The translations under genes were made by a program, and so were the position numbers. From Antedon bifida (lineage: Eukaryota > Echinodermata > Crinoidea > Comatulida > Antedonidae): a stretch of DNA of 64,000 bases. The notes below the pieces were generated by a model, which was not told the DNA's origin, made no database searches, and saw only the letters and a program-made list of their open reading frames with translations. Positions 1-64,000 of the stretch are shown here, one piece after another (positions within the stretch are counted from its first letter, which is position 1; every line of letters begins with the position of its first letter). The stretch lies in contig OY727096.1 in assembly GCA_963402885.1 (NCBI GenBank), positions 10,645,820 to 10,709,819 on the forward strand. The letters run 5' to 3'.

Positions 1-599
1 TAAATAATAAATGCGTTATTGCCATGTAATTCAATGTCTGAACCTTCAGGGCCATGGTCACCAGTATGGTTGGTAAGTTTTCAACCTGTCAACTTTTGGC
101 AGAAGCTTGAAGGAAAGATACAGCTCATTCACAAGCTTCATAGGCAGCATTAACTCCCACTTCTCATCTTCTACAATCTCAACCGATTTCACTAGATGTA
201 CCATAAAGATGACCACCATTATACACTGGTTTGATGAGTGCACATGGTTGTGGTATAAAAACTCATGTACTAGGGAAGGACAAGATAATGCCTGGTGATG
301 ACTCTTGCCCGAGATGAGTGGAGGTGGACAGAGATGACACCAAGAAGCAATTCTTATTTCGACCTGGTGAATTATATGGCTTTTTGACATGTAGCATTGT
401 GAAAATAGTGTTAAGGCCAGTGCTTTTGTTGAAACTGAACTTGTATTACCTATACAACAGTGACACAAATATCTTAAATGGAAAACATCAATGCAGACAG
501 AGAAAAAGATTCTAAGTGACGTATAATTTTGTTTGAAAAACGCTGATCATAAAGATAGTAACTTGAATACAGAGAGTCGACGAAATCTAAATGATGTGG

Positions 600-1060
600 T
601 TAATAAAATATCCCTATATATGTCAGAGACACGTACAAGACAACGATATCTGCACACATGGTACATGGTACACATGCTTTTATCAAATATTTCTTTGCTC
701 ATGACCACCTGAACTATGGCCGGTTACTTCCGCTTTATCACTTCCAACAGATTACTGATATTGGAGTTTATGATCACTTTCAACAGATTACTGATATTGG
801 AGTTTATGAGACGACATGTATGACAAAGGGACTTGCTGGATTTACATCAATTGATCAAGGTCATTGAGCATGGTATCATTGGAATAACACAAATTAATGA
901 TTTCATCAGAGCTGGCAAATCTAGTTGATGAGTTTGAAAGCCAACAATTAAAGAGAGATGATATCTTGATTAATGAAGAATGCTGAAATTCTCACAGAGG
1001 TGTTTGTTAGCCATGGCATGTTTGAGGCATTGGTAAAAGTTTTGTAGAAGGCAAACTGTC
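600..1060 (+). pseudogene. decayed fragment of a dispersed protein family
   Basis: The plus strand at 658..867 reads as a broken protein with an H-x-N-Y-x-R-x-L-P stretch followed, after a short duplicated segment (about 741..766 and 780..808), by an FTSIDQGH segment. I recall this order (HxNYxRxLP, then F-x-x-I-x-x-D-Q-x-H-E) from an uncharacterised protein family scattered in many copies through marine invertebrate genomes, but I cannot name it. Several frames are needed to follow it and there is no splice structure, so this copy is dead. It is probably a mobile-element or multicopy-gene relic. Confidence 0.35.
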
Positions 1061-1099
1061 TATGGGATCCTAAGAAAAGGACGATTATTGGCAAAAATA

Positions 1100-1534
1100 T
1101 ATATATGACGGTGAATACAGGTGATAAACTTATCAAAGTAAAAGAGGACTCCTATAGAGATTATTTGTCGTATCACATAGTCAGCTGTTACAGTACTGTA
1201 TATAAGAAAGTATGAGCATTTGGGGGTGAAATGAGGTATTGCAGTACTTTTTCTGATTTGTTTCTGAACAAGCTTGTTGTGATCACAGATCAGTCTGTTG
1301 AAGTTTGATGGATACAATAGTAGAGAACGAAGGAAGGTCAACTTACTATATCGCATTTAAGACAGCTCACTGATTAGAAATATTTCATTTGGCAGAGTTA
1401 GTTGTCATTTAACTGAAGAAGTTTATGATATGTTTTAATATGAAGAAGTGTACTATACTGTAGACCTTCTGATGGTCAACATTTTGTGTTAATCACCATG
1501 TTGTTGTCATAGGCATATCATTTTGTGTCATTTT
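1100..1534. other. no recognisable feature
   Basis: AT-rich sequence with no open frame of note, no splice-flanked coding block and no clear repeat. Confidence 0.4.
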
Positions 1535-1756
1535 AATCTAATCTTAATTTAACTTACACACGTTTTAATAAGAAATTTAACCCATTTTTAAAAAATGGTG
1601 GCCATTTTGAAATTCAAAATGGCCACCATTTTGTTGTTGTTATAGGCCTATCATTTTATGTTATTTCAATCAATTTCATAACTTGCACATGTTTTAATAA
1701 GAAATTTAATCCATTTTTTTAAAATGGCGGCCATTTTGAAATTCAAAATGTCAAAA
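1535..1756. repeat. tandem pair of AT-rich units with ATGGC/GCCAT palindromes
   Basis: Two diverged copies of a unit of roughly 115 bp follow each other; both contain a TTTTAATAAGAAATTTAA segment and then ATGG(T/C)GGCCATTTTGAAATTCAAAATG. In the first copy 1592..1611 and 1613..1632 form a perfect 20-bp inverted repeat around one central base. The core resembles the AAAATGGCGGC word bound by YY1-type factors, but a palindromic repeat element is the simpler reading. Confidence 0.6.
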
Positions 1757-2530
1757 TACTGATGAATATAGGTTTATAATAATTTTTATATAGCAGAGAA
1801 CCCATATGGCTTTAATTTTAACCTAAAATATTATTCATAATGGGTGTTACTTTGTCCAATATGGTACATTTATTGGATATTTTACGTATTGACGGCCATC
1901 TTGGATTTGACACCCTTAAGCTTTTTCAAAAAAATGGCAACATATTTTTTTTATTACTTTACATCCTAAAGACACTAAATCAGCTGGAATTTTGCTTTTA
2001 ACAAAAAAATGACACGAAATTACATAGTGGCCTACACTACACTGTGTGCGCCGCTATTCACAGACGATCTGACGAGAACCAGTTTCTCAACGCAGTACGG
2101 CTTTATATAACATTTCAACTAAATTTAGATAAGTGGTTGTTGTTTTATGATCACTAAACTAAAATTTCACTATTTATGAATTGGCGAGTTTAATACAACG
2201 AAGGTGGGGAAAAGGTAGTCACGCCCATGTGTTCAATAGTGTATGCTAACTTGTTATGGTTTGTTTAATCCAGGAAGGAGTGAAATTACATGGAAAAATC
2301 ACGAGTTGTTGAGGCGTGTTAATTTAATTCAATTCTTATTGCTCTCTAATTGTTTCGTAAATAAAATAAGTAAAAAAAAAAATGAAATTATTATAATTGC
2401 CAACAAACCGATCCCTTTAATAAGTAGACCTACGAATTTTTTTTGATTTTTGAAATATTAATCTGTATGTATTATTTTCCGTATGTTTTGCTCTTGATAT
2501 TATTATGTAAATTAGTGTATTAAACATTAC
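1757..2530. other. no recognisable feature
   Basis: AT-rich intergenic or intronic sequence. A short segment near 2065..2105 (GAGAACCAGTTTCTCAACGC) has a diverged relative near 30828..30850, so part of it is an old dispersed repeat. Confidence 0.4.
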
Positions 2531-2674
2531 CTGGAGGGCACTGTATACACATATTATACTCATCGATAATACACGGACTGCACTTTCCCGTTGTCATATT
2601 ACAGGTCAAACCGGTTCCTCTACCAATGTATCTTAATAACTCTGCTGAAATGTCTATATCGATGTCTGTACCAT
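2531..2674 (-). CDS. Cys-rich exon, possible continuation of the LRR gene
   Basis: On the minus strand a block opens after TGTTTGTGTTACAG and closes before GTAATG, giving 144 nt with one open frame when read in phase 1: an acidic DGTDIDIDIS start followed by CNMTTGKCSPC and CIQCPPG. The C-x-x-C and CPPG spacing resembles ephrin-receptor-like (GCC2/GCC3) Cys-rich modules; this is a loose resemblance. It lies 517 bp downstream of the last LRR exon, but that exon ends in phase 2, so the two cannot be joined directly. Either an exon (for example an LRR C-terminal cap) is missing, or this belongs to another transcript continuing off the left edge. Confidence 0.45.
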
Positions 2675-3190
2675 CTGTAACACAAACACTAGCAACACAA
2701 TTATGAGTTAGCACGTTACATTCTTGTATTCACCATGATTAGATGATCACACGAGTATTTCATAGTTAAATTACTTTATCAGAATACAAAGTTATTAACC
2801 AGAACAGCAGCAAAAATAACCTGTTAAATTAGTAAATTTTACACCAAAAACGAAATAATAAAAATTACCAGCAAAATTCACAATGTATCCTGATGATTAT
2901 CACCATATAACTTACCAAAATTTGCTGGTTAAAATAATTAGTATAATGTATATTGGAACCAGGCATATTGATTAAAATTCTACCAGTTAGATTAAATTAT
3001 CTTTAACAAATTTTACTAACAATACTGAACTCATGTAGTGCTAGTTTAACTGGAACAAAATAGCCCAATGCCGTATAAGTATGGATTTGTTTAGATACCT
3101 CTTTCAAGTCAACTTATTGAAGTCGATGTGCATCAAAGAAAACAAAATATACACACGTCGAATAATTTATTCTAAGAAACTTGTATTTAC

Positions 3191-6100
3191 ATGTTTAGAT
3201 CTTTTACAATACCAGTCGGAATTATTCGGAGTCCACCACAGTTCAGATATCTATAAATAATATAAAAAAAAGAAAAGATAACAATAAGATTATAGTGAAT
3301 GTCATTTTGTACAAAATAGTATACAACATACAATGGAAAAATGGAATTATAATGAAGAATAAAGTTATGATATCAGAATCTTATTTTAGTTTTTAACACA
3401 TATTGAAAACTATTATCATATTAACTTACATTGTTCCGTTTTCCACCATATGTGAAAAAGCATTTCTCTCGATCTTTTCTATTTTATTGTCAAATAAATA
3501 ACTGAAATAAAATATATAAAAAATGAGTTAACTTAAAACATGTTTGATTTGTTCTATGTTTTAATTGAAACGTGAATAACAAAGTTGAGTATTTCAATCG
3601 TTTGATAAAATAATAATATTCTTACATGTATTTCAGCGTTCTACCATTAGTTTTTAATGTGTTATGTGTAATTGTGTTAATTCCATTACTATAAAGGAAC
3701 CTGACAAATATTATATACAATGTTAATCAATTTGTGTAAAATCATTATGCGTTATGTATAAGTTCTTATTAAATATTACTCTTTATTATTCTACCGCGAT
3801 TTTGAACAAAAATCATGACGGCATACAGAAAATAACAGGCGTAATATGCCTAAGCAGAAAAGGAGATGTCTTTTGTAATGTTGTAACTCATTATACATTA
3901 ATATACTGGCCGCACATATTCCAGGTATTTACAAAATTATTGAAATTGAGACTATATGCTCAATACATGATTGTATTGTGGAAATTGTTTTGTTTCGCGT
4001 TGAAATACTAGATGGTTTACGAATGGTAATATTTATGTAGCGCATTCCAGAAACAATGTTGTCTCAATGCATGTGAACTAATATTTTACACTTCCAACTT
4101 ACACTTAACGATAAGTGCAGCCAATTAATGCGCCACTCATCTGTCCATGACAGTGGCTGTTCGTGAACTAGAACACTGTGATACGGTAATGAATAAAATA
4201 ACTAAACGTTTCAAAATAGAAAAACTGTTATGTTTAAACAACTCAATTAACTTACAAAAAATAAGATTGGTTCCACTGAATGCTCCTTCCTCGATATATG
4301 TAATTTTGTTTCCTACAAGCATTCTTAAAAAACAATAATATTAAATTGAAGACCAATCCACTATTATTATAGTAGCTGACATGTAACCCGGTTTACAATG
4401 GGTTGGTATGGTGTTATTTTTTCTTTATTTTGTTTTAGGACCGTAAGCATGAGTATTTGTTGGAAGCAAAACATTGTGCCAACAATTGTAAATCTGTATA
4501 TGTTTTTAATTATTATATTCTAGCACTATCGTATAGTCTAGGACCTGAGTAAGATGTGTATACATTTTATTTAGGAGATAATATCGCAATTGTTATAGGA
4601 TAATTTGACACCAATGAACAACATGTGGTGTGTGCCAAAATCGCTATCCGGAACGAACCAACCCAAAACCATTAGTGTAATTTTTGTGTTAAATTATATA
4701 ATGTTAAACAATCAACAAGAAAGAAATCCTTGGTATCAAATGAAAGCAAATGCTACTCATTGCTACCCAACTTGTATTGGAAATATTAAATTCCTAAAAT
4801 TGGATAATAATACATATTTAACGGTATAAACTTAGATTGATATACTATCTAATATCTGTAGACCTACTACAGAATGATTACAGTAATAATGTTTTTCAAA
4901 ACAAATACAGTTTTTACTGCAAACACATAGTGTAATAACATGTAAATGGAATATATTCTATATCAATGGGTAAATTAAAGTAGCTATCTTATGTTATACG
5001 ATATTATATCAATCTTAGTTTATATCATTAAATATTGATTATTACCAAATTTAAACATATTTGACCTCAAATGACCCCTAAACTATATTTCTACTTTGGC
5101 GAAAACGTGTTTCGAAAACTATAAAGTATATTTTGTCAAAAATTAATAAAATATGCACATTTTCCACAAAAAAAATGCATCCAAATTTAAGATTTTCAAT
5201 ACAAGTAGATTAGCAATGGATAGAATTACTTTATAAGTTTTCATTTGATACTAAATAGTTTGATTATTTAACATTATATATGTAAATATAAATTACCAGA
5301 ATATTCATTTTTGTGTATAAACATAATCAAATTATGCACATTTTCCAAGAAATTAGCTTAATAAATAACCATTTTCAATACAAGTTTGGTATCAGTATAT
5401 TATATAGGCTTTCATTTGATACAATACAGGTTGTCTATACTTAAAGAAATTTAACCAGAAAATGTATTTATTTATATTTTTGGGGTCAAATGTCAGTAAG
5501 ACCATTTCAGATGATTTTTTCTCTAATTGTTGTGTTGAATCAAATGTAAATATTTATTTCAATTTGACACCAAATCCAAAAATTCTTTATGACAAGTGGT
5601 TGTCAATATATATGAACAAAACCGTTTAATCTTTGAACCTGTTTTGGGCATGTTCGTCCCGGATAGCGATTTTGGAACACATCCACATTGTTCCTTAGGG
5701 TTCTATCCTATAAATTATGAAGAAAGAAGAAGAAAATACATTGAATTTGAATTCATTTAATTTTATTTATGCATCTCTATTTTATACTCACAACATCTCA
5801 AGTGATGACATATTAGTAAAGACATCTTTTGAGATGTGCTGAATATTATTTCTGTCCAACACTAAATTCTTAACTGAAGGTATCCGGCCATTTTCTAATG
5901 ATGTCAGATTGTTCCAGCTTAAATCTCTAAATATATAAAATCAAAAACATGCTATATTTTATAAATTATGTATGCTAAACATTGTCCAAGAAGAAATTAA
6001 AACATAAAAAACCTAAACATTGCATTTTACATTTGAATAAAAAAATAGTGTTCATTTTTTAAGCTGAAAATATATAAAAATAACAACAAAAAAACACAAC

Positions 6101-9100
6101 AAAAGGTGCTGTATTATGATAATTAACATAATAAACGACCTTCATGGTTGAGTTTTTAATGCAAAAGTTATTGAGTTACAATTTAGTCAGATATTTAAGA
6201 ATGACATATCTATTTTTATATTAGGTTAATTTGATATCTATATCAATGTATAGCCAGTCGTTTTAAACTCGAATTAAAGCCCGACTTCATTCAAGTCGAG
6301 CTGCAAACTCCAACAAATTTCATTTACAGTCGAAGTTCGAGCTTTTAGAACACGAGCGCAAGTTGTACGTACGTTTTTTTAGTTGGCATGTTTGTGTGTG
6401 TTGGGATAATGGGATAAATGAATATGTACTCACAGTATATAATGTAGGCGTAATTTACCAAAGGTCGGTAGTTCTGTAAGTTTGTTGTGAGAAAGCCACC
6501 TGAAGTTAAAGTATTGATTTAAGAGTAATAATTTAATGGCATAATTTACAATCATAGGCCTAATCGTTATTTTTCTAATATAAAAGCTCAGGTTCCACTA
6601 TCATTTTTCATCTGCCTGTTTTCATTCACCTTTTTTTCTAGCATAATTTTAACTTTCCCCTTGTGTATAAAAAGGCAAAAAAAAATGACTGAAGAGTTGT
6701 TACTGAATGTTCTATTTAAGGAATCTGACACAATGTCTTTACATCAACAGTCAATCAGATGGGCAGACATTAGGCTAGGTATGGATCAACCTCTGAATAT
6801 CGTAGCATAAACCTAGAGGTATGCTATTAAATTCACTATACCATATCTATGAATTTAGATACATGAAACAACTTTAATTTGCAGTTGAATGGAATATAAA
6901 CATTGTACTATAGGCCTATACAGTGTTAGTTTATAATTAATTAAATTAATTAAGCACCAATACACCAATTGAGATGATCCAGAATTTATAAACATATTTT
7001 GTATTTGTTGTTGTTAATCCCATCGGTGCTAATCACCACAGCAGGACAATTAGTAATTACCATTCTTGATTTGGTGACCAAATACACTTGATTTAGTTAG
7101 TTAGTTACAATATCAAAAGTCTAAATATACAGGGGAAAATGGTAAAACTAACGTCTATATATAAATTATGGCTAATTCTGACATAGGCGAGCACAATGGA
7201 AAAACTTTTAGACAAATCCCTGCCTTGGATACCTACATGATCTACCGCGAAATGTAAATTTGATAACATTAGTTTTCACTATTACGATATTGTCCCATAT
7301 TTCTATCTTAGGAAGATATTATAAAGAGTTTTACAATACCGGTAGATTTTCCACTCAATTGCAATTGTACGCTGTCAAAGTAATTTCCGGGTTCACGATG
7401 AGATCACGAGTTCACCTTGCAACTACCTGGTTTCAACTAAGTTGGCCGTTAGTGGCTATAGCCATTTTAGTTTTTTGTTTATTTTTGGATCGGACCGCGC
7501 GTGTGAAGGTACAGTAGTTAAAAAATAAAAATTATACTGCAAATAAATAAAGATCAAATTAAATATACGCCATAAAGCATCGGAGTATATTGTGGAGAAT
7601 AGTATTATAAAATTACATAGGGAGATCTGATGATAAGACATTTTGTTTAAAATTGAGTGAAATCCAGATAGCCGAGTTTTATTGAGTAAGCTGGCAGGAA
7701 TAACTGTAGGCTATCTGTGTCCTGTTAGGACCGGGATCTCTGCCCGGGTCATGTTGCAAGCCGTCTAAAACGTCTTCCTTTTTGGGCCGAAACGGCCCAC
7801 TCTGTCACGAAAGTTAGTTTCAAAAGATGTTTAAATTAAATAATGTATTAATGTTTAGGATGGTATTTATTTGAATAAACGCCTCCCTAATAAAACATCA
7901 CTTTGAATAATAATTTTTTGAAAGGGCGTGTGCAATTTTTTCTAAATAAATTTACAGGGCGACGGATGATCAATCAAATTTGTTCATGCCCAATAAGCAA
8001 GTGGAGTGCTTTGTGAAAAGTTTCTCTAGTTAATTCCTACGGGGCTAAATTTACCATGAAAGTATTTATTTGCTCAATTTGAACGACATGTTTCAATTTT
8101 GCGCTAATTAGTATCTGCATTATTGGAGTTTCCATACGTGATTGATTAAAAAGACCTGGGTTGGCATTTATCAATATTTGCTTATATTTTTGCTTAAGGT
8201 GAAATATTTAAGAAGTGCTTAAGCAAATAACTTAATCTTATTTATCAAACCGTCTTAGCAATGTCTTAGCAGAAAAATTGTCTTAGGTAAATTTTACTTT
8301 GCACATGCGCAAAATTAAACTCTAGAGGGCAGCAAATTATGTCTTAAGACGAAAAATTCTTGCTTACGCATGCGTTTTAGCTTTTTTCTCTTAGCGATGG
8401 CGGCGCTATAACATTTTATCTCCATATTTTCACTCCCAACTAGCGTAGCCTTTCCGAATGTTCAATGTTCCGGCCTAGCGCGCTCGCGTTGTCAAAAAAG
8501 AATGTTTCTGTTGCAGAAATGAGATAAGACGAAATTTTTCATCTTAAGATTTAAGACAAAATTAAGCAAATTTTTTTGCTTAGATATATTGATAAATCTG
8601 ACTTAGGCAAAATCAAGGATTTAAGGCAAAGTTAAGACGATTTTTTTGCTAAGCAAGTTTGATAAATCCGACCCATTTGACTAACTTTTAGAAAACTGTA
8701 TCGGCTGCCAAGGGTCGCTGTCATTGATAAAAATAAATAAATGTTGATTTGATTTAAGTTTAGAGCGAATGACTATCGTATGTATTTCCAACTGTTGTGC
8801 TCTTTCTCTATTTCAAGTAATAAAAACAATAGTAGCCAGAATGCGCCCTCTCTTGTTGGGAGTGAAAATATGGAGATAAAATGTTATAGCGCCGCCATCG
8901 CTAAGAGAAAAAAGCTAATACGCATGCGTAAGCAAGAATTTTTCGTCTTAAAACATAATTTGCTGCCCTCTAGAGTTTAATTTTGCGCATGTGCAAAGTA
9001 AAATTTACCTAAGACAATTTTTCTGCTAAGACATTGCTAAGACGGTTTGATAAATAAGATTAAGTTATTTGCTTAAGCACTTCTTAAATATAGCAAAAAT

Positions 9101-12100
9101 ATAAGTATTGATAAATGCCAACCCTGAGGTAATAATGTGAAACTCCTAAAAGCACTGTGCAATAAGCGCCAATTTGAACAATACCATTTTATTTTTACTA
9201 TGAAAGGTTTTTTTGGTTGCAATCATTTTTTGAGAAAAATGCTGTTCATGTTAATTAACAAGAAATGACAAATACAACACAAAACATGGCGTTTATGTTT
9301 ACTTCTATTCTAATTGTTTTATCTCAATGGAACTTCGCACCTTAGTTCATCGTCCTTGCCTATGCAGTTTTTAATTTATATATTATAGTTTTCTTCCAAA
9401 ATATGACTTTAATTAAGTGTTATGCAGTTAATTAATTAATTTACTTTTACATACTGATAAAACAAGTTTTTTAGTCTAGGAATAAACATACAGCAATACG
9501 GTAATAGTAATACTCACAGATTAATAACTCTGCTCAATGCCACAAATGCATCCTTGTGTATAAAACTAATTGAGTTGTTATTAAGTGCACTGAATAAAAT
9601 AGAAGAAATATCTATATATTATATCAAGATTATTATAATAAAACGTATAGATATGATTGAATATTTATATTCACTATCAATTTTAACATTAAATCGTTAT
9701 ATTTTTAACACTAGGCGAACGCTATATACAAACAAATTGGTTATATATGGCTCCAACAAATAACAAAACTGTAATACTTACAGAAAAATCAAGGTGTCGC
9801 CTTGAAACGCTCTTGAAGGTATACTTTTTAAACTGTTATCAGATAAATATCTAGGGCATTATAAAAAAATGTTTGCTACTATTTAGACTAACATTTTTCG
9901 AGACTGAAGCTGTTTTCCAATGGTCTTATTTAACATCTTTATATCAGGATTACACAATCAGGTAAAAGAAAACATGTTTTGCATTGTGGTCCTGTCTTAA
10001 ATACAGAAAATCAGGAATAAAAATGAGTTTTATGAAGACAAAAAATGTGATCAATATCTCGAAATCTAACTCTGAATGGAGCAATTGTTGGGGAATATAA
10101 AATTTGATAGGCTATTCCATATTTTAGCGCCTGCAACTTAGAACAACGAGTTTATCTTAATAATGGTATAGTAGGGTATTGTTATATTTAGGGTTGTACT
10201 CTACGTGTTAGGTGAGTATGAATATCGCCAATCAGCTCAATTTTGTTTAATAATCTCGTTAGTTGCAAGGTCGTGAATACATACATTATATAAGCTGGGG
10301 ATAGATCTCATTTCTCTTCTAAAGGTAGCCATGACATCTCTTTGATGATGCCATCACCACTTCAATTAATAAAATAAAATTGTGCATGTCATTATACATA
10401 GGGTCTATCCATTTCTGGAACATGTTGCACTTTAAATATAATGTACCTGCTAGTTCTTATGTATTTACATAAGTATACCTACATGCTTCCTATTGTTATA
10501 TTTTTTAAAGTTCCAGTAGAAATGTTTACCAAATGTGGGTTGTGTCTAACAAACCTATTGGAATAAGATGAATTCGTTATCTAAATCACACAAACGTTTT
10601 GTAGTAGTAGGCTGTTCTAATTCTTTCTACGACATTGTGTCAATAAACAGTAATATTATCAATATATTTCCATTATCTAAAAAATAAAATAATTTCTACT
10701 TGAAAACACAAGGAACTTTATGTTTTGTTTTAATTTTGGGTAAAAATATAATGTTGTTTATTAAATACTTTAAAAAAGTGGAATGAAAGAAATAAAAAAA
10801 AAACAATATCAATAAATAATCTTTACTTACACTTCAACAGTTTTATCTGTAGCCAATGCAAATGAATTTTCACAGAGCTCTTGAATTTCGTTAAACTGAA
10901 TCTTCCTAGGATATTGATATGAAAATCATTAGTTCATTAATTACAGCTTTCCTTGAAATGGAACGGAAATGAATTTTTTTTTCATTTTACAATGATGTAT
11001 TGAGGGTTACAAAGAGGAATATTCTAACAAAATACAAATTCATCCCTTAGGGGTAAGTTCCATTTTAAATCCCAACAATTCGCGGATGACCTCATTTTGC
11101 GAAAATATTCATATAACTCCCTGTAACAAAACGTAGTTTTTTTTGCAATTACTTTTGAAATCATTGAAATATTTGTTTTACCATTGTTCTCGATATAATT
11201 ATTATTGTATAAACGGATTTTCATCAGGTAAATGACAATTTTGTTTTAAGAAACCGAAGAAATCTTCGGTTGATGTCAAACAATGCTGTACTGGGAAGCG
11301 TAACCGACAGAAATAACATAGCGTTTTCATGGGATTTCAGGACACCATGTTAAATACAAAATATTAATTTCTGAACTTAGGGTCGTATATGAGAAACAAA
11401 ATTATTGTGAAATGTTCTTAAAAGATTAGCCTACATTACTGAATATTAACAAGGATTTTGGTTTGACGGTCGGTCTGTCAGTCGGTAAACACTAACTCAA
11501 CTTTTCGCATGCGACTGCAGCGATGTATTATATGCCTTGTTGATTTAAAAGATATCCTCAAGATCATTTTTAATTTATCTTGAATATATTGATTGACTTC
11601 CTGATAAACGTAAAATGAAAAAATTAACTTGTCTTTATAGGTTAATGTGGCACCTAAGTATAATTAAAATATTTGTAACAACGATATTGAATAATGTCTT
11701 GCATTGGAACGGTAATAATAAATATACAATAATTATATTTATGTTACAGTAATGCAATACGAGCAAAAACAGAAAGCTCTAAATGAATTGTGAGGAGGAT
11801 AAAGGCGACTTGAAAAGGAACTGGTTACCCTATCAAAAAATACCGAGATTTAGTACAATGAGCTGCAAAACTTTCTTTTTCCTTTTAACTTTCTTTGTTA
11901 AGAGTTGAGGAGAAACCAAGTTTGTTAAAATGTTTCTGTTTACACCAGGTATAATGTATGAAAATCAACAAAATGAGCAATACTTACAATTCATTCAATC
12001 GCATATTTAGAAAAGTAAAAGGCTCAATGTCATGTATTGGGTTTGACGATATTTTTCTACGAAGTACGAAGATTGGGAAGATCATTAAAAGCTATCGATA

Positions 12101-15100
12101 TGTCTGTCAACGAGTTGTAATCTGCAAATCTAAAAATGTTAAGAATGTTAATGAAAAAGTTGTTTGTAACGTGCAGCATTTACGCTGAACAGTGTTATTC
12201 ATATTAAAAACAGTTTCCAAAAACTCTTTTAAATGATTTGAAACCTATGCGTTAATAACGTAAGAACGAATGAAAAAAATCATTTATAGCAATAACTGTT
12301 TTTTACGATAATAAATGAATGGTTAGTTGTTAAAGTACATTGCATTGATGTATTACAATCCAATAAAACTAACGATCTAACTACGATGGTTAATAATAAT
12401 AATAATAATTATAAATCTAACTCAAATTACAGTTTATTGTTTAATATTGTTGTTGTTACATGTGTGTGTTTAATGCAATACTTTGTAACGTTTATATTTT
12501 TATTTTAGATTATAAAAGGATCCCAATGGAAATAAGCTATTTCCACCCATCTAAAATTTTTAGATGGGTGGAAATAGCCCTTTGACTGAAATAAATTGTT
12601 AGTTTTTTTGCTGAAACATGCTCAACTATATACATGTATTATTCAATCCAAAATCTACCCTGCCCATTTTAAATAACAAAATTTGCGTAAAATCAAAATG
12701 GCTGCAATTTTACAACTTTAACCCCAATTATTTCTTAAACCATAAATAATTGGTATTAGAATGTTTAAAACAATAATGAATATATACAGAATAATATATT
12801 TTATTTGTCTTTGGGGTCATCTATAATATGCTAATTATTTCTTAATACATTAGGTATTTTGAATAAGAATGTATAAGTACAAATATAAATGTGAACCTAA
12901 AGATTAAGAATAATATATATTTGATTTGCCTTTGGGGTCAAGATCAAATGTCATTCCAGTTTGTTTAACTCCAGGGATCAGACTATTAGACATACATTTA
13001 AATGTATTTTTGGGTGTTTTTTTAGATTATACTTACAGTACACTACATGCTAAAATTATGTCTTAAACAAACTTAAAAACTGTCAATCCTGGATGTTTGT
13101 GTGAAGTGTTTAAACTGAAATTATGGTAAAGTTTGGAAAATACCTTTACCCTCTTCAAAACAAATTTGTAACTGTGGTTAATACAGTAACCGACCACTTC
13201 TTAAAGGAAAACTTCAGGAAAAGATATCCTAACATTATTTAAATGTTAAGTTGTATTAACAAAAGTGGGTGCAGTAGTGAAAGACGACATAATCTGTGTA
13301 TTAAGAATACAGAGACCATGTGAACTAAAGATCTTTAGAACAAATGGCTATTAGTGTACTTTAGCATAAGAACGAGTCCTCTGCTCTCAAGTGACACAAA
13401 TACAGAAAAATATAGAGATACCGTATCTAAAAATAGAACATTTCAAAAAAAAAATCCAGCCATTAAAAACAGGTGCAGTTTGTATTCATATATTATTTAA
13501 ATACCATTAGTGTATGTTGAAAATGATATAGGCCTAAACACAGATATTAAGTATTTGTATATATTAGTATTAAGTAACAGTATTTTATTAATACTTTTAT
13601 TATTAGCAAAATGATGCTTCAATCCAGAATCATAGAATGCAATGAATACAGTAAGGAATTTTACTGGGAATTTGCAGCGAGAATTGGTCCAGAGTATGTC
13701 AAAAACATCTTACAATTAAGTCCATCGAGTTGAGTCCCATCCAATAATTATTTATAAGTGTTTTTGACCAATGTTTCAGAAATTTAAGGGTACTAAGCGT
13801 TTGTAAACCTTATATAATCGGGTGATATCGGCTGGTAAGGACGTGCATAAAAGGCGCTCCATATAATAACATGATTTCTTTAGAATATAGAATTGGTACG
13901 TAAAAATGTTAATTGACCAAATTAGTGATACAATTGAAGTAACCGACTGTGATACACTACTTAAAAAGTTAACCGCGTGGCAATACAACAAATAGGAAGA
14001 ACCAAAGAAACTTAAAGACCAATTTTAAGGATAAAAGTAAAAGTTGGTTTGACAATGAATGTACAAATGCACGTAAATCATCAGACAAGTACTTAAAAGG
14101 TTTAGATATATAATAGGTATAATGTAAAATATATCGCATATCTGAATTGTATTATATATTATTCAAAATTATTCTGAATCTTTGGTGTCATGTTTATACT
14201 CGTGTCTAATACATTCTTATACAACATTCAAAGTTGTCCAATTGCAGCCATTTTGATTTTATGAAAATTAGGCCACTTTGGGCAGATCAGGGTAGATTTT
14301 GGATATACCATTCTCTAATATATTTTGAACATATTTCAACAATAAAACAAACTTTTGCAATTTGTTTGACTCAAAGGCTATTTTGAGCTATTTCGACCAG
14401 AAGTTATTTAGCGATGTTACCATAAAATAAACATAAACATAATTTGACAGGACGGAATTTCAGATAACAGCTGATGGCCTAACCTGTGTGATCAGTCTTA
14501 TTTTATTAAAGAAATTGTAATAATATACTGAACTAAAAGGAAAAAAAAGAAATAATGTTGTCATTTGAAACAATTTTACCGATATAACTAAAACTGTGAA
14601 TTTACGTTCGAGGAAACATCGTGAGGGTAAACCACATTGGAACATAGAGCCCACCATACCAGCGTTCCTGTCAATTGCAAAAATAAAATGCTTATGGTTT
14701 TTTAGCTGAATTTAAGGCATACACAATGCCCAAAAGAAATACAGAAACAGTTGACAATTGGGAAGGTTTCGCAACGCTACGATACGATTCGTTTTCGTAA
14801 GGCTATTAACATTGGCATTGTATCGAAATATAGACTGCGTTAATTGTAAACACCGGTACCGGGTACGCGTTGCTTGGTTTTCTGTGTCTAGCATAACATC
14901 AAAGTGAGATCTTTAAAAACTGCTATTTATACAAATTAACTTCGGTATTAGTAAATTACTTTCAAGAAACCTATGATTATAATTATTTAATTATAATCAC
15001 AATCCCTCCCTAATGTAGTAAAATGTTGTTGTTGAATTCCTTTTGTACGCCTCAAATTTAGCTAAAAGCCCACAAGATGTCTTTTTTTTCTGACTGGCCA

Positions 15101-16080
15101 GGAACCTAATGAGATCCATATTTTCAGACAACTGCGCGTGCTTGTGAATCTGTTTATAAACACAGAATGTTCCGGGGCACAATTGCCCTACATACAATAC
15201 AAAAATAATAACATTGATTTAATTCTTTGATTAGAATCAACAATTTGATATACATTTTTCTATAATACTCACATAAAAAAAATTGTCTTTGGAAATCTTG
15301 GTAACCTAGTAAGTAAATTGTTACTAAGGTTTCTGTCAAAATCAAAAAGTAAATGTAAATCCATGAGTAGATGAAATTAACTCAAATTTATTTAAGAAGT
15401 TCCTTTCAAAATCTAACACATATATTTTGTAGTTACTGGTTCACCCTTAATATAATTATTTAGTTTTATTGGAAATAATACGGTGATCCTTGTAGTGTGT
15501 AAAATAAAAATGTATTCCTAAGTATGTAAACAACTTTATTATAATAAAACTCAATGAACTTAAAGCCTTACATAGTTAAAAGTTTATGTAACTGTAACAC
15601 AGCTTCATTGTCGATATCCTTCAGGTTGTTTTTGCTAATGTAACTATAAAATAAACAATCATTTTAAAATAAAAAACCAAGAGTACAACCACTAGTATAG
15701 TTTGGTCTCAGATCTTGAATTGTTTAGTTATTATACATTTAGAATATGTCGAAATACAAATGACTTGCATTTAAAATTAAAATAAACATTTCCTGAAATT
15801 AATGTGATTTATAAATGCAACCCCGCTTCATATATACATGATTTAAAATAGTCGTAACAGTAAATGTTTGACTTTAAACTTACAGAAATAACGTGTTTAT
15901 TGGAATTCCAACTGGCCATTCATTGAGTCCACGGTTTGTACAATTCACTTTTCCGGTTATTTCTGTACATTCACAAACTGGTTTAACGCTGGTATCATTA
16001 CTACATGCAAAATCAACACATAATGATGAATCCACCCATAAAAACAACATCAACAGTATCCAAGAATTATGAGACATCAT
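3191..16080 (-). CDS. secreted or membrane leucine-rich-repeat protein, multi-exon
   Basis: Exons, 5' to 3': 15884..16080, 15572..15643, 11988..12056, 10831..10905, 9782..9850, 9518..9589, 6434..6499, 5792..5926, 4256..4323, 3626..3700, 3430..3501, 3191..3250. All have AG/GT borders and join in phase 2, the usual layout for one LRR per exon. Exon 1 (start at 16080) encodes a hydrophobic signal peptide (ILLMLFLWV) and an LRRNT cap with CECTEITGKVNC and a following GLNEWPVGIP. Later exons carry LRR cores such as LSDNSLKSIP, LNNNSISFI, LSHNKLTELP and LVGNKITYI; the 135-nt exon holds two. Exon 4256..4323 is 68 nt and its 6-T run leaves the next exons out of frame; one more T would restore LRR spacing. 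This is an assembly error or a real lesion. No LRRCT, membrane segment or end is visible. Introns hold the elements listed separately; otherwise they are plain AT-rich DNA. LRR receptors bind ligands outside the cell; the target is unknown. Confidence 0.75.
4614..5696. mobile_element. non-autonomous DNA transposon with about 50-bp terminal inverted repeats
   Basis: The segment 4614..4668 and the reverse complement of about 5640..5696 match over about 50 bases; both contain CAAAATCGCTATCCGG and ACGAAC. Between them is AT-rich non-coding DNA including a diverged direct repeat of about 181 bp (5147..5255 and 5328..5430, both with ATGCACATTTTCCA). No clear target-site duplication can be assigned. 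It sits in the intron between LRR exons 5792..5926 and 4256..4323. Confidence 0.65.
7154..7925 (+). mobile_element. Helitron-like element, copy A (3' truncated)
   Basis: Begins TCTATATATAAATTATGG followed by CTAATTCTGACATAGGCGAG, the same 5' end as the reverse complements of copies C and D. It can be followed through GGCCGTTTCGGCCC-like sequence near 7780 to about 7925, where similarity stops before the expected 3' hairpin and CTAG end. The open frame at 7260..7517 is a chance frame in this element. It is intronic to the LRR gene. Confidence 0.6.
8150..8686. mobile_element. MITE-like element with imperfect inverted ends
   Basis: The left end (GGGTTGGCATTTATCAATAT) and the reverse complement of the right end (GGGTCGGATTTATCAAACTT) match imperfectly, followed on both sides by TTTGCTTA/CTTAG-rich sequence. 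The interior is rich in CTTAAG-type words and has CACATGCGCAAA and ACGCATGCG. There is no coding capacity. It is intronic to the LRR gene. Confidence 0.6.
8846..9125. mobile_element. inverted partial copy of the 8150 MITE
   Basis: About 278 bases are the near-exact reverse complement of about 8153..8440, including the ATAGCGCCGCCATCGC and CTGCCCTCTAGAG words. With the first copy it makes a large hairpin-capable pair with a spacer of about 400 bp. Confidence 0.75.
12537..14405. repeat. long imperfect inverted repeat, probable old DNA transposon
   Basis: Left arm about 12537..12730 and right arm about 14160..14405 (reverse complement) share AAATAGCC, CCAAAATCTACCCTG and AAAATCAAAATGGCTGCAATT in the same order. 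The left arm starts with a perfect 20-bp palindrome (12537..12556 and 12558..12577 around one T; core CCACCCATCT). The interior is AT-rich, partly repeated, and non-coding. Confidence 0.55.
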
Positions 16081-16754
16081 CTTAAACGCTGTTGCAGATA
16101 AATTAGGCCTAAATTTAATTTCTATAAACTTTGCTCTGAAACCAATAACATACATACAATATGACTGTTTGAAGGTATGAGGAAGAATGTAAACTTTTAT
16201 GGATTTAAAAAGATATATTATACTAAAAACTTTTTAAACAAAACAGTTCAACTAACAACACTATACATATACCTGTTTAGTGAACACAATAAAGAGAAAA
16301 TAATTATAAGGAAATAGATTTTTGGCTTCAAATCTACCTTTTGAATTACTGTCATGGTATCATTTTTATGACCATAGATAAATATAAACCATACTTATGC
16401 CTATGTAATTAATTTTACCATCTAGGGATAAACCCACATTTTGTACATCAACAATGCATTTTCAAAGCGTTATTATGACATTTGTTATACTACTGTAAAA
16501 ACAAATTATCCAACTGTAATCTATACAATTTATACTACAACATAACACTGACACCATCAACTTAAGGTTAAGTTTCCTGCATTTAACTAGTACATACTGT
16601 TACATGATGTAACTTCCCTACTACATGGATTGTGTGCATTGCCCTTTGTTACCTGATGAAATGAACCGGATATAAAACATAGGATGGCTAAAAATATATG
16701 GATTACCTCAGACACTCATCCTCTAGTAAGTATACACGATAGCTTTTGAAAATT
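16081..16754. other. region upstream of the LRR gene
   Basis: AT-rich, with no coding block. It should contain the LRR promoter, reading leftwards, but I see no distinctive TATA or initiator I would defend. Confidence 0.3.
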
Positions 16755-18037
16755 GTGAGCTCGATTCGCTCGCTCCCCTCTAGGAAGTGACGACGATGGT
16801 TCTCGGAATGATAATGACTCGGGTAAAAATGTTTTAGAAGGACGTTCTGACTTGGTTTCTGTCAGTTACCATTATTGAAATGCTTGATTCGTAAAACCAA
16901 ACCTATTCTGTTTCACAGTGTCTTAGATGATTAGGCCTAATAACATTTTAAAGTATAGTGTTATTGTTTGGTAGGGCCCTTGTAGGGCGGAGGTGGGGAA
17001 GCGGAGTTCATTTGAGGGAGGTGCTTATTCAAGGGACACGTTTGATTTTTAGTTTTATAATATGGTAACATATACTATATTCATATTCATATTAATTTAT
17101 TTTCCAGAAAGAAATACAATAATACAACAAGCATAAATTACATAAAAACAAATAGTCTACAAGCATAGAAAAACGCAGGGCTCTTTCCTGGCGGATTGTC
17201 AGAAAGCAAAAATATCGCTATACAATCCAATAAAATCCTCTAATAGATATGAAAAGTGGTAAAGAATAACACAATATGCTTGCAAAATTGCAGTCCGATG
17301 AATTCTACTACAAATAGTATAATTGTGTTATATAATACTATATAATTCAAAATGCGATTATTATTCTAAGTGATGTTTAATTGGGATGGTGTTCGGCGTT
17401 TATTGAAATAACTACCATCCTAATTGGTATAATTAATACATTATTTAGTTTAAACATCTTTTGAAACTAACTTCCGCGACAGAGTGGGGCCGTTTCGGCC
17501 CAAGAAGGAAGACGCTTGCAACATGGGCAGAACTATCTCATGGTTCTAACGGAACACAGATAGCCCACAGTTATTCCTGCCAGCTTACTCAATAACAACA
17601 GGTCTTATCATGAGTTGTATACTATTCTCCACAATATACTCCGATGCTTTATGCCGTATATTTAATTTGATCTTTGTGTATAATTTTTATTTTGCTATTG
17701 CACCTTCACACGCGCGTGGTCCGAAAAAAAACCAAACAAAATGGCTATCGCCACCAACGGCCAAATTAGTTGAAACCAGGAAGTTGCGAGTAGAACCCGT
17801 GGACTCGGACATTACCTCGCACAGTTGAAAATCTACCGGTGAAATCAGAAATGTTGTTTGTCTTTATAATATCTTCCTAAGATAGAAATATGGAACAATA
17901 TCGTAATAGTGAAACTAATCAAATCTACCTTTCGCGGTACATCTGAGATAGATCAGGTAGGTATCCAAGGCGGATATTTGTCCCGAAATTTTTCCATTGT
18001 GCTTGCCTATGTCAGAATTAACCATAGTTTATAAAAA
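16755..18037 (-). mobile_element. Helitron-like element, copy B
   Basis: Same family as copies C and D: CTCGCTCGCTCCCCTCTAGG and GATGGTTCTCGGAATGATAA near the low end, TTGCAACATGGGCAGA and ACACGCGCGG-type words in the middle, and AGAATTAACCATAG at the high end. Both extreme ends are degraded. Copy C begins at the next base. Confidence 0.65.
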
Positions 18038-19439
18038 CTAGAGGTTGAGCTCGCTCCCCTCTAGGAAGTGTAGACGATGGTTCTCGGAATGATAATGACT
18101 CAGGTAAAAAGTTGTAGGACATTCTGGCTTGGACGATTTCGGTCGGTTACCATTATTGAAATGCTTTTTATATTCGTAAAACTAAATCTACTCACTAACC
18201 TGTTTCACAGTGTCTTAGATGATATACGTTTTACGTATAGTGTTTATTGTAGATATGAAAAGTGGTTGTGTGTATAAATGTGGATGGGCGTTTATTAGTG
18301 GGGGGTGGGGGTTGGGGGGGGGGGGTTGTGGAGTGGTGATAATTATTTTAATTGATGGTGTTCCGGGCGTTTACTCAAATAAATACCATCCTAATTGGTA
18401 TAATTAATACATTATTCCGCGACACAGTGAGTCGTTTTGGCCTAAGAAGGAAGGCGTTTTAGACGGCTTGCAACATGGACAGGAGTATCCCAGGGTCCTG
18501 ACGGGACACATATAGCGCACAGTATACATAAAGTCCTGGCAGCTTACTCAACAACTTGGCTATCGGGGTTTCATTCGATTTCAAACAAAAGCTCTTACCA
18601 TCAATTCTCTCAATGTAATTTTATATAACTATTTCCTACAATTTACTCCTATGAATATATTTAATTTGATCTTTATGTACTACTACCTTCACACGGGCGG
18701 TCCGAAAATAAACAAAAAAACAAAATGGCTATCGCCACCAAGCACCAACGGCCAACTTAGTTGAAACAGGGAGCTGTTTTACAACTCCCTGGTTGAAACC
18801 AACCATGCAGGGAACTTGCAAGGTAAATGACTCACCATATCATGAACCCGGAAATTACTTCTACCGCGCGTAGAGTTAAAATGTACCGATTGAAATCAGA
18901 AAATTTCTTAATTAGATATTTTGCCCTACTCTGACGTAATTTGTACTTTATACTAAGTACATTTGAGAATGCTTGCGAAAAAATTCGCAAGTAGTTCTCG
19001 GGTGGGACTCGAACCCTCCAGATCACTAGCATTCTCAAATGTACTTAGTATAAAGTACAAATTAAGTCAAAATAGGGCAAAATATCTAATTACTCAACTC
19101 CCTGACGCAAAACTACAATTACAATCCTGTTGGTGCAGTACCCGCTGCTTACTTGGGCTCGAATCTAACCACTAGCCATCAGCGCAAGCTCGGTGGTCTA
19201 GAGGTATGAACGCCAGGCTAGTGATCTTGAGGTCGTGGGTTCGAGTCCCACCCGATAACTACTTGCGAATTTTTTCGCAAGCATTCTCAAATGTACTTAG
19301 TATAAAGTACAAATTACGTCAGAGTAGGGCAAAATATCTAATTACTCAACTCCCTGACGCAAAACTACAATTACAATCCTGTTGGTGCAGTACCCGCTGC
19401 TTACTTGGGCTCGAATCTAACCACTAGCCATCAGCGCAA

Positions 19440-19509
19440 GCTCGGTGGCCTAGAGGTATGAACGCCAGGCTAGTGATCTGGAGGTCGTGGGTTCGAGTCC
19501 CACCCGAGA
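19440..19509 (+). tRNA. tRNA-like head of the second SINE unit
   Basis: Shows an A-box-like TGGCCTAGAGG, an anticodon stem CCAGG/TCTGG with loop CTAGTGA (anticodon AGT, Thr-like) and a perfect GTGGG/CCCAC T stem. The acceptor stem is imperfect. It is part of a tandem mobile repeat, so it is probably a pol III promoter relic and not a working tRNA. Confidence 0.3.
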
Positions 19510-19696
19510 ACTACTTGCGAATTTTTTCGCAAGCTTTCTCAAATGTACTTAGTATAAAGTACAAATTACGTCAGAGTAGGGCAAATTATCTAATTACTCA
19601 ACTCAACTCCCTGACGCAAAACTACAATTACAATCCTGTTGGTGCAGTACCCGCTGCTTACTTGGGCTCGAATCTAACCACTAGCCATCAGCGCAA

Positions 19697-19766
19697 GCAC
19701 GGTGGTCTAGAGGTATGAACGCCAGACTAGTGATCTGGAGGTCGTGGGTTCGAGTCCCACCCGAGA
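19697..19766 (+). tRNA. tRNA-like head of the third SINE unit
   Basis: Best-formed copy: anticodon stem CCAGA/TCTGG is perfect with loop CTAGTGA (AGT), and T stem GTGGG/CCCAC is perfect. Acceptor pairing is only about five to six pairs. The same reservation applies: tRNA-derived, likely non-functional. Confidence 0.35.
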
Positions 19767-20086
19767 ACTACTTGCGAATTTTTTCGCAAGCATTCTCAAA
19801 TGTACTTAGTATAAAGTACAAATTACGTCAGAGTAGGACAAAATATATAATTACTCAACTCCCTGACGCAAAACTACAATTACAAAGAAAATTTCTTATA
19901 GAACTCTTTATAATATCTTCCTAAGATAGAAATATGGAACAATATCGTAATAGTTGAAACTAATGTTATCAAATCTACGTTTCGCGGTACATCTGAGATA
20001 GATAAGGTAGGTATCCAAGACGGAGATTAGTACCGAACACACATTGTGCTCGCCTATGTCAGAATTAACCATAATTTATATATAGA

Positions 20087-21515
20087 TAGATGCGTCGTGT
20101 AAACTATTAAGTTATGGGCATTTCCCTGATTCTCCTGGGCAATGTAGCCTACTAACTAACCTACTAAGTGCTAATGCCGTCCCAGAACTACCAACCCACT
20201 CGTTTCTGCCGGTTGTCAGTTCTTTCCATAATGTGTTTTGACACAATTTTATAGATTGTATGGTGATTTTCAACTGATTATTATTACATATTTAGATAGA
20301 AGATTGTCCAATTTATGAATAATAACAAACGGCCAACTATGCCGTGGGAATTACGTGAAAACAAAAACTTAACGAAATGACACACACATTAGAAAATGAA
20401 AATAATCATTAATATGGTTATATTTAAGTAGTTTTATAAACACATTTCTAGAACTAGGACTTCGAATGACAACTGAAATAGCATTCCATAACTGTGCTTC
20501 CTAATACCGAAATGCGAAACTTCACTTGGTACACTTAATTTCAACCACCTAATAACATTTCGTTTACGAATTAAGTTTGTAATTAAACAACTTTAATACA
20601 GTTTAATGTAAACATACCCAACATATTACAATGATGCTTAATATTTTGATATCTCTGTTTACAACAAAATTGGCTAAAAATGAATAACCTGAACAAATAT
20701 ATTACAATATAAAATATATATAATAAAATATATTAAAATAATAATAATAATAATAGTTTTTATTATACGCCTTTGTTTTAAATAAGCCCATATAATAATG
20801 TAGCTTTTGTATCATTATTAATCAAATACATTCATAATAATCATTTCATCATTAACCAATTTAAAATTATCGTCATCCGTTGTTTTAATAACAGAAAGTT
20901 AAAACATTAATACTCCTAATAATAATAATAATACTAATAGCAATAATTTATTTGGAAGCTATACTTTTGAAGCAGTGGTATTAACAAAGTACTTCAGAAT
21001 TTAAAAAAACAGATCATTTTCATTGTTTCTTTCCCTTCTCTTTTTCTATACCCGTTTGGTGAAACCTTTACAAAATATATCGAATGCAAAACAAGTACAG
21101 GCGAAATAAGAACATACATTAATGTTTGGTCTATTGTTCCTTAATTAAATTAAATTGGTTTTAAGCATCAATTACATTCGATGGACTTCGCAATTACAGT
21201 CTACTATTCTGGAACGCAGGACAAAGAAAAGTTTTTGTGCAAATGAATGTTTCTCTACTTTATTTTATTTATTATTTTATTTTATTTTCAATCTTCCTAC
21301 ATAGCAAAAAAACAAACATAATATAAGTATAACAGGGGAGTAGCGGAAAAGCAAAAGTATAAAACTGTCATCTTGTGATTTGCTTGACCAGCCCCTGTCA
21401 ACTTGAACGATACAATAAAACCGACATTTAACAAATTTAGAAAAATACATAGAAAAATATGGTATAATAAAATGTTAACAAAAGTGTTATAAAAATGCAA
21501 TTGCTATCTGAACAA
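20087..21515. other. no recognisable feature
   Basis: AT-rich sequence with short AATAAT runs; no supported gene. Confidence 0.4.
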
Positions 21516-21660
21516 TCTGATTGTGTAAAAGTTAAAAATTCTGATTGTATAAAAGTTAAAAATTCTGATTGTATAAAAGTTAAAAATTATGAATGTATAA
21601 AAGTTAAAAATTCTGATTGTATAAAAGTTAAATTCTGATTGTATAAAAGTTAAAAATTAA
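21516..21660. repeat. 24-bp minisatellite
   Basis: About six copies of TTCTGATTGTATAAAAGTTAAAAA in direct tandem, with small changes and one short copy. There are no spacers of CRISPR type. Confidence 0.9.
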
Positions 21661-21899
21661 CTTTAATTAAGTGAAGAAAAGAAGAATCTTATTTTATCTT
21701 TAAAACAACTTATAAGTTACCGTATAACATAATAATAGAATTGTAAAAACAAAATAAACCATGCAGAGGCGCAAATATATTTTCGGAGTCATTAGTAATG
21801 TGTATAGGCTTTAATAACTTGTCTAGAATATATCTTCTTATATAAGGTTGAGCAAAAAACAAGTTTTAAAATGTTAAAACATTCAGATCTAACCCTGCA

Positions 21900-22555
21900 T
21901 CCAAAAGCCGTCATAGGAAATTGTGTCAGTTCAAGTAAAGGTATCTGCGTCTCAGCCATGTTTACCTATTTTAAAACAAATTTGTCCAGAATACATAACT
22001 ACTAAACTTTATACTCATGGGCATCATACCAGACTGAATTCCACAAACTTTAGAGTTCCACATGGCAGCTTTTATAAAACCTTTTATTTTAATAGAAGTA
22101 TAGATTGGAACGTGTTACCATCACAAATTAAACAATGTAATACTTAATAATTAATTAATAATATAAGTTTCCAGTAAAAGTTTATTTACCCAACAATACA
22201 CCATTATAGTATATTTTATTATAACTTCTTAATCAATTACAGATATTGTTTTTTATTTATCATTCTTAAATGAATTTTAAACATATGTTTAAGCTTAATT
22301 TGTTAATTTTAAAAATGCCTTAGGCCTAAATGTATTGTAAATGTTTAGTATGAAATGTTGTTTAAATTTTAATTAGGGAAGTGCAATTTTGTCAATGTAT
22401 TATTTTTGCATTTAGAGACCCCAATGGAAATAAGTTGTTTTATTAAACGTTCTTGGGTTGCTCAATTCATTCATTTAATATTGTTTTCCTGTTCTTTTTC
22501 TCCTAATGTTATTGTAAAAAAATGAATGAACTGAAATAAAATGAAATTGAAATTT
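21900..22555 (+). mobile_element. 5'-truncated LINE, 3' end
   Basis: The open frame 21923..22147 ends in a stretch typical of the C-terminus of CR1/L2-type reverse transcriptases: N-F-x-V-P-H, then Y-K-x-F-Y-F-N-R, then D-W-N-x-L-P-x-x-I. About 400 bp of 3' UTR follow, with CCCCAATGGAAATAAG, ending in a GAAATAAAATGAAATTGAAA tail. A relative of the UTR word occurs at 12520..12535. The catalytic RT part is missing. Confidence 0.65.
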
Positions 22556-23109
22556 CGAAATTAACTTTGTACGGTACTCATTATTTGGGTAACAGCACCC
22601 CTAGCGAATCAAAATAATATATGTAGTGGATATTTGTAAGTGGCTGCTGCACACTTCTGACATGGACATACACTGTCGATCAAGCCAATTGCCGATGTCA
22701 TCACAGAAATTGTTGATTTTAGGATAACATTCCCCCTAGCACATCACGCATGGATTCCATACATACGTTCAACCTCAAATTATAATATTGATTTTTGTAC
22801 ACTAAGACCAGCCTCTTAAATTTAAACTGCTTTAAACTGAAAATATAAATAATAATTAAGAAAAGAAATTTAAAAAACGGCCAGGTTTAATTAACAAATG
22901 TAAGGTAATGGTATTTTTATGCGTGGTATAAACTTGAACTAAGAAGAGGAGAACAAGGGGAAATAAAAACAAAGGAACAAGGTATGGTAAAAAGGCTTAT
23001 GCACGAGTAACATATACTATATACAAAATATTTTACATATGTGATGATCTATAGATTCTTGGTTTGTCACTACACGTTTTTATTATTGTAATAAGACCAT
23101 TTAAATACA
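22556..23109. other. no recognisable feature
   Basis: No coding block or clear repeat seen. Confidence 0.4.
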
Positions 23110-24290
23110 CTAGAGGGTGAGCTCGCTTCGCTCGCTCCCCCTCTAGGAAGTGTAGACGATGGTTCTCGGAATGATAATGTTCTTCTTTTACGTTTTCTGT
23201 CGGTTACCATTATTGAAAATGCTTGACATTCGTAAAACTAATCTAATAGATATGAAAAGTGGTAAAAAAGAATAAAAAATGCTTGGTAAATTGTAGATAA
23301 CAGTGCGATGAATTATACTACAAATAGTATAATTGTGTTATTATAAATGTGGATGGGATGGACGTTTATTAGATAGTTGGGTTGGCGGGGGGGGGGGGGG
23401 TGATTATTATTCAAAGTGATGTTTTATTGGAGAGGCGTTTATTCAAATAAATATCATCCTAATAAGTATTAATACATTATTTAATTTAAACATCTTTTGA
23501 AACTAACTGCCGTGACAGAGTGGGCCATTTCGGCCCAAGAAAGAAGACATTACGGCTTGCAACATGGGCAGACATCTCGGTCATAACAGGACACAGATAG
23601 CCTACAGTTATTCCTGCCAGCTATCGGGATTTCACTCGATTAATGTCTTATCATCAAATCTCCCTATGTAATTTTATAATACTATTCCCCACAATATATT
23701 CCGATTCTTTATGGCCTTTATTTAATTTGATCTTTATTAATTTGCAGTATAATTTTTATTTTTTAACTACTGTACCTTTCACACGCGCGGTCCGTTCCTA
23801 AAATAAACAAAAAACTAAAATGGCTATGACTAATGGCCAACTTAAGCTCCAGTCCTATCTGATTTTTTTTTTTTAGTCTTCCAAAGAGACACTGTATTGA
23901 TTGATGGAAAGTGCCTGTTTCCAGTCACTTTTAGGGTCAAATCTATTATTTTAACTGCTCCCTTGTGTATAAAAGAGAGAAAATAGTTGAAACCAAGTTG
24001 CTGCAAGGTACTTGAACTTATCATAAACCCGGAAATAACTTGACCGCCAAGAATTGAAATTGAGTAGAAAATCTACTGTTGAAATCATAAATGTTGTTAA
24101 AAAACTCTTTATAATATCTTGCTAAATTAGAAATATGGAAAAATAGCGTCGAACTGCACATTAATGTTATCAAATCTACGTTTCGCGGTACATCTGAGAT
24201 AGATAAGGTAGGTATCCAAGGCGGAGATTTGTACCGAAGTTTTTGCATTGTGCTCGCCTATGTCAGAATTAACCATAATTTATATATAGA
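23110..24290 (-). mobile_element. Helitron-like element, copy D (both ends intact)
   Basis: The cleanest copy. On the minus strand: A, then TCTATATATAAATTATGG at 24290; the low end is a GC-rich hairpin (CTAGAGGG against CCCCTCTAG, 23110..23146) with CTAG then T at 23110. It is about 1.18 kb with no transposase. It lies just 3' of the lectin gene stop codon. Confidence 0.7.
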
Positions 24291-24345
24291 TTACAAAGTC
24301 ATATTTCTATCACTTTCTGTCAGGGCCTGTCTTAATATGTAATAT

Positions 24346-27300
24346 TTAGTTGACTTCAGTGTACACATAAGAACATTGAGCCTCTTCTAAGTTGAAACGA
24401 ACTGCATTTGCTTGTTTTGCTTGACTAACTTGGCTGTACAATTCATTCCCATGTGTATCGTTGTCAATTGGTTGACTGTTAGCATCAGAATCTATAATGT
24501 ACAGTAGAATCAAATCGGTAAATACTACTACACAAGTACATAACATACAAACGTTATTTACTTCTTTTTCATGTACAAGTAAACCCATTCATGTCAGAAA
24601 GTTCGAATATCTCAAAACATTACAGAACATTACAAAATGAAACTAACAAACCTTTACTCTGGTTACTGTATCTTTTTTTTGGTGTGTTTATTTTATGAAT
24701 AAAACAGCCAATACCAAAAAAACCTATAATTATAACAGTTACTATAACAGCCGCAGACGACACACAGACAACGATTACTAAACCTGAAGATGTTTTGCGT
24801 TCAACAATATTCGTGACTGACATCGTGTTTGTATGCCTTTGTTTTCCAGCACTTAGTGACCTTGTAGATAGATACGGTGGTTGCAAAGTTGTGTAATTAA
24901 CTGTCGGGACTTGTGTTTGGCCTAAACATAGAATAATTTATATGTGATATTAACCATAATGTCCTTAATAATTCGTCACAAATATCCACATACTCGCCAC
25001 GGACACCTAGATGACAGAATATTCACATAACAGTTATCTCAAACATCATTATTTGTTATATGTATGCTTATAATAGATTGTACTGTAAAAAAGATTTTAG
25101 AAATCATCAGAAATGATTTTTAAAATGGAGAGCAAGAAAGAAAAAAGAGTAGAAAAAATAAGGGATAATGATGGATTTTGTTTTATTCAATAAAATATAT
25201 AAACAAATGCGCATTATCTTATTTTACAAAAGTGATATTTAATTTTAATTTACACCAACATTACAAAAAATAAATAATTGAAAGTTATTATTATTATTGA
25301 ATTATTTAAATGCAAGACTCTAGAGGAAAATATGGAGTAGTAGAACGTATACGATAAAGATAGATAAGGAAATCAGGCATAGAAACGCACTCACCAATGG
25401 ATTCACATATAATGGTATTTACCATACGAGTTGTTAAACATCCGATGTTTTCAACTTCTACAACATTAGAACCTATGCCATCATATGCGTAGATTATAGC
25501 CCATCCAGCATTGATGCCTTGTGCTAGATTTAACTGTATGTAGACAAGGGCTGTACTCTCTTCCCAAATCGAAAGAACATGTAGCATATTATCTCTGAAT
25601 TGTTTATATTCATCAATACTATTTATGACCGTTACATTTCCGCCAATGTGTTCACATTCTTGTTTGGTATCATTGCAATATCGTTCTTTCTTGTCCATTT
25701 CCATAAATGCATAGCAGTTTGGGTTTTTGTATGTAACGCTTTCCTCTGCAAAACAACCATTTTGCTCTTATATAAATATAATGTGTTTATTAGTATTTTT
25801 ACTTTAACAAATTACTTAATAATATTAATAATATTAGTGTTATTTTACTTACTATTTCATTGATAAATTTAATATTGTTAATCTGTTTTTATGTAGTGTA
25901 ACCAGGGAAGAGTTAAATTACTCTTCCCTGTTGTAACTATTTACAGTTTTCCTTGGTGAAACTTTCTGATACTGATGGTATTGAAAATTATCTAAATACG
26001 ATTGAACGAATTGCTAACACCTATAAGTGGCGATAAGGACACTGGGTAGTAAAATTGATACCACATTTGACATGCAAAGCAAGAGCAGCTTATGCATCAC
26101 TACCAGTGACTGAAAGCAACCCGTGTGACAAAGTGAAGAACACAATTTCAAAAAGTTACGACATAACTGAAAATAGTTAGGAAAATGTTTAGGTAAAAAC
26201 AGAAAGTGAAGTAAGTTATACTGCTCTACTGTGAAAAAAAGGCTTATCTACAAAATGCTACTTTTAAGTAATACCAGGGAAGAGTAATTAACGCGTTTTT
26301 GTTTATCATTAAAAAAGTTCAAGTAGTCTTTTATTTTCAAATAAAATATGTTTTAGAAGTACACTAATACAAAATATCTCACATAATTTTCAATATTCAT
26401 TTTTATTATTTTGTTTGTTTTTTATCAAAATTTACAAATATATATTAATTAGTAACTTTAGTTGAAATAATTTTAAAATGTAATTTATATCAGATAATTT
26501 GCTTAATAAGTAGCTTTTCTGCTGAAAGCATACATTTTCCTCATTATGTATTCATTATACTGCTGCCTGATTGTTCAATGTCTGTTTGGCTATGGGAAGT
26601 GAAGCGAACAATTGTTGTAATTCTATGGGTGATTTTTTTTCTCTTTACGTTTATTTCATATTACAATCATTAAATTTTAAACTTTAAAATTTAAAGTGTA
26701 AGAATATATCAGAACCATAACATATTATACAGATATTAGATTTGACATCCCCGAGGGAATGATATTTTGCTCGAGGGTCGAGCGCCTCAACTGGCGCTTC
26801 GGGAAATATAATTCTCGAGAGCAAAATATCCCGATGGGATGTCACATCTTATAATTTAACGATATAAAAGGCGATATCTGTTATATAGCCAACAACAAGT
26901 AGAATATCTGCTCGGTCGAGTAGCTAGGCCTCATTTATGTAAATAAGCCTAGTTGGCGTTTCGTTCACCTTACCTTGCGAGAATATAATTATACAGATAA
27001 CTACTAATCAATGATTTCTTGACTATAAAATATTCACTTAGGCCTAGGTCTTGTAAGAAGATTCTTGGAAGAATTTCCATCAATAATGATAATATTATTA
27101 TTAGGTAGGCCAAATAAATAATGATGATTCGTCTTCTTCGTGCCGAATCACCGGATGTTCAGCCCGTCGCGTGTACTAGGTTACTACTGTGAGTATTGAC
27201 CAATCACAGTCATTAGTTGCAAATATAGAGGACAAAACACGCAAATTACACAGTCAATATCAAACTCCTCGAGAATGTACTAGACTGTATATGTTTAATG

Positions 27301-30300
27301 ACAGGGAGACGATAATAACGCGACATTTACTCAGTCAATATCATCGTACTCGAGGACATATACTATATACGATCCTCGCACGTATTTACATAGGCTATGT
27401 AATATAATAATATATACTATTTTCTCTTTCTTTAATATATATATATTATATATATATAAATCCAAAGGCAAATTACTGAAAAAATGACAATGCTGTGGGT
27501 ATCAGTGGCTGGATCTCAATGGAGATACAAAAAAAAAGCGAAAAGCTAAATCAAAACGATAAAGTAAACAGCCAGAAAAGTTAGCAGAGCTTTCGGGCAA
27601 CACTAGCCCTTCATCAGTGCAAGTGAGCGAATTTGGATAAAGTCATAGCATATGAGTTGGCAAGTGCTGCCTGGGTGGACAGGAATAAAAGAAATATAAC
27701 AATAGAAACAGCGTGTTGAATAGTGGGTGGAGACTGAATAAGAGTAGAAAACAAAGAAGGTAGCTTGGTAGAGATATAAACAATTTTGGAATGGAAAGGC
27801 TAGCCCTTCATCAGTGCAAGTGAAGGAATTTGGATAACGTCAAAGGATAAGAGCTGGAAAGTGCTGCCTGGGTATGCAGTTGTCCTAACCATTAGACCAC
27901 TGGGGCTTTTATGATATTGTTCAAACTCGTTTTTTTAATTAATTAATAAACACAACAGGCAAAGAACATTAATTTCAAACCGCCCGGTGATACACTGAAA
28001 TTTTTTTTAAATAATTAATTTGAAACGATAAAGATGAGGAAATCTGTGAGAATGAGAAAAAGTCGCCCCAACCGAGACTCGAACTCGGACCGTCTGCTTG
28101 ATATGCAGTTGTCCTAACCATTAGACCACTGGGGCTTTCATAGTATTGTTCAAATTCGATTGGATAGCGACTCTTTAACATTCTCGGCGTGGTACGGCGG
28201 AACAGCACTAGTCCTCAATTGTACGCACGCGCACCCAAGATCAAATTGATACACCCTCATCTATTCAGTATTTTTATTCACGAAGCGGGATCTCCGAAGA
28301 GATACTTTTATATATAAAAACACAACAGGCAAAGAACATTAATTTCAAACCGCCCGGTGATACACTGACATTTTTTTAAATTAATTAATTTGAAACGATA
28401 AAGATGAGGAAATCTGTGAGAATGAGAAAAAGTCGCCCCAACCGAGACTCGAACTCGGACCGTCTGCTTGATATGCAGTTGTCCTAACCATTAGACCACT
28501 GGGGCTTTTATGGTATTGGTCAAACTCGATTGGATAGCGACTCTTTAACATTCTCGGCGTGGTACGGTGGAACAGCACTAGTCCTCAATTGTACGCACGC
28601 GCACCAGAGATCAAATTGATACACCCTCATCTATTCAGTATTTTTATTCACGAAGCGGGATCTCCGAAGAGATACTTTTATATATATAAACACAACAGGC
28701 AAAGAACATTAATTTCAAACCGCCCGGTGATACACTGAATTTTTTTTTAAATAATTAATTTGAAACGATAAAGATGAGGAAATCTGTGAGAATGAGAAAA
28801 AGTCGCCCCAACCGAGACTCGAACGCGGACCGTCTGCTTGATATGCAGTTGTCCTAACCATTAGACCACTTGGGCTTTCATAGTATTGTTCAAATTCGAT
28901 TGGATAACGACTCTTTAACATTCTCGGCGTGGTACGGCGGAACAGCACTAGTCCTCAATTGTACGCACGCGCACCCTAGATCACATTGATACACCCTCAT
29001 CTATTCAGTATTTTTATTCACGAAGCGGGATCTCCGAAGAGATACTTTTATATATAAAAACACAACAGGCAAAGAACATTAATTCCAAACCGCCCGGTGA
29101 TACACTGACATTTTTTTTTATTAATTAATTTGAAACGATAAAGATGAGGAAATCTGTGAGAATGAGAAAAAGTCGCCCCAACCGAGACTCGAACTCGGAC
29201 TGTCTGCTTGATATGCAGTTTTCCTAACCGCTGGGGCTTTTATGGTATTGGTCAAACTCGATTGGATAGCGACTCTTTAACATTCTCGGCGTGGTACGGT
29301 GGAACAGCACTAGTCCTCAATTGTACGCACGCGCACCAGAGATCAAATTGATACACCCTCATCTATTCAGTATTTTTATTCACGAAGCGGGATCTCCGAA
29401 GAGATACTTATATATATATAAACACAACAGGCCAAGAACATTAATTCCAAGCCGCCCGGTGATACACTGCAATTTTTTTTAATTAATTAATTTGAAACGA
29501 TAAAGATGAGGAAATCTGTGAGAATGAGAAAAAGTCGCCCCAACCAAGACTCGAACTCGGACCGTCTGCTTGATATGCAGTTGTCCTAAAAATTAGACCA
29601 CTGGGGCTTTCATGGTATTGTTCAAACTCGATTGGATAACGACTCTTTAACATTCTCGGCGTGGTACGGCGGAACAGCACTAGACCAGAACAGAATTATT
29701 AGGTAAATTTTGAATTTGGTTAATTTTGCGGATAAAGTCCGTGGAGTCCTGAATGTATATGAAGGGAGATCAGTCACATATGGTCTAAGTAAATCATCCA
29801 CATATTCAGAAATTTTCTCTGTAGCAGTGCCATTGCCCGAAATAATGGGTCTACCAGGATTGCCAGCTTTGTGGATTTTAGGTAGGAAATAAAGTCTACC
29901 TGGAACTGGATTGACCTGTGCCAAATGAGGACCAATCTCAGGATCGATGGAGTGTTTTTTTGACCATCACAGAAACAGATTCATTCTTCATAAAAGTTGA
30001 TGTCCATAGCAACAGTGGCAGAACCTTTGTCAGCGGTTTTAATGATGATATCATTACGCTGACGCAATTTGGCAATGGCCTGCCTCTTTTGTTTTGAGAG
30101 ATTGTCACGTTTATCTGGACTCGGGACGTAGTTTTGTACATCCTCCTCAATAGCCTAAATAAATGTTTCTAAAGCTGGACAACGATTTTTAGGTGGATTC
30201 CAGGAACTTTTTGGTTTAAATTTGTTAGCGTTGCCTTCGTTTTGCGTGGTGCTGCTGTCTGAATAAGCAAAATGTTCACGTAATCGTAATCTTCTGGAGA

Positions 30301-33300
30301 AAGACTCCATATCCAAAGATAGTTGTTGTGCGCCGAAATTTTTTCTCTCCTTCGGAAAGTCGACAATTAATTTCAACAACTGAATCAGAGGTGTTGCTCC
30401 GATTCTTGGTATAAGTCCGTACGAACCTTCTGCAGGGTTTCTTAAAAGCCTGCTGACTTTAATTGTTCATTCTAATAAAACATAGATTAATTATAAATTA
30501 GATTAAAAGAAACATTTGTGTGGATGGAGGTCAAATAAGAATAAGAACTTTAAGGCTGACCCCTATTTCAAACATTATTATACATACATTATTATTATTA
30601 TTATTAAAATTATAAATATGTGATAAAATGGATAATAAAAAAGTAGAAAAAAGTTTTACAAAAAAAATTCATAAATAAATAAACAGAGTAGTATTCGGAT
30701 AGGCCTATGGGATAAAAGCAAATATGCATATGGAAATATGTAAAATCATGGCACATAGGCCTAATAACAATAACAATATTCTAGAACAAAACCGAATAAA
30801 ACGTTGTTTAACTTCGGCGATCTAATGAGAACCGGTATTTCAACGCAGTTTCGCCTCCGTTATCAAACGCAGTATGGCTACACTGAGCATAAACTAGACT
30901 AAACGAAGACTAAATGAATCAGAATGTATATACAGTACCTGATAGTCATTTAGCTAATTTTGAGATGACGCATCTTAGCTTATTATGTGCCCGATTTTGT
31001 TTGAAATAGTATTATGTTGTTGCTCAAACAATCTTCTTTCCAACAGGTTACCAACATTATTGTTTTGATGACGTCAATCACGTCTACAAATTTGATTAAC
31101 TTTTGTCGCGTAATTTTACCTACTGTACATCGTAATTTGAACGTCTTAAAGCTCTTCAGAATTAAAAGTGATAAAAAAATAGAAAATCAGGTGGCACAGA
31201 TGAAATGACAACAGAACTTTAAAAAATGAAACAGATGTTACAATAACATGGCTTGAAGAATAATTTATTATCCTATGACAAAAGGAAGAAGTTCGAAAAA
31301 GATATAAACAAGGCCTAATCATTAAGATTCCTAGGAAATTTGAGAAGAATAGCATTGAATTCTGTACCGAGTCAAGTGTTTGGTAGGATCATCATAGATA
31401 TAATTTACAAGGAAATGAACAGGAAACTCGGAGATGAACCAGCCGGATTCAGAAAAGCAGGAAAGAGTAAAATTTCACTCTTCTATGGAAAGCCAAACCC
31501 ACCAAAAATACATAATACATACCATCCAGCAATAATTCATTCGTACAAAATTCACACCATCCAATCGTATTCAATGCAGTTCAATAAAAACTTAAATAAT
31601 TCACCTAAATCTACACCACCTACAGACCTGGAAAATCAATGAACATGATAACTAAAATCTTGATACATTTTTATTCAAGTGTCTACGACGGATTCTTAAA
31701 ATAAGATGGCAATATGTTCACTCGAATATATAATTATCCTAACGAAAATCTAATACATTTAAAAACAACAAAATGAAAAGAATAAGCGAAGAGACCAAAA
31801 TCAAAAGATGAAAATGGATTGCCATGAGACTAAAAAACAATAGTCAGTGTTAGCAAGTATGACATGAATACCAGAAAGATGAAGGACATAGGCCTAGAAC
31901 GAAGCAAAACAAATCGCCGCCGATAGAACCAACTGGAAAATTGACACTACAGCATTATGGGCCACGAGGCCCGAAGAGGTTAGGTAAGCATGTTTTTAAG
32001 CTATTATTATTTCATGCAAATATTGTTTCTACCGGATGTTGTGATGTTGTCTTGGCCATTTGAATAAAACTATAGATCTTTTTAATCGCTTTTGTCAAAT
32101 TAATACGTCAACATTTTGATGACGTCACAAACAACAATTAGAACATAATATCTGGGTCCTGTAATTTCACTTATGTTTCACTGTATATTGTATAATGCAG
32201 AATAATATACACAACTTGCGTTTGAAAATACAAATAGGCATATGGAATTATTAGGATAACATAGGCCTACGCTTACAAATTTTAATTATTAGGATATATC
32301 TTATCCTAATAATAATTAATCCTAATAAGTGCTGACATGAATAGAAATTCAAAATTTAGAATAACACCGAATGTGAAAGTACAATGTATTAATAGCGACA
32401 CTGAAACGAGAATTATTTATTTATTTTGGTACATATAAAAACCATACCAAACAGCAGCACTGTTTTAATTACTCATTAAAACTATAATTCCATCTTTTGA
32501 TTTTGAAAACATCATAATGAAACTAACCAAATAGATACGTTCGCAGTCTTCGATGATCAAGTCTATCTAATATCAACAAGATATGAACTGAACAGTGCTT
32601 TCATCTAATTTATGACAAATACTAATTAATACTAGTTTTTACAATTATTATTTTTATACATATATATAGCCCTTTTCTATAATAATATTTAATTAAAATA
32701 GTATGCCCTATAAACTTCTTTCAACAACTACAACAGCAACATCAACAGTTATTACGCTATTATTATTTCATGCAAATATTGTGTCTACCGGATGTTGTGT
32801 TGGCCATTTGAATAAAATTATAGATTTTTTTAATCGCTTTTGTCAAATTAACACGTCAACATTTTGATGACGTCACAAACAACAATTACAAAATAATATG
32901 TTTGTTTCTGTAATTTCACTTATGTTTTACTGTATATTGTATAATGCAGTATAATATACAAAACTTGCGTTTGAAAATACAAATAGGCATATGGAATTAT
33001 TAGGATAACATACACTTACAAATTTAAACGTGTAAGTGTATGTTATCCTAATAATAATAATAATTAATCCTAATAAGTGCTGACATGAATAGAAATTCCA
33101 AATTTAGAATAACACCGAATGTGAAAGTATAATGTACTTAATAGCGATACTGAAACGAGATTTTTTTTATTTTTTTCGGTATATATAAAAAACATACAAA
33201 ACAGCAGCACTGTTTTTAAATCATTAAAACTATAATTCTATTTTTTTATTTTGAAAACATCATAATGAAACTAACCAAATAGATACGTTCGCAGTTTTCG

Positions 33301-34077
33301 ATGATCAAGTCTATTTAAATTTCAATAAAATATGAACTGAACAGTGCTTTAATATATTTATTATTAATAATTATTTTTATCTTTATGATAATACTAATTA
33401 ATACTAGATTTTACCATTATTATTTTTATACATAATATAGCCCTTTTCTATAATAATATTTAATTAAAATAGTATGCCCTTCTTTCAACAACAGCAACAA
33501 CAACAACAACAACAATAATAATAATTTGTTTCTATTCACAAACACACATTAATATTATATGTTACCTGCATCATATATTGATCCTCTTGGTGATCTGTAT
33601 CTCCATTTACCATTTTCTGGATAAATCATATAGCAATTTGAACCTGAACAATCAAAATCACTAAAGCACCGATACAAAAAAAGGAAAGATAAGATAATTG
33701 ATTCGTTCGTTCATCCGTACATCCATCATTGGTCATTACTATCAATGTCATCGTCGTAAATGTAGCTTAAAACATAACAGAAGTTCCATGATATACTTAT
33801 TATGTTACGGTTACTTATTACAAAAAGAAATCTTTTACAACCAGCAAAAAGATATCAGGAACCCAACAATTAAAAAGTAATTTGGAAAAAGAAGAAATGT
33901 AATAGTTTAAATTTTGAGAAATTAAGGGGAATGGGGGTTAATAATTACTCTTAACTAAATAATAAAGTAGGCGTAAATTGAAAAAAATAACATTTGTACT
34001 TACATGGGACATTGTGTTCCAACTAACGCCATCTGCACCCAAAGAAGAGGTAGGCAAAGATTGGTAAATTGCTGCAT
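24346..34077 (-). CDS. C-type-lectin-like single-pass receptor, five exons
   Basis: Exons, 5' to 3': 34004..34077, 33566..33660, 25395..25745, 24652..24921, 24346..24491; all borders are AG/GT and all phases agree, giving 936 nt and 311 aa. Residues 1-22 form a signal peptide. Residues about 30-173 are a C-type-lectin-like domain: NCYMIYP, NCYAFMEMDKK, CEHIGGNVTVINSIDEYKQF and a final GCLTT...IICE. The Ca-binding EPN/QPD and WND motifs are absent, so sugar binding by the classic mode is unlikely. NVT and NYT are glycosylation sequons. Residues about 220-248 are a membrane helix. The 63-residue tail has YSQV (282-285) and YTEV (307-310), which would suit SH2-domain docking when phosphorylated, although the -2 residues do not fit a strict ITIM. 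The 7.8-kb second intron is packed with mobile DNA. A surface recognition or immune-type receptor is inferred; the ligand is unknown. Confidence 0.85.
25935..26200 (+). mobile_element. gag-like fossil of a Ty3/Gypsy-type element
   Basis: A short, broken capsid-like segment in the lectin gene intron, recognisable by its spacing of aromatic and GK-A-R-A-A-Y-type residues. It is old and fragmentary; no terminal repeats or pol were found nearby. A SCAN-like domain relic is an alternative. Confidence 0.4.
26738..26850. repeat. short inverted repeat, MITE-like
   Basis: GACATCCCCGAGGGAATGAT with ATTTTGCTCGAG on the left pairs imperfectly with CTCGAGAGCAAAATATCCCG and ATGGGATGTC on the right, arms of about 30 bp. 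The loop is GC-rich (CGCCTCAACTGGCGCTTCGG). Confidence 0.6.
27584..27620 (-). ncRNA. hammerhead-ribozyme-like motif in PLE 3' region
   Basis: On the minus strand GCA precedes CTGATGA, then stem II GGGC/GCCC with loop TAGTGTT, then GAAA, then GCTC followed by TGC. GCA and TGC pair as stem I, the predicted cut follows GCTC, and the very short self-complementary AGCT suits stem III formation between two copies. One extra A follows CTGATGA. PLEs are known to carry such minimal hammerheads near their ends. Confidence 0.6.
27873..29690 (-). repeat. tandem array of about 370-bp units with tRNA-like sequence, minus orientation
   Basis: Five tRNA-like segments (28065..28135, 28435..28505, 28805..28875, 29175..29237, 29537..29607) and a truncated one (27873..27906) spaced by about 370 bp. 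Each unit also has the CACCGGGCGGT-type word, ATTAATTAATT and GGAGATCCCGCTTCG, as in the plus array. The tRNA-like part has a GTTCGAGTC B box and a CCGAG/CTCGG T stem in most copies. The fourth copy has an internal deletion. Open frames across these units are repeat translations, not genes. Confidence 0.9.
30466..31329. other. no gene; old repeat debris
   Basis: AT-rich intron sequence of the lectin gene; 30828..30850 resembles 2075..2105. No supported coding block. Confidence 0.4.
31330..31985 (+). mobile_element. decayed LINE with internal deletion
   Basis: About 31361..31460 reads PSQVFGRIIIDIIYKEMNR followed by DEPAGFRKAGKS, the fingers region of non-LTR reverse transcriptases (usual form EQAGFRKGRS). 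After a gap, 31685..31980 gives CLRRILKIRWQYV, then KWIAMRLK, and near the end GPRGPKR/ATRPEEV-like codons, as in the C-terminal part of such elements. The catalytic block is deleted and frames are broken. Intronic to the lectin gene. Confidence 0.65.
32000..33510. repeat. tandem duplication, period about 756 bp
   Basis: 32000..32755 and 32756..about 33510 are alike over their whole length (both start GCTATTATTATTTCATGCAA and pass through AATGAAACTAACCAAATAGA). They differ by scattered substitutions and small indels. Copy 2 contains a 25-bp perfect inverted repeat (32996..33020 and 33031..33055); copy 1 has a shorter hairpin in the same place. It lies just downstream of lectin exon 2, in its intron. 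Confidence 0.85.
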
Positions 34078-34302
34078 AATTACTGATTATGTCTACCGTT
34101 TGTTATGTTTATTTCTTTACAAATTAACGACCGTATCATTTACTCCTGTTCGCTTATGAAAAAATATAAGACATTGGCCTATGTTATATTAATAAAAAGT
34201 CGAGGAAATGATATCGAAAAATATCATTAACAATTTTGATTGGTTTACTCAAAAGCTGTTCCTTAATTGGCTGTAAGCTGACATTATGATTAGCTATTTG
34301 TA
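34078..34302. promoter_or_regulatory. region directly upstream of the lectin gene start
   Basis: The promoter of the minus-strand lectin gene should lie here; I see no convincing TATA or initiator. Listed by position only. Confidence 0.2.
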
Positions 34303-34440
34303 TATAAATGATGCTTAATTCTGACATAGGCGAGCACAATGGAAAAACACCGGGACAAATCTCCGCCTTGGATACATACCTCAGATGTACCGCGAAACGT
34401 AGATGTAATAGCATTAGTTCTCACTGTTACCATTTTAATT
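34303..34440 (+). mobile_element. Helitron-like element, fragment E
   Basis: TTAATTCTGACATAGGCGAG, ACAATGGAAAAAC, CGCCTTGGATAC and ATGTACCGCGAAACGTAGAT follow the 5' part of copies A and D. About 138 bp survive. Confidence 0.65.
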
Positions 34441-34619
34441 TTATTGGAGTAGTGCGCCATCCATATTGTGCTGTCCATAATAGAGGATTTTGTAAGGTGT
34501 CAATCAAACTAATTGCAAGAAAAAGGTTTTTTGATGAAATGTCTTCTTTAGACCCTACTGAACACATTTATCAACGTTAGGACATTTTTCGACAACAGGA
34601 GGTAGCCTAATTTTCATAA

Positions 34620-35110
34620 TTAAAAATGTCGGTCATTTTTAATAACGTACTCTGTATCTTGGAAACCGCTAGTCACAGATACTTAATTATGGTGTCAAAA
34701 TCGTTAGAAATATTATGTTTTTATATTCACTTTAATGAAAAAGTTTTTACAAAATTGAATAGAAGTGCTATTATTTATTATTGTTATTATTGCTAACATC
34801 ATTGACCTTTGACCTTGATTTATCATATCTTAGCAACCACTAATCTGAGAGACACACATATGGCTCAAAATGTTTAGAAACTACACATTTATATTTAGTC
34901 TAATGGCATGTTTTTGCAACAAATGGCCGATTCTAACATTATTGACCTTTGAACTTTACACTACTTAAAATCGCATAACTTTGAAAATATTGTACATTGT
35001 CGAATTGTTCAGAACATACATGTTTCTATAGATTCTAATGACACATTTTGTCCAATAATGGCCTACCGGAATGGTTATTAACATTTGAACTATATTTGAA
35101 AAGGATATAA
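34620..35110. repeat. old, diverged tandem units with TTGACCTTTGA words
   Basis: Three to four units of about 120-190 bp, each with a CATTGACCTTTGA-like word, a TCATATCTTAGCAACC or ATCGCATAACTTTG phrase and an ACACATATGG/ACATACATG phrase. They are highly diverged. Similar wording appears near 5060 and 12820..12960. Confidence 0.5.
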
Positions 35111-35714
35111 ACCCGGAATCTTCTTCATGTAGGCATTCATTAGAACATGTGATTTGGCACTACTTGTTTAGACTATGGTGGTAAAGGGCATTTAACAGTT
35201 GTTTTAATTTAGTTACTGAAAATATTCACTTTTTTTTTTAATATTAGACTATGTATACATACAGTATAGGTTTGGATTATTATTAAAGATGTATTGTCCC
35301 CCGAAACATGAAAAATGAAGATCAATAAAATCAAATTTTGAATAGACCATTTTGTAGTTATAATAAAGTTGTTCACTTTCGCCGAAAAAAAATCCGAAAA
35401 AAATTATTAATTTCGCTTAGGAAAAACAAAATAAGTTAATCAATTTTCCCAACTTGTCAGCTCAAAAATTAGGCCGATAGAGCTAACTCATAAATATGCA
35501 TGATATGTCAATGAGCATCGACACAGCTGAGATCTGATCTAACAAACATGGACGATGCACACTTTGTGTACACCAGAGATTGACGCGACTCCCCTGATCG
35601 TATAAAGCTGAGTTGTTAATTTGTCGGTAAATAGGCCTAGACGGTTATTTTAAATATAATAATTATACTGTATATATAACGCAAACTAGACAGACGTTTG
35701 TAATAACAGGAAGG

Positions 35715-36352
35715 TTAAAGACCCCTTCCCTGCAATTTATGACGTTTTTTGGAAAATAATACATATATATCACTTTAAAAACATTAAACCATGTCATTCC
35801 TTGTCTTAAATGTACGTTTTATGGTAAATTATGATAAAAAGTGAGAAACAATGCACTACCTAAGTAGCTCGCGGCGATCGACCTCTCGTGGACGGTCTTA
35901 GGCCTAGCCTAGCTAGGCTTAGTTTTGTAGGCCTAGCTGGTAAACATCGGTAACATACGAACATCGTACGCTAGCTATATACCTAGCTTGACGTTGTATA
36001 GTTGCTGTATTAATTGTCTTTCTATTTTTGCCAGACTCCGTTGATACAAATTGGGGAAAACCCGGTATTTTCGCTGAAAAGTTAGGAGTCTTCCATTTGT
36101 TTTGGCCTCACGATCGATCGAAAAGTGGGCGAATTACAGGTGAAAAACAAAAATATCAATCCGCGCGCAATGCATTTTGGGATTTATAGCGGGCTGCTAT
36201 AATTATTAGAATCGACTTATTTTTCACATTTTTAACCGTTTAAAGACGAAAAAAGTTATCGCAATAGGACCATATAGTATTATTTTTACATTAAATATAG
36301 TTTGTGATCTTAAATTATATCTAAAAAACGTAGGGAAGGGGGCTTTAATTAA
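35715..36352. mobile_element. non-autonomous TTAA-type DNA transposon
   Basis: The left end TTAAAGACCCCTTCCCT and the reverse complement of the right end (TTAAAGCCCCCTTCCCT) match except at one base, each beginning with TTAA. This fits piggyBac- or Kolobok-like elements that duplicate TTAA. The 0.64-kb interior has no coding capacity but has unusual GC-rich patches (GGCCTAGCCTAGCTAGGC near 35902; CGCGCGCAATGCATTTTGGG near 36163). Confidence 0.6.
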
Positions 36353-37734
36353 TTAACTTAGCCTGGGATTTTTTCATGGCTAGACCTAGAATAATACATG
36401 CATAGGCCTAGACTAGTAGTAGTAGAACAGGCAAACTGGTGGGACAATCGGGTCCCTGCAGAAGATTCCCAGCTAGGCCCTATGCATTGTAGTCGTCATA
36501 GACTGGCCTAGGCTAGGCCATCAATCCGAAAATACAGCCAGCCTGCTGTACCATATATGTACATAATTTACAGTTGAAGCTTGTTTAACTAGTTTTTATG
36601 ATAAAAATAAAACAAACATTTTTCAGGGAAAATGGTTACAATACAATTACAAGCCTGAAGTTGAGAACCTTCCAGCAGCACTGTACAAGTAGACAGAGGG
36701 GAAAAGCCAGCTTAGCCATTTTACAACACAAACAAATGTTCTTCACTATGTTACTCTGTACTGTAAGTCAAATATTTGTTTTCTCTTTTTTAAGTGGTAA
36801 TGTGTTTTACCATAGAAAGTTAGTGTACTTATTTGACTATGTCAAAGCAAGCAATTTAATTAGCCCACATTTTGCACTAAATGTGCATGATCTATTTTTA
36901 AATACCAAATTCCAGTTTTTCGTACTTTGCCGAAATTAAAAAGTTTAGATTTTTAGATTATATTTCATTGTTTTAAAAAATTTATTTAAAGACGTTGAGT
37001 TGATGAAGACTGGGACGTACTTCATAAAGACAACTAATGATAGACTCGGTATTGGAATATGATTGGATATTGCAAGAAAAATATGTGTGATGCTGCATTC
37101 GGCCAATATGTTCCTGTCCAGCTTGTAAAATGTTGTTGTATAATTTTCTTTATTATAAAGCAATAATATTTGTACAGTATATTATTTTGTACACATAACA
37201 TTCAATAAATAAAAAATACTACTGCAACAGTACACATGATAAATTTACTTATAATTCATAATTTTACTGTAAATATTACAGTGCAAAAGGAGTTAATAAC
37301 AAATATATATACAGTATATCTTATTGAATTCCTGTATTTTTTTTGTGTCAATTTGTCTACTAATATCAGTGTGTTGATTGTGGAAGTAATTACGGCAGCT
37401 ATAGTCTTCTAAAATCGCTCATATCCATTACAAAGTGTCATTTTAATAGTAAGAAATGTTTCAATAAATTGTGAATGTTGCCACTGTGCGATACATTTTG
37501 CGTTTCTCACTACTTCTTCACTTGCTGTTATTGTTCAATCAATGTTAATACCTCAAAAGAAAGAAGAAATTTGTGTCAAAATATCTGCATAAAATGGTTA
37601 ATTGTGCGAATGTTGATTTGAACTTATTGTATTTGATGCAGAAGGTTTAATAAAATATTTTAAAATACTGTACAGTAAACATCCAAAACAATATTTAGAT
37701 TTATTTTGGTAATTTTCTCTGCAGAATAGATAGT
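36353..37734. other. no firmly supported gene
   Basis: Open frame 36598..36939 has no recognised domain. A block opening after ATTTTTCAG (36626) and closing before GTAAGT (about 36764) has exon-like borders, but no protein signature supports it. The rest is AT-rich. Confidence 0.3.
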
Positions 37735-37960
37735 TGAAAGTATTGTGTAAAAACAAAGAAGATAGCTTGGTAGATAGAAAACATTTTGGAATAAAACTAA
37801 AAACAGCTTATATATATATATATATTTATCAGAGCCAAGCACCTGAAGATTGAGTTCATACTCATGAAACATCCTGTAGTGCAATAAAATGTTCAGTTGG
37901 TAATTTACTAGCGTCTTTATTATTTATTTATATTTGGCTCTACATTTTGTATCGAGCACT
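37735..37960. mobile_element. PLE-related end fragments, two orientations
   Basis: About 37745..37800 is the reverse complement of PLE 3' sequence (CCAAGCTA(C/T)CTTCTTTGTTTT). It is followed by a TA run and then by a plus-strand segment with a hammerhead-like motif and a CAATAAAATGTTCAG tail that belongs to a different PLE or retrozyme-like family. Confidence 0.5.
37839..37882 (+). ncRNA. hammerhead ribozyme candidate, well-formed
   Basis: GCAC, then CTGAAGA (fits CUGANGA), then stem II TGAGT/ACTCA with loop TCAT flanked by U residues, then GAAA, then stem III ACA/TGT around TCC, then cleavage site GTA, then GTGC. GCAC and GTGC give stem I. All core positions of the hammerhead are present in the right order within 44 nt. 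Activity is inferred. Confidence 0.65.
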
Positions 37961-38994
37961 TTCGCTTTCATGATCTGCGTTAAATTTACCATCTAGGTCG
38001 TGCCCACAGATGGTTCTCGAATACATAGTAATTTCAGCGTAAAAAAACTGGCGATTTCAAATGTACGTACCGCATGACTATAAAACATTGTCGTTTACAG
38101 AAACAAATAAATAGATACAATGATTTATGTAGTCAACCAAAATTATCACCCTGCGAATTACTTCCAAAAGAGAAACTTGTCACAAAATGAGTCCAAATGT
38201 TTGATTTGAACTCATCTAAACAAACCCAATTTGTGTTTTGTATCTAACATTAGGGTTTAGGGTTGGGGATGAGGATAGATACAAAGAGGAACAATTTTGA
38301 AATATATTCTTTATATTAAATTATTCTTTATATTTCTTTATTATCCACTCAGTAACGAAATATTTTTTTATAGGCCTATAAATAATAAACCACTAAATAG
38401 AGTAAACATTTCCGATTTAATAACTTTGTTAAAATTGTCATAGTCGATTGAAAGTACGTAACGATACACCACCACGACGTTTATATTTTTTTGTAATTAT
38501 TAATTAATACAAACGTTGAGAAGCAACTGTCAGTAATAAAGTATTATATTATTATGTGTTTATAATCTAAAGGTAGGGGCTACCCACACCCACAGTAATA
38601 TTTTTTTAAAGAAAATTTGCCTGTCTTCAACATTATGATACTGTACTCGAGCTGTTCAACCCGTGTTCAGCCATTAAAAACAATTATCGTAGGATGAGAT
38701 AGGAAAATGCGAATCATCCTCGTATTATTGTATGCGGGTATTTTTCAAGATGGACATGCATTAGACAGTGTATACCACAATCGGGCAATTCGTTTCAATT
38801 GTCAATAACTAATTATCTAACTCAATTTAATTGGTAAACAGGGTTACATCAGATGGTTAAAATCAGTATCGAAAGTACGGACCAACTTCATATACCATCG
38901 AGTAAACATTCTAGAAATAACGCGCGATTTACCGAATTTTGCCCTTACGTAAATTTATATGTAGATACATACATACATATATATACATATATAT
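37961..38994. other. no recognisable feature
   Basis: AT-rich, with a short palindromic AATTATTAATTAAT patch and TA-rich sequence from 38960; no coding block. Confidence 0.4.
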
Positions 38995-39213
38995 AAAGTC
39001 GCCCCGGTTGGGGCGACTTTTTCTCATTCTCACAGATTTCCTCATCTTTATCGTTTCAAATTAATTAATTAAATGTCAGTATATCACCGGGCGGTTTAGA
39101 ATTAATGTTATTTGCCTCTTGTATATATATATATAGTATAGTGCTGTTCCGCCGTACCACGCCGAGAATGTTAAAGAGTCGTTATCCAATCGAGTTCGAA
39201 CAATACCATGAAA

Positions 39214-39284
39214 GCCCCAGTGGTCTAATGGTTAGGACATCTGCATATCAAGCAGGCGGTCCGAGTTCGAGTCTCGGTTGGGGC
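39214..39284 (+). tRNA. tRNA-like sequence in array unit 1
   Basis: 71 nt fold as a tRNA: acceptor GCCCCAG/TTGGGGC, D arm GTCT..GGAC, anticodon arm TCTGC/GCAGG with loop ATATCAA (anticodon ATC), T arm CCGAG/CTCGG with loop TTCGAGT. The body looks like tRNA-Glu/Asp, but ATC is an abnormal anticodon. No intron. Probably a pol III promoter within a repeat; a working tRNA is unlikely but not excluded. Confidence 0.4.
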
Positions 39285-39577
39285 GACTTTTTCTAATTCT
39301 CACAGATTTCCTCATCTTTATCGTTTCAAATTAATTAATTAAATTTCAGTATATCACCGGGCGGTTTAGAATTAATGTTCTTTGCCTCTTGTGTTTATAT
39401 ATATAAAAGTATCTCTTCGGAGATCCCGCCTCGTGAATAAAAATACTGAAAGATGAGGGCGTATCAATTTGATCTCTGTTGCGCGTGCGTACAATTGAGG
39501 ACTAGTGCTGTTCCGCCGTACCACGCCGAGAATGTTAAAGAGTCGTTATCCAATCGAGTTCGAACAATACCATGAAA

Positions 39578-39648
39578 GCCCCAGTGGTCTAATGGTTAGG
39601 ACATCTGCATATCAAGCAGGCGGTCCGAGTTCGAGTCTCGGTTGGGGC
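39578..39648 (+). tRNA. tRNA-like sequence in array unit 2
   Basis: Identical to the copy at 39214 over all stems and the ATC loop. The third copy (39942..40012) has lost acceptor pairing and has a changed T stem. Confidence 0.4.
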
Positions 39649-40117
39649 GACTTTTTCTCATTCTCACAGATTTCCTCATCTTTATCGTTTCAAATTAATT
39701 AATTAAATTTCAGTATATCACCGGGCGGTTTAGAATTAATGTTCTTTGCCTCTTGTGTTTATATATATAAAAGTATCTCTTCGGAGATCCCGCCTCGTGA
39801 ATAAAAATACTGAAAGATGAGGGCGTATCAATTTGATCTCTGTTGCGCGTGCGTACAACTGAGGACTAGTGCTGTTCCGCCGTACCACGCCGAGAATGTT
39901 AAAGAGTCGTTATCCAATCGAGTTCGAACAATACCATGAAAACACCAGTGGTCTAATGGTTAGGACATCTGCATATCAAGCAGGCGGTCCTAGTTCGAGT
40001 CTCGGTTGGGGCGACTTTTTCTCATCACAGATTTCCTCATCTTTATCGTTTCAAATTAATTAATTAAATTTCAGTATATCACCGGGCGGTTTAGAACTAA
40101 TGTTCTTTGCCTCTTGT

Positions 40118-40120
<3 letters not shown>

Positions 40121-40174
<54 letters not shown>
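40121..40174. repeat. TA microsatellite
   Basis: About 27 uninterrupted TA dinucleotides between the tRNA-like array and the PLE 5' repeat. Confidence 0.95.
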
Positions 40175-40178
<4 letters not shown>

Positions 40179-40250
40179 ATATATATAGAATAGTAAGAGC
40201 TTAAGATAGTTAAGACAATAAACAAAATATCTAAGATAGGTATGTATTTG

Positions 40251-40372
40251 ATCGTTTTGATTTAGTTTTCGCTTTTTTTTTTTGTATCTCTATTGAGATC
40301 CAGCCACTGATACCCACAGCATTATCATTTTTTTCAGTAATTTGCCTTTGGATTTATATATATATATATATA
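40251..40372 (+). repeat. PLE terminal direct repeat, 5' copy
   Basis: ATCGTTTTGATTTAGTTTTC through ATCCAGCCACTGATACCCAC to CTTTGGATTTATA(TA)n, nearly the same as 47615..47740. Repeats of this kind (pseudo-LTRs) are usual for PLEs that insert as tandem or circular-derived copies. Confidence 0.85.
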
Positions 40373-40375
40373 ATT

Positions 40376-42790
40376 ATGGAGGGTACTTTGGATAACTTTA
40401 CCAAATTACGTCGCCTGTCCGAGAAACGTGTCAGGTATCGTCACAATTTACATACTTTTCTTTTACATCGTTCTAAACATTCGGCCCCCAAAGGACAATT
40501 TTATGTCACATCTGGTATTCGATTTGCAGATGATGACATGCGTTCTGGTTGGAACGCTGTCCTTCACAAAAATGCTTGTCTACTCAATGAGATCCAAATT
40601 GGCAATTGCCGCATAATCCTCACTGAGTTTGACGTTGAAATTCACTCTAGAACTAAGAAGTTGAAAAGAGAACTTCCTGCATCCGAGTTTCAAAACAAAC
40701 TCAGGATTATCGCCAATGATTGCTGTAAGCAATCAACGGCAATGGCCCGAAGGGGACATCACAAATTTGGTCTACCTGCAGACTTGGTCATTTCAACACA
40801 AATGACTCTACCTTCGGATGATTTTAGGGCTTTTAGAAAACCCTGCAGAAGGTTCGTTCGGACTTATAACAAGAATCGGAGCAACACCTCTGATTCAGTT
40901 GTTGAAATTAATTGCCGACTTTCCGAAGGAGAGAAAAAACTTCTTTCCCGAGGACTTAAATTCTGCCCAAAACCAAGGCAGGTCGGCGCACAACAACTAT
41001 CTTTGGATATGGAGTCTTTCTCCAGAAGATTACGATTACGTGAACATTTTGCTGATTCAGACAGCAGCACCACGCAAACCGAAGGCAACGCTAACAAATT
41101 TAAACCAAAAAGTTCCTGGAATCCACCTAAAAATCGTTGTCCAGCTTTAGAAACATTTATTCAGGCTATTGAGGAGGATGTACAAAACTACGTCCCGAGT
41201 CCAGATAAACGTGACAATCTCTCAAAACAAGAGAGGCAGGCCATTGCCAAATTGCATCAGCGTAATGATATTATCATTAAACCCGCTGATAAAGGTTCTG
41301 CCACTGTAATTTGCCATGGACATCACATTTTATGAAGAGGAGTCCTTAAGACAGCTAAACAATCCTCTTCATTATCGTAAACTTACAACGGATCCCACCC
41401 CGGAAATTGCGGATAAGGTGGCCAAATCTGTTTCTGTGATGGTAAAAAAACACTCCATCGATCCTAAGATTGGACCTCATTTGGCACAGGTCAATCCAGT
41501 TCCAGGCAGATTTTATTTCCTACCTAAAATCCACAAAGCAAGCAATCCTGGTAGACCCATTATTTCGGGCAATGGCACTGCTACAGAGAAAATTTCTGAA
41601 TATGTGGATGATTTACTTAGACCACATGTGACTGATCTCCCTTCATACATTCAGGACTCCACAGACTTTATCCGCAAAATTAACCAAATTCAAAATTTAC
41701 CTAATAATTCTGTTCTGGCTACATTAGATGTTTCATCATTGTATACTAATATCCCTCACGAAGAAGGAGCCGACGCATGTATTTTAAATTACATACAAAT
41801 TCCAGGCAAAACGCCTACTAAAGCTCATTTACGAGAACTGGTCATGTTGATTTTAACCAACAACAATTTTATTTCTGGAAATGACCATTACCTTCAAATT
41901 CATGGCACAACGATGGGCACAAAAATGGCGCCATCTTTTGCAAATTTATTTATAAGACAATTTGAGGCCAATTTTCTGTCCCTCCAACCAACTAAACCAC
42001 TTGTTTGGTTTAGATACATTGACGACATCTTTATGATCTGGACCCATGGTAAAGATAATTTAGAATCTTTTCTTCTCAATAATAATGCAGCCCACCCAAC
42101 TATCAAATTTACAGCTACCAAATCCACTAGTAGCGTTGATTTTTTGGACACTATAGTGACCATAAAAAATGGTACACTCAAAACTGACCTATTCCGTAAA
42201 CCCACGGATAAAAATATGTACCTGCTCCCTAGCAGTTGTCACCCCCGACACTGTACTAAAAACATACCGTACAGTCAAGCATTACGTATCAGACGTATCT
42301 GTTCTTCAGATTTAGATTTTCAGAATCGTACCGAAGAACTAACCGGACATCTCCGGAATAGAAATTACAAGAAGGAATACATCGAAACTGCTATAAAGAA
42401 AGCAAAAGATATTCCTCGATGTCAAACACTGACGTACAAACCACGTCAGCCAAAAAAATCGACCAGAGTGCCATTGGTCATAACCTACCACCCTAGGTTG
42501 CCTCCATTACGGGCTATTATTGAGAAACATATATGCCCATTCTACAGTCCACAGAACGTCTCAGGACTGTTTTTCCGGAACCACCCATTATTGCATTTCG
42601 TAGACCTCCCAACCTTCGTGATATATTAGTCAGATCCAAATTTAAGAGTGAAATTAACTCTCATGACAGCCACAATTTTGGCAGTCACCTTGCGGCAAAT
42701 CTTGCAAAACTTGTTCATTGGTTGATTCTACTGAAAAATTTCAGAGTAACCAAACTGGCCGCATTTTTCGGATAAGACAATCAATTAATT
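40376..42790 (+). CDS. PLE reverse transcriptase region
   Basis: The first part (40376..41335) is the PLE N-terminal region, ending in the conserved IIIKPADKGSATVI. The second (from about 41316) is the RT: FYFLPKIHKASNPGRPIIS, LATLDVSSLYTNIPHEEG (motif A), GTTMGTKMAPSFANLF (motif B), FRYIDDIFMIW (motif C; YIDD catalytic pair at about 42013..42030) and DFLDTIV. It continues to a CGKSC.KTC linker and RIFRIRQSINC just before the insertion. It acts as an RNA-templated DNA polymerase priming on nicked or telomeric DNA. It lies in overlapping frames and is not intact. Confidence 0.85.
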
Positions 42791-45700
42791 GTGACCTGCT
42801 ACCACGAAAGGGCTGTAAAATCGCACCGCGATGTATTGAGAAATTGACCTTTTGAACTAGAATAGGCCGTAATACATATAAATTGTCAAAATGAGTTTTT
42901 GTGTAATAAAGAAAATATAATCATTAATTTTACTATTCCTGAAGTTTGGGTTTGAAATTCCATCGGTAAGTTGTCAAAATTAGTCATTTTCTGAAGGGAT
43001 TCTGTATAAATTGAATAGAAATGTGTAGAAAATGCGACCACAATCGCCGAAAACAAAGCTTCCTTTGGACCGCCATATTTCGCTTGCCTTTGCGATTTAT
43101 GACGTCACTGACTGTTAGTTTGTTGTCTATTATGTTTAAATATCATTTGATTGGTCAGTTTTTGCTTGGATTGGTTTTTTTGTAAGTTTAATCCAATAGA
43201 AAACGTACTTTGTACGGAAAACAATGGTTACTAAGGCCAGAAAACATCAACTTTGATTGGCTTACACCTGTCACGTGTTGAAATAACGATTCCCGATTGG
43301 TCACTCTGACATGCTTCACTTCACTTCGTGTTCCTTGCGCGAGCTAGCGAGCTAACAGCTGGTCACAGACACATGCTTTTATTTCTGTAAAAATAATAAG
43401 ATGGAGGAACCGCTTGATCGTAGACTTAAAAACGTATTAAGTGAAGCTAGAGGCTTGGATCTTAATGATGATGATAATCAGAAATTGTTGGATTTGATTG
43501 ACGAGTATTTTGATGAGAGAACGATGTCGGATAATGAGGAATTGACGGAAGAGGAAAGGGCTGATTATAATGACGATTATGACGAAGAAGGCTTGTTTTC
43601 GGAGGACGACGAAGACAACATTGACGAACCTGATGGGCCTAGGCCTAGGCCAAATGAAGAGAATGATAATGTAGGCCTAGATACTGATGAATCCCAAGAC
43701 GAAAATGCCATGATTGGTGGAGATGATACAATCTTGAGCAACGGAGATCCCGAATTTATGTCCGAGTTTGAAGAAAAGGTAAGTACTACCATTATTTTGA
43801 CCTTCTTTCAAGAAAGGTCGGGGGTGGGCGTGGGGGACCCTGGCTTGGGTCTAGGCCTACAGTAGGTCTACTCATTGTTCTAGGCAGTGGATGCTTAGGG
43901 CCTAGGCCTAATAATAGTATAATAGTCTCAATACGTAGCTTTGTTGGAATGTTGGTTGGTCCCCATTCATTACGTTAAATTCATCCAGAACACACTGTTC
44001 CGTTCTTGTTATTTATACTAACTAATTTATATTTTTTAATAATAGGAAATACAGAACATCAAACACAAAAAATGTCGATGTAAGAACCCACATAATGGCT
44101 TAGGTTGCACTCACAAGTTCTCGGATGAGTACGTCTTTAAGATGCGGTACCAATTAAAGGCATTATCCAGGGAATCGAAGACACTCTTTCTACTTGGAAA
44201 AATCGCTACTTCAGGTGCAACAACTCAGTGCTCCAAGCAGATTAATAAGGATCGCAAGCGGAAAAGAACGGACATGGGCTACTATGTAAATAAGATCAAG
44301 GTGTGCAGAGATGCATTTCTATTTATCCATATGTAAGTAATTTTCAATCAAAACATTCTAAACTATTCTGTTTATGTAACTGTAGCGAGTTTTATTATTT
44401 TTTTCTGATGAATTATTTTCACAGGTTGCAATTATCTTTAACTTGGAATTAATGTATTGTCTTTTTTTGCAGTACCAGTGACAAGTTTCTTACAAAACTT
44501 ACTAGACATTACATGGAAAATGAAATTGAGATCCCTGAATCGTTTTCTGGAGGGGCAAAATATAACACAAGGAGATTTAGCGTTGAAGATAATGAGAGAT
44601 CTGTGACGTTCCATTCAAAGTTTGCGGATGAGAAGGCACTAGTCATACCTGGACGTATACCTGGAATAAAGTACACTGATCCACGAGTTAGGCTGCTTCC
44701 TGCTGTGGAAAACAAAACCTCAGTGTGGCGAAAGTATCGAAAGAGTTTGAATGAACTTAGTGCAGCATCAGGAAGAGGTATAATTTTTAAAGTTTTTATT
44801 ATTTTTATCTTAATGTATACATTGACCGTCTTCTTTATAGGAAACAGTATAAAAATAAATTCTATTCACTTATGCAAATTATATTTTTTCACCAATAGAA
44901 TATCGTGTAATGGGTCGATGGTCGTTTGTGAAGGCTTGGAAGAGATACCGGCCGTTTATTTTGACAACCAAACCTCGTAGTGACATGTGCTGGACATGTT
45001 AGAAGCATAGTCAAAAGATTTACTTGAGTGCTAATTCATCGGATTCCCATAAAGCAGCAATAATTCAAGAACAAGTTGAGCATCTTCGTGTTGTTGACCA
45101 AGAAAGAAAGCTGTATCAGGACGACACAGCAAAAGCTAAAGAGTCCATCAGAGAAATGCCAGATCAACTTGGACCACATCAGCCCTGTTCAAGGAAAGGC
45201 GCCATGCATTACAGCTTTGATTTCGCCCAGCAGGTTGGTACATATTTTTTGTTTCTATTGGGTTTTTTTTCCATTTGCATCCTAGCAGTAAATAACTCGC
45301 CAATTACATTATATTTTTTTTTATTAAATACAATTTTTATTCTATTTTTTCAGCTGTTCTATCCACACGACCCCGAACAGCCTGGACCTGTTTTTTTCTT
45401 AACCGAGAGGAAGTGTGGCGTCTTTGGGATCCACTGTGAGGGATTCTCCAATCAAGTCAATTTTTTGATCGATGAGGGGATGGACGTTGGCAAAGGAGCA
45501 AATGCCGTCATTTCATATCTTCATTATTATTTTGCCCACTACAGTTTAGGTGAAGAAGTTCATTGTGACAACTGTAGTGGACAAAATAAGAATAAGTATG
45601 TAATGTGGTATTTACTCTGGAGGACACTACATGGCCTGCATAAGGAAATCAGGGTACGCTTTTTGGTGGCTGGACACACAAAGTTTGCCCCTGACTGGTG

Positions 45701-46989
45701 CTTTGGTCTGTTTAAACAAAGATATAATGTATGCCACAGTTCATGTTTGAATGATATTGCAGACTCTTGCCGTTCCAGCACCAATGCTGTAGTTAATATT
45801 CCACAGCTTGTTGGAACAGAAGATGGAAAATCCATTGTACCAACGTATAATTGGAAATCATTTTTGGCCGGTTACTTTAAACCAGTAGTTGGGATTAAAT
45901 CCTTTCACCATCTCAGCTTTTCTTCTGATAACCCTGGTGTCGTCACATGCCGAGACTTTGCTGATTCAGAGGAGAAGATTCTAAAACTACTGAAGGTAGA
46001 TGGTGTAGTTCCACCACTGGAACTGCCTCAACCATTCAAACCACCCGGCCTTGCAAATAAACGTCAGTGGTACTTATATAAGAACATTAGGCAGTACTGC
46101 GCACAGGACCATAGAGCTGACGTAACATGTCCTATGCCAGGTGGAGAAGAACCTACTGAAGACGAATAAAGTCTATAAGTGTACCCTGTAAATAAAAGTT
46201 TATGATGAAAATAAATAACAGAGATTGTGCTGTTACGTTTCTATATTTTGTGGAATAATTGTGATTTTTAAAGAGTAATACAGTTGTTGTTTAATCTTCT
46301 GCAATCCGATACCTCTCCTCTATAACCTGCCATCTCCTCTCACACCCACCTTTATCCAGTATATATTCTGCAACCTACATGGGAACATCGGTGAACAGAA
46401 CGTAAAAAAAGTCATAATTTTATGCGACAATGACATCTCTCCAAGTCACTCCCCACCCCCACATAACCCCTCCCCCACATACCCCTCCCCCACCCTGACT
46501 CCCTACCCTAGCTGGTATGTCCTTTTCTACTTGTAGGTTACTAACACTCCCAAATAGGATATTATAGGTTAACACCCAAATAAGATCTTCAAGAAATGAG
46601 CCCTATTATACTTTTATTTTACCAATTTCAAAATGGCCGCTAAATCCCCCGGGGGGGGGGGATTCCTGTAAATTTTGTTGTCCTCATTCCCAAACATCAG
46701 TTGGACAACATATGAAAATTTCATTGCAATAGTCCCATGGGAAGTGGTCGTTGCTAAGGTGTGAATGTAGTCAACTGGTTACATTTTATATTAATTGTAT
46801 GGTGTAACTTTAAAGCTGTTTTACTCAAACGTTAATGAACAGATTTTGATAGTATGATTATTTTTCAAATTAGTATAACTTGGCTTCCAGACATCCGATT
46901 AAAATTATTTAAACACCATTATAAAGCTCATAATGTGTTCTATCATTTTGGCTGTTTAGGACGACAGCCATTTCGTGGTAGCAGGTCAC
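42791..46989 (+). mobile_element. Sola-like cut-and-paste DNA transposon inserted in the PLE
   Basis: Terminal inverted repeats of 26 bp with one mismatch (GTGACCTGCTACCACGAAA then G or T, then GGCTGT) and a 4-bp target duplication AATT (42787..42790 and 46990..46993). Removing it leaves RQSINC followed by LTKNVIYL, an uninterrupted PLE linker, which fixes the insertion point. It carries one five-exon transposase gene. A 4-bp duplication and the DNCSGQNKN-type transposase fit the Sola superfamily as I know it. Confidence 0.8.
43401..46169 (+). CDS. Sola-like transposase (DNCxGQNKN family), one in-frame stop
   Basis: Exons 43401..43778, 44046..44332, 44473..44777, 44899..45233, 45354..46169; borders and phases agree and give 707 codons including the end. 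The N-terminus is very acidic (residues about 20-120). Exon 2 encodes a CRCKNPHNGLGC Cys cluster. The last exon holds the catalytic region: VHCDNCSGQNKNKYV and GHTKFAPDWCFGLFK, whose Asp residues are likely part of the metal-binding triad, and a Pro-rich end. One TAG (45000..45002) interrupts the frame after DMCWTC; the rest is open, so the copy is nearly intact. AATAAA follows at about 46190. The family matches what I recall as DUF7869-type proteins. It cuts and rejoins the element ends. Confidence 0.75.
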
Positions 46990-47310
46990 AATTGTCTAAC
47001 CAAAAACGTCATTTATCTCATATACTGTAATATTTGTGGCAAACAGTACGCCGGAGAAACAAAAAACACTCTCCGTATGAGAATGACACAACATAGATCA
47101 GCTATCAAAACATTAAAGCTTGATCAACCTGTAGCCGAACATTTTAATTTAGCTGGTCACTCGATTGCAAATTTCAGAGTTATTGCAATAGACCACGACG
47201 TCAAATGGAGCGACAAAACTCGCAAAGGCAAAGAAAACCACTGGGAATTACTACTTAAAACCACAAAACCTTTTGGACTTAACATTAGGAACATACTCCC
47301 AGATCGGTAA
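46990..47310 (+). CDS. PLE GIY-YIG endonuclease domain
   Basis: NVIYLIYCNICGKQYAGET is the GIY-YIG-like start (IYL...QYAGET), followed by LRMRMTQHRSAI with the conserved Arg and His, and by KENHWELLLKTTKPFGLN with the metal-binding Glu and the PLE C-terminal NxR. It is the downstream half of the PLE polyprotein, separated from the RT by the transposon. It nicks target DNA to prime reverse transcription. Confidence 0.85.
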   Translation, partial: NCLTKNVIYLIYCNICGKQYAGETKNTLRMRMTQHRSAIKTLKLDQPVAEHFNLAGHSIANFRVIAIDHDVKWSDKTRKGKENHWELLLKTTKPFGLNIRNILPDR

Positions 47311-47554
47311 AATTATTCCGTTGACTACCAAAATTTAAGTTTCAATATTAACCACCATTATAGCCTTTTTTTTATTTTTGTTTTTTTTAAATTGTTTATA
47401 TCTCTACCAAGCTACCTTCTTTGTTTTCTACTCTTATTCAGTCTCCACCCACTATTCAACACGCTGTTTCTATTGTTATATTTCTTTTATTCCTGTCCAC
47501 CCAGGCAGCACTTGCCAACTCATATGCTATGACTTTATCCAAATTCCCTCACTT

Positions 47555-47591
47555 GCACTGATGAAGAGCTAGTGTTGCCCGAAAGCTCTGC
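47555..47591 (+). ncRNA. hammerhead-ribozyme-like motif in PLE 3' UTR
   Basis: GCA, CTGATGA, AGAGCTAGTGTTGCCC, GAAA, GCTC, TGC. Same motif as 27584..27620 on the other strand, but stem II is weaker here (GAGC instead of GGGC against GCCC), so this copy may be inactive. Confidence 0.5.
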
Positions 47592-47614
47592 TAACTTTTC
47601 TGGCTGTTTACTTT

Positions 47615-47740
47615 ATCGTTTTGATTTAGCTTTTCGCTTTTTTTTTTGTATCTCCATTGAGATCCAGCCACTGATACCCACAGCATTGTCATTTTTTCAG
47701 TAATTTGCCTTTGGATTTATATACATGTATATATATATAT
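47615..47740 (+). repeat. PLE terminal direct repeat, 3' copy
   Basis: Matches 40251..40372 with a few substitutions and ends in CTTTGGATTTATA plus a TA run. It also matches (inverted) the end of the minus copy at 27455. Confidence 0.85.
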
Positions 47741-47905
47741 AAACACAGTAGGCAAAGAACATTAATTCTAAACCGCCCGGTGATATACTGAAATTTAATT
47801 AATTAATTTGAAACGATAAAGATGAGGAAATCTGTGAGAATGAGAAAAAGTCGCCCCATGTCATGGTATTGTTCAAACTCGATTGGATAGCGACTCTTTA
47901 ACACT
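47741..47905 (-). repeat. partial array unit in minus orientation, tRNA-like part deleted
   Basis: AACCGCCCGGTGATATACTG, the ATTAATTAATT stretch and AAAAAGTCGCCCC match the minus-strand array, then jump directly to CATGGTATTGTTCAAACTCG, so the tRNA-like segment is missing. The PLE is thus flanked by array sequence in opposite orientations. Confidence 0.8.
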
Positions 47906-48257
47906 TTCGACCATGAAGTGTTAACCTTAAAGTGTGCATGCATGTCTGACAGTATATTGGAAACATCATGTCAAGATATGTTTAATTCGTCAATATATTT
48001 ATGTATTATACATTAGGGATCTTTGCTTTTTTTATAATCTGTCAAAAGTTTATGACATTATGACACTTTGACGATCTGTTTGATGAAAAGATCAGGTTTA
48101 ACGGCGTGCATGATGAATGTTCGATCGCTGACGAAAACAAGCAATTACACATACAGTGATAATATACGTTGCGAGAGTTTCCGAGGATTAAGAATTATTA
48201 GCGACGTTAAACTTTAGTAGATATACATATAAATAATAAGATTTTTTTTATTTGTAG
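47906..48257. other. no recognisable feature
   Basis: No coding block or repeat seen. Confidence 0.4.
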
Positions 48258-48364
48258 GTAAAACTGCTGTCGTAGAACGTATACAGAAATACTCGCTGGC
48301 TCCTCCTCCACCTCCTATTCCTCCTCCGTTCCCACCACGACTAAATCAAACAGTAATTAATTGA
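48258..48364 (+). CDS. possible terminal exon, proline-rich
   Basis: After TTTTTTTATTTGTAG the phase-1 frame reads KTAVVERIQKYSLA, then PPPPPIPPPFPP, then RLNQTVIN and a stop. Poly-Pro runs of this type bind profilin, WW or EVH1 domains. No partner exon could be linked with confidence, so this may be the end of a host gene whose 5' exons lie left of the PLE, or a chance open block. Confidence 0.3.
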
Positions 48365-49303
48365 ACCTTACTGGGTTAATGAAAACTATACCGTTGTCAG
48401 GAAAGATAGTAAACAACGAACACTATTGGAGACTAACCGAAATAAAGGCAGACTATTGTCCATGTTGAAGACTATCGAGTAGACAGACCAGGCTAAAGTT
48501 TCTTCCCATCCCTACATTCAACCGATTATCGTGTGGTGTCATGACTAAACAACCTACAGTATCGTGTCTGCAAACGACAACAGCTACATTTCTTAACCTA
48601 TGCCTCTAAAATAATTTGTCTCTATAACAAAACAAAAACATACAACCACGTTGAGAGTTCGATTAGATTAGAAGCTAATGCACATACTTTAGCTAGTTGG
48701 CAAAAGGCATAGCGCTTTTGATATTAGAGATACTGTGTCAAAAGGCCGTATACAATATCCATGGTATAGTCGTTAGAAGACGCGATACAGAAAACTGTAT
48801 ATTATCGCTAGACATGATACTGTGTGCTATTAAATATAACTTATCTTTTTATAGCCGAATACACATTGATCAAATGTCATCAGGAATAATGTAGTACCGG
48901 TTACTTTTAAGTGACCAATGCTTAGAGGAATGCTACATTTCCAATAATAGTTTTTGTTCAGTATACTTATTATTGCTGATGACGTTATTTGAAGAATTTA
49001 AGTACCTCATCAAACTACCATTGTTTTTAAAACATATCTGCGGCAACCGCTTTAAATTATTATATTAGAATTTACTTACTAAATACAATTTTAATTTAGG
49101 TAAGTATCTTATCGTAGACCCAAGTCTCTTCATTTGTAGAGTATCGTTACGCAAATAAAATACGGTAATAATATTTAAAAAATAGGCTGAAAACAGAAAT
49201 GCCATTTGCGTTTTAATCATGTGTCCGTTTACGTAATATTTCACAGAGCTCAGAAGGCGTCTCATTTTCTCTGTCTATCACTGTTAAAGTATATTGAAAC
49301 AAG

Positions 49304-49531
49304 TACGATGTGCCTAAATATGGTAGTGATATGACATCACCATGTCCATATATGGGCACATCATTTTGTTGTCACATAAAGTTTGATAGTGTAGACAGAG
49401 CTTTAGTCTTCGGTAATGAAGGTCGCCAGATCAGTGAGAACACTGCTTTATCTTTCATTAATTCACGATCTTCTGGAAATGTTTCATACAACATTTACTT
49501 TAGTTTCCATAAGCAAGAATTATATTTTGAG
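49304..49531 (+). CDS. possible internal exon, unknown protein
   Basis: 76 codons open from YDVPKYGSDMTSPCPYMG through GTSFCCHIKFDSVDRALVFG to SFHKQELYFE, closing exactly before GTGAGG. The acceptor (AAACAAG) is weak. Codon content is protein-like, with three Cys; no domain is recognised. Confidence 0.3.
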
Positions 49532-49589
49532 GTGAGGGTTAATAGCACACGAGACGTATAATATTTATTTTAATATAATACCTAAATAA

Positions 49590-50440
49590 TTTCCTGTAAT
49601 TTGATTGGACGGTTGTGGGTCACATGGCGTGCAATATTACGCACGCATGAAATGTTATATATCAACTCGGCTTTCGCCTCGTTGAAATATAACCTTTCAT
49701 CATTCACCTCATGCCATTATTTGTACCATTACACTCATAAACATTCATTATTTGAATAGTATTAATGTTTAATATTAAGTTATATAAATCTGAATGTGGA
49801 TATAGATAATATTCTCACATTACTAGAAGTAAGCAATCAGTTGATAGATTAAAATATATTTTTAACGCGTCCATGGGAATTAGCCGTTTAGTAAGGGTTT
49901 TAAGGACGAAGATAATTATTGTTTGTTTTAAATGAAATTATATAACCAGAAGAAGATTAAATTGTTAATCTATTTATGGTTTGATGATTATTTTTATAGA
50001 GCACGAGATCGAGGTTGACTAATAAATATTCTTATTCTTACGATTGGCCTATAAAAACGTTAGGCTATTCGTGATAATGGCTTTTATAACACACTTAAAT
50101 AGATTCAGGTTTATGAAGATTTTTTGTCACATGATATTAAATAATTGTTTTATTGCATTCTTACGTCATCCGGAGTGCAATGTAGTTTTATGCGAGAATA
50201 TGCCTATTGCAATTTTATTTTGCGCGTTGATTTTGTTTGATCTTGTACAGTGTGAGCAACCAACCACACACGCGACGAGATGCTAGGATGGTGATGGCTC
50301 TGATCAGATTGCATTCGTTATAAGATGAAAATGTTTTTGTTTTTACTCGGCTTCGTCAAAATATACTGTAGCCTTTCATTGTTTACCTCATAAAATGATT
50401 TGCCTCATTTCACTCGTAAACATTCATTATTTGTATAATT
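49590..50440. repeat. two related AT-rich segments with CATTCATTATTTG words
   Basis: About 49650..49800 and 50340..50450 share CTCGGCTT(T)CG, CCTTTCAT(C/T), a CCTCAT phrase and ACTC(A/G)TAAACATTCATTATTTG. This is probably a dispersed element present twice. No gene in between. Confidence 0.45.
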
Positions 50441-50529
50441 ATTAGTTATGTTATGTCATACTATGTATTTTGTATCAATATCTTAAAGGGTGGCTCCACT
50501 TTCTATTTGCATTGATGTGTGATCAAAAT

Positions 50530-50572
50530 CTTTTACAGATTACGGAAAGTTAATTTCCGTAATCTGTAAAAG
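50530..50572. repeat. perfect 19-bp palindrome
   Basis: CTTTTACAGATTACGGAAA (50530..50548), GTTAA, then its exact reverse complement (50554..50572). It would form a strong hairpin in DNA or RNA. Confidence 0.95.
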
Positions 50573-50929
50573 AAAGAATGTGAGAAAGTGAAATAAAACA
50601 TGGACGATAAACAAGAAGCGACAACGTGTTAGTGTGTATTATTCCAGTCTATATGAGTGAACACCAACGTAACTTATTTTCGTCAAGACTTTTTAAAACA
50701 CTTTGTTATGTATATACATGGAGCTTTGATACAGATTATAGTATGGCTACTGTGCACATACTGGTGACAAGAATATTGTCCATGCTCTAACGTTATCCCC
50801 TCTAAAAAAAACTCTGAAACCCCAATTAATGCACAGAATATATTTTGTAATTTACTTGTACCTCACAAAGACTTCCGGACAGTCACAGGTATATTAGTTA
50901 GATAATATTATTATCTGATGCTTTTGTAT

Positions 50930-51180
50930 CATTATGTAGAATTGTCTGTATCTTTATCTATCTTTATATGGTTTTTCTTATGCTATAAAAGATGTTTGTA
51001 TTTTATTCTACAAGATGATGATACTGAGAACATTGTGTTTTGAATTTTGCTGATGCTTTTGTTTTCTTTTGTATTGTTTGTTGTATTTTATGGTGGTTAT
51101 GGTTTATATATTTTATATGGTTATGGTTTTCTATGGTGTTATGCTGAAATAAAAGATTGTTGAATTGAATACACCCAGGT
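50930..51180 (+). mobile_element. LINE-like 3' tail
   Basis: T/G-rich non-coding run ending in GAAATAAAAGATTGTTGAAT and TGAATA, like the 3' ends of many non-LTR elements. No reverse transcriptase is attached. A weak call. Confidence 0.3.
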
Positions 51181-53252
51181 TCTACTTTTTTCGTCCAGAC
51201 TTACATTTTCCAAAGTAAGTTGATACATACAAGACTGTAACTAGCATGAAATCAATTCATTATTAGTAAATGTTGCATCGTATCTCTTACTCATGGGTGC
51301 ACTATAAAATATACTGTCTATTGTCAACTATTTAATTGATTGAATTTTAAAATCTGTTGAGATATGCTCGTTCTTGTTTGCCTTTTGCACTTAAAACATT
51401 TAAACGGTAACATAGACGTCAACTAGGCAGTGCATTAATATTCCAGTCGATAGCAAACCTACGGCTTCTACGACATCGATCCGTTTGTATATCCTGTATG
51501 GAAATTGTTTCTCCATCGTTTAGTGTGTGTTTTTTAATAAATCGTCGAAAATATCAATTTCAGGTGTTAATAATTAACAGTTTTCCAACCCTAACTTGTT
51601 CATATTATGGGTAATCATTACGGATAAATAAAGCTCCTTTTATGGCCATATTTCAACAATACAAACCCGTGTATCTGTATCTTTATATCCGAATAAAATC
51701 CGTACGTATTTTTGTTTCTAGAATTGTAACTATGTTTTGAACAATAGTTTTGGAATAAAGAGTTGGAAAATGTATATTATAACGTAAAACATAATGAAAA
51801 ATGATATGATGTACATTACAATACTCGAACATAATTATAATTTGAATTCGGGCATAGATTGCAGTTTAACTGTCAAAACATCCTAGTGCAAGTGTAACTA
51901 ATCACTGATTAGTTTATAAGCACGATATAGTTTATCCATCGTGGAATTGTCAAGTTTCCTTAGTGCTGATGAATGTATCGTCACATTGTTTCTATGAAAA
52001 ATATGAATCATCTACTAGGTCTAATGTAATCAATTACTTCAATTCAATCATTTTTTTAAACAAAAATTCCCAAAATTTTGTTGTTTTTTAAGCGGCCCAT
52101 ATAGAAAATGATTGTAAAAGAAACGAATATAGAAGTATGTTAGTCATATAAACATTGTGTGTGCCATCCTCGAATTGAATTGAATTGAACAAAGTGTTGA
52201 CTGCGATTAAAAATATTTGATATAGAGGGCGATATGTAGCCTAACACAGACTGACTGAGGAACCAATGGTACTACCTTTCAAATAGATACAGCCCGTAGG
52301 CTAATTGAAAAACCAATTCTTTTAAAATTGTTTTCATTCATGTCTGAAGCTGAATCGATGTGACAGGGTTACTAAACTTCTAAACGTATTACCACCTGCA
52401 GTTACCATACAATAGGATGTTTTTCACCTTATTAATACGGGAACACCTTACGGAAATAGGTTAACTACAAGATTCCTCGGAGGTTCAAAATTGACAAATT
52501 ATAGTTTATAAATTTAGTTTTCTTACAGAATAACTGTTCACCATTTCAAAGGGGTGCCCTCTACGGCGAATAAGTAAAGAGCTTACATATGTTATACAGT
52601 AACACTTAAATTATTATTATTTAAAAAATGTTGCTATAGGCTGTACCCAAGTGGCTAGAAAATATAATGTAACATTAAAATAGCTTATTCAACAAAAACA
52701 AAACAGATTATTTTTTTGCAGGGGAATAATATATTTTATAAGATTACTTATTTCTAAAAATTCGCCCTCTAGTGTGTATTACAGAGGGCGTTGTTACAAA
52801 TTATCTAAAGGTATACCTATAAGATGACTACGTTGGTCAGATTGGTAGTGGTGCAATACTTGTTGAAGAAATATTGATGCGTGGAAGTGGGGTGGTGAGG
52901 TAAGAACATTTTTAAATGAACATATAGAACATCTAAAACAAATTCATAAGTTTCATGAACATTATTTTATTAAAACATTAAATAATAAACTACATTATTC
53001 CATTTAGTTCTTTTTTTTTTAATTTTCTAAAATTATATTGATAGGTAATGAACATCTAGTGTAAAGAAAATTATATATACAAAAGGATAAAAAAATAATA
53101 TATATATATATATAATAATATATGTAGGCCTACTATTGATAATTAATATTACTACTACTACCGGTACTCTACTATTCAGTAGATTTATAGCTTTTTGTAA
53201 ATAAATAAAACTACAAATATAAACAACCGTATAAATATAATAGTTAACTCAC
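51181..53252. other. no recognisable feature
   Basis: AT-rich. Short GAATTGAATTGAAC run at about 52172 may be another retroelement tail. No coding block. Confidence 0.4.
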
Positions 53253-53436
53253 CAAAATAATTCCCAAGTGGTGGTTTCCATTCCCAAGATTTTGAAATAT
53301 AAATTGAAAATATTATTCCTGTATCCTGACACTGATTATCACATTTTCGACATAAAGAAAACACAAGAACAGGATGTCCAATTGGATATGTACCATACTT
53401 ATGACAGAATGGATAGAGACCTTGTATTAGTTCTAC
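53253..53436 (-). CDS. probable exon of a Cys-containing extracellular protein
   Basis: Minus strand, 184 nt, ends before GTGAGT. Reads VELIQGLYPFCHKYGTYPIG, then VLVFSLCRKCDNQCQD, then IFSIYISKSWEWKPPLGNYF. The C-x-x-C-x-x-x-C cluster followed by a strand and W-x-W recalls REJ/polycystin-type ectodomains, but I cannot assign it. The acceptor TTTTTTTGGAG is plausible. The plus-strand frame over the same DNA is a shadow. Confidence 0.45.
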
Positions 53437-53852
53437 CTCCAAAAAAAGGTTATTTGTATATAAAATGCTTAAAACAAAATAATGTTAAAGAAAACATATG
53501 TGTAATAAAATGGGGATAAGGTTTGTAAATGGATAAACGCCTGAAAATACCTACATCACTAATGCAATCATCAAAGCTAAATGGCCTGGATAAGGGCCAA
53601 CATAATTAGCATTGTCAACAGTCTATTGGAAAAGTACCCTTTCTTCAACTCTTTGATACCAAAGGTGTTGGTAGTTTGAATCAATGAATCAAATAGCCCT
53701 TACCACATCTAGAAATATGTTGTATCAATTATATTTAAGCTTGGTAAGGGGCAGGACATTTTAATTGTAAGGATGACCATTGAAAATGTACTCAAAAACC
53801 TGATGAAAAGCGTCCTCATTGCAGAATACAGTATGTTGGTTTGCGACACAAT

Positions 53853-54165
53853 CTAAACGATATTTATGCAGAACAGATTTGGAATATGTGCACCGGTCTC
53901 TTGTGTACAAACAAAATCGAAAAAACCATCTCCACCGCATTTTTTGATTGTTGAAATTCTCTTCTTTCTTATCTTTCGTTTTGTCTTCATAGCATCATGA
54001 TCTACTGGCAGAGAACATATACTACAAATGAAAACATTTCTGATTTTCAAAAGAACGTCTACAATCATCACAATACACCAAGGTAGTATGAGAATAGAAT
54101 TGATAGCTGGTACACAGCCACAGTTCACAAATAAATTTATATTCGAAAACGAAGAACAGTTGCTG
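53853..54165 (-). CDS. possible terminal exon with a membrane segment
   Basis: Opens after TTAATGTTTCAG; 104 codons to a stop. Sequence: NCSSFSNINLFVNCGCVP, a hydrophobic stretch ILILPWCIVMIVDVLL, then Cys and a basic run KTKRKIRKKR, then KKCGGDGFFDFVCTQ to the end. An overlapping alternative frame (54022..54228) starts with MANIMMLMFQQQLFFVF, which could be a signal peptide; the two cannot both be right. Unknown family. Confidence 0.3.
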
Positions 54166-54234
54166 CTGAAACATTAACATCATAATATTTGCCATGATAT
54201 AATTAAATTTCATTTTCTCGGTACTCACAGCTAA

Positions 54235-55005
54235 ATGAAATTTGATAATACCATCTTAAAACGTACAAGTTCCTTAATACTCTTCGATTGACACCGGATC
54301 TCAATAATTAGCTGATGCTCGGTTTTATACTATTGGTAATAAGGCTGCCTCCTAAGTTGATCCTCTTTACTTCCATCGTTATCGTAAATTCGTGAAACAT
54401 CGAAAACCAAACCCTTTTACAGCATGAATGTTTTCAGCAACCTGTTTAATTTAAAGTAAGGATCTCAGGTAAAGGTGAGTTACGCTAGTCAATCAAGGTC
54501 AGGTTTTAATTGTATATGTAGGTAAAACAGCAAATCATCACCTACTAAAATGTTCATATGAGATTATAAAACACATATAGCTGTAAAAATTTAAATCAGA
54601 ATTCAGAATTTAAATGTTCCCATTATACAAATAAAGGTAAATGATAAACATATCATGTGGTGAAAAAGGCGATGTCGGTATAATCTCAATTATCCGAAAT
54701 GATCTATACCTGACGTCAATCTATACATAGGCCTACACATTAATTCAGCAATTATAACGATCATTTATAGTTTTCTATTCTCACAGGAATCCTGGACATC
54801 AGCGGTTTCAAAGCGTATACTGTATATCAGCTTCAGCATTTTCACTAACATCATTATCCCGTCTTTCTGAAAAGTTAAAGTCAACATTCGTAAGTGTAAA
54901 GAAAAAATCGCATAAAGGCCAATTTACGAGACGAGCGGTAAAGGTAAGCGGTAAAGGTAAGCGGAAAACGCAAAAATAGAATCTATGTTATTTCTTATGA
55001 GCGAC
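54235..55005. other. no firm gene
   Basis: A short minus-strand block after AACTTTTCAG (about 54873) reads RRDNDVSENAEADIQYTL and a stop, exon-like but too short to trust. The rest is AT-rich with a GAGCGGTAAAGGTAAGCGGT repeat near 54933..54962. Confidence 0.3.
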
Positions 55006-55575
55006 AATTCATTCATTCATTCATTCATTGTGGAAATCGTTTCCTTTTATTGTCATTTGCATATACAGTAAAACAAAATATATACATAGAAATTGTGTTT
55101 GCTCTGAGACACAAAATACAGATATAAATAACAAAAAAAACACATTTACAATGATATAATGTCACATCACTCTCGTACGGATTCTTAACTAGCATTCAGT
55201 GCCCGAATAGCAGCTGGTTAGAAGCTGTTGCGAAACCTAGTACGAGAAGTGATGGACCGGTAACGTCTACCGCTACGTAACATCTTAAATACATTATGCA
55301 TGGGATGGCTTGAATCTAGGAATACAATGCGTTTTCTTAATTAAACACTTCGCGAAAATGAATTCAATAGTGCTCTGTTCTATTCCAATCTGAGACGTGA
55401 TGCATACTTAACAACACGTTGTAGATCAGACTTATCTTTATTTATAGCCCCGGTGAGTACACTTTCAATAACGGACTTATAGAAAAGTGTCATAATGAAA
55501 GGAAGGATTTAAGTCTACGTAAAAGTAAAGGCGTTGTTGGGCCTTTTTAGTACGCTCAGGATAGAAACAGGTTCG
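55006..55575 (-). mobile_element. 5'-truncated LINE, 3' end with (GAAT)n tail
   Basis: On the minus strand: VSILSVLKRPNNAF, then KSVIESVLTGAINKDKSDLQ, a HPMHNVFKMLRSGRRYRS stretch, RTRFRNSF and PAAIRALN before the stop, the typical C-terminus of CR1/Rex-like reverse transcriptases (usual form SFxPxAIRxLN). A 3' UTR follows, ending in a GAAT run at 55011..55030. Frames are broken in a few places. Confidence 0.75.
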
Positions 55576-55858
55576 ATTCGGTCAACCCGTACACAATCGA
55601 CGTAACAAACGGGATCTTCAGTCTCCGGTTTCCTGTCAAACACACCTTGCGTTACGTCGATTTTACATTCGGGGTTTTCAATCGCTTTCCTGCCGATTCG
55701 TGACTGGAAACCAGGCTTAAGATAGCAGATTACATTAGGATGTTTAAATAACATTATAAATGTTCATAAGTATACTTACCACCCTTGCACCATTTTGCTA
55801 AACTTTCGTTTTCAACGATATCCATTTTTTCATACTGTGAATTCGTTATCCAACCTAC

Positions 55859-55923
55859 CATGAATCTTGACTGCTTTCAATACACGAATATCTTCACCAT
55901 CATCGCTCTTTTCCAACTCTTTT
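55859..55923 (-). CDS. short exon-like block, copy of 56075..56157
   Basis: Between TATCTTTTCAG and GTAGGT, 65 nt, phase 2 to phase 1: KELEKSDDGEDIRVLKAVKI. It is homologous to the next block (AAAAGA...AAAAGAGC...GATGATATTC pattern). Acidic and helical in character; no family recognised. Confidence 0.3.
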
Positions 55924-56074
55924 CTGAAAAGATAAAAAGCTATACGATGAATTGATGTTACATTAACATGTTTAAATATATAATATATTTAGATATTTCA
56001 TAATCATAATAATCTCCCATCACTTTTCATAGCATCCACGAGAATAAACAATATGTCATAAAGATGAGGTGTAC

Positions 56075-56157
56075 CTGGCACTTTATTTCTCGCCTCTTTA
56101 ACTCTGGACACATTAAGAATATCATCGTCTTCGTGATAGCTCTTTTTGAAATCTTTT
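56075..56157 (-). CDS. short exon-like block of unknown charged protein
   Basis: Between ATCTTTCCAG and GTACAC, 83 nt, phase 2 to phase 1: KDFKKSYHEDDDILNVSRVK. A third candidate at about 56438..56493 (LTKITRLNDADKDDVKE, before GTAAGT) lies upstream, but joining it to this block makes a TGA. The blocks may be alternatives, part of a decayed gene, or linked by exons I cannot see. Confidence 0.3.
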
Positions 56158-56499
56158 CTGGAAAGATATAACAAGATGACATAACATTATATAAATGTTC
56201 ATAATATTTGTTATCAATTTGTTATCAAATATTATCATTACAGCTCTCTTTTCAATATATTATAAACAAACATTGTTCGTACCCGGATCCCCAAACGTCT
56301 ATACAATAAATAATAGTAGTGAAAAAGAAGAAAGAAAATGAAGGGTCATATAGGCCTAAACTATTTAGTTTGTTTACCCACCCATAAACATCAAGCAAGT
56401 ATCAAGCAAGTATTAGTATTGATTTACTTACCACTCCTTAACGTCATCTTTATCGGCATCATTCAATCTAGTTATCTTTGTCAACTGCAGCCTACTCTA

Positions 56500-59075
56500 T
56501 GAATAGACACAACAGCAATAGACATGTTGTGATTTTTTGGTAGCACTGTAGGCCTAATGGCCTAATAGTAGGCCTACAAGCAACTAGGCTTACCTTATCA
56601 GCCCCGCTTTCCTAATAATCACACAATATTTGTTAAGCAAGGCCAAGGGTAAAATGTATCGGTTTGGTTCCGTGTCCGTTTCTCTTGGTTTCCTGCTTCA
56701 AATAGACCGGTCCGGGCGGCGTCGAGGTCACACGTTAACATTTTTTAACATACCCCGTGTATGAAAATCAGGCTATCGGGGCGACGTATTATGTACGCCT
56801 TATAGTAATTATCAACAATACAGTATAGTCCTATCCACATCATTAAATCTGTTTAATCTCGTTTGGCTCAATGTGCGCCCTTGATACTCAAGATACTACA
56901 GTAGACAAACGCCTTTTCGCCGGGCTGGCGTGTCGAACAAACAATTTAAAAATACCGGGCTAGAGAGCATCGGAGAAACACGTTTACATTCGACCGCACA
57001 TTGCTCATAGTAAGCTTTCTCATCGGGACTGTATACTGTATACGTACAAAAAGATTTGGTAAATTAACAGAGCGTGACGGTTGGATACAGTGTCTTCCGT
57101 CATGTAAATGGGTTTAGTTTTCGAACCAGGTAACTAACTCTTCCTAGTCATTACGACAAATACTTTATTTTGCTATCAGTGCAATTTTCTTCACCTTATC
57201 CTCTTCAAGTTCCATGGGCACATGCTTCACAATGGACAGTCAGTCAAAGCGTGTAATAGGATTGGAATGATTGATAAAATAGGGTTCCACAAAATTAAAG
57301 CTGAATTGGGCACAAGGGGGAGAATAAATCATTAAACCGGGGTAACCCCTACTCTTCCGAAATATTAACTTGGTTCTTTAAAGTGCACACAAGCCAGATA
57401 TGTACACTAGATCTTTTAAGTTTTAAGACTTGTATCGATTGTATAGCTTGGTTTTTGGCGCCCCAGTCTTAACAATTTTTTCTAACCTTTTTTCAATCAT
57501 ACAGCGATGTAGGCGCGGCAAGCATGAGAACATTTTACATTGTTTTCAATTAAGGTACTTAATAATGTATTTATTGTGTAGCAGATCGAAAACATTGACA
57601 AAACTGCTGCGAACTTTTTACCGTAAATTTAGCAATTTTTTTACAGTGTAGGCATATGAAGTCGAGTTTTTAAAGTAGAAAACCCCACCTACAATTTAGA
57701 AGTCGCATCTGGATAGTTGAAATTTTAACATTATCATAATTATTGTAATTCTTTTATGAATTATACAAACATATTAAAATTGGGAATATTTTCATTACAG
57801 CTGTCTTTTCAATATATTATAACCAAACATTAAATCAGCAGCTTTAAAAACACTACGGGTCCGAAAACCCATTGTTCTTCAAATATTAACTTTGTTTAGA
57901 ACGATGCATGAGAAATAATTATAGTTAGTTTTTAACTGGGATGATGTTTCTGGTAAAGACTTTCCTTAGTGTGCCAAGCTTGTGATGATCATAGCATGGA
58001 CCTAATTATAGGTCCATGATCATAGTACCATCTCGTTGTCTGTCATTTGTAAACGATAACATAACGTTTTAATAATGTTGGAAGTTATTTTGATACGTTT
58101 TCTTCATCACCCACATTACGTATACGTAATTCACTTAAAAAATATACATCGCACTCTTGTTCGATGTTTGTAATAAACCAGCCGAATGGACAGATTCACG
58201 AAGATGTATATTTCATGTATAAATGCCATGTTAACTGTAGCTTAATGAATGAAAGATTAATCTCATGTGTGGTTGTAGCATCCCCTTTTCCAATACAGGT
58301 GCGTTCTTCGTCAGGTTCGTGTGTTTGCGGTACATATCAATGTGCGCAACCAAACGAGCCGCGCATATATATACTATAAATGTATCTTAAAACGGCACGC
58401 ATAGGGACATTTAAATCACTTGCTATATGAAATGTCGTGGATTGTCGGAGTCAAATTTAGTACTAACGTAAAAATGCTCAAGCTTTGCTCGTAATATTAA
58501 TGACAAAATCAGCGCGTGAATAGCCGTGAATCTAAACTCTTTTAGTAGTTTTATTTTTAAAATACGACTTTTTTTTGTAGTTTTGGCCTATATTTGCTGA
58601 CCTTTAACCCAAAAATAAACCAATAATGGAAATTTTATTTTTTATGCCTAATAAGGTTAATAAACACATAAAAAATCCATGCAGTATCAAATCCATTGCT
58701 TTTTTCTAGAAAAAATAACAGCGAACCTCATTTCAAGTGAAATGTCATGGTTTCTTCTAGTTTCCATGGTTGCAAGACACTTTTACAATTTACCAAATAT
58801 AAAATTATTAGTGGATTTAAATAATTTAAGATTTCTTCTTCCTAATACAATAATAAAAAGTTTGGATTGCCACATTTACCATTTTGGTCTTTTGGCACAC
58901 TTTGAATTGATTCTGGCCCACTGTGCGTGGGCTCGTTCACCTAGTTGCATTTGTGTGTCATTGTAAAATTAAAACCGCTTTAAAATTGAAATAAAAAATA
59001 TTATTACATGTAAAACACAGTGATATTTATTAGGGCGTCATCCGTTCACCCAGTAACGAGTTTTACAATAAAAAA
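56500..59075. other. no recognisable gene
   Basis: More GC-rich patches near 56690..57000 (CCGGTCCGGGCGGCGTCGAG) but no supported exon. Open frames at 57430, 58164 and 58679 show no domain, splice support or codon bias. Confidence 0.4.
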
Positions 59076-62000
59076 ACCTGTTTTCCCTTACTGAAATTAG
59101 ATACTCAAATTATAATATAGATTATAACCATAACCTAGGGTAACCGTTCTAAACATCTGAATACAATAAATTGCCAGCATTCTTTGTATTATGCAACAAT
59201 AATATACCCTGGAGTCAATAGTGTGCAATCAACTATAACAAAATCTAATAATAATAGGTTTCAGCATAGTTTGTATTAATTATAAAAGACATATGTGTGT
59301 GTTTGTTGTGTTGTATGTTTTCTCCTTGCAAACAGTCTATATGGTACCCTCTTTATTATTTTGGAAGTATAGCTATAGTAAGCCTATAATTATACAGGTA
59401 AGTTTAGACATTGTTTTAGACAAAATTAGATAAACTAAACAGTATCTCTAGGTTGTGCAACACAGTTGGTTTTACTGCAAAGATATGAAGCTTCGGCGTA
59501 ACTAGCTGGCAACGTGTAACCAGTGTAAACGGAACTAGATTATGGGTGGGATGCGATAGTCCGCAGTAGATTAATAAAAATAGGTGGTAGTGTAAACACG
59601 GTTTATTAAACCATTTTTTTATTTTGGTTGGTGATCATGGTACACCATGACTGAGTTATTAAACACTGTGAATAATGTACGGACATGTTGGAAGTTATAT
59701 GCTATAAATGAATGTATTGTATGTTGTCTTCCCATGACGCCTAGTTCCACGTGCCATATGCTTTTTTGTCTGAGAAATATAGACGGGCCATTTATTTCAT
59801 ATTTTAATAAAGAATTTTGTGAACAATCCTATGAGAGCCCAAGACTACAACAAAAACCACCCTGGTGGTATGATGTCATTGTAAGCCAAACAAAGCTGAG
59901 CTTTCCCGTGATCGGCAGACATCATGGTTGATTGATTTTGAATTCTGTTTTTTTCGGGCCGCCCCTCTATGCAGCTATATTCCCAGCGGACATACTCATT
60001 AAGAAGCTTTATCAACGCGAAAGCTATATATGTACGACTGACATTTTTGGAATTTTGTAAACTCGACTAATTTGTAGGTCTATGAGGGCTCACGGTTGAA
60101 CTATTTTGGATTTTTGCCCTTTGATTGGTTGACGCGAATCAACACACTGCGGAAGAATTTTCTCAGGTGTCCCGTGAAGTCACGTTGTCTCTGGGGACTT
60201 GTACTGTCCAACACACGGGAAAATAATGTACGCCCTATTGAAATTATTTAAATGAGGTTAAATATACACTCTTTTAAACGTTATAAAGGGAAAACGCACG
60301 GGGCTGTACTCAATTTTCTTCAAAAAACCTGAGGTCCATGTATTTCTAAAATGTTCTTGTTGATATAAAGTTTGCGGTACACCACGTGTATTATTAGTGA
60401 CATTTGGCTCTTTATTCAAGAAGAATCTTCATCGACAGTAAACCATGCCATAGTTTCTGGCCAGTTTACATTTCACAACCCAGTCTGGACACATGGTCTA
60501 TGTTTGGCCAGTCCACACCCAACTTTGAGACAATGCTATTGTTTTTTTTTAGCTTGTCTCACCTTGCTGTTCACACCTATCAGAAACTATGCTCTTCTAT
60601 TTTGAAGTCTGTTTTTTTCGGGCCGCCCCTCTATGCAGCTATATTCCCAGAGGACATACTCATTAAGAAGCTTTATCAACGCGAAAGCTATATATCTACA
60701 CCTGACATTTTTGGAATTTTGTAAACTCGACTAATTTGTAGGTCTATGAGGGCTCACGGTTGAACTATTTTGGATTCTCGCCCTTTGAAACCTGTTTTCC
60801 CTTACTGAAATTAGATACTCAAATTATATTATAACCATAACCTAGGGTAACCGTTCTAAACATCTGAATACAATAAATTGCCAGCATTCTTTGTATTATG
60901 CAACAATAATATACACTGGAGTCAATAGTGTGCAAAATCAACTATAACAAAATCTAATAATAATAGAAGTTTCAGCATAGTTTGTATTAATTATAAAAGA
61001 CATATGTGTGTGTTTGTTGTGTTGCATGTTTTCTCCTTGCAATTAGTCTATATGGTACCCTCTTTATTATTTTAGAAGTATAGCTATAGTAAGCCTATAA
61101 TTATACAGGTAAGTTTAGACATTTTTTAGACAAAATTAGATAAAACTAAACGGTATAATAGGTTGTGCAACACAGTTGGTTTTACTGCAAAGATGAAGCT
61201 TCGGCGTAACTGTCAATGTGTAACCAGTGTAAACGGAACTAGATTATGGTGGGATGCGATAGTCCGCAGTAGATTTATAAAATAGGTGGTAGTGTGAACA
61301 TGGTTTATTAAACAAATGTTTCAGTTTGGTTGGTGATCATGGTACACCATGACTGGGCTATTAAACACTGTGAATAATGTACAGCATGTTGGAAGTTATA
61401 TGCTATAAATGAATGTATTGTATGTTGTCTTCCCATGACGCCTAGTTCCACGTGCCATATGCTTTTTTGTCTGAGAAATATAGACGGGCCATTTATTTCA
61501 TATTTTAATAAAGAATTTTGTGAACAATCCTATGAGAGCCCAAGACTACAACAAAAACCACCCTGGTGGTATGATGTCATTGTAAGCCAAACAAAGCTGA
61601 GCTTTCCCGTGATCGGCAGACATCATGGTTGATTGATTTTGAATTCTGTTTTTTTCGGGCCGCCCCTCTATGCAGCTATATTCCCAGCGGACATACTCAT
61701 TAAGAAGCTTTATCAACGCGAAAGCTATATATGTACGACTGACATTTTTGGAATTTTGTAAACTCGACTAATTTGTAGGTCTATGAGGGCTCACGGTTGA
61801 ACTATTTTGGATTTTTGCCCTTTGATTGGTTGACGCGAATCAACACACTGCGGAAGAATTTTCTCAGGTGTCCCGTGAAGTCACGTTGTCTCTGGGGACT
61901 TGTACTGTCCAACACACGGGAAAATAATGTACGCCCTATTGAAATTATTTAAATGAGGTTAAATATACACTCTTTTAAACGTTATAAAGGGAAAACGCAC

Positions 62001-63273
62001 GGGGCTGTACTCAATTTTCTTCAAAAAACCTGAGGTCCATGTATTTCTAAAATGTTCTTGTTGATATAAAGTTTGCGGTACACCACGTGTATTATTAGTG
62101 ACATTTGGCTCTTTATTCAAGAAGAATCTTCATCGACAGTAAACCATGCCATAGTTTCTGGCCAGTTTACATTTCACAACCCAGTCTGGACACATGGTCT
62201 ATGTTTGGCCAGTCCACACCCAACTTTGAGACAATGCTATTGTTTTTTTTTAGCTTGTCTCACCTTGCTGTTCACACCTATCAGAAACTATGCTCTTCTA
62301 TTTTGAAGTCTGTTTTTTTCGGGCCGCCCCTCTATGCAGCTATATCCCCAGAGGACATACTCATTAAGAAGCTTTATCAACGCGAAAGCTATATATCTAC
62401 ACCTGACATTTTTGGAATTTTGTAAACTCGACTAATTTGTAGGTCTATGAGGGCTCACGGTTGAACTATTTTGGATTCTCGCCCTTTGAAACCTGTTTTC
62501 CCTTACTGAAATTAGATACTCAAATTATATTATAACCATAACCTAGGGTAACCGTTCTAAACATCTGAATACAATAAATTGCCAGCATTCTTTGTATTAT
62601 GCAACAATAATATACACTGGAGTCAATAGTGTGCAAAATCAACTATAACAAAATCTAATAATAATAGAAGTTTCAGCATAGTTTGTATTAATTATAAAAG
62701 ACATATGTGTGTGTTTGTTGTGTTGCATGTTTTCTCCTTGCAATTAGTCTATATGGTACCCTCTTTATTATTTTAGAAGTATAGCTATAGTAAGCCTATA
62801 ATTATACAGGTAAGTTTAGACATTTTTTAGACAAAATTAGATAAAACTAAACGGTATAATAGGTTGTGCAACACAGTTGGTTTTACTGCAAAGATGAAGC
62901 TTCGGCGTAACTGTCAATGTGTAACCAGTGTAAACGGAACTAGATTATGGTGGGATGCGATAGTCCGCAGTAGATTTATAAAATAGGTGGTAGTGTGAAC
63001 ATGGTTTATTAAACAAATGTTTCAGTTTGGTTGGTGATCATGGTACACCATGACTGGGCTATTAAACACTGTGAATAATGTACAGCATGTTGGAAGTTAT
63101 ATGCTATATAAATAAATGAATGTATTGTATGACTGTATGTTGTCTTCCCACGACGCCTAGTTCCACGTGTCATGCTTTTTTATCTGAGAAATATAGAAGG
63201 TCCATTTGTTTCATATTTTAATAACGAATTTTGTGAACATTCCTATGAGAGCTCAAGACTACAACAAAAACCA
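59076..63273. repeat. tandem array of a 1.7-kb unit, about 2.5 copies
   Basis: Units start ACCTGTTTTCCCTTACTG at 59076, 60790 and 62491; the third stops at about 63273. Within each full unit a segment of about 175 bp (about 59945..60120 and 60605..60786 in unit 1), starting TGTTTTTTTCGGGCCGCCCC, is itself repeated directly. Open frames inside are copied unchanged with the DNA and encode nothing I recognise. Function unknown; possibly a young satellite. Confidence 0.9.
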
Positions 63274-63279
63274 ATAGGT

Positions 63280-63960
63280 GTTGTGAATTTTGTCCAAGAT
63301 GGGGAAATTTCTGTCCAGAATGGGGAAATATTTTGTCCAGAATAAGGACAAAAGCGATAAATGGCGCTATAATCGTGTCCAAGATGGGGAAGCTGTCCAA
63401 TATAGAGAAATCCGATTTGTCCAAAATGGGGAAATTTCTGTCCAAGATGGGGAAGTGGTGGCGCTATATCGTGTCCAAAATGGGGAAATTTCTGTCCAGG
63501 ATGGGGAAGTGGTGGCGCTATATCGTGTCCAAAATGGGGAAATTTCTGTCCAGGATGGGAAAGTGGTGGCGCTATATCGTGTCCAAAATGGGAAAATTTC
63601 TGTCCCGGATGGGGAAATGCTGTGCCAAAAATAGAGGAGCTGTCTAATATAGAGAAATCCGATTTGTCCAAAATGAAGAAATTTCTGTCCAGAATGGGGA
63701 AATACTGTGTCTAAAATAGGGAAGCTGTCCAATATAGAGAAATCCGATTTGTCCAAAATGGGGAAATTTCTGTCCAGGATGGGGAAGTGCTGTGTCAAAA
63801 ATAAGGAAGCTGTCCAATATAGATAAATCCGATTTGTCCAAAATTGGGAAATTTCTGTCCAGGATTGGGAAATTTTTAGCAGAAAAATATAATTTTGACA
63901 CATTTCTCCAGAATAGAGAAGTGCTGTGTCCAAATTAGAGAAACTACAGTATCCAAGGCC
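63280..63960. repeat. 54-bp minisatellite with longer variant units
   Basis: The core TGTCCA(A/G)(A/G)ATGGGGAAATTTC recurs throughout; in 63435..63600 the unit is 54 bp (with GTGGTGGCGCTATATCGTGT), and elsewhere it alternates with CTGTCCAATATAGAGAAATC blocks. Because 54 is divisible by 3, several frames on both strands stay open (18-residue repeats), which explains the overlapping open frames; none is likely to be a gene. Confidence 0.9.
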
Positions 63961-64000
63961 TAATAAATTCGATTTTTCCGAATTGTATAAAAGAGAAACT

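Follow-up and report, generated by a model that had tools for sequence, protein, structure and literature searches.

Do the contacts between Penelope-type elements (PLEs) and tandem tRNA-like arrays at this crinoid locus betray one composite element, or have unrelated repeats met here? A preliminary description of the 64,000-nucleotide stretch of Antedon bifida DNA analysed here (the window) had raised the former as a possibility, a composite in which a PLE captured or mobilises a tRNA-derived satellite or targets tRNA-like sequence. The arrays, their tRNA bodies and their abutments are far above chance. The contacts look like separate insertions accompanied by DNA capture, not like one new composite element, and we hold it modestly probable that two independent repeat classes met at AT-rich tracts, together with PLE-style capture of flanking DNA.

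PLE sequence was found on both strands of the window (Table 1). The plus-strand copy is a Penelope-type element with a reverse transcriptase (RT) domain, recognised by PF00078, which is a general RT model and not specific to PLEs, a C-terminal GIY-YIG endonuclease, and pseudo-LTRs (pLTRs), the same sequence being present at its 5′ and 3′ ends. The hammerhead-like core CTGATGA...GAAA occurs as a motif match at 47558 in this copy and at 27617 in the minus locus, with seven such matches in the window; the pLTR gave no Rfam hammerhead match at E ≤10, and its minimum-energy fold was without a hammerhead. Searches with the RT matched a pattern in two stretches of the virus and prokaryote collections, with no confirmed relatives, and recovered no PDB relatives at E ≤0.01. 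The 364-unit, pLTR and 252-unit patterns found no matches in the viral contig collection, nor did a unit pattern in the prokaryotic/viral genome contig collection; these misses say little because the collections contain viruses and prokaryotes.

Table 1. Features of the PLE and tRNA-like loci, in window positions
Feature	Position	Strand	Remark
Target-site duplication AGAAAATTTCTT, 12 bp, left copy	18898..18909	.	
252-bp tRNA-like array	18910..19885	+	inverted part at 18910-19030, followed by 3.4 direct units
Target-site duplication AGAAAATTTCTT, 12 bp, right copy	19886..19897	.	
5′-truncated PLE 3′ end	27435..27786	-	4/351 sites differ vs plus copy
81-bp diverged PLE piece at anticodon-loop break	27793..27873	-	11/81 sites differ vs plus pLTR
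Minus tRNA-like array	27873..29684	-	4 full units, 265-bp unit, half unit
Minus PLE N-terminal/RT fragment with internal gaps	29685..30450	-	22/733 sites differ vs plus copy
11-bp perfect palindrome, 4-base loop, 5′ edge of plus array	38995..39020	.	
Plus tRNA-like array	39005..40130	+	partial unit, 2 full 364-bp units, partial unit
tRNA bodies of plus array (n=3)	39214-39285, 39578-39649, 39942-40013	+	
TA tract, tail of last plus-array unit	40121..40187	.	
5′ pLTR of plus PLE, 5′-truncated	40245..40375	+	40245-40377 vs 47609-47740, 91.8% match
N-terminal frame of plus PLE	40376..41335	+	no significant Pfam match
RT frame of plus PLE	41310..42629	+	PF00078 E 1.4e-9
DNA transposon nested in plus PLE	42791..46989	+	19-bp terminal inverted repeats, AATT each side
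DUF7869 frame within nested DNA transposon	45003-46169		
GIY-YIG endonuclease end of plus PLE	46993..47310	+	PF01541 E 4.9e-5, exceeds its cut-off
Plus PLE 3′ end with pLTR	47389..47740	+	
Inverted partial 364-family unit without tRNA body	47738..47909	-	TA tract joins unit to plus PLE 3′ end

Tandem-repeat detection recovered a period of 364 at 39139-40130 for the plus array and of 370 at 27948-29683 for the minus locus. ARAGORN and Rfam RF00005 each returned, on the strands originally described, three tRNAs in the plus array and four in the minus array, the tRNA-like bodies scoring up to 57.9 bits with RF00005. A box B-like motif is present in all eight units of the 364 family and a box A-like motif in six of the eight, so that by RF00005 and these motifs the units bear the tRNA-like Pol III promoter of a tRNA-derived SINE. 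Dispersed single-unit SINEs of the 364 or 252 family were not seen in the 64-kb window. A motif search found the hammerhead core in no unit, and Rfam at E ≤5 gave no ribozyme in 39000-39900 and none among the nine matches listed in 18880-19900. The three units reported ahead of the plus PLE correspond to three tRNA bodies, but only two are full units, with two partial ones. Likewise, the five units reported within the minus PLE are borne out as five full-length tRNA bodies, one of them (in unit m2) with an 8-bp gap, although they amount to four full units of 362-370 bp, then one of 265 bp and a 65-bp half unit. The palindrome at the edge of the plus array is a tiny head-to-head inversion of a 364-family unit.

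The plus PLE meets unit sequence on both sides, each edge lying at a unit TA tract and away from the tRNA; the TA tract that ends the plus array is followed by 57 unassigned bases before the 5′ pLTR. The proposal that the PLE targets tRNA-like sequence is more accurately worded as a position at the unit's TA tract. Equality of strand between tRNA-like units and PLE, also reported, applies to two of three blocks and fails 3′ of the plus PLE because of the inverted unit there. That both arrays share their PLE's strand amounts to two coin tosses, and we attach no particular meaning to it.

At the minus locus, the final unit does break within the anticodon loop, directly after CTGCATA (27873/27872). 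It does not, however, run straight into the 3′ end of the same PLE copy: the adjoining 81-bp piece is 13.6% diverged, against 1.1% for the 3′ end beside it (Fisher P 4e-6), and the two are therefore derived from different PLE copies. The PLE pieces on either side of the array do not join up within a single copy, and the pieces surrounding it represent at least two copies.

Comparison within the window found no junction common to the two 364-bp loci, and the anticodon-loop junction in particular is not shared between them. Since the loci also differ by 2-5%, neither was copied from the other. Candidate duplications are at or near chance for both complexes, for the plus PLE and for the minus array: 5 bp enclose the plus complex, a match equalled by 371 of 500 random pairs, and 5 bp the plus PLE alone (378 of 500); three choices of ends for the minus complex gave 7, 7 and 6 bp (39, 34 and 150 of 800), and the best match flanking the minus array is 3 bases (786 of 800). 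A 9-bp match flanks the plus array (5 of 500 random pairs) and consists of TA, of low complexity. With no common junction, no enclosing duplication above chance, a diverged remnant at the break and a PLE-free 252-bp array nearby, the data do not support one recurrent composite element.

That neighbouring array, on which the preliminary description was silent, is unrelated to the 364-bp arrays, and nothing within 7 kb of it matched any PLE query. Box A-like and box B-like motifs are present in three of its three units. An exact, AT-rich 12-bp duplication abuts it on both sides; 12 bases anywhere in 20-base flanks were reached by only 3 of 3000 random pairs. It is thus, as in retrozymes, a short tandem array with a target-site duplication. 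Its perfect duplication, inverted head and freedom from PLE sequence suggest that such arrays are able to jump alone as one block. Some microRNA families matched the inverted head, below their gathering scores, and we took these as long-hairpin matches.

On the favoured reading, both the 364-bp and the 252-bp units would be tandem repeats of tRNA origin that carry Pol III-type promoter motifs and have spread as short arrays, probably through reverse transcription of a multi-unit RNA. Block insertion, to which the duplication of the 252-bp array attests, may extend to the 364-bp arrays. The plus PLE sits where a unit ends in its (TA)n tail, with the array on one side and an inverted partner unit on the other, and would have landed there beside them. 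The minus array, set among truncated PLE pieces, may be host DNA that a PLE took up between its coding region and its 3′ pLTR, or the product of nested insertions. The earlier suggestion of capture by a PLE is reasonable for the minus locus, with precedent in Penelope elements, which have captured host DNA (for example, the Pen1_Av spacers and Pen3a_Av) and have AT-rich targets (PMC3846280); AT-rich cleavage by a PLE has been reported in vitro (PMC11167929).

The likeness to Pen1_Av and Pen3a_Av (PMC3846280) extends to RT with GIY-YIG, pLTRs, truncated copies, foreign DNA between the coding region and 3′ pLTR, inverted pieces placed head to head, and AT-rich targets, whereas the foreign DNA here is a 1.8-kb tRNA-like array, the PLE pieces come from at least two copies, and there is no significant enclosing duplication. 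Tandem tRNA-like repeats are likewise known: PMC10702118 summarises PolIII/TAN of Cynops (~360 nt) and Rana/polIII (~250 nt), and calls their link to SINEs inconclusive. Compared by description, ours too have a single tRNA-like body in each tandem unit of ~250 or ~360 bp but form short arrays, one with a target-site duplication. They also resemble the SINE-derived satellites of reptiles (PMC10702118) in being tRNA-related tandem sequence, but differ in that no dispersed single-unit SINE of either family was seen in the window. The statement that no PLE of this structure had been described is right in part: the pairing of a PLE with tandem tRNA-like repeats appears in no title or abstract among the matches listed, while each part has been described (PMC3846280, PMC10702118).

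An unlikely alternative is that the units form a PLE-dependent satellite or non-autonomous class. From tRNA-bearing RNA that is multi-unit or circular, PLE RT would make short arrays whose 5′ end is self-primed and head to head and whose duplications are AT-rich; chimeras would arise when the enzyme switched template from PLE RNA to that of the unit. Such jumps would account, too, for the equal strands upstream of the PLE, and the whole would be a tRNA counterpart of retrozymes. Both 364-bp arrays of the window (2/2) adjoin PLE sequence, exceeding random-placement contact, and the 252-bp array is put together in the way reported for Penelope inserts, with an inverted, head-to-head start, direct tandem and flanking AT-rich duplication (PMC3846280); each of these points tells against the favoured reading. 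The latter construction could come from PLE machinery just as well as from a LINE, which would produce the same duplication and inversion. The plus array further carries an 11-bp head-to-head stub, and it has been proposed that PLEs move retrozymes, whose tandem units are of comparable size (PMC7229834, PMC7761336). Metazoan retrozymes resemble our repeats as short dispersed arrays of 150-450-bp units with duplications and with PLEs in the same genome, but the units here have a tRNA-like body and showed no hammerhead core. Moreover, no junction recurs between the two loci, and the plus PLE has an inverted unit on its 3′ side. Derivation of the unit tail from the PLE 3′ end was attractive by eye, the two sharing co-linear short similarities whose chain score was matched in 10 of 1000 shuffles. 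It fell to window-segment controls: 335 of 1352 segments equalled the single best block, and the chain score was equalled by 25 of 2958 segments set against the PLE tail and by 150 of 2960 when the unit tail was used. The 3′ tail that a SINE shares with its partner retroelement is here represented by a weak similarity to the PLE tail.

We consider it distinctly unlikely that other machinery, such as that of a LINE, moved the arrays into or beside PLE copies, leaving the PLE a mere target. An array does split PLE pieces at the minus locus, and the 252-bp array is a block insertion with a 12-bp duplication, but the minus array has no such duplication, the pieces around it are not contiguous in one PLE copy, and at the plus locus it is the PLE, not the array, that lies between two unit pieces.

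DNA rearrangement alone, in which palindromic, hairpin-prone units broke at a fragile anticodon-loop tip and were end-joined to nearby PLE DNA, is improbable. The minus array without a duplication would suit it, as would the two breaks that fall at or within an anticodon loop (27873, and the inverted head at 19030, ambiguous over a 3-base overlap); among 12-16 hand-counted array breakpoints, at least two such hits have a post hoc P of 0.031-0.053. The exact duplication of the 252-bp array nevertheless demands an integration event. Cleaved tRNA halves as the source of these breaks were set aside on the same post hoc count. Misjoining of repeats in the assembly is highly improbable: every junction does lie within repeats, and tandem or inverted PLE structures are reported hard to assemble (PMC3846280), but the loci are 2-5% different with no common junction and the duplication around the 252-bp array is clean.

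Should the contacts be ordinary, the locus illustrates in detail PLEs gathering neighbouring repeats and tRNA-like tandem repeats spreading as blocks. If PLEs truly move the units, these would be tRNA-derived short elements dependent on Penelope and not on a LINE, with a bearing on the agents that move retrozymes and other small tandem elements in animals.

Divergence between the loci is higher for the 364-bp units (17-19 of 364 sites, 4.7-5.2%) than for the PLE parts (26 of 1084, 2.4%), with P 0.013-0.032 over six non-independent unit pairs, a difference that speaks for the favoured reading. The gap persists against the PLE 3′ end (P 0.007 and 0.002) and vanishes against the RT pieces only (22/733; P 0.17 and 0.09, not significant), which counts against the favoured reading. 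The test left out m2, for its 8-bp gap, and the partial units m5, m6, p0 and p3 and the inverted remnant; against p1 and p2, m2 is 93.5% identical to each, and m5 95.4 and 95.8%.

Two of the three tRNA-like tandem arrays in the window belong to one family with units of about 364 bp, and one of them accompanies each Penelope-like element (PLE) locus, here termed plus and minus by strand. Tandem-repeat and tRNA searches placed both on the strands proposed in the preliminary description, whose coordinates were correct. The best tRNA bodies of this family score 57.9 bits against RF00005 and have an ATC anticodon according to ARAGORN; by eye, the body may be nearer to tRNA-Glu. Candidate box B-like motifs and T5 tracts 3' of the tRNA are present in all eight units checked, and candidate box A-like motifs in six of the eight. 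Units of the minus array alternate between two types, with identities of 97.8% (m2 vs m4) and 98.5% (m3 vs m5) against 94.5–96.2% for the remaining full-length pairs. At the 5' edge of the plus array, an 11-bp perfect palindrome forms a tiny head-to-head stub resembling the head of the third, 252-bp array.

Coordinates of the tRNA-like arrays and of the ends of the plus-strand PLE
Feature	Position	Strand	Period or unit length
Unrelated 252-bp tRNA-like array	18910-19885		
tRNA-like array, minus locus	27873-29684	-	units 362-370 bp
tRNA-like array, plus locus	39005-40130	+	period 364
5' pseudo-LTR of plus PLE, 5'-truncated	40245-40375	+	
3' end of plus PLE with pseudo-LTR	47389-47740	+	

Judged by its domains and architecture, the plus element is a PLE: its reverse transcriptase (RT) frame matches PF00078 (E 1.4e-9) and its GIY-YIG end PF01541 (E 4.9e-5), while the N-terminal frame has no significant Pfam match. 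A hammerhead-like core was recognized by motif in the 3' pseudo-LTRs of both loci, with no support from Rfam or the minimum-energy fold. The plus PLE is interrupted by a DNA transposon (42791-46989) that has terminal inverted repeats of 19 bp, encodes DUF7869 in one frame and is bordered by AATT at each end. The kinds of element present make an animal host likely.

The minus array does break within the anticodon loop, at 27873/27872. The PLE piece at this break is 81 bp long and differs from the plus pseudo-LTR at 11 of 81 sites, versus 4 of 351 for the adjoining 352-bp piece (Fisher P 4e-6); the two pieces are different PLE copies. At the plus locus, TA tracts of the 364-bp unit lie at both edges of the PLE, and 57 unassigned bases also separate unit and PLE on the 5' side. 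An inverted unit remnant without the tRNA body (47738-47909) directly follows the PLE via a TA tract, so that units occur on both strands relative to this PLE; the exact 3' joint is obscured because the pseudo-LTR also ends in a TA tract. The suggestion that units and PLE share one orientation thus holds for the array strands and fails at the remnant, and one recurring PLE–array junction type is not supported, with no junction common to both loci in the window.

Had array and PLE moved as one element, equal divergence would be expected. Between the loci, the units differ more (17–19 of 364 sites) than the PLE segments do (26 of 1084; P 0.013–0.032 across six non-independent unit pairs). This is a soft test, given that comparison with only the RT pieces (22 of 733) gave P of 0.17 and 0.09, versus 0.007 and 0.002 with only the PLE 3' end. 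All inferences draw on two PLE loci and three arrays, and no copy turned up when collections of viruses and prokaryotes were scanned by pattern.

The 252-bp array, from another family, has the appearance of a single, complete insertion. It begins with a partial copy in inverted orientation (18910-19030), head-to-head with 3.4 direct units, and a perfect 12-bp duplication, AGAAAATTTCTT, encloses the array and abuts both ends (whole insertion 18898-19897); when random pairs at equal distance were compared over flanks of 20 bases, 3 of 3000 reached a match of 12 bases at any position. PLE queries found no match within 7 kb. Flanked by a duplication with no PLE match nearby, this array indicates that short tRNA-like arrays can insert as blocks without PLE sequence.

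Three observations form the basis of the account we consider most likely: the array at 18.9 kb inserted as a block, the plus PLE has TA tracts at its edges, and the minus locus holds two unequally diverged PLE copies. On this account, which fits known PLE behaviour, a PLE at the plus locus would have settled at a unit's TA tail, and array DNA would have become enclosed among truncated PLE pieces at the minus locus. PLEs are described as favouring simple AT-rich targets and as producing self-primed head-to-head inversions and duplications of 8–10 bp, and Pen1_Av as holding 0.9–1.5 kb of host DNA between coding region and 3' pseudo-LTR (PMC3846280); AT-rich cleavage is reported in vitro (PMC11167929). 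In amphibians, tRNA-like repeats arranged in tandem are described at lengths of about 250 and about 360 nt (PMC10702118), and no title or abstract among the open-access matches listed pairs a PLE with tRNA-like arrays.

A tRNA-bearing element class dependent on PLEs is conceivable, if rather unlikely, because the 252-bp array is built like Penelope inserts, and because PLEs have been proposed to move retrozymes, which are tandem elements with units of comparable size, via circular RNA (PMC7229834, PMC7761336). Both 364-bp arrays in the window also touch PLE sequence. However, a motif scan found no hammerhead core in the units, and a LINE could yield the same structure. Homology between unit tail and PLE tail is likewise unconvincing: its chain score was reached by 10 of 1000 shuffles and, among segments of the window, by 25 of 2958 and by 150 of 2960, and the single best block of similarity was equalled by 335 of 1352 segments.

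Other repeats in the window comprise a perfect palindrome whose 21-base arms flank a single-base loop (12536-12578), an inverted repeat whose 240-base arms are 99% complementary across 408 intervening bases (8204-9091), and two direct copies of ~670 bp each with 87% identity across 681 aligned columns (32040-33500). Direct repeats at ~1.7 kb spacing, several segments of which are 97–100% identical, occupy 59118-63273, and a minisatellite at 63287-63875 has 54- and 85-bp units based on TGTCCAAAATGGGGAAA.
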